Shown here one piece after another: positions 1 through 64,000 of a stretch of DNA of 64,000 bases. The translations under genes and the position numbers were made by a program. Within the stretch, counting starts at the first letter, position 1. The number at the start of each line of letters is the position of its first letter. The notes under the pieces are model-generated. The model was not told the DNA's origin. It made no database searches and saw only the letters and a program-made list of their open reading frames with translations. This DNA comes from Sipunculus nudus (lineage: Eukaryota; Annelida; Sipuncula; Golfingiida; Sipunculidae): NCBI GenBank assembly GCA_026874595.1, contig CM049318.1, positions 8,782,741-8,846,740 of the forward strand. Direction: 5' to 3'.

Positions 1-390
1 TCTTTAAGCTTAGGGCTTTTGTCAGCTCCTGCTGATATTCTAGTTTAAATTAGTGGTACTACCAAAAAAATCACCTTTTTACAAGATTTAGTTAAGTTCT
101 GAGGTTGCTAGCAACTTAAAGATTAGAACTTTAGTGGAGTCTTGCTTCTGTATAAAAGCTATTTTCCAGGTGATAGGGACCAATGAAATCTACTAACCCT
201 AATTATAGCTGTTTGTGCTGAAGTTTTTATATCCCTCCAGAGAAATAATATCATTTAATTCCAATGTGTTGAATGAGTTCCTGTGTTTTCTGGGTACTTC
301 AGATTTTCCCTTGTTTTCCTGAATATTTTTCCTTCATGATACCAGTCACAGTCAGAATGAGAATGTAAGATTGCTGACTTTACTTTACAG
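1..390 (+). other. Intron of the IGF2BP/IMP gene (upstream part)
   Basis: AT-rich sequence before the first visible coding exon, ending in the 3' splice site TACTTTACAG at 381-390. The reading frame enters the next exon in mid-codon, so the gene starts outside the window. No repeat or RNA gene was recognised here. Confidence 0.7.
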
Positions 391-451
391 TACAATCAGG
401 CTCAGAAAACAAAGTTATCATCACATACGAAACCCCAGAGCAGGCATCCAC
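391..451 (+). CDS. IGF2BP: IGF2BP exon: RRM middle part
   Basis: Acceptor TTTACAG, donor GTGAGT. After 2 nt the frame reads QSGSENKVIITYETPEQAS and ends in phase 2. The stretch VIITYETPEQA fits the RNP-containing strand and following helix of an RRM. It joins the next exon to complete Thr (AC|A). Confidence 0.85.
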
Positions 452-3400
452 GTGAGTATCTATTTTCATTCCTGTCACTTTGTATGTACTATTATTTTTG
501 GTCCAGGTGTATGAAACCCCTTTACATGCCCAAGGCAAGTTTAAACTACCATACTTAATGGACCCCAAAATTTGATCTAAATATGTACCTTCCCTTTGAT
601 GTGCATGTCAGCAAGGTAAATCCATTTCAGCATTGGTTCAGAAAGTTCTCATTTTACACTCCTATTTAAGAATATATTATTTGAAACTTTCACAGCCAAT
701 TTTGATTTTAATCAGGATTATTTGCAATTTTAATGAAAATCTTTTAATTTCTTCATTAGAAAATGTTTCTAATTTCGGGTGACACCAGCATACGTTTTCT
801 TTTAAATTTCATTAAACTACATTCAGGTTTCTCCAAATGATTTTTGGTATCTGTCAGGTATGTCCCATGGTATAATTGTCTGGGATATATCATCCCTTTC
901 CTGCAGCATTTTGGCCACAACTTAAAAAATTAAATTCATGCAAAGAAGAAGAAACAGAATTCAATCCAAATGTTTTTATCAGATAAGGGCATAAAACACA
1001 AACACACACAGAGCCCAAAACACCCTGTTGCTTAATTATTCAGACAAACATGCCATGTTGTAAATAATCCTTCTCTCACATATAGAAAATTAAATTGTGC
1101 CTTTTTTTAATTTAATTGGACAAAATCAGTTAAGTTATGCCTGCTGTAATGTCCCTAACATTGTTTTTCAGAGCGGTTGACCAGCTGAATGGATTTGAAT
1201 TTCATGGAGTTCAGCTTAAGGTAAGTTAAAGATTTTGCTTGACCTTTTACTAGTGAAAAATATTGTTTGCCATATGTTTAAATGGATATTTAATGACAGA
1301 ACATATTTCTGTACCACTAATGATGTGCAAAGTTTCATTTGGATATAGTAGCGCTGTATCCTATTCATCTTCCTAAATCAGATATTCCTTTATGAACCAA
1401 GGCTATTGGACCTTGCAGCATTTATTAACTACCAAGTAATTGACCAGTAAGGGCCAGTCAAATTTAGACTGCATATTACCATGGTCATTATACAGGGTTT
1501 CTGCCAGGGTAGAAAGTCTTTTTATTTTTTCAACAAGACTGAGGTTAGACCGTTAGTACAGCATGGAGAGGAAAAAGTCTTGTGTAATGCCCATAATCTT
1601 GGGGTAGAGAAAACCCTGAATTGTAATCAGTCCATGTTGTAAAGTATGGTTTGAAACTTGTAACTGAAATAACTACAGAAGAATGGACATGCATATTTGG
1701 GACTTCTTCAACTGATAAGATAATTTGTGGCGTAATCCTATCAAACTGTCAGTGGTTCATGAATGTCTAAATACTGGGTGCATGAATAAAAATGACATGG
1801 GTGTTTTCTCTCCAGGTCGAAATTTACACACAAAATGGCCAGAAACAACGGGGTCCAAGACCACAGAACCAAGGGGTCCCTGTGAACCAACGTGTGGGCT
1901 CTGGATATCCTCTCAGGTCGGATAGGTCTTGCTTGCTTGCACTTTAAATAACATGGTTGTGTCCAGTGAATTTGAACATTTAGATTGCTACATCAGTTTT
2001 ATATTTACATCTAGTTTCCATGGCAGGGTCAGGTGTTTCCATTGCTGTCCAGAAATGCAGAATTAATAGTCACAGGTTCACAAAATCAATCTGTAATTGT
2101 ATTTCTGCCAGAATGTGTTTAAAATCAAGTCAGATGTACACATGTTTGTTCAAATAATTTGGCCCTGTGTGGAAGGCATGGAAATATTGATGGCTGCCAC
2201 CTGAAGTTCTCTATCTTAGCTTAGCACATGCACTTTTGCTTTATCAAAGATTGTTGCTAAGTGAGGTTTCACCATCTCAGGATGGTCCCACTTGGTAATG
2301 TTGGTACATTTGAACTGTATGTTAATTGTCCCAGGCCTGAAACATAAGAACAGTGGTAACTTTAAGATGGTCCAGTTAGTTTGCATTGCCTTAAAGTATT
2401 TTTTTTATGGTGAAGAGTTCCTAGCTTAGTAGGGAGTTTGGAGGAATGCCAGTGTCTCTACAAAAGTTACAAGATCCAGTTTGTTGCAACTTAGATTTTT
2501 TCTTAATATTTCTCATATACTTGCCACTTCAGATGGTAGAATAGTTTCCAGTGAGCTTAAAAAAAATCATTTCTGGTAGATGGGTCCATAGATTATAACT
2601 GTTAAAACAGTGAAGTAAATTTTTGGACTGCCTGTAGTATATAAGTCCTTTTTAAATTCTTTAGTGATTGTAGCATGTAACGTTTGATCTTCTTACATTG
2701 GCAGGATCATTGTGATTCATCCTGAAACTTTATGTCAGTTATGCTTTGTTCACAGAATCCTTGTACCATCTGACGATGTTGGAGCCATCATTGGACGTGG
2801 AGGACAGACCATCAGAGGCATCACTACAGAATGTAAAACCCGCGTGGATGTGCACCGCAAGGACACCCCTGGCATGCTGGAGAAGGTGATATCTATCTAT
2901 GGAACCCCAGAGAATTGCAGCCGGGCATGCAAGGCCATTCTGAAAATCCGCACAGATGAGGCCCAAGAGAGCAACCGGCCTGGCGAGATCATCCTGAAAG
3001 TCCTAGCTGATGATCGCTTCTGTGGTCGCATCATCGGAAAGGGAGGCAACACAATCAAGAAAATAAAGGATGAGACCAACGCACGTGTTTCTGTCTCAAA
3101 GTGAGTAACATTGTTGACTACTTTTGCAAACTTTAATATGATTAGAATTTAGAAAATGATGATTAGGACTTACATTAATCTCCTTGTCACAGGTTTCCAT
3201 AAATTGGCTCTTTTGTCCTCATGTTAATTGTTTGAAAGTATATATCAGCCCTTGATTTCCTTATATGATGAAACTTGGCATTTTCAGAGTGGCTGTTTAC
3301 CAAGGATATCAGCTGACGTGTTTCTTAAACCTAGCAGTTATATCCCCAGCCTATGGTTGGACATATTGATATATTCTTAGTCTGGATTATGCAGAAATAA

Positions 3401-6400
3401 ATACCAAACGTCCCATGAAGTGCTATTAAAATATTTTGTTTGCTTTGAGTAGAAACCTGATTTACCAGACAACAAGCTTAATGGTGACTTGTTTGGTGTG
3501 TATTTCAGGAACTACTCCTATGCATACCGCACTGGAGAGGGCAACCTTTCACCTTATTTCCCTGACCGCGTTGTGACAATCCGTGGTAATGAGGAGGAGA
3601 TGGTGGCGGGAGAAGCCATCGTATCCTCCATCCTCAGGGAATGTCACGAGAAGGACATGCAGCAGCCTATGGGTGGAGTGAGTAACACATTCCTATCTGT
3701 TACCATGGAAATGTTATTAACAAGGATCTTAGATTTAATGCAGTTACTTGAACGCTGCTGTAATACATGTCAGGGTCTTTTATTTCAACATTTCTTGCTA
3801 AAATAACTTAAATTTTAGAGACAATTTAATTTTAGATATATTATATATAGATTTGCCTAATTTACATCAGACTTAATTTTTAGGATTGACAAGTTTCATA
3901 TCTGTTGTTACCTTGCAAAGTAACCCTACTCTGTAATCTTAACTTGGCATTCTGAATGTAGAACATAAAAAAAATACAGTTGGGACTATAGCTTAGAGTG
4001 AAGTTGAAATTTTAATGCTGAAGTGTATGACCAGTATGTATTGTGGTGAATATACCTGAGATTTCAAGAATTAAGACATGAACTCTGCTTTTGAAAATAC
4101 AAAAAAAGCTATTTATATCTTCAAAAACCGCTACCCTGTTTATTTTACAGTTATGTAATGAGCAGGGTGGTAAAGAGAACAGAACAAGATATACAAGCCA
4201 TCAGGGCCTTTGTATATAACAGTAATTATATTTTTTTTAAAATGTACTCCAGGATAAAACACCAGTTGTAATCTTTTCTGAAGTCACAGCTGTGTAAAAT
4301 GCACAAAATAAATATTTCGAAGTTGAAAAAGCTTTGGAAAGATGCGATTCCTAAACATTTAACTTGCTATGCAAATGCAAAACGCAAATCTGTCCTAACC
4401 CAGGACAGATTAGACTTAATTATGAAGTAATGACAAAAATCCCAGGTGAACTTTTAAGAAGTTCCCCTATAATTTGGACCCCTGCTGGTTGTTACAGCAC
4501 CAGGGGCCTGACATGATGATGCAGAGCATGCAGCATATGATGATGCCTCCACAGGGAGGCATGTACGGCATGACTGGAGCTCCACACTATGGCATGATGG
4601 GAGGCGGCCGCGGAAACTATTACCCAACAAACCCCATGTACGGAGGCGCCATGCAGCCCCCCATGCAGCGCCCACAGCAGCAGCAGCAAGATATTGTCCA
4701 GAGCGATCTCTTCATCCCTAATTCCTTTGTTGGAGCTATCATCGGAACGGGTGGCTCAAGCATAAAAAAGATCATGCGTGACTCTGGTGCCTTTGTGTCT
4801 GTAAGTATGCCAGACTGACTGTCTTTTCTAGCTTCTTTGTCCTTTGATCTTACATGCTGCCTTATTGCTGTTGCTTTTGCTTTAAGCAGAATTTTCTCAT
4901 GTTCCAGCAGGATTACCTTGATCCTGCTGAATCTTGTACAGATGTTTTTAATACAGGTTGACCACATATACAAAATTGCATGTCCACTCTGGCAGTTTGC
5001 TCTGGAATCTCATTTTCCTGAAATGTCTCAGGGCTCGAAATTCTTTCACCCCTAACCTATTCCCCCTTTTCTCTCTATGATTACGGTCCTAAAAAGTTGT
5101 TTTGATTAAAAAATTGCTGATATTTGTTATAAAAGATTGTTCTCAAAATTTGAATTTTGTCAAGTTAAAAATTGTAAAAATTTTGGGTGGGTGGGTCATG
5201 CACAACTAAAGCCAAATAATAGAATGATGTTGTAGTTATAAGATTTACAATAGTAATCAGTCTTTGTTAAATATGTGAAGTCACAAGGCTGATATCCGTG
5301 CATTTTTGTATGTAAGCTGTCCATAATGTTTGTGCTGTTCTGTGCCGTATCTTTAAGATAAGCAGGGCATGCATGTTTGCATATCACAGCTAGTATTGAT
5401 GGTTAAAACTGCTGCGTAGTCAATAAAAGGTAGTATAGAAATGGTTCTTTTTTAGATACTGCCTGGGCAGAAGAGTGGCCAGTCTGGCTCTGAGGTAAAA
5501 ATAAACATCTTAGTAGATGGCTTGTGGTTCCTATCCGACTAGTTACATTACACAGTCATTAATGTCTACACCATGATATGGTTTAAAGGAATAGTCACCC
5601 TCTGTAGTGTCTTGTAGTGCCGTTCACGGATGGCCACAGACAAGTTCAGTTTACATAGATTTTTTATTTGTACGTAGGTTTGATTTGGGATGAAGTGTTA
5701 TTTTTGGAGGGTGCAGTTACATGTATTTTACCTTATAAACCATCTGTCTCTGTCTGTGCAGATTGACACCAAGAAGGAGAACGAGCCCAACCCTGCTGCT
5801 GACCGCACTGTCACAATCAAAGGCACTCCTGAAGCTCAATGGAAGGTTCGTATCTACATTCAGTCTATGTGTCTGATGGAGGTGGGGGGGGGGGGGGGGA
5901 TTTCATGTGGAGCAGTCATTTGAACTGTGAGTGAGGACTGGTCTCTGGTGTAGTGCCATCCATTTGGTGTCTGTAAGTTGAGGAGTTACTCTTATACATT
6001 GGTTTGCTATGTGCACTGGTTACTGTTTTGTAGTGTTTATCGCGATGCACTGTTATGAGATAAGTAACCTGCTGTTTTGAGTGTGTCAGTGTATGCAGGA
6101 GTGTTTCAAAAATTTCAATTATGTAATTTGAACTTCCTTTCATATAAGTTTCATATAAGCTGACCACCAATGCTGAACTGGTATTGGTTCTGTTTTTCAT
6201 TGAGAATGTTTGGGTTATATTTTTGGTGCAATTCATAGATTGATTCACATTTTGGCATTTTCATATGATACGGATGCACTTACAGAAGTAAAGCTTCAGG
6301 ATATAAACAATTTTTAGTGAAAACATTTGCTCAGACTTTACAATTTTTGCAGCCAGTGAATAGCAATTCTTTTATTTTATAGGCTGGCTTCTACATATTC

Positions 6401-7687
6401 TCCAAGCTGAAACAAGAAGGTTTTGCTGGCAACGACGAAGTTCGTCTGAGATCAGCTATCCAAGTCCCCAACAGAATGGTTGGCAGAGTAATTGGCAAAC
6501 GCGGCAAAAATGTGAGTGAATTAGCAAACCCTACATAATTTTAAATATTGTCTATAAGACATGGAAGTTACCAGGTTTGTGTTGATCAGAAGAGGTGATA
6601 AATAGTCATTAAGCTGCCTAAAAAGTGGCATCTATTTCACCAAAAGTCAGTGTCCAAAAAATGTTGGGGAAGGGGGGGGGGGGGTCTAACAAGGACATTT
6701 GTTTTTATGAAATCCTTAGTACCTTGATGGTATTTCCTGTCATCAGGGATTTTATATTTATACATTTCAGCAGCATGACTAAATGAATTATGTGTTGGTT
6801 GTAGCTGTCAAAGTTGAAACTTCAAATAAATATACCACTTGTGTGCTTGTAGGTGCGGGAGACACAGCGTACCACTGGAGCCATGGTCAAAGTACCCACT
6901 GCCAGTGAACACCAGCAAACTCAGGGAGAAATGGTGCCCGTCGAGGTCTTTGGCACCTTCCATGCAATCCAGGTGTGTAGACTTGTTTATATTCTGTAAC
7001 CCCAGGTTATTCATACAGAGTATTTAGCAGTAATGATACTGATTTTAGTAAGAAGTACATCAACTATGTACATAAAACATTACTTCATAGATATAATCAC
7101 ATAAGTGATGATAGCCTCTAGAAGTAACAAACCAGATATTGTTAAGAGTGAAATATCTTTGCTGAAAAAAAATGCATCGAAAGGAGATAAGGCTAGTGAC
7201 GTGTATAGATATACCCAGAATGTCAGGGCCATAATGTCTTGCTTTTTGTTTGGATGAAAGGTTGGGTAGTTGAAAAGGTTTTATGAGATACCAAAAAAAG
7301 TTGCACATCTTGATAAATCTGTAAAGCCCAGCACCTACTATTTTCACTTGCACATATGCCAATATTTAAGATTAAAATGTTCGGAGCCAAATCCTGTGAA
7401 AAATTAGAAAAATAAACTGGGTTCCGGCATAGACAAACAGCAGTTACCATGAGTGTTTTAGATTTTTTAAAGTTAGAATGTGTGGATTATGATGCATGGA
7501 TGATTGACATTATTGTTAACAGCACGCCCAGGCCAAGGTCAGACAACAGGCATCTGAACAGGGACCCGTTGGCCCACAGGGAGCACCCCAGATGATGTAC
7601 CCCCCACCCCCACGAGGACGAGGACCCCGCAACAACAACCAGCAACAACAAGCTCCGCCCCCGCAGCCACAACAGCAACAGCAGTAA
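391..7687 (+). CDS. IGF2BP: IGF2BP/IMP (VICKZ family) mRNA-binding protein, C-terminal 520 residues
   Basis: Eleven exons (391-451, 1172-1220, 1816-1916, 2756-3100, 3509-3677, 4498-4800, 5456-5494, 5762-5845, 6383-6511, 6853-6972, 7523-7687) join in one frame with GT/AG borders and give 520 residues after a 2-nt partial codon. Order: end of an RRM (residues 1-36), linker, KH1 (GRGG at 83-86), KH2 (GKGG 164-167), a Met/Gly/Gln-rich linker (242-305), KH3 (GTGG 324-327), KH4 (GKRG 421-424), Gln/Pro-rich tail. All four KH domains keep a GxxG RNA-binding loop. The phrase RILVPSDDVGAIIG and the following VDVHRK are typical of IMP proteins, which bind mRNAs in the cytoplasm and control their localisation, stability and translation. 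RRM1 and the start of RRM2 lie upstream of the window. Identification is by motif order and recall of the family; orthology to one vertebrate paralogue is not implied. Confidence 0.92.
1172..1220 (+). CDS. IGF2BP: IGF2BP exon: RRM C-terminal end
   Basis: 49 nt between TTTTTCAG and GTAAGT. It encodes AVDQLNGFEFHGVQLK, the last helix and strand of the RRM (the LNGFEFHG turn is typical). Confidence 0.88.
1816..1916 (+). CDS. IGF2BP: IGF2BP exon: RRM-KH linker
   Basis: 101 nt between CTCTCCAG and GTCGGA. It starts VEIYTQNGQKQRGPRPQN, a basic, Gln/Gly-rich linker, and ends in GYPL plus AG of a split Arg codon completed at 2756. The GTCGGA donor is weaker than the others in the gene. Confidence 0.85.
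2705..2755 (+). other. Possible alternative 51-nt exon extension before KH1
   Basis: A second 3' splice site, CTTACATTGGCAG, ends at 2704. Using it adds 51 nt that stay open and in frame with both neighbours (after the split Arg: IIVIHPETLCQLCFVH, then Arg), inserting 17 residues just before KH1. There is no transcript evidence, and open frame over 51 nt can occur by chance. Confidence 0.3.
2756..3100 (+). CDS. IGF2BP: IGF2BP exon: KH1 and most of KH2
   Basis: 345 nt, the largest exon in the gene. KH1 starts with ILVPSDDVGAIIGRGGQTIR and runs through TRVDVHRK; KH2 contains RIIGKGGNTIKKIKDE. The 3' end is TCAAA|GTGAGT in phase 2. I chose the acceptor at 2755 (TGTTCACAG) because it places Arg directly before ILVPS as in the family. 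An upstream in-frame acceptor at 2704 is also possible and is listed separately. Confidence 0.93.
3509..3677 (+). CDS. IGF2BP: IGF2BP exon: end of KH2
   Basis: 169 nt between TATTTCAG and GTGAGT. It starts by completing Lys, then NYSYAYRTGEGNLSPYFPDR, VVTIRGNEEEMV and the final KH2 helix VSSILREC, ending KDMQQPMGG. The YFPDRVVTIRG segment corresponds to the NPERTITVKG strand of the family. Confidence 0.9.
4498..4800 (+). CDS. IGF2BP: IGF2BP exon: Met/Gly/Gln linker and start of KH3
   Basis: 303 nt (101 codons, phase 0 at both ends) between GGTTGTTACAG and GTAAGT. Residues 1-64 are low-complexity and rich in Met, Gly, Pro and Gln (QQQQQ). KH3 follows: SDLFIPNSFVGAIIGTGG, then IKKIMRDSGAFVS. 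The Met-rich linker between KH2 and KH3 may be flexible or aggregation-prone. Confidence 0.9.
5456..5494 (+). CDS. IGF2BP: IGF2BP 39-nt microexon inside KH3
   Basis: A 39-nt open segment between TCTTTTTTAG and GTAAAA encodes ILPGQKSGQSGSE. Both ends are phase 0, so skipping keeps the frame. It falls in the variable loop of KH3; without it, FVS joins IDTKKENEP directly, which is nearer the usual KH length. Probably an alternative cassette, but called only from splice sites and frame. Confidence 0.55.
5762..5845 (+). CDS. IGF2BP: IGF2BP exon: KH3 third strand
   Basis: 84 nt, phase 0 at both ends, between TCTGTGCAG and GTTCGT. It encodes IDTKKENEPNPAADRTVTIK then GTPEAQWK, matching the KH3 strand and helix start (RxVTIxGxPEAQxK). 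Confidence 0.9.
6383..6511 (+). CDS. IGF2BP: IGF2BP exon: KH3 last helix and KH4 GxxG
   Basis: 129 nt, phase 0, between TTTTATAG and GTGAGT. It starts AGFYIFSKLKQEGF (KH3 last helix) and contains the KH4 start IQVPNRMVGRVIGKRGKN, with GKRG as the RNA-binding loop. Confidence 0.92.
6853..6972 (+). CDS. IGF2BP: IGF2BP exon: body of KH4
   Basis: 120 nt, phase 0, between GCTTGTAG and GTGTGT. It encodes VRETQRTTGAMVKVPTASEH then QQTQGEMVPVEVFGTFHAIQ, the remaining strands and helix of KH4. Confidence 0.92.
7523..7687 (+). CDS. IGF2BP: IGF2BP last coding exon and stop
   Basis: Acceptor TTGTTAACAG. It encodes HAQAKVRQQASEQGPVGPQG, a Pro/Arg-rich stretch (PPPPRGRGPRNNN) and a Gln-rich end QPQQQQQ followed by TAA at 7685-7687. 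IMP proteins commonly end in a short basic or Gln-rich tail after KH4. Confidence 0.92.
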   Translation, partial: HAQAKVRQQASEQGPVGPQGAPQMMYPPPPRGRGPRNNNQQQQAPPPQPQQQQQ

Positions 7688-10030
7688 AAAGAGGGCCCAG
7701 CTACCAAACGATTTACCTCACAAGTTGATTAAAGCAGCATCCAGTACCAAAGATGATGACACTGATGTGGGCGCCCTCTGTTGACCAACAACAGCAACAG
7801 CAGGGGGTGATACACCGTACTTGTAAAAATGTAGATGAAGAAAACTAAATGTAGAAACTCCGGTTTGCTCGAAGTTTTTACATCATCCACAAGGTTTTTT
7901 TTGTGCACCAAGATAAGTTAAACTCAAACAGGTCTTAGAATTAAAAATCTGAAAGAATACATTAAAGGCATCCAATGTATGGGCATGTGCTGAACAGCAG
8001 GCCACTATCAGGGAATCCATAATGCACTGGCCCATAGGAACCAAGGGCCCCTTAGTGGCAGCAAATTATACACGTTGTAGGGTGTTCAGTGGAGGTCGCC
8101 TTTTATGGCGGCGCTCCTCGGCTATTTATAAAAATGCATGTGAGATGAGCTGTTATTGAGTTTGATAAGATTTTACAGACCATTGTTAATGTTGAGATAT
8201 ATGATGGTCTTTTTTGTAAGGAATTATGAAAGTTTATTTTTGATACTTGTTGAATGTCTTTTTTGTTACTATTTTTATGGCGTAGAGCGGCAAAAAAAAA
8301 GTTATAAAAAAAGGAAAGGAGACGAATGTAAAGGGAACTCTGTGCTTTTGCACAGGGTCTGAACAGGCATATCTTTCTGTAACAGTTGGGCTCTGTGCCA
8401 CGTCAGGATAGAAAGTGGGACTCCTTACGAACCACGTCACCACCGGAGTATCAAAGGTTCAATAGCTATCATCCCAGTATCTTCGCCGCCTCTTGCTCTC
8501 TCTCTCTATCTCTAGCAGGGCCAACCCGCTTTGAACCTCTCAATTGGGTTTTTCTTTCAGTTTCTCACATTGTCAAGCCAACATCCACTTGCAGTTGAGT
8601 TGGTTGTGCTACCCGGGGGCTAGATTTGGAAATATTATTGAGGGCATATGTATGTTGTACGTACAGAATTTCACAGTCAAGATGGCAACAGTTGTTGTTA
8701 TTACCTGGTTGTCATAGAAATCTGTCTGTTTGGGGGTTCTCGTGTATTCAAATGACTGAAGGCCGAACTGTCCAAAAATTTTATTATGACCTGTGGAACA
8801 AACAAACCTGTGAGATCCAAGGATATTCAACATGGAGCCTTTTCCCCTTGTACTAGAGCTTCAAGTACAAGTGTCAAAAACCAAGAGCAAACTAGATGAG
8901 TAAAATGAGATGATTGATCTTACAAGTCTTTTTATCTACAATTGTTACTATTATTAGTAGAAGTAAGAGTGTATGGCTTTTGTTTCTTTTTTAGTTGTCA
9001 TTGGTGTTATTTTTTTGTGAAATGGATGATTATAACAGATTGTACACACTGTAGCAGTGATGACCATATGTTTTCAGCCTGGCCGGCTGGTTTCCCATTT
9101 GAAGACTGTAGTAGTAACATGAGTTTCTATGGGATAAACTTTGTTATATTCATGTATCAATTTGCACGCCATGAACTTGTGGTGGGCATTAGTGAATTCA
9201 CGGGAACATGTTCAAAACGGAAAGATTATCTTGTTCCCTTTATCAAAGCCTCGCAAGGGATTCTGAAGGTTACATCTAGTATCAGCACTGACCAGTCCAT
9301 CACATAAACCCTGTGCTCAATAGAACATTACTTACTTACAGACAAGCTAATTGTCTTTGAAGGTATAGTCGGTTCCCCAGCAGGGGCAGCATTGAAAGTG
9401 TTGCCAGGCTCCATAATGTGCCCAGACAGGTGGCTCCCCCTATCTTTGTGACATATCACTAATGCCAGCCAACAAGCTCGGAACGAGGATGTTCCAGATG
9501 CATAACTGTACATAATTATGAGTACTACTGTAAGTGGCTTGGCAGGTAAAACAATTTGAACTGTCCATGTCAAGTTGTGCAGGTATAGGTCTAGTTGAGC
9601 AAGGTCCAGGCTAAGATGGCAGGATCATTTATTTGTTTTTCAAGGTGGCAACTCTGACAGGTCTTTTAATGACTGGTGTCATCAGGGATCCAGAGTTCCC
9701 CCCTCTTTTTATGTTTGGTACTGATGCTGATTATTGAACGCTGACCTCTGCTCTCTACATGAACTTTATAAGATATTTATGTTATATAGATGCTCTATAG
9801 ATGGCCATGCCGGGTCCTTCCTTCCCTGGGCCTGTACCTGCTGCCGTTTGCTTACTTTCTTTACCGTATTTAGCCTCCACACATATGGATTTAGCAGTGA
9901 TACTACCACAGTACATACATGTTAGTAGATAAAAATTGTACTTTCACTAATGTTGGTTCCATATATTATAGTAGTGGATTTTGAAGATTCTGTGTTTTTG
10001 AAAATAAATGCATATGGTTTTAATTAACAA
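7688..10030 (+). other. Probable IGF2BP 3' UTR
   Basis: Non-coding, AT-rich sequence directly after the stop, including a CAACAGCAACAGCAG run at 7789-7803 that resembles the Gln-rich coding end. The first AATAAA I noticed is at 10003-10008; others lie near 10125 and at 10829. Long 3' UTRs are usual for IMP genes. The true end needs transcript data. Confidence 0.5.
10003..10008 (+). terminator. Candidate polyadenylation signal AATAAA (IGF2BP)
   Basis: AATAAA in the context GAAAATAAATGC, 2.3 kb after the IGF2BP stop. Such hexamers are common in AT-rich DNA. Confidence 0.35.
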
Positions 10031-13000
10031 TCTTGATAGAATTTGGACTTGCATTACCAGTGTTTAACATGTTCTTATTTTGCTATTTGGGCATAGCAGT
10101 CTGCCTGCCAGCCCCCGCATGTATAATAAACCCAGTCCTGCTGTTGCCCCACCCTCGGCATGGCCTGGATAAAGAAGTCGGTGGAGATGAGGGCTGGTTT
10201 CCAGTCTCCCGAGAATTCTCCGGTCAGCTGACTGCCGTGTCGATGTGGGGGTACACAGGCTATCATGCAGTATATGTAATAATTGTTGTAATCATGGGCA
10301 GATGTGAAAAGCAGGAGCGGAGAACATCCATTCTTTAACAGGCACAAAGGGTTGCACTTGTTCTTAACCTGAATGAATATGACCGATTTACATACAAGAG
10401 CCAAGACTGTTCATTCTATGCAGGTATGCATTCTATACTAGTGTACCCTGGATGCCAACCCTCTGCTATAACTTCGGTAGAATGGGTGTTAATTAAACGG
10501 CTGTCAATCATACGTGTTCCACCACTCCATACTGGCCCTCCGGTGATCATATAACAAAACTGGGCCAGAGGTCAGTGGAGGGCAGAGGTTATGACCTCTA
10601 TCAGGTGTGGAGGCCAGCTTGCTGGTTTCATGTGTTACTCCTATTTTCTGTCCGTGTGGCATGGTAGCAAAATGGAGAAATAAGCAACAGATCCGGAGCT
10701 CTCGAGCTATCGCAATGTAGTGCGAACAAGACGAGGTTGTTCATACTCGTGCGTACACCACTCCCAAAGGGCCGCTGTTTACAACTCGACAACCTCCACA
10801 TTACTGTTTATTCTCCTTTTCTACCATCAAATAAATTATTCTAGTTGAAAATCGTCGTTTTGTATTTTTGTATGGTGAGATGATCAGATAATGTAGTCAT
10901 GACTGTAGTGTGAGAGTGCATCAATGAACTTAATGTGGTTTGTCGTGTATGGCACAGCCCCCCCCCCCCCCCACCCCCCCCCCAAAAAAAAAAAAAAAAA
11001 ATCGCAAGACGGTCTCCAATTACCAACCAGATACACATCCAGCTAACAAACTGAGAAACCACCCCCCCCCCCCATATTTCTTGAAACCTGGAAGCGCTGT
11101 AACCTTTTGCATTGTATGCACTTCATCTGAAGTATTGTTAATTTGTGGTAACTGCTTCAGGGTGAAACCATGCCTGTTCTCACAAAATCTCGCTTACACT
11201 TTTCCCTGGTAATAACTAGTGGTCAATTGTTTGCACTTCTCATAACTATAAGACGACAGATTTACATTTTAATTGGCTGTACTGCAAACTGGTAGCGATA
11301 CAAATGTGAGTATTCATTTGACACTTGGCTCCGACAAGAGGATCTACCTCGTAAAATATAGCAGCATAGAAAACAACATCTTTGCCTTCTGAGACCGACC
11401 AGCATACTGCTTATAAAACAGATGAACGAAATTATACATGTAGTTATAAACTGATTTTCCAAATGTATGCAAATAGCAGTTGCTTGAAATTGGCAATCCC
11501 TCGAACAGTCCCAAATTACAACTAGTTCAAGTTACCCCTCCCCAACGGTAAAAAGTTTACAAGGCTGACCCCGCTCCCTTTCCTGAGGCTTATGAATTCC
11601 ATAACTTAATACATCTGAGAAGACGCAAACAGGCTGCCAGTACCTTGAGGTACACGGCTGATAAGTAACGGTCACGTGACCCATAATAGCTAAGGCGTCT
11701 TTTCAATAATTTTGGCTCTTCAAGTTCTTAAATTTAATCGTAGCAAATTGGTCTGAAACCGAACATAGTCACATGCTTGGCGCTGGAACAGAGTTATTGC
11801 ACACCTGCACTTAAAACGATCTTAAAATCTCCATCTCGCACAAAAGGGACCCATTTAACCTGGTCCTCTCATTTTGCTATTCCCCGAGGATAGCCCTCGA
11901 TTTATGACAAATCACTTGGTTCGCGTTTGTGAGTTTTAAGTCGAGCACATTCGGTGAACAAATATGAGTGTTGTTAGTATTCGATCACTTATATTCAGAA
12001 CCATGGGTCGCATACTCTTTCACAAATGCTAAAATTTTCCAAGAGGAAAAGATAATTCCGTAAAAATCTACACATTCAGCCTAGTTCTTGATATTCTTGC
12101 AGTTCTCTATTGAAGTAGACGGAGGAGTGTGTTATCGTTCGAGTATTCCGAACAACAGTTTCAGCTCCGCTCACAATATTATAATACCCAACAAGCTTAA
12201 CTATTTAGAGCATCAGCCTGCTCCGCTGACCTTAACAATACAGAGCAGTACCAACTAATACTGAGCGACAGCCTGTTTCGCCGAGTTTAATAACAATTCA
12301 GAACAGTGGGCGACTGGGTCAACTGACAGAGCAACATCCTGCTGAATTTCTACGAAGCCGTGACATTTGGTGCCGTGACTCTGAGCAACACTGGACCTAC
12401 CGGTACCTCACGCAACCTTTTCTTGCTCTGCCTAAAATGAGCAACGTCAGACTAAATAGAACAGCATTCGTCTTTTTTTTTTTTTTGGGGGGGGGGGGGG
12501 GGGGCAGTAACATCATACTTCATTTGAATTAAAAAAAAAACTTCATTATCACACTTCATCGAGTATACACCAACCCAAAACCTGCACATTTCTAACTGAC
12601 TTTGGAGCTTATACCAATATATTCACTACTCTCTCCCACCAACCTGTGTCCACCTGTTTTGTATACATAATATCCATAAAAAGTTCATATATTTTCGGTA
12701 AGTTCCCAAAACGCTTCATATGGAAATGAAGGCCTAATATGGAAAAAAAGTTTTAAAATTAATCTCCAGATAATATTTCACAACTTTTGGGACTCTTCCA
12801 TTTATCTGATGGATCAAATGTGTCCCTGCACTAGTAGTCGTCTTTGTCAAAAGTGTTTAATCGACATCATCCGGTCAGCAACTGTCAACTGACTGTTTTT
12901 GCATGTGACCGATGACCTTCACCGCCTTTAGTGGGACTGATATGCTGTAAAATATAACTGATTTCTCGTATCCAGGTATTGAAAGACAATTCTGTTTCTT

Positions 13001-13417
13001 ATATAGTGTGCAAGATAGGTGATCATTTGTCTTGTTGAAAATATGGCCCATTTATCTTCCCTGTATACATTACCTATCTGGCAAAAAAAAGTAGAAAAAA
13101 ACAGGTAGACACAAAGGGATGGAATGGATTATTGTTCAGACATCAGCAGCCTTTAAAGAGCTGACCGGACAAGAATAGACCCAAGCCTGATATTTCACAT
13201 TTGCAGTGAGGAAACGGGGTCCACATCTATTGACCTTCTATACATAGCTGGGGCCAGAAGTCTTGTCCAACTTACGAATCATTTGAAGACCGTTGGACGC
13301 ACCAAAACTTGTGAATATTCTATTAAGCCCCTTTTTGGTAACGTGAATAATTACGATTACGTCATAACCATTACGTCATATTCTTCAAGTTTTAAGTTTC
13401 TAAATGCCACACTGTGG

Positions 13418-13418
<1 letters not shown>

Positions 13419-13482
<64 letters not shown>
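13419..13482. repeat. (TA)n microsatellite
   Basis: Uninterrupted TA dinucleotides over about 64 bp, downstream of the M-Ras stop. The Tyr-Ile open frames here are artefacts of the repeat. Confidence 0.98.
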
Positions 13483-13484
<2 letters not shown>

Positions 13485-13755
13485 TGAAAGACAATAAAAA
13501 GTAGACCTAACATGTGAGACATGGTTAAAAAATCTGAATGTTTCATGGCAATCAAACATGATTTACAATCTTCCCGCATGGTTTTAAAAATATAGGCCAA
13601 TACAGATAACAGGTGTGGTTTTCACACAAATAATATCACATGTATGAATACCCCTCATAATTATAAACAAATGCATCTTGGAAATAAGACATTATTTGAA
13701 AAAAAAATAAAAGCAATATGCGACATGGAAATCATTTAGGTACATTAATACCAGG

Positions 13756-13760
<5 letters not shown>

Positions 13761-13820
<60 letters not shown>
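13761..13820. repeat. (TA)n microsatellite
   Basis: A second pure TA run of about 60 bp, 280 bp from the first and nearer the M-Ras 3' end. Confidence 0.98.
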
Positions 13821-13821
<1 letters not shown>

Positions 13822-13941
13822 TAATCGTAAAATTAGAAAAGATAGAGTGACTCGGGATTCCGACGACAAAAGAATGCCCTCCAGATGACTAAACATACTC
13901 CAATTTGGCATCATTTTTGTATGAGCAATAAATCATACTGA

Positions 13942-13947
13942 TTTATT
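13942..13947 (-). terminator. Candidate polyadenylation signal (M-Ras)
   Basis: TTTATT on the plus strand reads AATAAA on the M-Ras strand, about 215 bp beyond its stop codon, a reasonable distance for a short 3' UTR. Confidence 0.4.
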
Positions 13948-14161
13948 TATTCCACAAACGGATAGCATTGACAAATACTTTTCACTGTCTTAAACTGTAT
14001 ATGACCATTGACCCTGCAATGTCACGTACAGTGGTATATAAAGACATGTAAACCAGTATGTCCATAAAAATATACGTATGTAAAATATCTCAAGTGATGC
14101 AATGCGTCTTGTAGGTGAGCGTGCACTTGGTGAGGTCACATGACCATGCCATGTGGTGAGA

Positions 14162-14237
14162 TCACATGATCGTGCACTTGTCTGACCTCTTTCTCCTCCT
14201 CTTTCTCCGTCTATCACGCAGGTCAACCGGCTGCTCC
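14162..14237 (-). CDS. MRAS: M-Ras exon 5: polybasic tail and CAAX box
   Basis: 76 nt after the acceptor TTTCTTTGTTGCAG. It completes Arg, then reads [20 protein letters not shown] followed by CTIM and TGA. Frame, acceptor, basic run and CAAX together support it. Its length fits the short, variable last exon of Ras genes. Confidence 0.9.
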
Positions 14238-17200
14238 CTGCAACAAAGAAACAAGTGCGCATGTGTGGGTGCTCAAGGTGAACTAGGATGCGATAGAGCA
14301 TGCAGACGAGACAAAAACCTGCGAGAAAACCCACCGAATTGTACGGCCAAACGAAGCTTTTTAGGAGTGATAGGCCTACATAATTTAATGTTTGTATGGA
14401 GGCAAACTAAGTTTGCAGACAGTGTTAGGCTTGGGCTATAGCCTGTAGTCCGGTATATTTGACCCAAAGCCTAGTTTGATTTTCATCAGAGAGTTACAGC
14501 TTGGACTTTCGGTGATCATGCAAGACAGGTTTCAACAGAACGTAGGCCCACAATGATGCACATGTAGACCTATCACTAACATGCATTTTTGATAATAATA
14601 ATATTAAAAAATAACACTAATAATATAATAATAATAATGATAATATTATTAATAATTATTATTATAATAATAAAAAAAATACTAATAATAATTTTAATTC
14701 TTATTGTTTATGTGGCTGTTTTGGTGATCCTTTTAAAGTGGTAATAGTGATAATGGGACGTGAAAACTATCAAATCATATACCGGTATACATAATCTACT
14801 AACATTGGCCCCCATTTAGTCTTAGCTATTCATCTAGCCAAGCTTTAAGTCTACTGAAATGTACTGAGGCCTAAATGTCCCGATTAAATACCTGTGTTGT
14901 TTAACCTATTATACATGAATGACCCTGGATGCTGGAAACAATGCTTCTTAACTGATCACAATAACGTTTGTTATCAAGCTCTCCTTCATAACCTTAGCTT
15001 TTTAATCACTACGTTTGTGTACTTGGTGCCCCCTTGAGCGTTCATTCTGCCAGTTAACTGTACCTGATGACCCTAACAACCTCGTGGAATGCAGCGTCAA
15101 CGTTCAGGGGAGGGTCTTTGGCACTTGTTTCAATGTAGGGAGTCTGAAAGGCAAAAAAAAAGTTTTATTACAAAAACTTAAGACTTTGAAACTAGCCAAA
15201 ACACACACATAAACACACACACACATATATATCAATTAACATAGCCTCCTTATTGTGTATGTGGTTGACGATTTGATTTAGACACTAATTTTCCACCCTA
15301 TAATAAAATGTAACCATTACCAAAAAACAAAGATATCGTTACATTATTACCAAATGCCAAGAATAAACTTTCAAGATATTTCCAGAAAACTTTCATGAAT
15401 TAAAATCAAATGATTTTCATATAAAACTGAAGATTCAAGGTAAATCACGTCACTATATTAGGCCTAATTGAATGACAAGTTTGGAAGCAAGTTGCATGTA
15501 TCTTTACAGAGTCTTTTGCATGGAGATTTCATTAAAAAAAGTCACCATTTAATAAATTAAATATGCTTCACGGGGAAAACGTTTTACATCCAAAGTCAAA
15601 CGTAAAGGTACCTATATAATTAAAGTATAATGCTTTAATATTTATATTTATCTCGTTATTTACAGTTTCAATTAAAATTATTTTGAAATCGTTACCTTGA
15701 GCAAAGATGCCAACTTCATGCCTTCTTCCGTCGTGACCTTCCTCATGTGCACAAGGTCAACTTTGTTTGCCACCAAAATCATCGGATACGTTTCCCTAAA
15801 AAAAAAATAAAATAAAACTGATCAATCAGATATGTCCAATCTCAGCTTTTATCACATCACACTTACATCATTTGCTATAACTTTGAATTCTCAAACAACA
15901 TGTTCTAGTCTAAATAAAGATTAATCTGTATAATCTAGATCAAGGGGAAAAAATGTAATTTTAACCACATAATTTATACGCTCAAATAGATTTTAATAAA
16001 GGACAGTTATAAACACAAGAAAAAGAAACTTGTATGAAGGTGCTCCCATTAAATATTTGGAAACCCTCGTTTGGCCAAAGTACACACAGCTTTTTCAAGC
16101 GCAAAAAAACCCCTGAGCTAAATTACAGGTAAATTATACATCTTATGTGTATATAGAAGATGTAATATCTTAACAGGTTCCCTCAAAGGTCTATTCAGAC
16201 TGCTGTATCGTCTTATCTTCGAATATTTTCGGTATATACTACAATAAGACTTGGACCTGCTAAATAACAGTTTCGCACGGGTATGTGATTAATGAATTCA
16301 TCCCTGGCCATGTGATCAAAGGCATAATATTTATTAAACGCAATGCCGACATGAAAAGGCGGCTGGTTATGAGGGTACGACTCGTCTCAAGTTTGTACTC
16401 CACCAGATGGCGCTCATGTCGCGCGCCAAACGAGACCTCGTTCAGCCTCACAGCACAGCTGTATATGAGCACCAAGCGGTCAATGAGAAATGTTAACCTT
16501 AAATGACAAAATAGCATTTGACTGTCATGTTAAGAACATTTACTTAAATAAATAATCCTAAATTATTAATCCCTTTACATATGGCACAGAAAACCAATAG
16601 CAAACACGTGACCCAGACTGACTTCTGGGAACTGACCTGTCCTTGACCCTGAGTATCTGTGTGTGAAAGTTACGGATGTTGTCGTAGCTCTGTCTGTCAG
16701 TGACGGAGTACACGAGCAGGAAGCCGTCACCTTTCCTCATGTACTGCTCCCTCATGGCGCTGAACTCTTCCTGCCCGGCCGTGTCCAGCACTGAAACACA
16801 CACAATCACAGTCACATGACCACTCGCAGCCTCCCGGGGTAACACCAGCAAAAAGTGGAACCTGTGAAATAAGATCATCCTTAGGAAAGGCCTAAATTGG
16901 TCTTAATTCCGGGTGCTCATATTGAAAGTGTACTTTTGTAACACTGTAACATAGGCAATGTTTATATAAAGTGGAATCTTTGAAATCAGACCTCTCATCA
17001 TACTGGCCAAACTTGGTCTTAATTCACAGGTGCTTTTATTGTATCCCCAGACAAATTCGGGATACTATTGTATCCCCCAGACAACGGGGGAACATTACAG
17101 AAATTCTTAAATATCTCAAGAAAACTTACATGGATTGATACAAAAATTAAATTGACCGAAGATCTTAAAGCTTTAGTGTTGTCATGTACCGGAAACTGGT

Positions 17201-20200
17201 GGCGCCACTTGTTATCCTTTTCTTGTTTACGTGTCGTTTTATACCCCTATCATTGCCACTTAACAGTACTGTGAGCATTATAGGTCAAAAACTAATGGAC
17301 AGATTTCTTTCAAATTGTGCATATACATAGACGTGGGTTATGGGATGATGTATATTTAAACTGGGGTCATGTCTTTTCCTATTAGAGTGGTATTGACCTT
17401 GAATATTGCCATATATGGTGAAAATCACACAAAATCATAAATATCTCAATAAGGGATGCATGGATTGGTCCAAAAATCAAACTGACTGAACATCTTGGGT
17501 AGATTTGTCTTCGGCGGAAGACAGGTTGCGCCACCTACTGCCCTTTTCTTGTTTTCGCGCCTTTTAATACCCCATCATTGCCACTTGACAGTACTGTGAG
17601 CATTATAAGTCGAAAACTAATGGACAGATTGGGCTGAAATTATGCATGTCCATTGATCTCGGATACCTCTATCTTGTATTCAAGGCTGGTGGCACTATCC
17701 GCAATCGTAATTGTTTGGCGTCCATCCGTACGTTTGTTTTGGGTGAAAATTGCTCATATCTCCAGAGTGGTTTAAGGTATTGGTCTGAAATTTGGCATGA
17801 CCATCCATCTTTGAAAGTTTTCTCAAAAACCAGACAGGTGGCGCCACCTACCTTCCGTTATTTGTAGAATAAATTAAAGCCATTTTCTGAGGAGTCATTT
17901 GCCCTATTGGTCTGAAATTGTGCATATCTATAGACCTTGGACACCTCAATCATGTACTCAAGACCGGTGGTGCCATCTGCAATCTTTTTTGCGTGGTGTC
18001 CATCTGTACGTTTGCTTTAGGTGAAAATGCTCATATCTCCGGAGTGGTTCAGGGTATTGGTCTGAAATTTGGCATGTCCATCCATCTTGAAAAGTTCCTT
18101 CGTAAACCAGACAGGTGGCACCACCTACCTTTCCGTTTCCGTAAAATAATTAAAGCTCTTTTTTCAGGATTGATTTGCCCTATTGGCCTGATATTATGCA
18201 CATATATAGATCTTGGACTCCTCCAACTTGTGCTCAAGAATGGTGGCGCCATCTGCAATCGTTTTGCCGTGCCGTCAATCTGTACATGTGCTTTGGGTGA
18301 AAATTGCTTATATCTCGGGAGTGGTTCAAAGTATTGGTCTTAAATTTGGCATGTCTATCCATCCTGGAAAATTTACCCAAAAAGTACCCATTCACTCCTG
18401 GGAGGCAAGAGTTCACCCTTGCGGTAAACTTGGAAAGGAATTTCCGCGCGGATGCACGGCGGTCAGAACCCACATTCTTACGGTCAAAATCCAGCGCCCT
18501 TTCCATGACGCCAAACACTCTTATTTGACTGGTCGGTTTTAACCAATGGGAATGTTGGTTTACTCAAGAGTGGTCTTTATAAGCAAGTGGTCTTATTAGA
18601 GAGATTCATATACAGGATATATGCATGAGAAATATTTGAAGAAAGGGACTGACGTGAAAATACAAATAAAACAAAATAAATGCACAGATATTTATAAAGG
18701 TGAAACATGCACTAAACTACAAGGTTCATCATTTAGGCGGCAGATGGCAGCAAGTTACGTACGCACTAAACTACAAGGTTCATCATTTAGGCGGCAGATG
18801 GCAGCAAGTTACGTACAACCCCCCCCCCCCCCCCCCCCCCCCGTACACTGACCAATTACGATTTGATCCCGTATGTCATGCTGACGGCGCGACTGAAACT
18901 CATCACCAGGTCAAAGGTGAATCGTGTGGGACTAGATGTGAGTAGGAAAAATGAGTACGAATTCCGGAGCAACCGGAATCGATAAAGACAAACTCATGTG
19001 ACGGACGGTTATTAATGATAGAAACCCTTAACCAGGAACCTACATTTTACAAATATGTGAAAAGAAGTAAAACGTCCCTCTCTCCTCGTCTCCTCCCTTC
19101 TTCTCCCAATATATTTTTCTACTCCCCCCCCCCCCCCCGCCCAATCATGTTTATATGGACTGAATTAACTGTGATGCCACCACTCCCGAGCCAGAATCAA
19201 AAACACATCAGTCATCACTGGGGCTTGGTCGTCTATCAGCTTCTATCGGACATCATCATCATGATCACCTCAACCATTACCATCTGCTTAAGACACTGCG
19301 GGGGGGGGGGGGGGGGGCTGTCTGAGATTCTAACCAACTGGACATGTTCGATGAGCGTATACATCTCCAGTCAGTCAGTGGGATGCCACCATTTCTACCA
19401 ATGTACCTGTATTTAGATAAAGACCCTGATTAATACACAGAAATCTAGGTTAATTCCATATGAGTCATACGTTTACTAGATGCTAACATATCGGGGGGGG
19501 GGGGGGGGGGGGCAGAAATTATATGTCTTCAAAAATATTTTGTGGCTAATATCTATTCTCTTGAAACAATTAAAATATCAAATATTTCAAATGATTTATT
19601 TTTCAATCCATTGTCTTTATGATTCAGACTTATTAAAACATTACAATTACGTAAAAGCAAATCGGCAAGAGAGAGAGAGAGAGACAGACAGAGAGAGAGA
19701 GAGAGAGAAGAGACACCAGACGTATTGATACAGTTGCCTTAGAAGCATTTCAACCGTTATAATCCGACTGGCGTCACATCTCTCGCCAAATTTCAGAAGT
19801 ATTCATTCCCTTTATTTCTGACTGTGTGTTGGTGCAGGGTTAACCGGTTACACGAACCTCCGGCACTTAATTTATTCTCTGTGTCAGGACTCGATGTGTA
19901 TCACTAATGGTCTGATTGGATGAATATGAATTCATTGTTACTTTACATAAGAATCCTATTGTTGGATGCTCAATGAAAGTTACCCAGCAGCATGATAGGT
20001 ACAAGAGTACTACATTTTACTTGTCATACAAGCGACAAACGGTACTTTTGAACCTATAGCCGCGTGTGGACAGCGTTCTGTGTACGTGTGTGCGACTATA
20101 TATGCGTTCTTTCCATGCGTTCAGTGTCTGTCTGTTAAACTGCTTTTCTGTTTGTCTGTCTGTCTGCCTGTCTCTGCCTTTGTCTGTCTGTCTTCTCTGT

Positions 20201-20275
20201 CTTTCTGTCTGCCGTGCTGTCTGGGAGTCGTGTTGTCTGTCTAGCTGCCTCTCTCAGTCTTTTCGTCTGTCTGAT

Positions 20276-20335
<60 letters not shown>

Positions 20336-20593
20336 GTACATGGCTAAAATAACAATGTCTCTTTCTCTTGTGTATGCGTATTCTGTGTATGTAACCTTAC
20401 CGTCCAGTATACACCACTGGCCATCGATCTCTGTGTGTTGGATGTATGAATCCTCTATGGTTGGATCGTAATCCTGCACAAACATTTTCTGGAAAAATTG
20501 AATGGTCAGCGCTGATTTACCGACACCACCGTCCCCTACAACCACCAGTTTGTATGTTGTCAGGTTATCACTGGGGGCGGGGGGTTTGGCCAT
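14162..20593 (-). CDS. MRAS: M-Ras small GTPase, complete, 200 residues in five exons
   Basis: Exons (gene order) 20593-20401, 16790-16637, 15795-15696, 15143-15064 and 14237-14162 join in one frame with GT/AG borders to give 200 residues. Start: [20 protein letters not shown] with a good ATG context (AACCATGG). G1 GDGGVGKS 20-27, switch [10 protein letters not shown] 42-50, switch [10 protein letters not shown] 67-74 (Gln71 in place), NKVD 126-129, ETSAK 154-158. The [16 protein letters not shown] start and the CILD before DTAGQ point to M-Ras rather than H/K/N-Ras or R-Ras. The C terminus is a polybasic run RRRKRRRKR and the prenylation box CTIM. M-Ras cycles between GDP and GTP at the plasma membrane and with SHOC2-PP1 promotes Raf activation. 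No broken motif is seen. Confidence 0.95.
14590..14700. repeat. (TAA/TTA)n microsatellite in M-Ras intron 4
   Basis: About 110 bp of imperfect AAT/TTA trinucleotides. The rest of intron 4 (14238-15063) shows nothing recognisable. Confidence 0.9.
15064..15143 (-). CDS. MRAS: M-Ras exon 4: ETSAK motif
   Basis: 80 nt between TTTGCCTTTCAG and GTACAG. It reads [20 protein letters not shown] and EVVRVI. The phrase [12 protein letters not shown] is strongly M-Ras-like. Confidence 0.95.
15696..15795 (-). CDS. MRAS: M-Ras exon 3: NKxD base-recognition motif
   Basis: 100 nt between TTTTTTTAG and GTAACG. After the split Arg it reads [20 protein letters not shown], then [17 protein letters not shown] binds guanine. 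Confidence 0.94.
15796..16636 (-). other. M-Ras intron 2
   Basis: Intron between exons 2 and 3. It contains a 15-bp match to the vertebrate CTCF core (16400-16414) in a short less AT-rich patch at 16340-16460. No other feature seen. Confidence 0.7.
16637..16790 (-). CDS. MRAS: M-Ras exon 2: switch II to the fourth strand
   Basis: 154 nt between GTGTGTTTCAG and GTCAGT. It reads [20 protein letters not shown], then [20 protein letters not shown] and ending LRVKD, all standard Ras sequence. Confidence 0.95.
17039..18360. repeat. GGTGGCGCCACC-family repeat block in M-Ras intron 1
   Basis: Starts with ATTGTATCCCCAGACAAA, then diverged modules of roughly 280-320 bp, each with a palindromic core (near-copies at about 17199, 17524, 18115 and 18241; exact at 17837-17848) and phrases such as CATTGCCACTTGACAGTACT and AAACTAATGGACAGATT. 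The reverse complement of 33960-34568 is clearly the same family. No coding capacity. Confidence 0.8.
18709..18820. repeat. 56-bp tandem duplication followed by poly-C
   Basis: Two almost identical 56-bp copies starting CACTAAACTACAAGGTTCAT at about 18709 and 18765, directly followed by C24 at 18819-18842. The GGCGGCAGATGGCAGCAAG inside each copy resembles the palindromic family's flank. Confidence 0.9.
19660..19710. repeat. (AG)n microsatellite
   Basis: Imperfect GA dinucleotide run in M-Ras intron 1. Confidence 0.9.
20125..20336. repeat. (CTGT)n / (CT)n / (TA)n compound microsatellite next to M-Ras exon 1
   Basis: Imperfect CTGT runs, then about 45 bp of CT, then TATATATATATA, ending some 65 bp inside intron 1 from the exon 1 donor. 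On the transcribed strand this is a purine-rich stretch just after the 5' splice site. Confidence 0.9.
20401..20593 (-). CDS. MRAS: M-Ras exon 1: start codon, G1 and switch I
   Basis: 193 nt from ATG to the donor GGACG|GTAAGG. It holds the P-loop [11 protein letters not shown] and the effector region [19 protein letters not shown]. The Gly22 position is wild type. Confidence 0.95.
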
Positions 20594-23500
20594 GGTTAGT
20601 CTTTAAATCCAAAACCACCCGTGTATGAACCTCTGCTTTGTAGAAAGGTAGGCAATTTTAGAGTGTTAACGCTCACACAAACAGGCGTAACACATTATCT
20701 GTGAGGAACTTCACACAACAAGCTAAGCTGCTGCAGCTAACAGAGCTCACGACAGCAGTTACGTTTGCTTGCTTTCTTTCTTGTACAGCCCTACCAACGC
20801 ACTGTCCTTGAACTCAAATAATGTATGCAGGAATGTCAGTTCGACTCATCGATTTCTGGTTCAGTATATACAGTTAGAATTTCCTAAACGATTTAAATTA
20901 GCCTGGTGCAATACAAGTAATCCGCTGAGCACACAATTAAACTGGTCACTGATAGTCGTGCCTACCATCTGTCAGTTTACATGGTGCGCATATGATTACG
21001 ACTGCCAGACAAGGGGGATACCCTGGATATATATAGATCAATCTATTAATAACGACCAATGAGGAAGCAGTATTCGGGCACGGGACGTTTTGATTGGCCT
21101 GCGTATGACGTCTATAGGTGCCTGGGCGACGGTAAGCACCTAGCCACCAAAACAACTTTTTAACGCCCGTGGTATATTGACTTGTTACTATATTTAAACG
21201 CTGCTGTCGAGCGCAGCAACTAGGAACAAAAGAGTTTCTATCACAGAAAGCTGCCATCATAATAGTACCTGTTATCAGCATGGGCCATGCTCGTGTTTAA
21301 CAATTATGGCACGACAAGGTTTAATTAATCATGTCGTTGTGGCCAGGACTGGAGTGTGTGGGGGTTGAACGTTAAACATCACTTTTCTTTGCCTGCCTAG
21401 AAGTCATCAAAAGGTGGGCATCTGACGTCTGTTCTAAACTGAACCAGTTCCTGGACGCAATAGTTGCGATTGCCAAGCAATAAGTACCTACGACTTCAAA
21501 AACCGAACACCTATACAATCATAAGTGGAACAAACGTAAATGATAAAACAATTATGTATATATATATTACCGGCATTTTTGTCAGTAGTGTGTGGTTCCA
21601 GTCAGTAAGTACTAGTAAGCCAGGTGTAAGAGACGTGACTTAAAAAATAATTCCGGTAATCGGTTTGATATAATTTTAACTAGATAAGTAATGTAAAGTA
21701 TCTAGGTCTATCCTTCCTATAAGGTGTCGATTAATGAAACGTCACATGCCTGTGACGTCTCTTGACTTTTTAGAACTTGCATGATAACTTAAGTGGTGTT
21801 TGGTCACCATAAAACTGGCCTCACAAGGCTCAGTTATAAAAAAAATGGAGAGACAATTATCCACGGTGAGCAGTCATAGGCCTATCAATTACTACTATTT
21901 AACTATATATACATAAACCATTGTTTGTACATATGTTTCCCAGAAAATCATTTGCATTAGCCTAACGGCTTTCTTTGTAATCCTGGTTAAATAAATATGT
22001 TTAAACAAAACCAAATATATATATCCTGCTTATATAAAATGGCGAGCGCTGCTATTCAAAGCCAATGTGCCATATCTACAAAAAAAAGCCAAACTAAGAT
22101 AAAACGACTTTTTGTAAAAAAAAAAATTACTTCGTAAAGTGTAAGAGTCAAATTGTATTTATTAATCTACTGTATCATTAATTAGATATATGTGCAGTGA
22201 ATTTCACTTTCGGATGACCTTGTAAGATTTACAATATAAATTTGTTTAACTGCAGTATCTTAATATAGAAATTTTGTGAAATGCTGAATCAAGTGACATC
22301 TGTTAGAGATAAATCACTTGATTTTAATAGAAAGCAGTTAAAAATGATAAAACTTGGATAGCATTTGTTAAATTTATAAATTTTCAAATTGTCAGGTTTA
22401 CTACCTGTACCAAAAGATTGCCAAGACCTTATCTCCTATAAAATACACACACACCCACACACACACACACAAATATATACATGTAGAAAATAAAGTGCAA
22501 AAAAAATCTACTAAACAAATAAAGAAAATCCGGCGTTCATTCTATATTCCGAGAGAGGTAATATAGTAGGTATTTTAAATTAAAATTTTAATTAAATATT
22601 TTTTAATTTTGCTTTAATCCATGCCAAAATACATTTTTAATAATTAATCCTAAGGTAAACATCCACCAATTAAACACTGCTCTTTTATGGCTATATATTA
22701 ATCTATTTTGTCTTTTCATTTTAAAAAAATGTGAACTACACGGCATTTCCGATACTTGAAAATAATTAATAAAGTTGAACTACACCGGTTATAAACAACA
22801 AAGCATAAACTGCTGTACCGTGAACGTATGATGAGTAATTCAAGTAAGGAAAGCTGTAATTTTAAAGATTTAAAATGAAGAAAGGATTATTTTCAATCGT
22901 ATGGGTTTTTGTGAAACGTTTGAAAACATAAAAAAAATATATTGCTTAGAATCTGTTACTCTGTTATATGTAAAGAACAAAATTACAATTACCGGTATAT
23001 CTGACTAAGCCAAAGACGAAATTCAAAGGGGGAAAAGAAACAAATTCCTTAATATTCTAATTACACACCCCAATTACAGAAATTTTTTCACAAAATTTCT
23101 TCCATACCTCAAGATTGATTTAAGACAATGGCAAATGAAGACGTTGATACACCGCAAACAGGCTGCTTGTTTTGTTTATAACAACGTGTTTATACTATGT
23201 GGGGCCCGTCAAAATAAAACAAATTCAACAAGAGAACATTGCAGCAAGTTAGTTAAGCCAGAGCTTTGCAAATGGCTTTTGCAACAAGTGACCTTTCTAC
23301 CGCCGCATATATGCAACCTGCCACCTTAGGTAATAAGTTTTTCGCCGATTGTCAACATTGCTGTGTTTACAAACATGTTGTTGATAAAAAGTTCATACAT
23401 TATTCACGGAGGCGTTATAAGAACTTTTCACAACCAAAATTACCCTATGATCATTAACATATACACAGATTAAATCAGAAATCACATCAAATATTTTTCA

Positions 23501-24845
23501 AAAACCTTTAATTTTGCACAATGATAGTAATATGTCAGACTGAAGTCAATAATTTTCTGATCCGAAATAAAATGTCAATGCTGCGCAAAGACATCTCAAT
23601 CCGTCAGTCTAAACATCGTATATTAATCAAAATGGTATAAAACATGGCATTCAGAACGGAGAAAATAAAACCTTAAGAATCAATTCTTACCCAAGACGGA
23701 CCGACCACAGTGACTTTATTTAAGAAATGATTTACAACAATCTGTTCATAAAGGTTATTGTAACACTGTTTCCGGGTCTCAGTTACATGCATTTCTCCGG
23801 GAAAAGTAACAACATTCCTAGGTTAAATGTTTATGATTTGTGCCCTGCAAACGTACAGTCAGTAAAAGGGATAGGGTGTCAGACGAATGACTTATCCCTT
23901 AAAATTAGCATTAACCAGGAGTCAACAATTATCAGCATACATTTCTGATAGTCCACATTATGATCTTTACAATAAAATGTCCACAAAAATGTTAGAATGT
24001 TATATTTGACCTCTCTGGTGCAGATTCTAGGTACATAACAAGTGTACAATTCAATACACAAGACTTTGGTCAGTTGTAAAAAAATGTACATGACGTTTGA
24101 CTTAATAATCTTTTTTTTTCTTGCTGATTTCTTGGTTTGTATAGATTCTAGTTAAGTAATTTGACTGACCGTGGACCCATTTCACCATCACATTTCCATG
24201 ATCATTCCCCCCATTCATTAGAGAGTGCAGACCCAAACAGCAGGTCACTGGCCAGAGGTCTCAGCACTGGTGATAAGGTTTGTGCAAGATATCGGGTTTT
24301 CCAGAATTTTATAAAAAATTAATTTCTAAGGTATTTGAAGGGCAAATTGATGATTAAGGTTGTCTCTTGCCCAAAAGTTTCAATGCCAACTGTTCACCTG
24401 TATGATGGCCCTGAATTTTCTTTATTTTTATTATAATTAATATTAATTTCATACACATCTGTTTCTCTTGTTCTGCAAGGTCACGGAATTTCAAGGTCTA
24501 TTCAAGGAAATTTTCAAAACCTCAATTCAAGCACTTTAAGGCCTTGAAATACATTAACAAGGCCTACAGGCCTAATGCGAACCTGTGCAAAGTTTGGGAG
24601 TATGAATGGAGGTTTATTTTTATCAAATTTAATATTGATCCTTTTAAGTCCTGCATATCTACCTTAGTCATTATGATTTCAGCAAAATGGACATTTCGGA
24701 CCTGCAAGTTTCAGACTAGGACATTTTAAAGCTAGAATATGGGTAGTCGACAAGCGACTATGTGTATCCACAGAAATCGGAGTGGGACGGGTGAAGTGAG
24801 GCATGGATTAAATGGCAAGGGGAATAGAGTGAGGTGTGTTGCATA
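20594..24845. other. Upstream region of M-Ras and intergenic sequence
   Basis: Should contain the M-Ras promoter and any 5' UTR exon. A CRE-like TGACGTCT lies at about 21105 and CCAAT boxes on both strands near 21050-21100; none is proof of a promoter. The rest is AT-rich with (AC)n near 22446. No gene recognised. Confidence 0.5.
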
Positions 24846-25740
24846 TTAGCATGGATGTCTGCAGCGTAAACGTGAATGTATGTGGTGCCACCTGTCATAA
24901 AATCGAGAAAATTGTCCAGGATGTATAAACCTGCAAAATTTCAGGTGGATAAGTCAAACCACTGCTGAGATATGACCGATTTTATCCCAAGGCAGATGAA
25001 CAGATGGACGGTGTTCATAAGTGGTTGCAGGTGGCGCCACCAGTTTTGCTTATGATGAAGAGCTATGTGAGATGTATACACAAGCAAAATTTTGGCCCAA
25101 TCGGTCAAACGGTTCCCAAAATATGAGCTTGGATGTCTGCAGAGTAAACCTGAATGTAGGTGGCGCCACCTGTCATAAAATCGAGAAAGCTGTCCAGGAT
25201 GTATAAACCTGCAAAATTTCAGGTGGATAAGTCAAACCACTGCTGAGATATGAGTGATATTATCCCAAGGCAGAAGAACAGATGGACGCTGTGCAAAAAT
25301 GGTTGCAGGTGGCGCCACCAGTTTTGCCTATGACGAAGAGCTATGTGAGATCTATACACATGCAAAATTTTGGCCCAATCAGTCAAACGGTTCCCGAGAT
25401 ATGAGCTTGGATGTCTGCAGAGTAAACCTGAATGTAGGTGGCGCCACCTGTCATAAAATCGAGAAAGCTGTCCAGGATGTATAAACCTGCAAAATTTCAG
25501 GTGGATAAGTCAAACCACTGCTGAGATATGAGTGATATTATCCCAAGGCAGATGAACAGATGGACGCTGTGCATAAGTGGTTGCAGGTGGGGCCACCATT
25601 TTTAGTGTATGTTATAAAGCTATCAAAAGGCTACATTTGTGCAAAATTTTTAGCCTGATCGGTCAAATGGTTCCCTGAGATATGCAGGTTTATGTGTGGA
25701 AACAGACGCATAAATGGACGCTGGGCAGCAAGGAAAGGTC
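24846..25740. repeat. 278-bp tandem array with two palindromes per unit
   Basis: About three copies with a 278-bp period (GGTTGCAG at 25023, 25301 and 25579). Each full unit has two exact GGTGGCGCCACC palindromes, at 25030, 25159, 25308 and 25437, alternately 129 and 149 bp apart. Between them are CAAAATTTTGGCCCAAT and GTCAAACCACTGCTGAGAT. Two short open frames (25021-25206, 25254-25484) are the same unit read twice and are not called genes. Confidence 0.9.
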
Positions 25741-26229
25741 AGAGGTCAACCAAAAAAAAAAGGGCGCAGCAGTTCACATGTGACATGATGATAAACCCGA
25801 TTCACTTAGATGCAAACCAAGTTTTTTCAAACAGTTGAAAGATATAGTTCCAATAATCTGGGAATTCTGCATCTAAACATTGTGTCTAGACGTCTGGACG
25901 CTGTGACACATTGTCTAGACACCCCCCCCCCCCCCCCCCCGAGCCAGGTTGGTTGCCATGGTGATGTCTGGACCGAACCTGTTTGTACTGAGTGATCACT
26001 TGACTTTGCTGCTGAAACTCAGCATGAAGTCAAATCTGTTTTCAAATACAGAAAGCCTTTTTCAATTGGCTACAATGCTTTTTTAAAACTGTATTAACCC
26101 AATCTATTCTTATATAACTGGCAGAACCCTACCATAGAATAATTCTTGTAAAGTTTAAACCAATCAGCTGAACAGTTTCATCATAAATCAGTGTATAAGC
26201 TAGAAGAGTTTAAAATAACATTTTCTCAT

Positions 26230-27175
26230 GTCAAAACCACATCAATGTAGGTGGCGCCACCAATACCTCAAAATCATATATGACATACTGTGGTTGCCTT
26301 ATTGTTCGCGAGGGCTTTAATTTCGCGATATTCGCGAATGGGAAATAATCGCAAAAATGAAACCCTTGGGAATAATCGGCCAATTGAGAATGTCCATCTT
26401 ATTTAGTGTAATCAATACTTGTATGGTAATAGGTTAGAACTGAGGGAATTTTTTAATAAACTACATCCTTGCAGGTAAAGGGAAATTTAAACCTTAAATT
26501 TGAACTAAACCACCTATGCTGTGTGTACTGGCCCATCATTATATAAGAAAATGTCACAAACTCATGACTTATTCTTATTTTATAATACACACAGGTATAT
26601 AGTTTTGCCAAAGATTTGATATAGGTTCTGGTGAGATCGCAAAAATGAAACCCTCGCAAAACATTAAAAATGGAAAAATCGTGAAATTTCAGCCTCGCGA
26701 ATATGAAGCCAACCACAGTATGTGAGAAACATTGGTATAAAATTTGGTGATTATAGCTCTAGCTGTTTCTGAGATTTTAATTTTAGTGTGCTCTTTTGGA
26801 CAGATGAGCAAGTATAACCTCCTGTAATTCGGCCAAAAATCTCCAAACTGGAACCATTCGAACAAACTTGAGAGAGATTGTTCCAGGGATCATTTCTGTG
26901 AAATATTGGACAATTTGGCTGGACAGTTTCAGAGAAGAAGATTATTAAAGGTTTTTAAGCTTTTTCTCTATAAAATCTAAATTAAGATAGATACCCAATA
27001 ATAAGCTCCAGGGCACCAAGTTTCACATGTGACGAATTCTTACATGTAATTTGGAGCTGCTAGCTCCGACAGTTTCTGACTTACAGCCATAGACGGCGGA
27101 AAGCCAGCCCTGGACGGCGGACAGCTGATGGATGATGCTGCCCCATCGCATAAGCTCACAGGTTCACTAAAAAAG
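26230..27175. repeat. Palindrome-family repeat ending in GGACGG...CTAAAAAAG tail
   Basis: Exact palindrome at 26250-26261, then sequence homologous to 52130-53745 (TTTGGTGATTATAGCTCTAG; CAAACTTGAGAGAGATTGTT) and an end GCATAAGCTCACAGGTTCAC plus TAAAAAAG at about 27152-27173. It is interrupted by a TA-flanked MITE at 26288-26718. Confidence 0.8.
26288..26718. mobile_element. TA-flanked MITE with CTGTGGTTG termini (431 bp)
   Basis: Left end CTGTGGTTGCCTTATTGTTC, right end (reversed) CTGTGGTTGGCTTCATATTC, both continuing with GCGAGG and then CGCGA-rich sequence. TA lies on both sides (26286-26287 and 26719-26720), the target duplication of Tc1/mariner-type elements. No transposase. ATCGCAAAAATGAAACCCT occurs near both ends in the same orientation. 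A second, incomplete copy starts at 49564. Confidence 0.8.
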
Positions 27176-27292
27176 TTACGGAATTTAAGTAAGTTGAAAC
27201 CATGGACTCGCAAACTCTCAGTCTTTAACCTTCCCACAAGACTTAAATCTACAAATGATAAATACAAAAACTCCATAGTAGACACAGACAGG

Positions 27293-27298
27293 TTTATT
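27293..27298 (-). terminator. Candidate polyadenylation signal (PSMB3)
   Basis: TTTATT on the plus strand, AATAAA on the gene strand, 62 bp beyond the PSMB3 stop: a good position for a short 3' UTR. Confidence 0.6.
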
Positions 27299-27359
27299 AT
27301 ATACATTTTATCAACTGTATTTTTTTTTATCAGGAAGGGAATGAGTGCTGCTCCATGAA

Positions 27360-27408
27360 CTAGTCCATGCGGGCTTTCAGTGTTCTGGTGGTCACCTTGT
27401 CTTTCTCT
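27360..27408 (-). CDS. PSMB3: PSMB3 last exon
   Basis: 49 nt after [24 protein letters not shown] and TAG. It is separated from exon 5 by an 8.2-kb intron holding the 29-bp satellite and the nested hAT block. Confidence 0.94.
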
Positions 27409-30400
27409 CTGTAACAATAAATGACATGAATCAATTTACATCACACATTCAAATCCTTTTTACAAGTACACCACCAATGCTATTGTGTTCCCTGAGATCT
27501 TAGATGGCTGTGACATAAAGCTGTTTAAGAAAATTGATGCTTTGATAATGATGTGAAAACTTGTACAGTGAAATGTCACCTGCCAAGCACCCAGCTTTCA
27601 CGATCAACCCACTAAGACCACCACTTTTTTGGTCGAGGACTTCAAATTTCACAATGTTTATTTTCAGTAGGTTAGCAACTTAATAGGCTTATATAGAAGC
27701 AGGTACAAAATCAAAAGGTGATAGACTTTTTTTACGTAAAAATTACCAAAGAAAGTCAATTTTAAAATCATAACAGGTTAAAACAGTGTGAAGCAAAGGT
27801 TTTTGTTTTGGGGTGATTCTCTGTGTGTTCACACATGAAACGTATCTGAAAATGGTTTCTTGCATTTTAATGAAATGTGTCATGTATGTAATTGTTGTGA
27901 ATGTGAAATTCAAAAATCCTATTACTGATCCTAATGCAAATAAATCATAGTATGGGTGTGTTTTGGCAGTATTGTTAACATGATTACACACCTTACTACA
28001 AAGTGCAATCAGAACATGTGTCTCTGATATGTGACTACATGAACATGTGTCTCTGATATGTGACTACATGAACACGTGTCTCTGATATGTGACTACATGA
28101 ACATGTGTCTCTGATATGTGACTACATGAACATGTGTCTCTGATATGTGACTACATGAACATGTGTCTCTGATATGTGACTACATGAACATGTGTCTCTG
28201 ATATGTGACTACATGAACATGTGTCTCTGATATGTGACTACATGAACATGTGTCTCTGATATGTGACTACATGAACACGTGTCTCTGATATGTGACTACA
28301 TGAACATGTGTCTCTGATATGTGACTACATGAACATGTGTCTCTGATATATGACTACATGAACATGTGTCTCTGATATGTGACTACATGAACATGTGTCT
28401 CTGATATGTGACTACATGAACATGTGTCTCTGATATGTGACTACATGAACATGTGTCTCTGATATGTGACTACATGAACATGTGTCTCTGATATGTGACT
28501 ACATGAACATGTGTCTCTGATATGTGACTACATGAACACGTGTCTCTGATATGTGACTACATGAACATGTGTCTCTGATATGTGACTACATGAACACGTG
28601 TCTCTGATATGTGACTACATGAACACGTGTCTCTGATATGTGACTACATGAACACGTGTCTCTGATATGTGACTACATGAACATGTGTCTCTGATATGTG
28701 ACTACATGAACATGTGTCTCTGATATGTGACTACATGAACATGTGTCTCTGATATGTGACTACATGAACATGTGTCTCTGATATGTGACTACATGAACAT
28801 GTGTCTCTGATATGTGACTACATGAACATGTGTCTCTGATATGTGACTACATGAACACGTGTCTCTGATATGTGACTACATGAACATGTGTCTCTGATAT
28901 GTGACTACATGAACATGTGTCTCTGATATGTGACTACATGAACATGTGTCTCTGATATGTGACTACATGAACATGTGTCTCTGATATGTGACTACATGAA
29001 CATGTGTCTCTGATATGTGACTACATGAACATGTGTCTCTGATATGTGACTACATGAACACGTGTCTCTGATATGTGACTACATGAACATGTGTCTCTGA
29101 TATGTGACTACATGAACATGTGTCTCTGATATGTGACTACATGAACACTTGTCTCTGATATGTGACTACATGTATTAAACAAATCACAGTCACATGGAAT
29201 ATGGGAGGCATGGAATGTTTGATGATGTGAGAGTTCTCCAAACTTCAGGCATCAGAGATCCCAAAGTATCCTCAGGACACACAAACAGGTGCAACAAAAA
29301 AATTATGAAAGGTGGCACCATCAGTCTTTTGTATCAGATCAAGCTTTCAATGATTTTTTTACATGCAACACTTCGGGCTGATGTGCAGGGTTGGGGTCAA
29401 ATAAGTATTTGTATTTAAATACATAAGTATGTATTTGTATTTGTTTTGTGCGAAATGATAATATTTGTATTTGTATTTGATCTCAACATCTGATGTATCT
29501 GATTGAATACTGTACAAATACATATGTATAAATACATATTCATATCTGCCATAATTTAAAAAAAAAAAAACTGGATATTTCTTGGCACCTTAGGTGCCAT
29601 AGTATCCCCAGATAATTGTCCCCCCCCCCCTCCATAAGATGCATCTAACCTGTAAGTTTGGTGACTGTACCAACAATGTTTTTTTGAGTTATTGCCATAA
29701 TTTCATTTTAACATTATTGCTGCTGTGACCTTGAAAAAATGTATCAAGGTCATCCATCTTCAAATTTGACCTAGCCGTTGATAAGATGCATCAAACTTGT
29801 GGGTTTGGTGACTGCACCTCAAATTCTTACAAAGTTATTCCGTTTACACATAATTTTAGCAAGAAAACAACATAAGGTGGCACCACCTGTTTTCTGCAGA
29901 AAACAATGCTATCAAAGATCTTGTGTCAATATGATTTTGGACCAATCCATGCATCCCTCAGTGAGATATTAAAGTTAACAACATTTCAGCATTATTGCCT
30001 CTGTGACCTTGAAAAATGCATCAAGGTAATCCATATTCGAACTTTGCCTAGCCCTTGGTAAGATGCAGCTAAACTGTAGGTTTGGTGACTGTACCACAAA
30101 TTCTTTTTGAGTTATTGCCCTAATATCATTTTAGCATAATCGCAGCTGTGACCTTGAAACAAGGGACCTATGGGTCACTGTGCTCAGCTGACGTTAACCT
30201 TGAAGGTAAAAATCTAAAATAATATCAAATGGAGATAAAGTGTAAGAGGAAGAGGTAATAAAGGCCATGGTTGGTTTATATGATTGGTTTGTATTGATGA
30301 GCAAGAAATTGTTGCAAAAAATATTTTGTGACCTGACCATGTGTTTCCTAATGTTGAAACTAAAGCATGTGAGCAGTTTGTGAACAAATGATCTGTACTA

Positions 30401-33400
30401 TTACCATGATCATTAGTTGGTTTTTCGATTAACTGTTGACATTTCAGTAGTTTACACATTTGTTCAATTAAATCTATTTTTTGTATAATATATATTATTA
30501 AATATATATGTATTTTTTTTAATGAAATGTATACAGTTGAAATATAGCTAATTAAAAACATAAAACAGGGCAAACAAAGCCTGATCTCAAATTCTGCTGA
30601 GGCAGGAAAATAATGAACAAATGTTTGTATTAAATCCTCATTTTTTTATCACATCAATTATTTTCTAGTTTAAGTTTATATTTCTATACATTTCCAATTT
30701 AACATATATATCTGAATATAAAAGTTGATTCATAATTCTCAATTGCATCATCATAAATCTCAATCTTGTCAGATAACATGCATACAAATGTTTATTTATT
30801 TTTTACCACAAAAATATATCTTTTAAATCTGCAAAACAATAAATATCTAAAAATAATACTTGATTTAGATTTCACAATTTTTAATTGTGTCTTTATTTAT
30901 CCATAATGTGCTTCATATTTTATAATAATTTAAGCATACTGATGGGTTCAATTATATTTGTTAAAATCATTTAAAAAAAATTTTGATTTCTTTAAAAATG
31001 CTACATTACACAACATTGCATCTTCTGGATTACACCTTGAATTATTTTTTCAAGGAAAGTTTTTGCATATCGGAGTGGAAACAGCATTACAATTAAGGAG
31101 ATACAGTGAAAACAATAACAATTACCGCATAACACTTGGTGGGTTTGCGGGGGGGGGGGGGGGGGGGGGGGGGAGATTGGGGTGGTGGTGATATGAGAAT
31201 AACTGTACACCTGTCACAGCAGGGGATCTCCCCCAGTGACTGTAACAAATCAGAAACCCGGGCATAGCTGACTTCCAGTGACCTGGAGTGGGACCCTGCA
31301 TCTGTAATCAAAGCAAGTGACTACAGAAACCATTTGAAAAGCTAAGAGAAAATGGCCCAGCTTAAATGAACCTCTGTAAATTATAGAATAATGGACATGA
31401 GCTAAAGCATATAGACTGTGTAATAAATGAAACCTTTGGCCTGAAACCATTTAGTGATGCACCAAAGGAAAAAATGGGCCTACGGTAAGTGTCATATAAA
31501 AGTTCCATTTCATAAACAAATAATGTGTGAAGGTAATTAAGTTTTCAAAAGTTAAATATATGGCCATATGAGTTAAAAATTAATCCCACAAAGTTTGACC
31601 AATATTCCTAATTTTAAAAACTAGGTTTAACAGTGTTATTCACACCTAGGCCCCGCCAACTTTAAGAGATATGAATGAAATGCTACCAAGTATTTATATC
31701 TTCTTAAATCTTGTCAGTTAGCACTTACATTAGGTCCTAATATTTTATCATATTTGAATATTAGGATTAAATTCCTGAAAATTTTTTTCTTTTAAATAAA
31801 AAAAATTGTCCATGTCTCGACAAAAAGAATTTTTTTAACATAAAAATTATAAGCTTTGTCTTGTATATTTGTCCTGTGTATCGAAGCGGTGGGTCAGGGA
31901 GGGGTCTCTGTTGTTACTGTTCATCGCTGAAAAAATGTGAAATTATAAGATTCATCTTGTTTAGCATACACGTCTGTCAACAGAATGGGGTGGGGGGGGG
32001 GGGGGGGTGGAAGGCTCCCTGTGGTATTTATGCTGGCAGCCTGATCAAGCTCAACAAGAGAGAGGGCTTGCCGGAGTGATGGGATTACATAATAGCCTGG
32101 GGAGCATTGAGAGTTGCACTGAATGACCTACAGTGACCTCAGTGGACTGCTTGACAATGTAAGGGAATACAACAAGAGCCTCCAAAAAAATTCTATAACT
32201 AGCCTAATTTTGCAGTTTTTATTTTCAAATTTCAGATTTTAACAGATTAAATCCTTATGTGTACATGCTGTGAAAATAACATCCACAGTACTAACAGGAA
32301 ATAATCGTGCCGTGGCCAAAGTTGGGCAAAATTTAAGGTACTGATTTTATATTTATGCTAATAACTTAAAAAAAATGCTTTTTTCAGATCTAATTTTCGG
32401 TATACAATTGAATCTTGATTAAATGATGTTATATTCCTGAAAAAAAAGTCTCAGCCATTCTTATTTTAAGTGAGTAAATATATATCCTGATTTTTTACAA
32501 GGTGCATTATGTTTGGGCCTATAACTTCAACAAATTATGCAATACTGACCAAAATTTTGGTATGTACATAGGAAATGTATGGAAGAATATGAATATTTAC
32601 AATTACATCTAACATTATGCCAATTTTTGGATTACCAGGTAAACAAAAGTAGGGTCATTATGCTAGAAAATACGAATACATTAAGGCTTCTAAAGAACTT
32701 CAATAGCTAGACTAATTTATAAGCTTATACTTACAAATTCAAAATTTATCAGATTAAATCCACATGTAAACTGGCTGTGAAAATTAAATCAAATGTACTT
32801 ATAAGAAAAAAAACGTGACATGGTCAAATTTAGGCAAAATTTAAGGTACCAATTTTTTATTTTTGCTATTATTTTAAAAAATTTAACAGATTTTGATCTA
32901 ATTTTGGGTATACAATTTAATTTTGATTAATTAAAGATATATTACTGGAAAAAAGTCCATAGCTTTAAAATGTTTTGTTTTAAGTGATCAAATATCTTTC
33001 CTGATTTTTTACAAAATGCATTATGTTTGAGCCCATAACTTTTTTTAAATCATACAATACAGACCTAATTTCTGACATGTACACAGGAACTATATAGAGG
33101 AATATTTATGGTAAATATGAGGAAAAACAGGTGAGTGTTTCGTAGTTAGGCTGTCCTGAAATGTGAAAATTTCATGAAAAATGATTTTCTCATGACAAAT
33201 ACACATGTACAGACTTTTTTTCGCAAAATTTTTGGTGTGTGGGCAGATAATGACCAGTTACAGAACGAGTTCTCGTTTCATCCCGGTTGACCTACTTTTA
33301 ACCGTTTTACGGCTCCTAAACTCAGGAAGCATTTGGTGGATTGTTATGAAACATGGTATATACCTCTCCAATTTAAATTTATAAATGATTATCAACTTTT

Positions 33401-36400
33401 GCTAATATTCTAGTTTCCCAGATACTGGCCTAATGTTTGGTCTGTGGGCGCATAATGACCACTTACAGATAAATAAATATGAGGAAAAACAGATGAGTGG
33501 TTTCAATATTAGGCAGTCCTGAAGTGTGAAAATAGGTTTTTAATAAAAAATTGAGGTTTTTCCTTAATTTCTCAAAGGAACAAAGTTGCAAAGACCCAGT
33601 TTTCGGCTTGGTAGGAGATCTTGGGGACATCTAACATTATGCCGAATTTTGGATTCCTAGGTCTTACGGTTTCAAAACGTGCCACATCTACGGACGGACG
33701 GACGGACGACGGACAATGGACCATGACTATAGCTCAGATGACTTATAGTCAGCTGAGCTAAAAATGCATCAAGGTCATCCATGTTCGAACTTGACCTAGC
33801 CGTTGATAAGATGCATCAAACCAGAGGGTTTGGTGACTGTACCTCAAATTCTTACAAAGTTATTGCGTTAACATCATTTTAACAAGAAAACAACATAAAG
33901 TGGCACCAGCTGTCTTCTGCAAAAGACAAAGCTATCCAAGATCTTCGGCCACTTTGATTTTTGGATCATTCTATATATCCCTTACTGAGATATTAATGAT
34001 GTTGTGTGAATTTCACCAAATATGGGAAAAATTAAGGTCAAGGCCACTCTCATAGGAAAGGCCATGACCCCAATTTAAATAAACATCATCCCATAACCAA
34101 TATCTATGTATATGAATAATATAAAAGAAATCTGTCCATTAGTTTTTGACTTATAATGCTCACAGTAGTTTCAAGTGGCAATTTCGGGGGTATTAAAAGG
34201 CACGAAAACAAGTAAAGAATAATAGGTGGTGCCACCAGTTTCTGGAACATGACAACCCTATCCATGATCTTCAATTGCTTGATTTTGGGATCAATCCATG
34301 CTAGATTTCTTGAGATATTTAAGAATTTGTGTGATTTTCCCAAAAATTTGACTTATTCAAGGTCAAGGACACTTTCCTAGTAAAGGTTATGACCTTATTT
34401 TTAATAGGCGTCGTCCTCTCACCCATATCTATACATATACCAAGTTTGGTAAAGATCCATGATATATTTTTTGAGTTATCGCGCCAACAAGATTTATATG
34501 AGTTGGCGGCGGCGGCAGCGGGACCGGCATGAAAACATAGTATCCCTCGACTTTGTCTGGGGATACAATTAACTACTACATAACTTCTGAACAAAACAAA
34601 AGACCGCATCAAGTCAGGTGTTTCACTTCTCCCTGAGACATTATGAAAATTTATGGTGCTGAAAACTTATAAAAATTCTGTATAACCAATACATTTGCGT
34701 ATTTGTAATTTTATTTGTATTTGATGTTCTGTATTTGTATTTGTCTTCAGTCACTCATATTTGTATTTGTGCGGGACCAGCTATTGTATTTATATTTGTA
34801 TTTGTATATGGCACAATGTATTTGACCACCCTGCTGATGTGTCAGATCACTCCTGAGATATGTGCTATATATAGATATATAGATGATGCCCCCAGTTTTG
34901 TAAGAAAACTATTTAAAATGGGTGAACATGCACAGTTTAAGGCTGGTACATCAAACCACTCCTGAAATTTGTATTATTTTCACCTAAAACACATATTCAG
35001 ATGGATACTATACAGAAACAATAGTAGGTGGTGCCAATAATCTTGTGAGATCTCAATAATCTCAAGATCTAAAGTCTATGATCATAACAATTTGTCGGGC
35101 AATACATCAAACCACTACTGAGGTAAGTGTTGGGATGTGTTCTACAAATATATGAATACAGATGGCACCACCACATTTTTGTATGAGATAAAGCTTTCTA
35201 AGATCTTTAATTTATATAGACATGAAAAATTTCAAACTGATATGTCAAACAACTCCTGAGATATATGCCATATTCACCCACAAGAGACAGATGGATGCCG
35301 CAAGAAAATATATTTTATGAAAAAGGGTTATGGTCTATCAATCTTTGTCAGGCGCCAGTTCCTTATAATAATGTCAAGTTCCAGAAAACCCCATCTAGTT
35401 GAACAGAGAAGTTCCCAAGAAACATATGCTGCAACAATGGCTGTGGGTGTGTAAGGTTTGTTTTATATAAAATGGTATTATTTACTTAAAAATCAGAAAT
35501 AAAACCTTTAAAAAGGGGCCCCTGCAGCCAATAAATACCAGTAACTGAAACACACACTGATAACTTACATGATGTGGACAACAGCTCCCCACCCTGACAC
35601 AGCATCACGGTCAACTGCATTCAGCAAAGCTTGAGAGATACACTCAAACAAATCATCTGGTCCCTGCAAAAAATAAAATATATCATATGATCCTGAGAGA
35701 TACACTTTACCAAATCATCTGGTACCTGCACCAAAAAAAATATATCATATGATCTTGAGAGATACACTTTACCTAATCATCTGGTACCTGCACATAAATA
35801 AACTGACATATTATATATTATTTTGAGTGATTATACTAAAAATATGTGGCCTCAGCATACAGATAAACTAACATATCACTTATTTCCTGTGAAAACACAC
35901 TTGAAAAATCATTCTGTGAAAATTTGCTCCTTTTGACAACTGTTTTCTAATTAAATATTTCTTGCTCTCCCCTTACAGTCTATCACAAAAACTGATTTTA
36001 TATTATGTCATGTATTTTGAATGATTATACTAAAAATATGTGGCCTCAGCATACAGACAAATTAACATATCACTTATTTCCTGTGAAAACACACTTGAAA
36101 AATCATTCTGTGAAATTTGCTCCTTTTGAAAACTGTTTTCTAATAAATATTTCTTGCTCTCCACTTACAGTCTATCACAAAAACTGATTTTATATTATGT
36201 CATGCATCTTAACTAAGGCTAAATGTTTTTATCAGAGTATTATGAACTAAAGAATGGACAAATTTGGATAAATGTATAACAGGTAAACACCCAAATTTTA
36301 TAAATTTTTAGAGATCTCATACCATGTCCGGTTCCCATAGCGACTCGCACATGCCGTACATTTGTTCTGTGCAGGTGCCACTGACGACAAAGTCATCTGT

Positions 36401-39400
36401 GATCATGGGACAGCCAATCAGATCAAGGGATGCCACGAAAGGTTGGTTTGTTTTGGGATGTAGACCAGCCACTACTGGCTCAATAAAGTAGGGACCAAAT
36501 CTGCAATATAAAACAAAGAACTTAAATAATAAAAAAAATCATTTAATCCATTTCTTTATTTAGTAGAGCAGATCTGTGGTGAATGAAAAAACAGATCAAT
36601 TAAAAATTATTTACAACTTTTATATATTTTTTTTGTTGGAGGTTACCACATCCATTTTTAATGCTTATTTGATTATGTATATGTACATCTGCAGAGTTCC
36701 ATTCCAGTTTCAGACTATGTGACAGGGCAGTATCACATGCTTCCTCTCATTTTTTATCCTGGGTGCATAATCGTCCATATCGCTGGGTCATACAACCAAG
36801 GAACCCCAGAAAGGTGCACTTGGTTGTGAGTGAAACATGTCAGTGGGGCATAACCTTCCCAATAAGCCTGCAGAAGGCTCACCCTGGGTGGCGGCTGACT
36901 GTGAAAAATTTCTCTGCCTCGGCTGAGATTCGAACTCACGATTTCCTGGCTTTGAGTCCTGTACTCTACCCCAGAGCCAAAGAAGCCGGTTTACTATTTA
37001 CAATTTAGTCAATTTACCAGCCTTACAATGTACACCTTATTTAAAGAAACCTTGTACTTTTTATAAACTAGAGGCCAAGATTCTTGTTTAATGTTTATAA
37101 TTGTAACAGCCATGATTAAATTTAACCAACAAAAGCCCACCTGAAAACGTAATTGGTTTCCTCATCTTTATATAATATTTTCTCATATGATGGTATTACA
37201 GACTTACCAACTATGTTAATCCCACTGACAGAGTGTATCATTAACTTATGTAAATGGTCTGCCAATTTGTAAAGGTTAAGAAATTAATCAAAACACAGTC
37301 ATTTAAACTGTAAACGTGACAGGCCTAATTTCTTGAACCTCTTGTAACAATATGCAGTGTATCATACCTTCATTTAAACTGTAAACATGGCAGGCCTAAT
37401 TTCTTGAACCTTTTATAACAATATGCAGTGTATCATACCTTCATTTAAACTGTAAACGTGGCAGGCCTAATTTCTTGAACCTTTTATAACAATATGCAGT
37501 GTATCATACCTTCATTTAAACTGTAAACATGGCAGGCCTAATTTCTTGAACCTTTTATAACAATATGCAGTGTATCATACCTTCATTTAAACTGTAAACA
37601 CGGCAGGCCTAATTTCTTGAACCTTTTATATCAATATGGAGTGTATCATACCTTCATTTAAACTGTAAACATGGCAGGCCTAATTTCTTGAACCTTTTTT
37701 AACAATATGCAGTGTATCATACCTTCATTTAAACTGTAAACATGGCAGGCCTAATTTCTTGAACCTTTTATAACAATATGCAGTGTATCATACCTTCATT
37801 TAAACTGTAAACATGGCAGGCCTAATTTCTTGAACCTTTAATAACAATATGCAGTGTATCATACCTTCATTTAAACTGTAAACACGGCAGGCCTAATTTC
37901 TTGAACCTTTTATAACAATATGCAGTGTATCATACCTTCATTTAAACTGTAAACACGACAGGCCTAATTTCTTGAACATTTTATAACAATATGCAGTGTA
38001 TCATACCTTCATTTAAACTGTAAACACGGTAGGCCTAATTTCTTGAACCTTTTATAACAATATGCAGTGTATCATACCTTCATTTAAACTGTAAACATGG
38101 CAGGCCTAATTTCTTGAACCTTTTATAACAATATGCAGTGTATCATACCTTCATTTAAACTGTAAACATGGCAGGCCTAATTTCTTGAACCTTTTATAAC
38201 AATATGCAGTGTATCATACCTTCATTTAAACTGTAAACATGGCAGCCCTAATTTCTTGAACCTTTTATAACAATATGCAGTGTATCATACCTTCATTTAA
38301 ACTGTAAACATGGCAGGCCTAATTTCTTGAACCTTTTATAACAATATGGAGTGTATCATACCTTCATTTAAACTGTAAACATGGCAGGCCTAATTTCTTG
38401 AACCTTTTATAACAATATGCAGTGTATCATACCTTCATTTAAACTGTAAACATGGCAGGCCTAATTTCTTGAACCTTTTATAACAATATGCAGTGTATCA
38501 TACCTTCATTTAAACTGTAAACATGGCAGGCCTAATTTCTTGAACCTTTTATAACAATATGCAGTGTATCATACCTTCATTTAAACTGTAAACATGGCAG
38601 GCCTAATTTCTTGAACCTTTTATAACAATATGCAGTGTATCATACCTTCATTTAAACTGTAAACATGGCAGGCCTAATTTCTTGAACCTTTTATAACAAT
38701 ATGCAGTGTATCATACCTTCATTTAAACTGTAAACATGGCAGGCCTAATTTCTTGAACCTTTTATAACAATATGCAGTGTATCATACCTTCTCTCATACA
38801 GTAGATTGGACACCATGCTCATGAAGGTTCGGGGTTTGATTCTTCTGTTTTCTTTCAGCTCATACAAATTCAGTCGGAACTGTAACCTCTGAGACCTGAC
38901 ATACAAAGAAAAATAACTTTCAGACTCATAACCTAAATTTGCTTTTTAGAAGGACAAGTTAAGTAGTGTTATTCATGAAAGGTTTGACGTTTATAACTTT
39001 GTAAATATGTCTGATAATTTATACATCTAATGCAGGATTTCATTCATTGAAGATCTATCAAACTTACCGGTAAAAGTTTGTTCAGGATAAAATATTTTTA
39101 ACCCAATACAAAACTACACTTCTAATCATTTTTATAACAAATTAATGACAATCTGCAGACTAATAAGAGGCGTTGCATTGGTTCACTCTGCTGTGAACCT
39201 TGATAAAGGAAAACAGACTGAAAAGCATAAAGAAAAGTTTAAATTTCATGTAATTAAGTGAAACAAGAAGGTGAAACTTAATGCATCAAAATGATGAGTT
39301 CACGCCCCATACTTACACTGTCTGTACATCTGTGGCAAGACCAGCAAGTCCAATATACAGACGAGGGCCCATCTCAAAGACTTTTTGAAAGTCCATGTTC

Positions 39401-39501
39401 ACAGTCTGTGCCTGGATGCCAAACCTTCGATCAGCTGCTATGGCAACACAGTCCTTTCCCTTCATGGCCATGATGGCCCCACCATTATAGGACATAATAC
39501 T
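27360..39501 (-). CDS. PSMB3: Proteasome subunit beta type-3 (PSMB3), all but the first exon
   Basis: Exons (gene order) 39501-39317, 38895-38788, 36500-36323, 35663-35569 and 27408-27360 join in one frame with GT/AG borders and encode 204 residues from [20 protein letters not shown] to TLKARMD and the TAG stop. Adding one Met from an upstream exon gives 205, the length I know for beta-3. Hallmarks: [92 protein letters not shown]. Beta-3 is a structural, non-proteolytic subunit of the 20S core beta ring. The first exon could not be located: several ATG|GT candidates exist upstream (for example minus strand at 39828 or 48644). If the exon is beyond 45.8 kb, the DIRS element lies in intron 1. 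Confidence 0.94.
28013..29172. repeat. 29-bp satellite, about 40 copies
   Basis: Unit ACATGTGTCTCTGATATGTG plus ACTACATGA, repeated with almost no variation for 1160 bp in the last PSMB3 intron. The main variant changes ACATGTG to ACACGTG in eight units (CACGTG at 28073, 28276, 28537, 28595, 28624, 28653, 28856, 29059); a CACTTG unit is at about 29143 and a GATATATGA unit near 28347. The homogeneity indicates recent expansion or conversion. Confidence 0.98.
29300..29377. repeat. Palindrome-family repeat, 5' half of a copy split by the hAT element
   Basis: AGGTGGCACCATCAGTCTTT and GATCAAGCTTTCAATGA match the family consensus up to CGGGCTGATGTG; the copy resumes after 34841 with TCAGATCACTCCTGAGATAT. 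Confidence 0.7.
30200..32160. other. AT-rich stretch without recognised genes
   Basis: Inside the nested block and the last PSMB3 intron. Mostly AT-rich, with G25 at 31149-31173 and G16 at 31992-32007. No open frame shows a domain. Confidence 0.55.
32165..33190. repeat. 508-bp tandem pair
   Basis: Two diverged direct copies about 508 bp apart (ATTTAAGGTA at 32331 and 32839). Both contain CCTGATTTTTTACAA, GCATTATGTTTG and TATACAATT. The pair leads into the tail with GGACGGACGG and a hairpin. Confidence 0.8.
33730..33760. repeat. Terminal hairpin of a palindrome-family element
   Basis: Arms TAGCTCAG-A-TGACT and AGTCA-G-CTGAGCTA pair over 13 bp with one A-G mismatch and a TAT loop, followed by AAAAATG. 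It lies after GGACGGACGGACGACGG. Equivalent ends are at 58143-58171 (changed in sequence but still paired) and, degraded, at about 51021-51049. Confidence 0.75.
34842..35300. repeat. Palindrome-family repeats
   Basis: Resumes the family copy interrupted by the hAT element, then further modules (GTAGGTGGTGCCAATAATCT at about 35024; GATGGCACCACCACA at about 35161) with ACTCCTGAGATATATGCC. Confidence 0.7.
35569..35663 (-). CDS. PSMB3: PSMB3 exon 5
   Basis: 95 nt between TTTTTTGCAG and [37 protein letters not shown]. Its 5' end with the acceptor is partly duplicated twice in the flanking intron. Confidence 0.95.
35631..35794. repeat. Three 62-bp units duplicating the PSMB3 exon 5 acceptor
   Basis: GAGAGATACACT begins at 35633, 35695 and 35757. 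The first unit is the true start of exon 5 plus its acceptor; the other two are intronic copies that keep a TGCAG|GTACCAGATGAT boundary on the gene strand. Confidence 0.9.
35815..36207. repeat. 194-bp tandem duplication in PSMB3 intron 4
   Basis: Two direct copies about 194 bp apart: GATTATACTAAAAATATGTG at 35829 and 36023, and CTATCACAAAAACTGATTTT near 35980 and 36171. High identity indicates a recent event. Confidence 0.93.
36323..36500 (-). CDS. PSMB3: PSMB3 exon 4
   Basis: 178 nt between ATTGCAG and [65 protein letters not shown]. Confidence 0.95.
36757..36990 (-). mobile_element. tRNA-derived SINE
   Basis: On the minus strand, TGGCTCTGGGGTAGAGTA resembles a pol III A box and GTGAGTTCGAATCTC a B box, correctly spaced. 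CGGCT at the head can pair with AGCCG after the B box, as in an acceptor stem, but the anticodon arm does not fold, so this is not a working tRNA. An unrelated body follows to about 36757. It lies in the intron between PSMB3 exons 3 and 4, in gene orientation. Confidence 0.7.
37301..38791. repeat. 71-bp tandem array, 21 copies, starting at the PSMB3 exon 3 donor
   Basis: Unit starts ATTTAAACTGTAAACATGGC and ends TGTATCATACCTTC. The period is exactly 71 bp from 37301 to 38791. ATCATACCTT occurs at 37361 + 71k for k = 0 to 20; the last, at 38781-38790, is the genuine exon 3 donor. Copies differ by a few substitutions, mostly ATGG/ACGG/CGTGG. Confidence 0.97.
38788..38895 (-). CDS. PSMB3: PSMB3 exon 3
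   Basis: 108 nt between GTATGTCAG and [41 protein letters not shown]. Its donor GAAG|GTATGATAC is the first of 21 identical copies produced by the adjoining 71-bp array. Confidence 0.95.
39317..39501 (-). CDS. PSMB3: PSMB3 exon 2
   Basis: 185 nt between GTTACAG and [26 protein letters not shown], then [40 protein letters not shown]. The acceptor directly before AGT-ATT-ATG fits a Met-only first coding exon. An internal ATG at residue 4 could also start translation. Confidence 0.95.
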
Positions 39502-40194
39502 CTGTAACACATAAAATATTCATGTGATAAGTTATATGTTACTAGACAGGTGCAAGTGTCACAAATGTTCCTCTTGAAGTTTAATGCCATGGCCCATTGT
39601 CTAAAGCCTTGCTTATCTTGACAGCTCATTCAGTCCTACAAGCCCAGGGGGATAGACCTATATGATTTGCCTTTTTATCCAGAGGAAACCCTCAAGAGAC
39701 TTGACACTGTATCTGATCAATGTGTTTTAAAAACTTATCTGAGAAATGAAAGTGAATATTCATCTTCTGCTCGTTGATTAATTAAATTGTACATATGTGT
39801 GTTCAAAGACTGCAATTACCATTTATCAGCAGCCATACTGTGCATGTTTCACAAGCTACCATTTACAAGTTATATGCATATACAAGTTAAACCACATAAA
39901 CCTCCCCTCCAGACCTGCCTTTGTCTTGTCCCCAGAAACTTTATAACAATTTGCTCTGCATCAACGTCTTGAGTTCAACCTTACTAAAAAGCATGTAAGG
40001 TTCCAAATATAGAGACCCCTTTGAAATCAAGTAAATACCTTCATCAGCTAATATCCATTTGTCCTATTTGCATTTAGATTGTGTTGTGCAATTTTATGAA
40101 ACTTTGTCTTAGTGAGAGCACTGAATTAATGCACAACTGCCCTACAAAGCCATTTTTTTTCTAAAGAGTGGCTTTGCTTACAATTCCATGAAAT
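39502..40194 (-). other. Sequence between PSMB3 exon 2 and the DIRS element
   Basis: No gene recognised. An ATG|GTAATT at 39828-39826 on the minus strand is one weak candidate for the end of PSMB3 exon 1. Confidence 0.5.
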
Positions 40195-40395
40195 CCCCCC
40201 ATTCCCTCCCTGTGAATGGTGGTTTTGTTAGTAAACTGTTGTGAGCTTTTCTGTATTAATGAGAATTTTCTCTGTTAAAGTTTATACGCCAGAGTAAGCC
40301 AACCGAAAATCTTCCCTTATTGGGCCTATTATCGCCCATCCTGCCTCGTTCCCGTGTATCTAGGTCACACTTCCGTTACCCATAATCACATTTTC
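40195..40395 (-). repeat. DIRS right inverted terminal repeat
   Basis: Contains TTTCTGTATTAATGAGAATT through CCGTTACCCATAATCACATT on the plus strand, the inverted partner of the left repeat. Its outer 40 bp (CCCCCCATTCCCTCCCTGTG and following) is unique to this end and reappears inverted in the ICR. Confidence 0.88.
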
Positions 40396-40436
40396 GAAGG
40401 CGTAAGAAAGAGGACTGGGAGGGAGCGATGTTTGTA

Positions 40437-40545
40437 ATACAGAAAAGCTCACAACAGTTTACTAACAAAACCACCATTCACAGGGAGGGAATGGGGGGGT
40501 TTTATTACGTAAACATAATTGTGAGCTGTTTCTGTATTAATGAGA
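40437..40545 (-). repeat. DIRS internal complementary region
   Basis: The plus-strand half 40440-40500 is the inverse complement of the outer right end (40195-40255). The half 40501-40540 (TTTATTACGTAAACATAATT and following) is the inverse complement of the outer left end. The two meet at GGGGGGG|TTTATTACG, the junction expected if both element ends were joined in a circle. Confidence 0.85.
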
Positions 40546-40649
40546 AAAAAACAGACATGCCTTGGGGAGGGGGCACCTATCTGTAACGCTGGAACGAGGA
40601 ATCACAGTGCGGTGATGGAGCAGCAGTCGACGTCAGTGGCGGGACCGAC

Positions 40650-41990
40650 GGAGAGGAAGAAGAAGGCCTGGAAAATTGTAGGACCTCACCCGACGCGATC
40701 GCAGGGCCCATGGAGTGAGGCCCGAAGCCTGGAGCGGAACATCTTTCAGATAGAAGCGTGTGAACGGAGATTGGGATATCCAGTATCCCATCTTGACCAA
40801 CTGATTAGGTGAGATCCCGGAGAAATGGGCCAAGGAAGTCGAAATAGCTCGAATGTCATGGGCCTTGAAGTGAAGTTGGTCTAGTGTGGAAGGAGAAGCT
40901 GATTCATATTCGGCAACGATAGTAGCGTTGAGTCACGCACTAATGGTGAAAGGGCTAATCACCTAATTGGAAGATGTGACTTTTGTAGAAATAAACAACT
41001 TCTTGCGCCCCCCCCCCCCCCCCCCCCCCCCGTAAAGAAGGAGGAGCGTGTAGATAATAAAGCAACGCACGAACCGGGCAAGGGGTATCCCCAGAACGGT
41101 ACGGACCGGTAGGGAGTGCCGGAACGTGCCAAGCAGATGGAGGGTCATCGAAATTGTGATATTTCCTATAAAAGTCCGGAGGAAAATGTAGGGTGGCCGA
41201 CGAAGCGGCGGCCGCAATTTGCGGGAATTTCGAATCAGCCACGAGGGCATGAAGCTCAGAACGGCGACCTGCCGAGGCAAGAGCTAGGAGGAAAACCGAT
41301 GTCCTAGACAAAGGTAGAAGATGGGCCGAAGCTACGGCGCATAAGGGGGTTCCCGGAGGTGACGTAAGACGACGTCCAGGGGCCAGGAAGGCGCAACATA
41401 CTGATGACGAGACGCACGGGCCTGAACCCCCTTGAGAAAGTCCGACACCAACGGGTGATGAAGGACACGATCGTGACCCAGCGGACGGAGCACCGACAGC
41501 AGGGCGGCGCGATAGCCACGCAGAGAGGGATAGGATAAATGTTTATCCTGCAGTAAGAACACGAAAAAATCCAAAACAGCCGCAAGCGACGGATCTAAAG
41601 GGGAGATTCCGCAGGAAGACGCCCACTCCGTGAAGAGACGCCACCGGGAGTCATAGATGCGGTCCGAAGAACGGCAACGGGGAGCCGAGGCAAGGAGAGC
41701 AGCCGGACTTGAAATGCCCTGATCCTTGAGGTGTCCGATGAAAGCACGCATGCGCATAGAGGGCACAACCGAAACGGGCGACGCGTTCGAGGGAACGACG
41801 GGAGCGCGATGCGGAGCGGTAGTATAAGCGGGGGGCGAGAGACAAGCGAGCGCCACAGAGGAAACCATGGAGCCGCAGGTTGAAACGGAAGGATGAGAAG
41901 CAGGGTAGTCTGGTCCGCGCGGGACAAGCGGAGAAGGACACGGCGGAGGAGAGGAGGCGCCTGAAACGCAAAAGAAACCGGTGAGACCAC
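40650..41990 (-). pseudogene. DIRS tyrosine recombinase, frameshifted
   Basis: The N-terminal core-binding part (YDSRWRLFTEWASSCGISPL; YPSLRGYRAALLSVLRPLGH) lies near 41650-41450. A frame change and stop at 41333 follow. Box I FLLALASAGRRSELHALV carries the catalytic Arg (about 41257-41270). C24 at 41008-41031 and TGA codons near 40950 interrupt the frame. Box II AHDIRAISTSLA (HxxR at 40849-40860) and the catalytic Tyr in FYLKD (40741-40755) are preserved. It would cut and rejoin the circular cDNA during integration. The full catalytic set is visible but not in one frame. Confidence 0.75.
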
Positions 41991-42169
41991 CCGGACGGCG
42001 GCGTGTCAGGGAGACGGTCGAGAGGGAACGGAGACGCGTGGGGGAACGAGAACGGGGGGGGACGGAAAATCGAACAGATCGAATTCTGGCCGCCCCAGGC
42101 GAGCTAAAACACTCCGAATAACCGGGAGCGGAAGGAGCGGCGGGGAAGGAAGAGACGCCGGATGCAGAA

Positions 42170-42559
42170 GGGGCTTCCGCTAGGATGTGTGCCACGCCCG
42201 GAAGAGGGGATGCACGAACTGATGCCCGGAGAGAGAGGCATAGATCGAACAAAAGTGAAGTCGCCTGCATGAGCGAGGGAGACCGAGTACTGCCCTGCTT
42301 GTTGATATATGCCACAACCGTGGGAATGTCGGGCCGGACGAGAATGGGACGTCCGAACAAGCGGGGAGACCAGTGGGAGATCGCGCGACGGACGGCACGC
42401 AGGTCGAGGAAATTGAGATGGAGCAGACGTTCCGACGGGGACCATATCCCGTAAGCGCGAAGATCGGCGAGATGGTCCCCCCAACCGAGGAGAGACGCAT
42501 CGGTATATACGGTGCAATCGACATCCCTGGAATAAGGAATGCCGCGCAGGAGACAGGAA
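42170..42559 (-). pseudogene. DIRS RNase H domain
   Basis: In one frame: VDCTVYTDASLLGWGDHLAD, GIWSPSERLLHLNFLDLRAV, then LVRPDIPTVVAYINKQGSTR. These are the RNase H blocks of DIRS and Ngaro elements (TDAS, HxNxLELRAV, DNxTVVAYINKQGG). The usual Glu of LELRAV reads Asp here. Called a pseudogene because it depends on the frameshifted upstream RT. Confidence 0.75.
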
Positions 42560-43350
42560 AGGTCCATCCAGGGACAAAGGGACCGCCAGGTGTGCCGAAA
42601 CGGGAGGATCGTAGGACGAACCAAGGTAACCGGAGAAGGCCGTGACGGCGCAAGATAGACAGAATCGGACGCAGGTACAGGCGGCCGAACGGGATGAAAG
42701 ACGTGGTCCGGTTGAGAGCACCGTGGACAGAAGCCGCAGTGCGCGAGTCTACACGGCGCCTCGTGAGAAAGGAACGAATCAGGCGGCGGAGCGTGAGAGT
42801 AAAATCGCGCGGGAGCGACGCTGTGCCGGACGCCAAAGCGAGGGTGACACCCAGAAATTGGAGGGACTGGGTGGGAGTGAGAAGAGATTTCGCCGCAATG
42901 ACCAGGAAGCCGAGGTTCCGAAGTAAGTTGAGAACCCGGGAGCGATGCGATGCGATGCGGCCGCATGGACAAGCCATCGTCCGGATAAGGGAGCACAGAA
43001 ATGCCCGGTGAACGGAGAGAACTCGGGACCGCGTGAACAAGGATGGTTAATTCCAGGGGGCCACGTGGATCCCGAACGGATGGACCCGGAACGGAAACGT
43101 GAAATTAGGCATCCGTAAGGTCTATATTTGAATACCCAATCCATCCGCCGAACAATGCGGAGTACAGCATGCATAATGAACATCCGAAACGGGGGTGGAC
43201 GGATGAACGAATTGAGGCGCTTCAGGTCCATGTTCGGGCGCCAACGGGCGTGCGGTTCGGGAACAAGAAAAGGCGAGAGGGAAAACCCCACGGTGGATGG
43301 GGAAACCTCGTTATTGCCCGATTGTCTAACATAGATTGAAGGGCCTCCGC
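42560..43350 (-). pseudogene. DIRS reverse transcriptase, broken
   Basis: Conserved blocks lie in three frames: RPNMDLKRLNSFIRPPPFRM then MDWVFKY; NIDLTDA followed by a stop where Tyr is expected, then FHV; VLPYPDD (the YxDD motif, at about 42987-42976); and LLRNLGFLVIAAKSLLTPTQ with SLQFLGV. The frame changes and the TAA in the catalytic Asp block show it cannot make an active enzyme. Confidence 0.75.
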
Positions 43351-43399
43351 CAAGCGAGGCGTTTGGCCGGATCGGACGGAGGCGGAGAGTGCTAAACGC

Positions 43400-45253
43400 A
43401 AGACAGAACTTGAACTGTAGGGCGCTGAGAATTAACCGCTGGGAGGTAAAACCCGCCCATGCGGGAAAACGGTCACTGAGCCGAGCGCCAACGGGAGCTA
43501 GAGAGTCATTTCTCGGTGGAACCTCGTTGGGAGGAGCGACCACGAAAGGCGGAGAACGGCTGGAACGTCCTGAAGGACGTGACGAGGTAGCAGATGCGCG
43601 ACGCGGCTGAGCGGAAGCTGCAACCGGAGGCTGAAGGCGGGGAACACGGAAGGAAGGCCGAGGCGCAAGGGAGGTCGAGCGGAGGCGGGCCTGACGATCC
43701 GAGCGCGCCAAGGCGCGGTCAAAGAGAGGCCGTAACTGGCCGCCAAACAGCAGGGAACCGGGAAAGGCGGAGAATAAAGCTCGGTTAACTCCGTCGGAGA
43801 AGCCGCGGCCGTAAGTGCATAAATGACTGAATGCAAGCCGGGCGGCGTAACAAGATGCAATTAACAACCGGGCGCCAACGACCTGAATGGAACACAACGC
43901 CAGAATGGGCAGAAGCCTGCCATATGTCGGGGAGAGTGAGCGTGTCCAGAAACGGCGAGCAAGCAAGGGACAGCCTGCAAGTCGTAAACCATATCGGCCG
44001 CTTGCCGGCCGAGCCCCTCCAGATCCGACAGGTGACGATCGGAAAACTGGACAGAGGATGGAATTAAAGACTGACCATCCGCAAACGGCTGTGCCAGGCC
44101 GGACACGAGGCGCAGCGGAGCAGACTGAACATCCGGGAGCTCAGGAGAAGGGAGCAAGCGAACGAACAGGCAGCCCGGGAGCCCGGTACCCAAGGGAACT
44201 CCCGAGGGTACCAGGGGACCAAGGTGTATCCGAACCCGGCGGAAACTGGCCCCAGTAGAGTGAGACCCCGAGACCACCGCGGGGCGCCCACGGAAGAGAT
44301 CCCCTGTGCGGTCAGTAATACCAGACACACGGCGGGCCCGGCGGAGGGCGAATGAAGGGGCCAGGATTCAAAGAAGAACTGGCCGCTGACGCCGAGGAAG
44401 TCCGAGGTTGTACCTACAGAACTTCGGACCACTAGGGTTAGCCTCCTGTGTGGAGGTAGCCTCGAGGTCCATAAGCGCAGATGTGCGCACACGCCAAGCC
44501 TGGCGGCGCAGCGCGATCGCAGACCACTGGTCTGGGGCCAGGGCAGGATCGGCTGACTGAGCAGATTTGCGCGGACGCCAAGCCTGGCGGCGCAGCCCGA
44601 TCGCCGACCACTGGTCTGATGCCAGGGCGGGATCGGCTGACTGAGCAGTCGGGGACCCTGGAGAACCCCGTGTAGGGGGAGCCAGAGAGACCCGCTGAGC
44701 CGGAGCCACGGGAGGCGGGAAACCGGAAGCCGGGGAACGAGCAGCAGCAGGAACCATCCGGGAAGGCACAGAAACCGGAGCCGCAGGCCGCACAGCAGAT
44801 GGTAACTGAAAAAAAGAGCCGGCTGGCCGTTAAGGAACGACGGCAGACGGAGGAACCGGAGGCGAGGCCGGCAGCCCCGAATGGAGGCAGTAGGGACCGA
44901 CGCACGTACCTGCACACCAGGAAGGTCCCGGCGATCCAGCGGGACGGCTCCAGCCGGCCCCGGGGATAAGGAAGGAATCCGGCGAGGAGAACGGCTGGGG
45001 AGAAAGTACCGGGGCACCGGCGAGGGCGCCGGGCGGACAGAATCGGGTCTAGATGAATCGTCGAGATCCGACATAAGTGATTAACAAACCGGGGACAATA
45101 ATGTAATATGGAATAGGCAGATGTGCTGGCAGAACGGGAGGCCGCGGGAACGGGGAAAGAATTCCGGTTCCGTGAATGAGAATGCAACGATATAACTGAC
45201 GATACCACTGGAGAGGTGACAGGACAGGCGGGAACGGACGGTGAACGCAGCAC
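43400..45253 (-). pseudogene. DIRS gag-like region, frameshifted
   Basis: Open stretches in several frames, including one starting MSDLDDSSRPDSVRPAPSPV at 45074, one with DRHLSDLEGLGRQAADMVYD near 44020, and one with FGGQLRPLFDRALARSDRQA near 43740. Pro/Arg/Ser-rich composition and position fit a DIRS gag, a poorly conserved family. An 87-bp segment is duplicated (about 44475-44650). Boundaries are approximate. Confidence 0.55.
44475..44650 (-). repeat. 87-bp direct duplication in the DIRS gag region
   Basis: CGCCAAGCCTGGCGGCGCAG and GGATCGGCTGACTGAGCAG occur twice about 87 bp apart, with a few substitutions. Confidence 0.9.
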
Positions 45254-45641
45254 GGCCGTGGTGCGGTCAACCAGGGTAGGCCCCCCCCCACCCCCTCGGA
45301 GACAACCACGGGGTCAGACAATGGAATACAGGAGAATGAGCCCGGGGAATGAGCCCAATCCGGGAAAGGGCCCACTGGTCAGACGTCTAAGTCTGGCAGT
45401 GAAAACAAGGATCAGCCGGAACACGGCAGGAGTCAATGTTGGAGCGGCAACGAAAACAAGGGGGGTGGGAGTCCCAACCGGGATTAAGAACCACAAGAGC
45501 CACAATAAGTGGGGTTCTCCATGGCGGGCAAGGGAAAAAGAAGACAACTTACAGTTCAGTTGGCAAACTCATTAGTACAAACCCAACAGTGGACGAATCC
45601 TGCAGAGCGGGATCACACGTCCATCATGGCGAACGCCAGAA

Positions 45642-45818
45642 GAAAATGTGATTATGGGTAAGGGAAGTGTGACCTAGATACACGGGAACGAGGCGGGATG
45701 GGCGATAATAGGCCCAATAAGGGAAAATTTTCGGTTGGCTTACTCTGGCGTATAAACTTTAACAGAGAAAATTCTCATTAATACAGAAACAGCTCACAAT
45801 TATGTTTACGTAATAAAA
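45642..45818 (-). repeat. DIRS left inverted terminal repeat
   Basis: On the minus strand it starts TTTTATTACGTAAACATAAT, then TGAGCTG and CTGTATTAATGAGAATTTTC. From there it matches the right terminal repeat in inverted orientation for about 160 bp with few differences, ending near ATCACATTTTC. Confidence 0.88.
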
Positions 45819-48800
45819 CATCACATGCACATGATACTTTGAATCTTTGATATGGCCCACAGCGTGATGTGCTGCTTAAGTAAATGATTAACAGGTACTG
45901 GGGTAGACTGGGAGCCCACTGTAAGATTATCGATGTGCGCCAGGAAGGCATTAATAGAGCACCCTGCAGGTACCAGTCTATCAATGGTTAAATTATTATC
46001 TTTAAATCATGGCAGTCTTTCAAAGATCGTTGGGGGGGGGTGTAATTAATTTAAATATTAAGGTAAGAACATGCTCATGTTATTAGAAAGACAATCTACT
46101 ACCAAGGGCATGATCAAATGTACATAGATGTATCTCTTTTTTTACTGTCCTTTTTTACCCAAATTTTCTTCAGCTTTCAAACTGTTCTATGTTTTTTATG
46201 ATTAAAGACTACATGCCTACAGGATTTCCTCTGAGGATAATGTTGAATAGTGCATATGATGAAAAAAAAAATGACGTTATTATTTACAGATCACCACAAT
46301 ATACAAATGAATTCTAAATCTATTTGAATATTCTTTTAATAATATAACAGGTTAAATTATTAATACCCACAGTATAATGAAGAATTTCTTATACTAATTG
46401 AATATTCTATTAATAATATAACTACATCCGGTTATAATTCTGAGATCAGATACATCACCCTCTTTGGTATGAAAACCATTAGCTTCATCCATATCAATTT
46501 TCCTGTAGGCACCTATTCTATAAATGTTCTTTTTTTTCCTTCATGATATCTTGTTATTGTAAGTGCAGTAGAGCGTAGTTTTTCTGAAAAAGTTTTCTTC
46601 TGTTATCAGATACTGACTCACCCAAATTAATAAAGCTAGCCCATAATAAACATTTCACAATATACTGTAACATTTTCAATCGATTTAATTAATTAATTAT
46701 TGGTGAACAGCCCTGTCCTGGTATCAATTGGTACTGAACCTACATCATGTCACGCATGGCTGCCATGATGACTACATAATCCCGCATGCCCATCCAGCAG
46801 TGTTGGATTTCTGCAGGGGGCTGCATGTGGATGCCACCTGTGTTATATAAGTTGCTAGTATTTGCCCTGGTCTTTGAAAATGATAAAAGAGCTGACAGTG
46901 CTTTAAGGCTGAATAAAAGAATATAAAACTACAAGAATATAAGTTTTTGTTTAGATACGTCCTAGAAGCCAACCCTAGGTAACATGTGGCAGGGTATAGC
47001 CTCTGTCTAAGCCTGGATGATGAGATACCCACCTCAAGCCTTGCCTCGCTAGTATTAAAGTCTTAACTGAATACTGGATTCATATATTATACTCAACTCC
47101 AAGAAAATATGATTATTTGTGTATTTGTTAACCACAACAAATGCGTCATCCAGGCGCAGGGCACCACACATATGGAAAGGGTCTCTCTACATGCAGGGGC
47201 CTGTGTGTGTCCCTCATGGACAAATACCTTCATGTATGAAATGGTAGACCCAGTTGTGGCTCTGTAGGACACACAGAGCCACAGGCAAAGGCCTACTTTC
47301 ATCTAGCCGACAGAGTGCAGCATTTGTTTTGAGTACATCTAACCCTGTATGTTGGGTGCCTGTCCCAGTGAGCCAGTGTAATTGTTTCTGGCAGCAGTGT
47401 GCATGTCTTACATCATCCTTGTAACCACACCATTGGCTACACAGTACCACAACCACTAGCCCATAAGAATGAACTCCTCAATTGCTTTTTTTTCAGTGAC
47501 TGACGCATTGTGGAGTCCATAGATGGCACCTGTAGTTAACTGTGATTATAACACTCCATACACAACTGTGAGATTTAACATATATCCATTGATTAATGTT
47601 CAGTACATCTATGTGTATTGTATATTTGACCACTAGAAAACATTACTGTTCTGTTCTCAGCCCTATTTTGCACCAAGGAAGTTAAAATATGAACATAATA
47701 GTACACAGGCCTAAAGCCTTATACAGGACTGTCACAAAATGCAAGATGTCTACCGGGGCTGTTAATGCTTCAATTCTCTCTGGACAAATACTATCAGTTG
47801 TTGATGTTACAGGTGCTTCATGCTTTCCAAAATGGCTATTTTTTATTACAGGCCTTTTGACATACAACATTATGTGAAGATTGGTTTGCTAAAACCATAG
47901 GAAATATTTTTATTTAATTTTCTTTCTAAGAGTAACAGATCGTATCGTGCTATAACCTAAATTAGCCCTCTGGTGGGCTGGCGACACAACAGAAACCTGA
48001 AACCTGTTGCGTCAAAGTGGGCGGCTACACAACCACTAGCTACACACATGGGTTGTTACCAGGGTTACACACTGGATTGTTTTAGCCCACCAAGTGCACG
48101 TTTCATCATATTACAGCTAGGTGGGCAAAGAACTTAGCAGTGATTATGTAACACATGCACACCGCTTGCTGAAACACTCACCAGGGCTCACCATGACAGG
48201 CAAACAACACTAACTGACTAAGGACCAGATTACTCAAACTAAGTGCATCCCTACCAGATGCATGCATTCAGTCCACAATATAAATGAAGACAGTGACCTG
48301 TGGCTCTGTGTTTACTACTGTATATACAATTTGCTGAAAAAATTGTGTCAGTGTGCATTGGAAAATGCAGTGATGGTACTGATGACTGGGGCTCCTGTAT
48401 AAGTACTGTAAAAGCATTAACCCGAGATAGAATTACAAGGCAAATTTGCCCCATTATCGCCCAGCCGGCATTTTTTAATTCAGACAGAACCTCAAAATAC
48501 AGGTTGTTTCGGCCCGAAAAATATTCATACACATTAAGGAAACAAATAAGCTATTAAAAATCAACAAGCACATGGTACACATATGTGGAATTTCAGAAAT
48601 CTGCTTTAGTTTTACTTCAATCATTAAAACCCCAGAAAACTACCATGTCTGAACATTTCTCCTGTGTTTTCCATTTTTAAGCCTGTTTAATTCCGTTTTG
48701 CCAGGATAAAGATTTTGAATCAGATCAAAGTATAAACCAGTTAAGCTTACCATGTTTGTATTTTTTGTAGGTTCTGCCCTAAAGATGTGTTCTTAGTTGT

Positions 48801-49230
48801 GTTCGACCTAATTTCTGTCACGTTTCGCCGGCTGTCAACTGCAAGTCATCACGGATTGCTGGCTCTCATTGTCAGCTTTCTCTTCCTTCATTACAGAAGA
48901 GTGGTATTCTTCTTTATCCGCTAGATGGCAGTTTGGCGCGATTTGGAAAACTTTCTTCTGTTACATTCAGTAGTCTAAAAATTCTTATAATTAATTCGGA
49001 ACGAGTATAGCATCCGGTCTTCTAGACGAGGTTATGGGTGAATACGGACGGACGTAATGATGTTAAGGATTCGTGTAATGTAGAAGTAAGAGGCATGTCG
49101 ATGTCATATCATCAGCCATGTCGTGGCTTATGTGCGGATTACTACTAATATGAGACGGTCCAGTCAGTTTAGACCTATCTTGGAAATGAAGACTGGATTC
49201 TATACTCGGGCTATTATGTCATTGAATTCT
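45819..49230. other. Non-coding stretch upstream of the DIRS element
   Basis: AT-rich, with no recognised coding exon. Around 48770-49120 a less AT-rich patch holds CCGCTAGATGGCAGT (48918-48932), one mismatch from the CTCF core. It could be a promoter or enhancer, and PSMB3 exon 1 may lie in this range (candidate ATG|GTAGTT at 48646-48641, minus strand). Neither is established. Confidence 0.45.
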
Positions 49231-49237
49231 AAATAAA

Positions 49238-49277
<40 letters not shown>

Positions 49278-49375
49278 GTTATTATTATTATTGTTATAAT
49301 AATAAAAATTATTATTATTTATTTATTACTACAATTATAATAATAACTATAAATATAATTATTATTATTGTAATG
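49230..49375. repeat. (AAT/TTA)n microsatellite
   Basis: Runs of AAT then ATT trinucleotides over about 145 bp that can fold on themselves. Confidence 0.93.
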
Positions 49376-49563
49376 TAGGAAACAGGGGGCAGAGGCCGCT
49401 ACCGCCACTAGAAGCTGAGCATTCAAACTATACTCAAAATAAAGTTATGATTACAATACCGGTATTTTTTATAATACTTTGAGTCCAATGTTATGTAAAA
49501 TGCCCCCCCCCCGCACCCCCTCCCCCCCCCCCCCGGTGATAAACGTGTACCCATCCCCTGATA

Positions 49564-49680
49564 CTGTGGTTTGCTTTATATTTGCGAGGCTAAAACTTCG
49601 CGATTCACCATTCTTCAGTAAATAATAAAGATCAGAACACGCGAAAGCGTCAAGCGGCAAATTTTTGTTTTCTTTGAACT
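49564..49680. mobile_element. Partial copy of the CTGTGGTT MITE
   Basis: TA, then CTGTGGTTTGCTTTATATTT, GCGAGGCTAAAACTTCGCG, matching the end of the MITE at 26288-26718 (nearest its right end reversed). The far end was not found, so this is a truncated copy or end fragment. Confidence 0.65.
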
Positions 49681-50199
49681 TATATGCATATTTAGATATT
49701 AAAATAATTATTTAAATACATAGGCCTGTATTAAGATATATCGAATAAATAATGTCACAAATATTGATATTTACATAATTGGATTATTGATATAAACAAA
49801 TTGCAAATTCAATTCATTTCATTATATTTTCAAGAGACACAATACGCTTTTATGTTACGCTTTTATGTTTGTAAGCTATCATTACCAGTTACTAAAAAAC
49901 AGTCAGCGTAAAATATTTGTGATATCGTCAAAACGGGTTTAGGAAGCGTCAACAAAATGGGAAGCTAGGTCTAAATTAAGTCCATAACCTAATATTAACA
50001 GATGTGCGAAATTTTGTGTTAATTCTTGAAAACATTGCTCAGAAAAACTTGTCTGAATTTCTAAAACAAGGCCTACAGGCCTAATGCGAACCTGTGCATT
50101 GGGAAATACACCAGGTATAATGCTTCAATGCTGGACCATTACTTCTCATGTATATGAACAATGCAGGTACTAAACATTTTGAATAAGAAACAATTACAC

Positions 50200-51420
50200 A
50201 AACATCACTGCTGAAATTCTGACATGGGTGCACAAAAATACAACTATGGACCCATGGGTCTCAATGCTCAGCTGAATTTGTCTATAAGGATATTTTTAAA
50301 GAAATTTTTCAGAATGACAGTCCTGTGACCTTAACCAATGACCTTGTGACCAAAAAACCTTAGAACTTAATATCCTTGAACTTGCAGCATTAGGATTATT
50401 GAAACAATCTTTTAAAAAGTGACCTTGACCTCTGACCAGAAAACCTCAATTTCTACAGGTTTCCTCACTTTAGGCAAGTAAGCCATGTGTGAACGTTGGA
50501 AAGTTCAGGATGAAAAGTTTGATTTAGAGTGCATCCACAATCTTTTTAAAGATGTGGCTCCTGTGACCTTCAACTTAGATCGCTGGACCCTGGTAATCAA
50601 AATGAATTTACCTATGTGGTTGGTCATTATTAAATCAAGTTTGAAGCCAGTTTATTTTTAGTAAATAAATAGAAAAATATTCGTTAAAATAGAAAAAATA
50701 CAGGTGGCGCTACCACATTTCAGGAACTGACAAAACTAGTCATGGTCAATATTCAAGGCAATATTCATGACAAACCATGCATTAATTATCAAGATATTGG
50801 AGGTTTTGTATCAAATTTCTTATTATTCTGGGGGGTACTTTCAAGCCCCGTAGCTCAAAGGATATAGGTCGCAGTGACCTAATTTCAGGTTTCCAAGGAG
50901 ATTTTTTATTGACCTCCCACGATTCTCACTTAGAAAATTCTAGGACCAGCTGTTAAGATTTGTGCCCTGCTAACAGACGGCCGGATATCCGTATGGACGA
51001 CGGACAAAGCGCCATTCCTACACCTGTTGACTTACAGTCAGCTGAGCTAAAAATGATTGTAGCTGGCACCACCAGTCTTGTATACAACGAAGCTATCAGA
51101 GATATATACATATGCCCAAGTTCAGACTAATATAACAAACCCGTCCTGAGAAATAAGCAGGGACACACACTGTGCAAAATTATTGTAGGTGGCACCACCA
51201 GTCTTGTATACGACAAATCTATTCGATAGGTATAAATATGCCCAATTTCAGGATGATATATCAAATTCCTCAATAGAAATAAGCACGCACAAAAGTCGCA
51301 CACTGTGCAAAAGTAACTGTAGGTGGTGACACCTGTCTTGTGAACGAGAAACCCATCAAAGGCGCAAAGACAGGTCAAAATATCAGGCCAATACATCAAA
51401 CTTACCTTATGTCTGATGCA
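50200..51420. repeat. Palindrome-family repeats with degraded hairpin tail
   Basis: Modules with GGTGGCGCTACCAC (about 50703), a tail with ACGGCCGGATATCCGT and GGACGACGGACAAAG, then GTTGACTTACAGTCAGCTGA and GCTAAAAATG (about 51026-51054). Two further modules follow with GGTGGCACCACCAGTCTTGT. Confidence 0.75.
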
Positions 51421-51424
51421 TGGG

Positions 51425-51850
51425 GCTGACCACGCTTAGGTGAGAAAGGCAGTTGCCCCGAGTGAACTGTGACAAATTTGCTTGCTCAGGCTACTGCACT
51501 GAGTGAACTCATGACCTGCACCTGGCTAGACTGGGTGAACTTTTGACCTGTACCTGGCTGCACTGAGTGAACTCTTGACCTGTTGCCTAATCTGATACAG
51601 TTGGCAGTCTGCCAAAGCTATAAATAGATTGGCTCCACATGCAGCCCGGAGAGGCATGACACCCATGAGGTGATCACATGGTGCCCATGAGGTGTTCACA
51701 TGTCACCCACGAGGGGATCACATGCCTTGTGCTTGGCTGCACTGACTGAACTCTTGACCTATATCTGGCTGCACTGAATGAACTCTTGATCTATTGCCAA
51801 ATCTGAATCAGTTGGCAGTTTCTTAACCTATTTAAATATACAGACACAAT
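51425..51850. repeat. Imperfect minisatellites
   Basis: About six copies of a GGCTGCACTGAGTGAACTCT plus TGACCT unit with variable spacing, enclosing three roughly 22-bp units based on CCCATGAGGTGATCACATG (51660-51722). Confidence 0.75.
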
Positions 51851-52079
51851 CTTAGCCTGTTGGCAAATCTGTTTACACATACTGAAAGACTTTGGCTAAA
51901 ATGCATTTTTTCAAGCTGACATATTCATAAACTTTTTATCAAAATATCTAGAATAATAAAAGATGCAGTTTTTTCATAAATGAGCTGAATCCCACAACAT
52001 TTGATATATGACAGATTATTGCATAAAATCTGGGGATGGTAGTTCCTGCTATTCTGAGAAATTATGGGTTAATGTACAG

Positions 52080-53745
52080 ATGACCAATGCCCCCCGTACA
52101 AAAAAGGTCAATGCAGGTGACCACCAATACCTGAATTTCATATATGGCTCATGTGACCAACACTGGCAGAAAATTTGGTGATGATAGCTCCGGCCGTTTC
52201 TGAGATTGTCATTTTAGTATGCTTTTTTTGGACAGATGACTAAGTTCAACTTCCTGTGACTCCGCAAAAATTCACCGAACTTGAACCATTCAAACAAACT
52301 TGAGAGAGATTGTATAAAAGATTATTTATGAGAAATATTGAACAAACTGGCTTGACCGTTTCAGAGGAGAAAATTTTTAAAGTTTTTTTTTAGCTTTTTT
52401 TCTATAAAATCTGAGAAAATGCAGATTTTTTCAGATGGCTAGTTTTTTTGCATTAAATTTCATGATGCTAGCTCCAGTCAATCCAATAGTATGAGTTAAC
52501 GTATACCTGTGATTGTAAACACTGCCTGGCATGAGGAATATCTAAAATCATAAATCTACATTTTTTTGGAAGTTTTTAAAAAACATTCTTGTCAATATTA
52601 ACCAAAGATAACCTGAAATCTAAATGTCTGGAGGCATGATGTAACGGATGCTGATAAACTGGTTCCAGGCTAGATGTATCTGCTTCACACAGCTAACATA
52701 TATGGTAAAATGACTCAATTCAATCTTTATTATTCAGCCAAAATTCATTCTTTGGAACCAAAGAAGACAATGTATTATTATAAGAATTATTCAGGGGATT
52801 ATTCTTGTAAAATATTAAACAAATTGGCCTCAGTGGCGTCAGTCAAAAAACGTTTTGCAGGTTTATAATTCATATGGGAAAATAAAGCAAAATGGCAAAG
52901 TTAAGCTTCCCATAACTCAGCCAAAAATCACTGAACCAAAACCATTTGAACAAACTTCAATTATCAACATCTAAGGATAATTAATGTGTGAGATTTAAGA
53001 ATTTGGCCCAGTGGTTTTTGAGAAGAAGATCTTTGTAGCCACTGAGCTAAAATGGGCTGTTATGGCATATGACTAAATTCAGCTTCCCATAACTCAGCCA
53101 AAAGTCACTGAACTGAGACCATTTGAACAAACTTCAAAAAGCACTACCCTAGGATCATTTCTGTGCGATATTAAACAATTTGACCATATGGTTTCAGAGA
53201 AGAAGTTTTTTTTAGCTGTCAGTATGATATGGGCACTGATGACCCCCGTACAAAAAATACCGATGCAGGTGGCGCCACCAATACCTCAATTTCAGATATG
53301 ACTCATGTGACCAACATTAGTATAAAATTTGGTGATGATAGCTCCAGCGGTTTCTAAGATTGTAATTTTAGTATGCTTTTTTGGACAGATGACTAAGTTC
53401 AACTATCTGTAACTCGGCCAAAAATCACCGAACTTAAACCATTCGAACAAACTTGAGAAAGATTGTTCCAGGGATCATTTCTGTGAAATATTGGACAATT
53501 TGGCTGAACAGTTTTGGAGAAGAAGATTTTTAAAGCTTTTTTAGCTTTCTCCCTATAAAATCTAAGAAAATGCAGTTAGCCAAAAAATAAGCAAAATCCG
53601 ATAGAGTTTTTTAGATGACTATTTTTTTGCATAAAATTTCGTGATGCTAACTCTTGCCGTTTTTAAGATAGTATAGGTTAACGTACAGACGACGGACGAC
53701 GGACGACGCCACACCATCGCATAAGCTCACAGGTTCGCTAAAAAA
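52080..53745. repeat. Palindrome-family repeats (two long modules)
   Basis: Two diverged copies of the type at 26230-27175, with an exact palindrome at 53268-53279, GATGATAGCTCC, TTTGGACAGATGACTAAGTT, and the end CATCGCATAAGCTCACAGGT plus TCGCTAAAAAAG near 53717-53747. Neither copy contains the MITE, so they preserve its empty site. Confidence 0.8.
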
Positions 53746-55272
53746 GTATCAAAAATCCATATCCCGTTCGAATGTGTCCGCGATAGTTCATCAAAAATAC
53801 TATAGCTGTGTTCGCAATAGTTCATCAGAAATACAGCTGAATTTTAGACTTTGCTGCATGATGTATGCATGGACATCAGGCGACTTTTGTTATATGAATG
53901 GCAATTGGAATGGATTTGAATACAATTTCATTAATATGACTATATATGCGAATGAAAAATAATAAGATTTAGGAAATATTATAGGTGCACTTGGTTTAAG
54001 CAACAGACAATTAGGATTCCTACCACAGATAGAATACAACGCATAAATTTTGTTTAACAAAAATGTTCGAGATCTGTCAAAATTTAGTATGGCTATTATT
54101 AATAAAATTATCATGCGACCGGTCCTTAGGTACGCTCCTTACTAGATCGGGAGAGCTGCTGGCTACAAAACTTAACTCCGTCCGTCCCCTTGAAGTCTTC
54201 CCCCCTCTCTGACCCATAGGGGACCCTCTTAAGGTACAGAGAGGCCTGCCAAAAGGCATAGGGCAGAGTCTGGTTATAGCTGTAGATGGTAGCCAGTCCA
54301 GACCCGGGTTCGTGAGGAAAGTGAAAGGGGCGTGAATGGGTTAGCCGACTTATTGTAAAGGAAGAGTTGTTAATCTTTTTATATGCAAGGGTATATGGAA
54401 TACTTTGTAAATAGTATCGAACAGACGGACGATGGATGCGGGATGGAAAAAAAACACCATGCAAAAACACATTCTGTCATTCTGGTCTGCGTACATCCTC
54501 AGTAAATTATCGAGATATTCAACCTGGCGGCTGTAGGGTTTCATCTCACTGGGCTATTTGATGAACGTTAAGCGATTTTAGGTCATGCAAAATTATAATT
54601 TATAGCCCTAAATAGGATCTATCATTAAATATCTGTAACATATTTTAAACCTTTATTTACATTTATTAAAAATTACAATAAGTCATCCAAACATACATAG
54701 GCAATTGACACATTATGCAAGATATTCTGATATCACAGTTTTATTCTCAATCTTATAAAATCTTATTTCTTATCACATGCATCATATGTGAGTGAACAGT
54801 TTCTGTATGTTAATCAAGAAATGCCTGAACATATGTAAAAAAAATCTATAACAACACTTTTGGAAAATGCCAATTTTAACAAAAACTTCTGAACCTGTGT
54901 AAATATATACAAAGTTATAGCCATGCCGGTGGGCGCCGGTCGGTGGTAGCCGGGACGGGAATTCTGCCGGCTGGCACACAGATAACATATGCAACCCACC
55001 GACCGGCACAAAAATCTTAAAAATCGTCAAAAAACAGCTACCAGCAATTGAATCTTTGGTTATATATTACCCCAAACTACATTTAATTTGTAACCCATAA
55101 GTATGTTTACAAAAATGAATCAATCGAGAGCCAAAATAAACACTGAAAATGAGTAATAATACATAGAACGCATGTATAAAGCTTACATATTCCGATACCG
55201 CCGTGACCACCTCCGCTTGCTTCGCAACTGTTCATAAATTTAGCTGGCACTCAAATTTATCTAGCTATAACC

Positions 55273-55320
<48 letters not shown>

Positions 55321-55335
55321 TTATATATACATGTA

Positions 55336-55367
<32 letters not shown>

Positions 55368-56240
55368 GGTGTAGGTGTGTGTGATGCATACTTTAAGTAG
55401 ATTATATGATTTCAATTTTATTTTTCATATTAAACATTTTATATTTGACATAGGGCTGATTTTACAACATGATGTTACAAATTTAATTTATAAAAATTAA
55501 TAACGATATTTCTTCTTTTATGTTTCACATGTCACATTTTCTATGATGTGGAAATAAAAATATCATTCAACTCCTGTATATTGTATTAATTTTTTTACAA
55601 TGCTTACAACATAATTTTTTATAAACCTTACGGCAGAACAATTAATGATTAAACAAGGTGTGATGTCAGATGTTATTTATATACCTGATCAGGTGTGTAT
55701 GTCTTCAATATACTAGTATGTATTGTACATGTATTTGTCACAAATATTCTTTGACAGTCATGCCGTCTCACTTTCTGGCCTTCCCATCAGTGTGTGTGTT
55801 AAATGACAAGATTCACATAGAATGCTGGAAGTTGCCAGTGGTAAAATATCAACAACATACACATTTAATACATAACAATAGTATAAACCCTAGCTATTGA
55901 AAATACAGACAAATAATGTAATTGTATTACAATGTATTGGCAAGTGAGAGAGATAACAAGAGAGAGAGAGAGGGGGGAAAAAAAAGAGCAGATGTTTCAT
56001 TTAGGATGATACTGGCTGTCAGGGTGTAAGTATATGTTTTTGTAACATCCTGTGGCCAACTGTCTTGGTATCAAACTTCTGTTGTTTTTTTTGTAATTTC
56101 CTCAGTTTTAGCATCTGATGATCAACTTACTAACCACCTTCAGCTCCATGTATGGACACTAGATTTGTAACCAAAGAGCATATAACAGACCCTGTTACCA
56201 TCACTACTGTGCAAAAAGATCAAAATGCATTCGTAAATTT
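53746..56240. other. Non-coding AT-rich sequence
   Basis: Holds compound (TA)n repeats at 55276-55368, a GC-rich patch with a 12-bp inverted repeat (54935-54946 and 54996-55007), and an (AG)n run near 55950. No gene recognised. Confidence 0.55.
55276..55368. repeat. (TA)n compound microsatellite
   Basis: Two TA runs separated by CATTTATATATACATG. Confidence 0.97.
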
Positions 56241-56249
56241 AACATTTCT

Positions 56250-58175
56250 TGTCCCCACAGGTGCCATAGTATCCCCAGACATAGTTAACCCCCCCCCCCC
56301 CCCCACTTTAAAGAATAGGCCCCCATCTTCAGCAGCATATACTAACTCTTGCCAGGCAACCATGATTTCTTCCATCTATCAACTTGAGAAACAATATTTT
56401 TCACCAAATATGGGGGCCAATAGGTTGAATCAGTCTTAAGAAATGGTAAGGTACGTGGCACCAACTGTCTGGTTGATGAGAAAATGACGATCTGCCAAAT
56501 TGTAGACCAGCACATTATATGGTTCTTCAAATATGAGCAATTTTCCCCTACAGCAAATGTACTTTGAAAATGGTGAGGTAGGTGGCACCACCTGTCTGAT
56601 TGACCAGAAAACTCTCCAAGATGGATCGACATGCCAAATTTCAGACCAACACATTTAAGGACTCCTCAGATATGAGCAATTTGCACCCAAAGCACGTGCT
56701 GATATAGGCTATACAAAAAAGATTGCAGAGGGCATTACTAGTCTTTAATACAAGATGGAGGTATCAAAGATCAATTGGCATGCATAATTTGAGCCCAATC
56801 TGTCCATCAGTTTTTGTTTTAAAATGCTCAAAGAACTGTCAAGTGGCAATGATGGATTAGGTGTGAAAACAAGAAAAAGGACATGTGGCGCCACCTGTCT
56901 TCCCAGAAGACAAAGCTATCCAAGATCTTTGATAAATTTGATCTTTGGACCAAACCATGCATTCCTTATTGAGACATTTATGATTTTGTGTGATTTTCAC
57001 CATGTATTGCAATGTTTAAGGTCAAGGTCACTTTTATAGGAATGGTCATGACCCCAATTTAAATATCCATCATCCCATAACCCATGCCTATGTATATGCA
57101 TAATATGAAAGAAATTTGTCCATTAGTTTTTTACAAAAAATGCTCACAATACTGTCAATGGCAATGATTGGGGTTTAAAATGGCACAAAACAAGAAAAGG
57201 TTAAAAGGCGGCACCACCCGTTTCCTTTACATGAAAACACTATCAAGATCTTTGGTCAACTTGATTTTGGGATCAATCCAAGCAATATTTCTTTTATATT
57301 AAGGAATTTGTGTGATTTTCCCCCAAACCTGAGCTTTTCAAGGTCAAGGTCACTCTCCTAGTAAAGGTCATGACCCCATTTTAAATGCACATGTCAAGTC
57401 CATCAGAAATCTGGGCATAAACACAACCCCACATTAAAAAACTAGAATATCAGCAGAAGCTGACAAAAGCCCTCAGCCAAAAGAACAGTGTTTAGAGGTG
57501 GAAACAGTAACAAGTACTAAATATCTGTTCTCACATGGATGTATATCTGTACATGTCTCAGTTATAAATTTAAAATGGTGAGGTATGTACCATGATTCAT
57601 AACAATCCACCAAATGCTTCCTGAAAAATAAGCTTCTAAGTTTTACTCTATTATAAGCTCTGTGACCTTGAAAAGTAGGTCAAGGTCACCCATCTTCGAA
57701 CATGAATGAGATTTTTGTCGATATACATCTTCACCAAAGAAATAAAATTCCTATTGTGAATCCTTTTAGAGATATCCCGCTCACAAGGCCAAAGTTGAAA
57801 AATCCAAGAAAAATTCAATAAAAAATCAGAAATTGCAGGTGGCGCCCCCAAACTTGTGCAGCAGTTACAGACCATCAGTCCCTATGATCATAGTAAGTAT
57901 TGTGAAAATCCATCCAATGGTTCCTGAGAAATAAGCTTCTAAATGTTTTTTCTATAATCAGCTCTAAAACGTAGAAAAATTGGTCAAGGTCACCCATCTT
58001 CGAACTTGACCGAGATTTTGTCAATATACATCTTCACCGAAAAAATAAAATTCTTACGGTGAATCCTTTTCGAGATATCCCGCTCACAAGGTAAAAGTTA
58101 ACGGACGCCGGACGGATGGACGGACAGCTTGGGTGACGACAATAGCCCATCAGCCTAAGGGCTGAGGGCTAAAAA
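56250..58175. repeat. Palindrome-family repeats ending in a hairpin tail
   Basis: Left edge CATAGTATCCCCAGACATAG. Modules have TGTGGCGCCACCTGTCTTCC (56884), GGCGGCACCACCCG (57206) and GGTGGCGCCCCCAAAC (57839). At least five TCAAGGTCA motifs, a diverged tandem pair (about 57570-57800 and 57890-58100), then GGACGCCGGACGGATGGACG and the hairpin 58143-58171 plus AAAAATG. Confidence 0.8.
58143..58171. repeat. Terminal hairpin, second sequence version
   Basis: TAGCCC-A-TCAGCC pairs with GGCTGA-GGGCTA over 12 bp with one bulged A. Several base pairs differ from the hairpin at 33730-33760 while pairing is kept. Confidence 0.7.
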
Positions 58176-59376
58176 TGATTACTATGCATATATGCAGGCA
58201 AATTTTCATGGCAAGTTTGAGGTTTCCCTCCCAATGTAATGTTACTTACTGAAACAGATATAGTGCTGTCATAGTTAACTGATATGATAACCCATATGTA
58301 ACACATAATATTACAAAATATAAATGCCTTCCAGTGAAATTGATAAATTATTGCTACTGTCATTGTAATCATATATGGTTGTCCTGCTTGTGACATTTAT
58401 TTTTAATCTGCTTTATACCTGTCAATCATTTCTCAGTCAAAGTGCCAAAACATAACTGAGTAAATTGTTTCTTTGTCTGTTATGTATCTATCATTCACAA
58501 CTTTTGTGTTTTTATATATGCATATTACATGATAACACATGAACAAACAAGTTGCTATAATCCATTAATGACAATCATCTCTGAACCTATTGCTGTGTAG
58601 AGAGAAATGGTAACAAGAAAATATTGCAATAGTAACAGGGATAACATGATTACAAGACAAACTATCCTGATACCAAATAACATGATGATTACCAGAAAAC
58701 TGCTGTGACAACAAGGAAAATGTCACCATGGATCAAAAACGGCAGATCCACTCTTTTTGATATAGAATTTGGTCTTAGCATTTAGGGCACCAGATACAAA
58801 ATGCACAGGTAAAACTTGAATCAGTTGAGGACATGTATCTCCTGAGTTCTCATTATTTAAACCATGGAAGTCATGAATATGTAATACTCTGAGCATGAAA
58901 GATGACTACCGGTACTAACAACTTTGCAATATTAAATTTAATGTAACTTCAACATGATATTGTCCAGTAACTGATTAGGGGGGCAAACACTACATCATAC
59001 AGAGGACCAATATGTACATGAATATACCGATATACCAGGTCTGTACACCCCTCTTCTCACAATTAACTGCCACAGTTATGTACCTGCCTATCACAACATA
59101 TACTAACATATATACTTGTGTGTATTTGTTAAATTATAAAAGATATAAATTGTGTGACCTGCTATTAGTGAAAATTCATGGCACAAGACCTCTACAAAGT
59201 AACATGTCGTAAGTCAGTTCTACTGACCTATATATATATACATTCATAAATAACTACCAATAAACCAACTGTAACCAGACTACAATAAATCTCTACTTAA
59301 AGTCTTAAACCATTACACTTCATTACACAGCATTTATAAAATACAATTTACTTACACAAATAATACATTCAGCATG
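58176..59376. other. Sequence downstream of the USP40-like gene
   Basis: AT-rich. It should hold the 3' UTR of the minus-strand USP40-like gene. A TTTATT (AATAAA on the gene strand) near 58397 is a weak polyadenylation candidate. Nothing else recognised. Confidence 0.4.
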
Positions 59377-59482
59377 CTACCTGAAGTTACCAACTTTTAT
59401 TGACAGGGATGGTTCGTGTCGTCTGCTTGTGTCTCCTGAGCCGAAGTCCTTGGCAGCCATGTTCTTCTTCATTTCTAATCTC
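59377..59482 (-). CDS. USP40: USP40-like last exon
   Basis: 106 nt after CCCTTTTTCAG: RLEMKKNMAAKDFGSGDTSR, RHEPSLSIKVGNFR and TAG. Confidence 0.82.
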
Positions 59483-62400
59483 CTGAAAAAGGGAAGTGTC
59501 ATGGCATTACAAGTAAATACCATCGTTAAAATTGCTCATTAATTTTACTTGTTTACAAATCTTTTGATCTAACATTTTCAGCAACCTCAAAATGAATGGG
59601 TCAAGAACATATACATATGATTACAAATGCCCAACAAGCTGGCACTAATGCTTACTTGCAGCCATGGATTTAAGAACAATATAATTTTGCCATGTTCCCT
59701 GCTCTATTCTAACAAGAGATGCTTTAAGCAGCAAAATTTTAGGCAGGCTACGGGTCTAATTATCTGAAGCAATATATGGAATGACTTTTGATTAGGATAA
59801 AAGTGCACAGAAGTTTGTGACAGTTCCATTTATTTCTCCAATCTTCCTGCCCTCGGCTCCTCCATTAAAGGGTAAAAATGTCTAATTTAAAGATATATTT
59901 ATAGCCTGTAGAAGGCATCACCTGCAGAATGAAATAAGATGAACATGATTAAGGGTGGTATTATACCAATCAGGAGGCCACTGCTCATTGGGCCTCTCAG
60001 TGCCAATTCAGATTAAAAAAAAAAAAAAACAAACAAAAAAACTGATTTTGCTAAATTTCCTGAAGTCTAACATTTTGCATATTTATTTTCAATGTCAAAT
60101 AGTTCCATCAATTTAATGCAAACTGTCTCTGTAGCAATTGTAGATTAGTAAAATGAAAACTAAGAAAGATATTACCTGTAATGTAGATGTTAGGTGGCAC
60201 AATTTGTCCAAAATCTTAAATAAATCTGAATGCTAATGGGTTAATATGAGTCCAATCTAAACCAAGTTATAATCTACAAGATTGTCACTTATCACTTTTT
60301 ATCAGACTTAATATCTTACAAACCCCCCCCCCCCCCCCCCCCCCGATTGTTTGCCACTGAGACAGATGGGTGGGTGGGTGGTGGCTTAACATCCTTACTT
60401 GCGTTTCTTTTCCTCCGCCTCTTTCTTGAGTCTCTCCTTCCCGGCTTCATCTTCTGCAGTGCAGAAATCATCTTTGGCATGTAAATGGTTCTGCAGGTCC
60501 TGTTGAATTCAACAGACCAAACACTGAGTGATGGTAACAGTCCTAAGGAATATGATTCTACAGCAGTTGAAATGTTTGCATTGATTTTCTTTTTTCCAAT
60601 GTGTAAAAACGAAATAATTATTGTCCATGTGTTGCTGTTATTATTTATAACCTGTACAAATCTCATTTAACATAAGTTTATGTACTAATATCCTGTATAC
60701 CTGCACTCTGAGGTGTTGGAGCTTATCTTTAACGCCTTTTTTTCCACAACCATTTTTATTTCTTGATTGAAATTGAAATGTTAAATTTGTTTTCATCAAT
60801 ATAAAAATATAATCATATTTAAACAGAAAAGAAAACAGAGATATTCTCAGGTAGTCCAAAAACCTTCATAAAACACTGCATAGAGGAAAATGATCAAATT
60901 TATCTTTACAAGTATGAAACAAATCACAGCATTCTATTCAATGTTTCCATCATAGATTGAACTTTAAGAATCCCCTACTTAAATAACTTTCTTGAAAATG
61001 AATTTAACCCAAACAAGAGTCACCAAATGACCCTGACCTTGACACCAATGATGTCCCCGTCTTTGAGATGATATGGAGCATGTTTCAGATTATTCTTTTT
61101 CGTTCTCTTCTTTCCTTTGTCATGGTTTTTGTGTGCTTTGTGTCCATGTTCTGTTATGACCATCCACTCGTATTTCTCAGGGAAGTGTTTAGCGATGCTA
61201 ATCTGATGAACTGAGAGTCCCACGTGTGCTGCTACAGCTTGTTTTAGAGCATGTGCATCAGGACCGCTTGATGTGTTCCAAATCAGCTCCCGTGCGGGTA
61301 AGTAAGACCTGTTCTCTGGTATGCGCATTCTCACATTAAGCAAAACTTGGTATGGACTGAAAATGAATTCAACGCATAAACCTTAATAGCATGATTCAGT
61401 AACACTTAAGCCAAAATGTAAATATTTTTGCAAACATTTCATGTAATTGAAAGAAAAGTTAAGATTAATACTCATGAATATATTCTGAAATTGATTATGA
61501 AAGATATATTTTTAACTATTCTGCATTACCAATCATTCCAATTTAACACCACTAAAGTCCTGCAATTTTTTAGCCTGTTCTGAAATTAAAGATCTGTTTG
61601 AGGTGAGATTCTCCAACTGTGTACAGAAGGTAACATTCTTATCACTGATGATGGAGACATAATTGACATTTTAAACAAAGTCTGTTATACAAAAACCCTC
61701 TACATTGTTATTATGGTCTAATGGAGTCCTCTGTTTTAATCCTTGTCTTTTTCCAGACGATACAAGACATCCAGATAATTATGTTTTATTTGTTATTTTC
61801 AGGCGGCTCAAGTTGACAACTATTTACCATATTTGAATATGCACCAATTATTACCTGGGCATATGCATCAACTAATTAGTATCTTTCCATTTGTACCAAT
61901 AAATTATCTTTTCATAAGATTTGGGTGCTCTTTTAAGCACAATGTGCTGTTTTTATGTTCTGATGTTTTCTTGATTGCTCACCACAATTTATTAATTTAA
62001 AGAGTACTGCCTCTGTATTAAATGGCTGATTGCTGCAATTTTAAACTCACTGACCTCAATGTTTCCTCTTCTGGCAGGCATTGTACACCTAGAACAGAGG
62101 AATTTGTCAACTTGAGCCGCCTGAAAATAACAAAAAGACCAATTAAACATAATTATCAACTGGAAAGACATTACTCACAAAAGTTTGATAGTCATAATAA
62201 CAATTAATAACCGACCCTTATCTTATCATTAAATAAGGGACAGACATTAAGAAAATCATACATATCATATTATCGGCCAATATTTAACATAGATTTTCAC
62301 TTGCTTGCTCTTCCTTTGGGTTCTCATCAAATTGCTGACATTTTGCATGCATACGGTATTAAATAAATCAACAAATTAATGAATATATGGTTACTTTGTT

Positions 62401-63208
62401 ACTTTGTTACCTCCTTAAACCCTCACAAAACAATGTAATAAAAATGTTTATCCTGAAAACATATAACAGTAGAAATATTACGCAAACTACAGAATACTCA
62501 CTGTAATGTCAATATCAACAGATTCTAGTGGTAGGAATGAATGCTGAATACCAGCTAAATGACCTTACTGAGCGCGGAAGTGTAATGGTTGGTGCACTGG
62601 AGTTGTGGCAACAAGGTTGGGGGTCTGAAGCTTGTTCAGACTGCCTTCCTCACTAAGTCCCCTTTCCAAAGTCTTAACCACAAGGCTGAGCCCTCTTCAC
62701 CTTGGATTGGCTATTTACTGGTCATGCATAGGAGGATGTAGATTGGATAACCCCACTGCATCTAAAGTGGTAGGTGTTAGAGTGTATGCTCCCCAGGGAG
62801 CTGAAAAAAGCTACAAGAATGAACAGACCAGAAGACCAGGAAGGCAAAAAGTAGAGTCAGATGAGACTCTCACAGCGTGATATCTGACTATATACCAAAA
62901 CCCTTACCTTTTACCTTTTACCAGTCACCTTAACAGCACTTTATCTATACACACTTACTGTAATGTGAGATGGTTTTCCCTAAGGACCACTGAGGGTAGG
63001 TTGTTCTCAATTAGTCGAACTCGTAGAAATTCTAGCGTGGGCACTGTCATGCAGGACAAAAGGGGCAGTGTCAAAATCTGTTCTTTCAGCTCCTCCAGTG
63101 TCGCTGTCTTGTGGATGATTATGTCACCAGCTTGAATGTGGTCTGGTCCCTGGGTATTAACATTGCTACCTGTAATACTCTTGTCCCCTTCTCCACCACC
63201 CAAGAGAC
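59377..63208 (-). CDS. USP40: USP40-like ubiquitin-specific protease, C-terminal part
   Basis: Exons (gene order) 63208-62959, 62120-62055, 61356-61038, 60499-60399 and 59482-59377 join in one frame with GT/AG borders and encode about 279 residues to the TAG stop. Features: DIIIHKTATLEELKEQILTL and FLRVRLIENNLPSVVLRENH, then RELIWNTSSGPDAHALKQAV, IAKHFPEKYEWMVI and APYHLKDGDIIGVK (ubiquitin-like folds), an acidic/basic coiled stretch (AGKERLKKEAEEKKRK), and the end SLSIKVGNFR. This pattern matches my recollection of the USP40 C terminus (LKDGDxIGVK, DDF, GKEK, SLSIxVGxFR). The catalytic domain lies beyond the window, so protease activity is inferred from family only. Confidence 0.78.
60399..60499 (-). 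CDS. USP40: USP40-like exon D
   Basis: 101 nt between GAATTCAACAG and GTAAGG: DLQNHLHAKDDFCTAEDEAG, KERLKKEAEEKKR. Predicted charged helix. A C22 tract lies 55 bp beyond its donor (60323-60344). Confidence 0.82.
61038..61356 (-). CDS. USP40: USP40-like exon C
   Basis: 319 nt between CATTTTCAG and GTCAGG. SPYQVLLNVRMRIPENRSYL, ARELIWNTSSGPDAHALKQA, then a basic His/Lys loop (GHKAHKNHDKGKKRTKKNN) and APYHLKDGDIIGVK. The basic insert may be a flexible loop in the ubiquitin-like domain. Confidence 0.85.
62055..62120 (-). CDS. USP40: USP40-like exon B
   Basis: 66 nt between GTTATTTTCAG and GTCAGT: RLKLTNSSVLGVQCLPEEET then L. Phase matches both neighbours. Confidence 0.8.
62572..62920 (+). mobile_element. 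Probable tRNA-derived SINE with (TTTTACC)n tail
   Basis: AGTGTAATGGTTGGTGCACT resembles an A box and GGGGGTCTGAAGCTTG a decayed B box. An unrelated body and a tail of TTACCTTTTACCTTTTACC follow. It lies in the USP40-like intron between exons A and B. Confidence 0.5.
62959..63208 (-). CDS. USP40: USP40-like exon A
   Basis: 250 nt between TATATCACCAG and GTAAGT. It includes IQAGDIIIHKTATLEELKEQ, LSCMTVPTLEFLRVRLIENN and ENHLTL. The upstream exon is outside the window. Confidence 0.8.
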
Positions 63209-64000
63209 CTGGTGATATAAGGAAATCTACAGTTTTAAAAAGAACTCATAATAAATCGAGTTACTTTTTCTTATTTTACTGCATGGTCACATTTGGATTT
63301 TTAAATCCACCTGCAAAGAGAATATTCTTATAATTCTTAAACGTGCCTTTAATTTCAACAAAGAATACACCATGCTGTGCTCATTTTCTTAAGTGAATAA
63401 TTTAGCAATGTGTTTGAATGAGATACTAGTTGCGCAATTTCTGTTGAAAACTTTGAGGCTTAATACATGGGCGAACTCAAGCATTTTGTATATATGAAAA
63501 GGATGAAGATCAATTTGTACATGTTTCCTTCAAACCTGCATAAAACACAACAAGTATCTTCGTAAATCATATACAAATTTGATTTTGAACATAAATTGAA
63601 ATATTTTCTACCATGAAAAAAAGTTTTAAATTTTCTTTAATCGTTTTTTAAGGGCAGGTTCATGGCCTGTTGGTGGAAATGTCTATTGTGTGAAGGAATG
63701 AAGGTGACTTTACAATAAAACAGAAGTATTTTTCCCAAAACTGTTGGGCTTTCAGGTTTATTTACAAGGGAAGAAATAATCCTGAAGCCCTTACACGTCA
63801 TTCAGACATTAGAGTGAATCTCTGAAGTTCTAAAGAGACTTTAAGGCTCCAGTGTCCCCAGAGTTTAAACAAGGGACCATCCACTCTTTAGTTCAATGCC
63901 TCAGCAATTAAGCTATTCACCCTGCCTTATACCTTCTGACATAGAACTTCACAATTCATTCATTCCTGACGGTTACACTGTATCATTCATATTCATACTG
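63209..64000 (-). other. USP40-like intron continuing out of the window
   Basis: AT-rich with no recognised exon or repeat. The preceding exon of the minus-strand gene must lie beyond 64000. Confidence 0.6.

Follow-up and report, generated by a model that had tools for sequence, protein, structure and literature searches.

A 21-unit tandem array across the exon 3 splice donor of PSMB3 in Sipunculus nudus, most probably a neutral minisatellite of an exon-intron junction

How is a gene spliced when one of its donors is followed by twenty copies of itself? This question is raised by a 64,000-nucleotide stretch of Sipunculus nudus contig CM049318.1 (hereafter the window), for which a sequence-only reading had proposed that a 71-bp array in PSMB3 copies the exon 3 donor 21 times, that each unit also contains an 11-nt pseudo-exon with both splice signals, that such arrays are unusual, and that the array is either tolerated through exon definition or used in recursive or alternative splicing. 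In this study, we analyzed the array, the gene that carries it and the explanations that might account for it.

Exons 2-6 of PSMB3 were located on the minus strand with pieces of human PSMB3 (Table 1), and the peptide of exons 2 and 3 matched proteasome subunit beta type-3 in PDB (E = 1.1e-28). Joined via the first donor of the array (donor 1), exons 2-6 formed a single open frame of 615 nt, or 204 residues plus stop, for which the start codon was assumed and exon 1 lies outside the map. Through the donor at 38787, exon 3 (38895-38788) reads on in frame into exon 4, beginning at 36500. Elsewhere, the window holds KH-domain exons at 2688-4815 (plus strand), which resemble an IGF2BP-like gene, and Ras-family exons at 16561-16902 and 20324-20602 (minus strand), the second best matching M-Ras chains in PDB. 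Long overlapping open frames of 590, 453, 338 and 291 codons lie at 41335-45313 (minus strand); we take their text to recall a DIRS-type retroelement, and the two of these frames given to Pfam had no match there.

Table 1. Features of PSMB3 and its junction arrays, in positions of the window
Feature	Position	Strand	Basis
PSMB3 exon 2, 185 nt	39317..39501	-	human PSMB3 matches, joined frame
PSMB3 exon 3, 108 nt	38788..38895	-	human PSMB3 matches, PDB match, joined frame
Junction array, 21 units of 71 bp plus 2 bases	37299..38791	-	TRF, in-register alignment
PSMB3 intron 3, 2287 bp, of which 1489 bp are array	36501..38787	-	joined exons
PSMB3 exon 4, 178 nt	36323..36500	-	human PSMB3 matches, joined frame
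Junction array, 62-bp unit, 2.7 copies, 88% matches	35632..35802	-	TRF and sequence
PSMB3 exon 5, 95 nt	35569..35663	-	human PSMB3 matches, joined frame
PSMB3 exon 6, 49 nt to stop codon	27360..27408	-	human PSMB3 matches, joined frame

TRF reported a single array at 37299-38791, with a period of 71, 21.0 copies, 98% matches and 0% indels. The four final nucleotides of exon 3, followed by the genuine donor, open its first unit, and the copies match the real exon 3 junction from position -4 (GAAG) onward; beyond -4 the sequences part, exon 3 reading GAGAGAAG and the array copies AAATGAAG. GAAG/GTATGATACAC (the slash marks the splice point) was present in all 21 units, and GAAGGTATGATACAC occurred 21 times on the minus strand and not once on the plus strand of the whole window, with a spacing of 71 in 20 of 20 cases. 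All 21 donors have the sequence from -4 to +11 in common, and units 1-6 are also alike further downstream. Counting in the window thus bore out the proposal that 21 donor copies stand at exact 71-bp spacing on the minus strand, and the array does begin on the PSMB3 exon 3 donor, continue with 20 repeats and join exon 4 in frame through its first donor. The statement that every unit contains an 11-nt pseudo-exon with both splice signals has to be narrowed to 20 units (TTTACAGTTTAAATGAAGGTATGA was counted 20 times): the last one, unit 21, ends in TTTACAGTTTAAATGA followed by CTG and is without a donor. When the exon 3 junction was compared with 1 kb of flanking intron, the score was 68, and the best of 200 mononucleotide shuffles gave 30 (0 of 200 reached the observed value). 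A search of the window with the doubled 71-bp unit found, as the best outside match among those listed, just 24 bp (E = 0.08), which argues against a copy of a dispersed element; a tRNA-derived origin was also rejected, as ARAGORN found zero tRNAs in the window. GA stands at each end of the array, which is compatible with slippage or microhomology, yet short enough for chance.

The strength of the copied signals was assessed with a position weight matrix (PWM) and with pairing to the U1 end. The donor shared by exon 3 and the array scored 3.15 by PWM (exon 2, 1.89; exon 4, 1.15; exon 5, 4.38) and -5.7 kcal/mol by U1 pairing (exon 2, -10.2; exon 4, -4.2; exon 5, -5.5). Outside the array, donor-like sites scoring at least as high by PWM as the real exon 3 donor occurred on the minus strand at 0.93 per kb, and the 798 bp of intron 3 beyond the array held three more sites scoring level with it; thus, there is nothing exceptional about strong decoys here. 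We also considered that RNA structure might mask the copies, and rejected it: the segment 38555-38830 had a z of +1.19, and 176 of 200 shuffles folded at least as well. As no unusual folding was predicted for RNA from the first units, structure does not hide the donor copies.

A second junction array was found at the exon 5 acceptor of the same gene. Here the last 30 nt of intron 4, together with 32 nt from the start of exon 5, make up a unit that stands three times, each time with a GCAG acceptor (35791, 35729 and 35667), the lowest copy being the genuine junction; in the comparison with 1 kb of its own intron, 0 of 200 shuffles reached the observed score. Where exon 5 has GATTTGTTTGAG, the two upstream copies have GATTAGGTAAAG and GATTTGGTAAAG, and both have gained GTAAAG after 15 nt, which would delimit a possible 15-nt in-frame piece, read as VPDD-stop (with an in-frame TAG) in one copy and as VPDDL in the other. 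This GTAAAG donor scores -0.72 by PWM but pairs with U1 at -7.2 kcal/mol. Such an anatomy could be a starting point for new introns or microexons. On its upstream side, this array is adjoined by 2.1 copies of a 194-bp unit in intron 4 (35808-36204).

Are junctions, then, preferred sites for arrays? Two of the nine mapped PSMB3 junctions (the exon 3 donor and the exon 5 acceptor) were duplicated, whereas for the remaining seven, compared with 1 kb of their own intron, 92 to 190 of 200 shuffles reached the score; in this nine-junction comparison, two exon 2 positions were 4 nt off, inside the 30-nt margins. Under uniform placement, finding at least two of the five in-gene TRF arrays (period of at least 10) seeded on junctions has a P of 0.015, a post hoc value obtained with two exon 2 boundaries set 4 nt too high. 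Self-comparison of the window revealed many further local repeats, and counting these would weaken this P, on which our verdict on the array was not rested. Off the junctions, a 29-bp unit (28012-29172, 98% matches) is repeated 40 times in intron 5, roughly 600 bp away from exon 6. Two arrays, at 17628-18383 and 24843-25603, share GGTGGCGCCA-like motifs and have nearly equal periods (277 and 278 bp); spacings near 278 bp were also seen in other local repeats of the window.

What would follow if donors other than the first were used was examined in the joined frame. With donors 2, 3, 4, 5 and 21 (5 of the 20 later donors), the predicted protein stopped after 112 residues, and the stop was met inside unit 1 of the array, so the same outcome is expected for the donors in between. 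Among the donors tried, only donor 1 kept the PSMB3 frame open to its natural stop. These results bear on recursive or stepwise splicing, in which each unit would leave as a 60-nt intron and an 11-nt exon, or via AAG/GTATGA. The arrangement itself, a 60-nt GT...AG stretch plus an 11-nt piece repeated in 20 units, speaks for such a process, and yet one retained pseudo-exon ends the protein after 111 residues and two to six end it after 103. The unit acceptor may also count against it, being poor in T (6 of 16 tract positions, versus 9-12 in the five real PSMB3 acceptors) and without YTNAY at -15 to -50, although the real acceptors partly share such traits: YTNAY is likewise absent from two of the five, and the 10 of 16 pyrimidines of the unit acceptor fall within their range of 9-13. 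AAG/GTATGA is preceded by 9 of 16 pyrimidines, equal to the count of the weakest real acceptor. Zero-length recursive removal would leave no trace in the mRNA, and the truncation evidence says nothing against removal of that form. Overall, recursive splicing seems extremely unlikely, and the suggestion that the array serves recursive or alternative splicing found no positive support, with the tested later donors and pseudo-exons both giving truncated protein.

The distribution of substitutions bears on two further explanations. In register, the array contained 18 substituted cells and zero indels, with a mean identity to the consensus of 98.8%; 11 of the 21 units (1-6, 9, 10, 15, 18 and 20) matched the consensus exactly, and 12 distinct substitutions were spread over the other 10. 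The exon-side units 1-6 were identical and the most diverged unit was the intron-distal one (unit 21, 4 substitutions), the substitutions being skewed to the intron side of the array (permutation P = 0.013; Spearman p = 0.027, or 0.089 with unit 21 left out). An assembly artefact, by which the array or its copy number would be wrong, might be suspected from the identity of so many units, but the distinct substitutions and their patterning along the array argue against it, and miscounted copies would still leave the junction duplicated; we regard it as very unlikely. The scattered substitutions speak for real copies without fixing the copy number. Within the unit, a circular block of 31 bp, spanning TTTACAG to GTATGATACACTG, was free of substitutions, with a chance P of 0.019 (12 events), 0.032 (11 events) or 0.083 (9 events, the cluster at 52-56 being reduced), which is a weak hint of constraint on the splice-signal block. 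This block is one reason to consider the array as a splicing device, whose many U1 sites would tune PSMB3 output through repeat number, either by stronger recognition of exon 3 or by sending some of the transcripts into forms that are degraded. The copied donors equal the real one in strength, the early stop after every later donor tested is like that of a poison isoform, and recognition of the 3' splice site of an exon is reported to be aided by a 5' splice site downstream of it (PMC8724738). However, the P of the block (0.02-0.08) rests on 12 events, and the rest is accounted for by a neutral array at a junction, so that a splicing device appears unlikely. If anything slightly less likely is the more specific idea of a splicing dial, in which twenty donors equal to the real one would vie for U1 snRNP, and exon 3 definition or the share of decayed PSMB3 transcripts would depend on how many there are; were it true, the clean splice-signal block would reflect selection, and a proteasome subunit would be tuned by a heritable repeat number.

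The array is, with high probability, a neutral intronic minisatellite of the type called 'mirage', its first donor being picked by exon definition. A tandem duplication would have taken in 71 bp that begin at the end of exon 3 and run on into the intron, leaving the gene intact with the first copy attached to exon 3; since this copy is still joined to the exon, the duplication is expected to be neutral while donor 1 is used. Growth to 21 units may then have occurred through slippage or unequal exchange. Exon definition is an established idea and would favor the 108-nt form of exon 3 that donor 1 gives, compared with at least 179 nt with any later donor. Donor 1 would be used because exon definition pairs the nearest donor with the acceptor of exon 3 and with signals in the exon, and the other 20 donors would be spliced out as part of the intron or, if used, would yield no more than rare transcripts cleared by nonsense-mediated decay. 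We infer that tolerance through exon definition, which the sequence-only reading had put forward, is the preferred explanation. The near-identical units without indels and the second junction array in the same gene support a neutral minisatellite; counting against it, the copied donor is equal to the real one and exceeds the donors of exons 2 and 4 by PWM. If donor 1 alone is used, the locus would be a natural test that position and exon context, and not donor sequence, choose the splice site, whereas use of later donors would let repeat number govern how much of an essential proteasome subunit is produced.

Arrays of this kind have been described in amphioxus, where 'mirages' are minisatellites that duplicate 5' or 3' exon-intron junctions in Adh, troponin C, globin and PGBD5 genes, with units of 10-72 bp in Adh3 and 150-160 bp in globin, inner units homogenised and edges diverged (PMC3087553, PMC3902484). 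Thus, the view that arrays seeded on a splice site are unusual holds in part, given these junction arrays and the second one in PSMB3 itself; a literature search with PSMB3 and repeat terms returned, among the matches listed, no mention of PSMB3. For the globin genes BflGb6 and BflGb9, Adh3 data and the authors' own RT-PCR suggest that splicing is undisturbed, haplotypes differ in mirage length, and the authors propose that new introns may arise from mirages (PMC3087553). In PGBD5, repeats of 60 and 108 bp abut splice sites, the number of copies varying between assemblies (2-7 and 3-6), and one predicted exon built from repeats was discounted by the authors for want of transcript proof (PMC3902484).

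A tandem duplication across a junction also gave rise to a new intron in potato RdRp (PMC4974935). The exon 5 array is similar to that case in that the 3' end of an intron and the 5' part of an exon were duplicated, with a GT-bearing exonic piece upstream (PMC4974935), but one upstream copy has an in-frame TAG, and nothing points to splicing of a new intron there. With one donor and one acceptor array, PSMB3 carries two of the structures from which new introns have been proposed to originate (PMC3087553). Variable internal tandem repeats in human segmental duplications indicate that minisatellites at exon boundaries can alter gene structure; those repeats are of exonic origin with altered transcripts, whereas the extra PSMB3 units are predicted to be intron (PMC2812944).

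Compared with the amphioxus mirages, the PSMB3 arrays likewise consist of tandem units across an exon-intron junction with repeated splice signals, and PSMB3, like the mirage hosts, has an open frame with the true junction (exons 2-6, start codon assumed). The amphioxus arrays are described as diverged at both edges, whereas the PSMB3 array is diverged at the intron side and its exon-side first unit is not; the mirage cases cited are all cephalochordate, and the PSMB3 array is known here from one genomic sequence. The array fits the mirage description in the tested features, except for its non-diverged exon-side edge. As a junction minisatellite it is already known in kind, and it is striking in copy number, having 21 units where 2 to 7 are given for globin and PGBD5.
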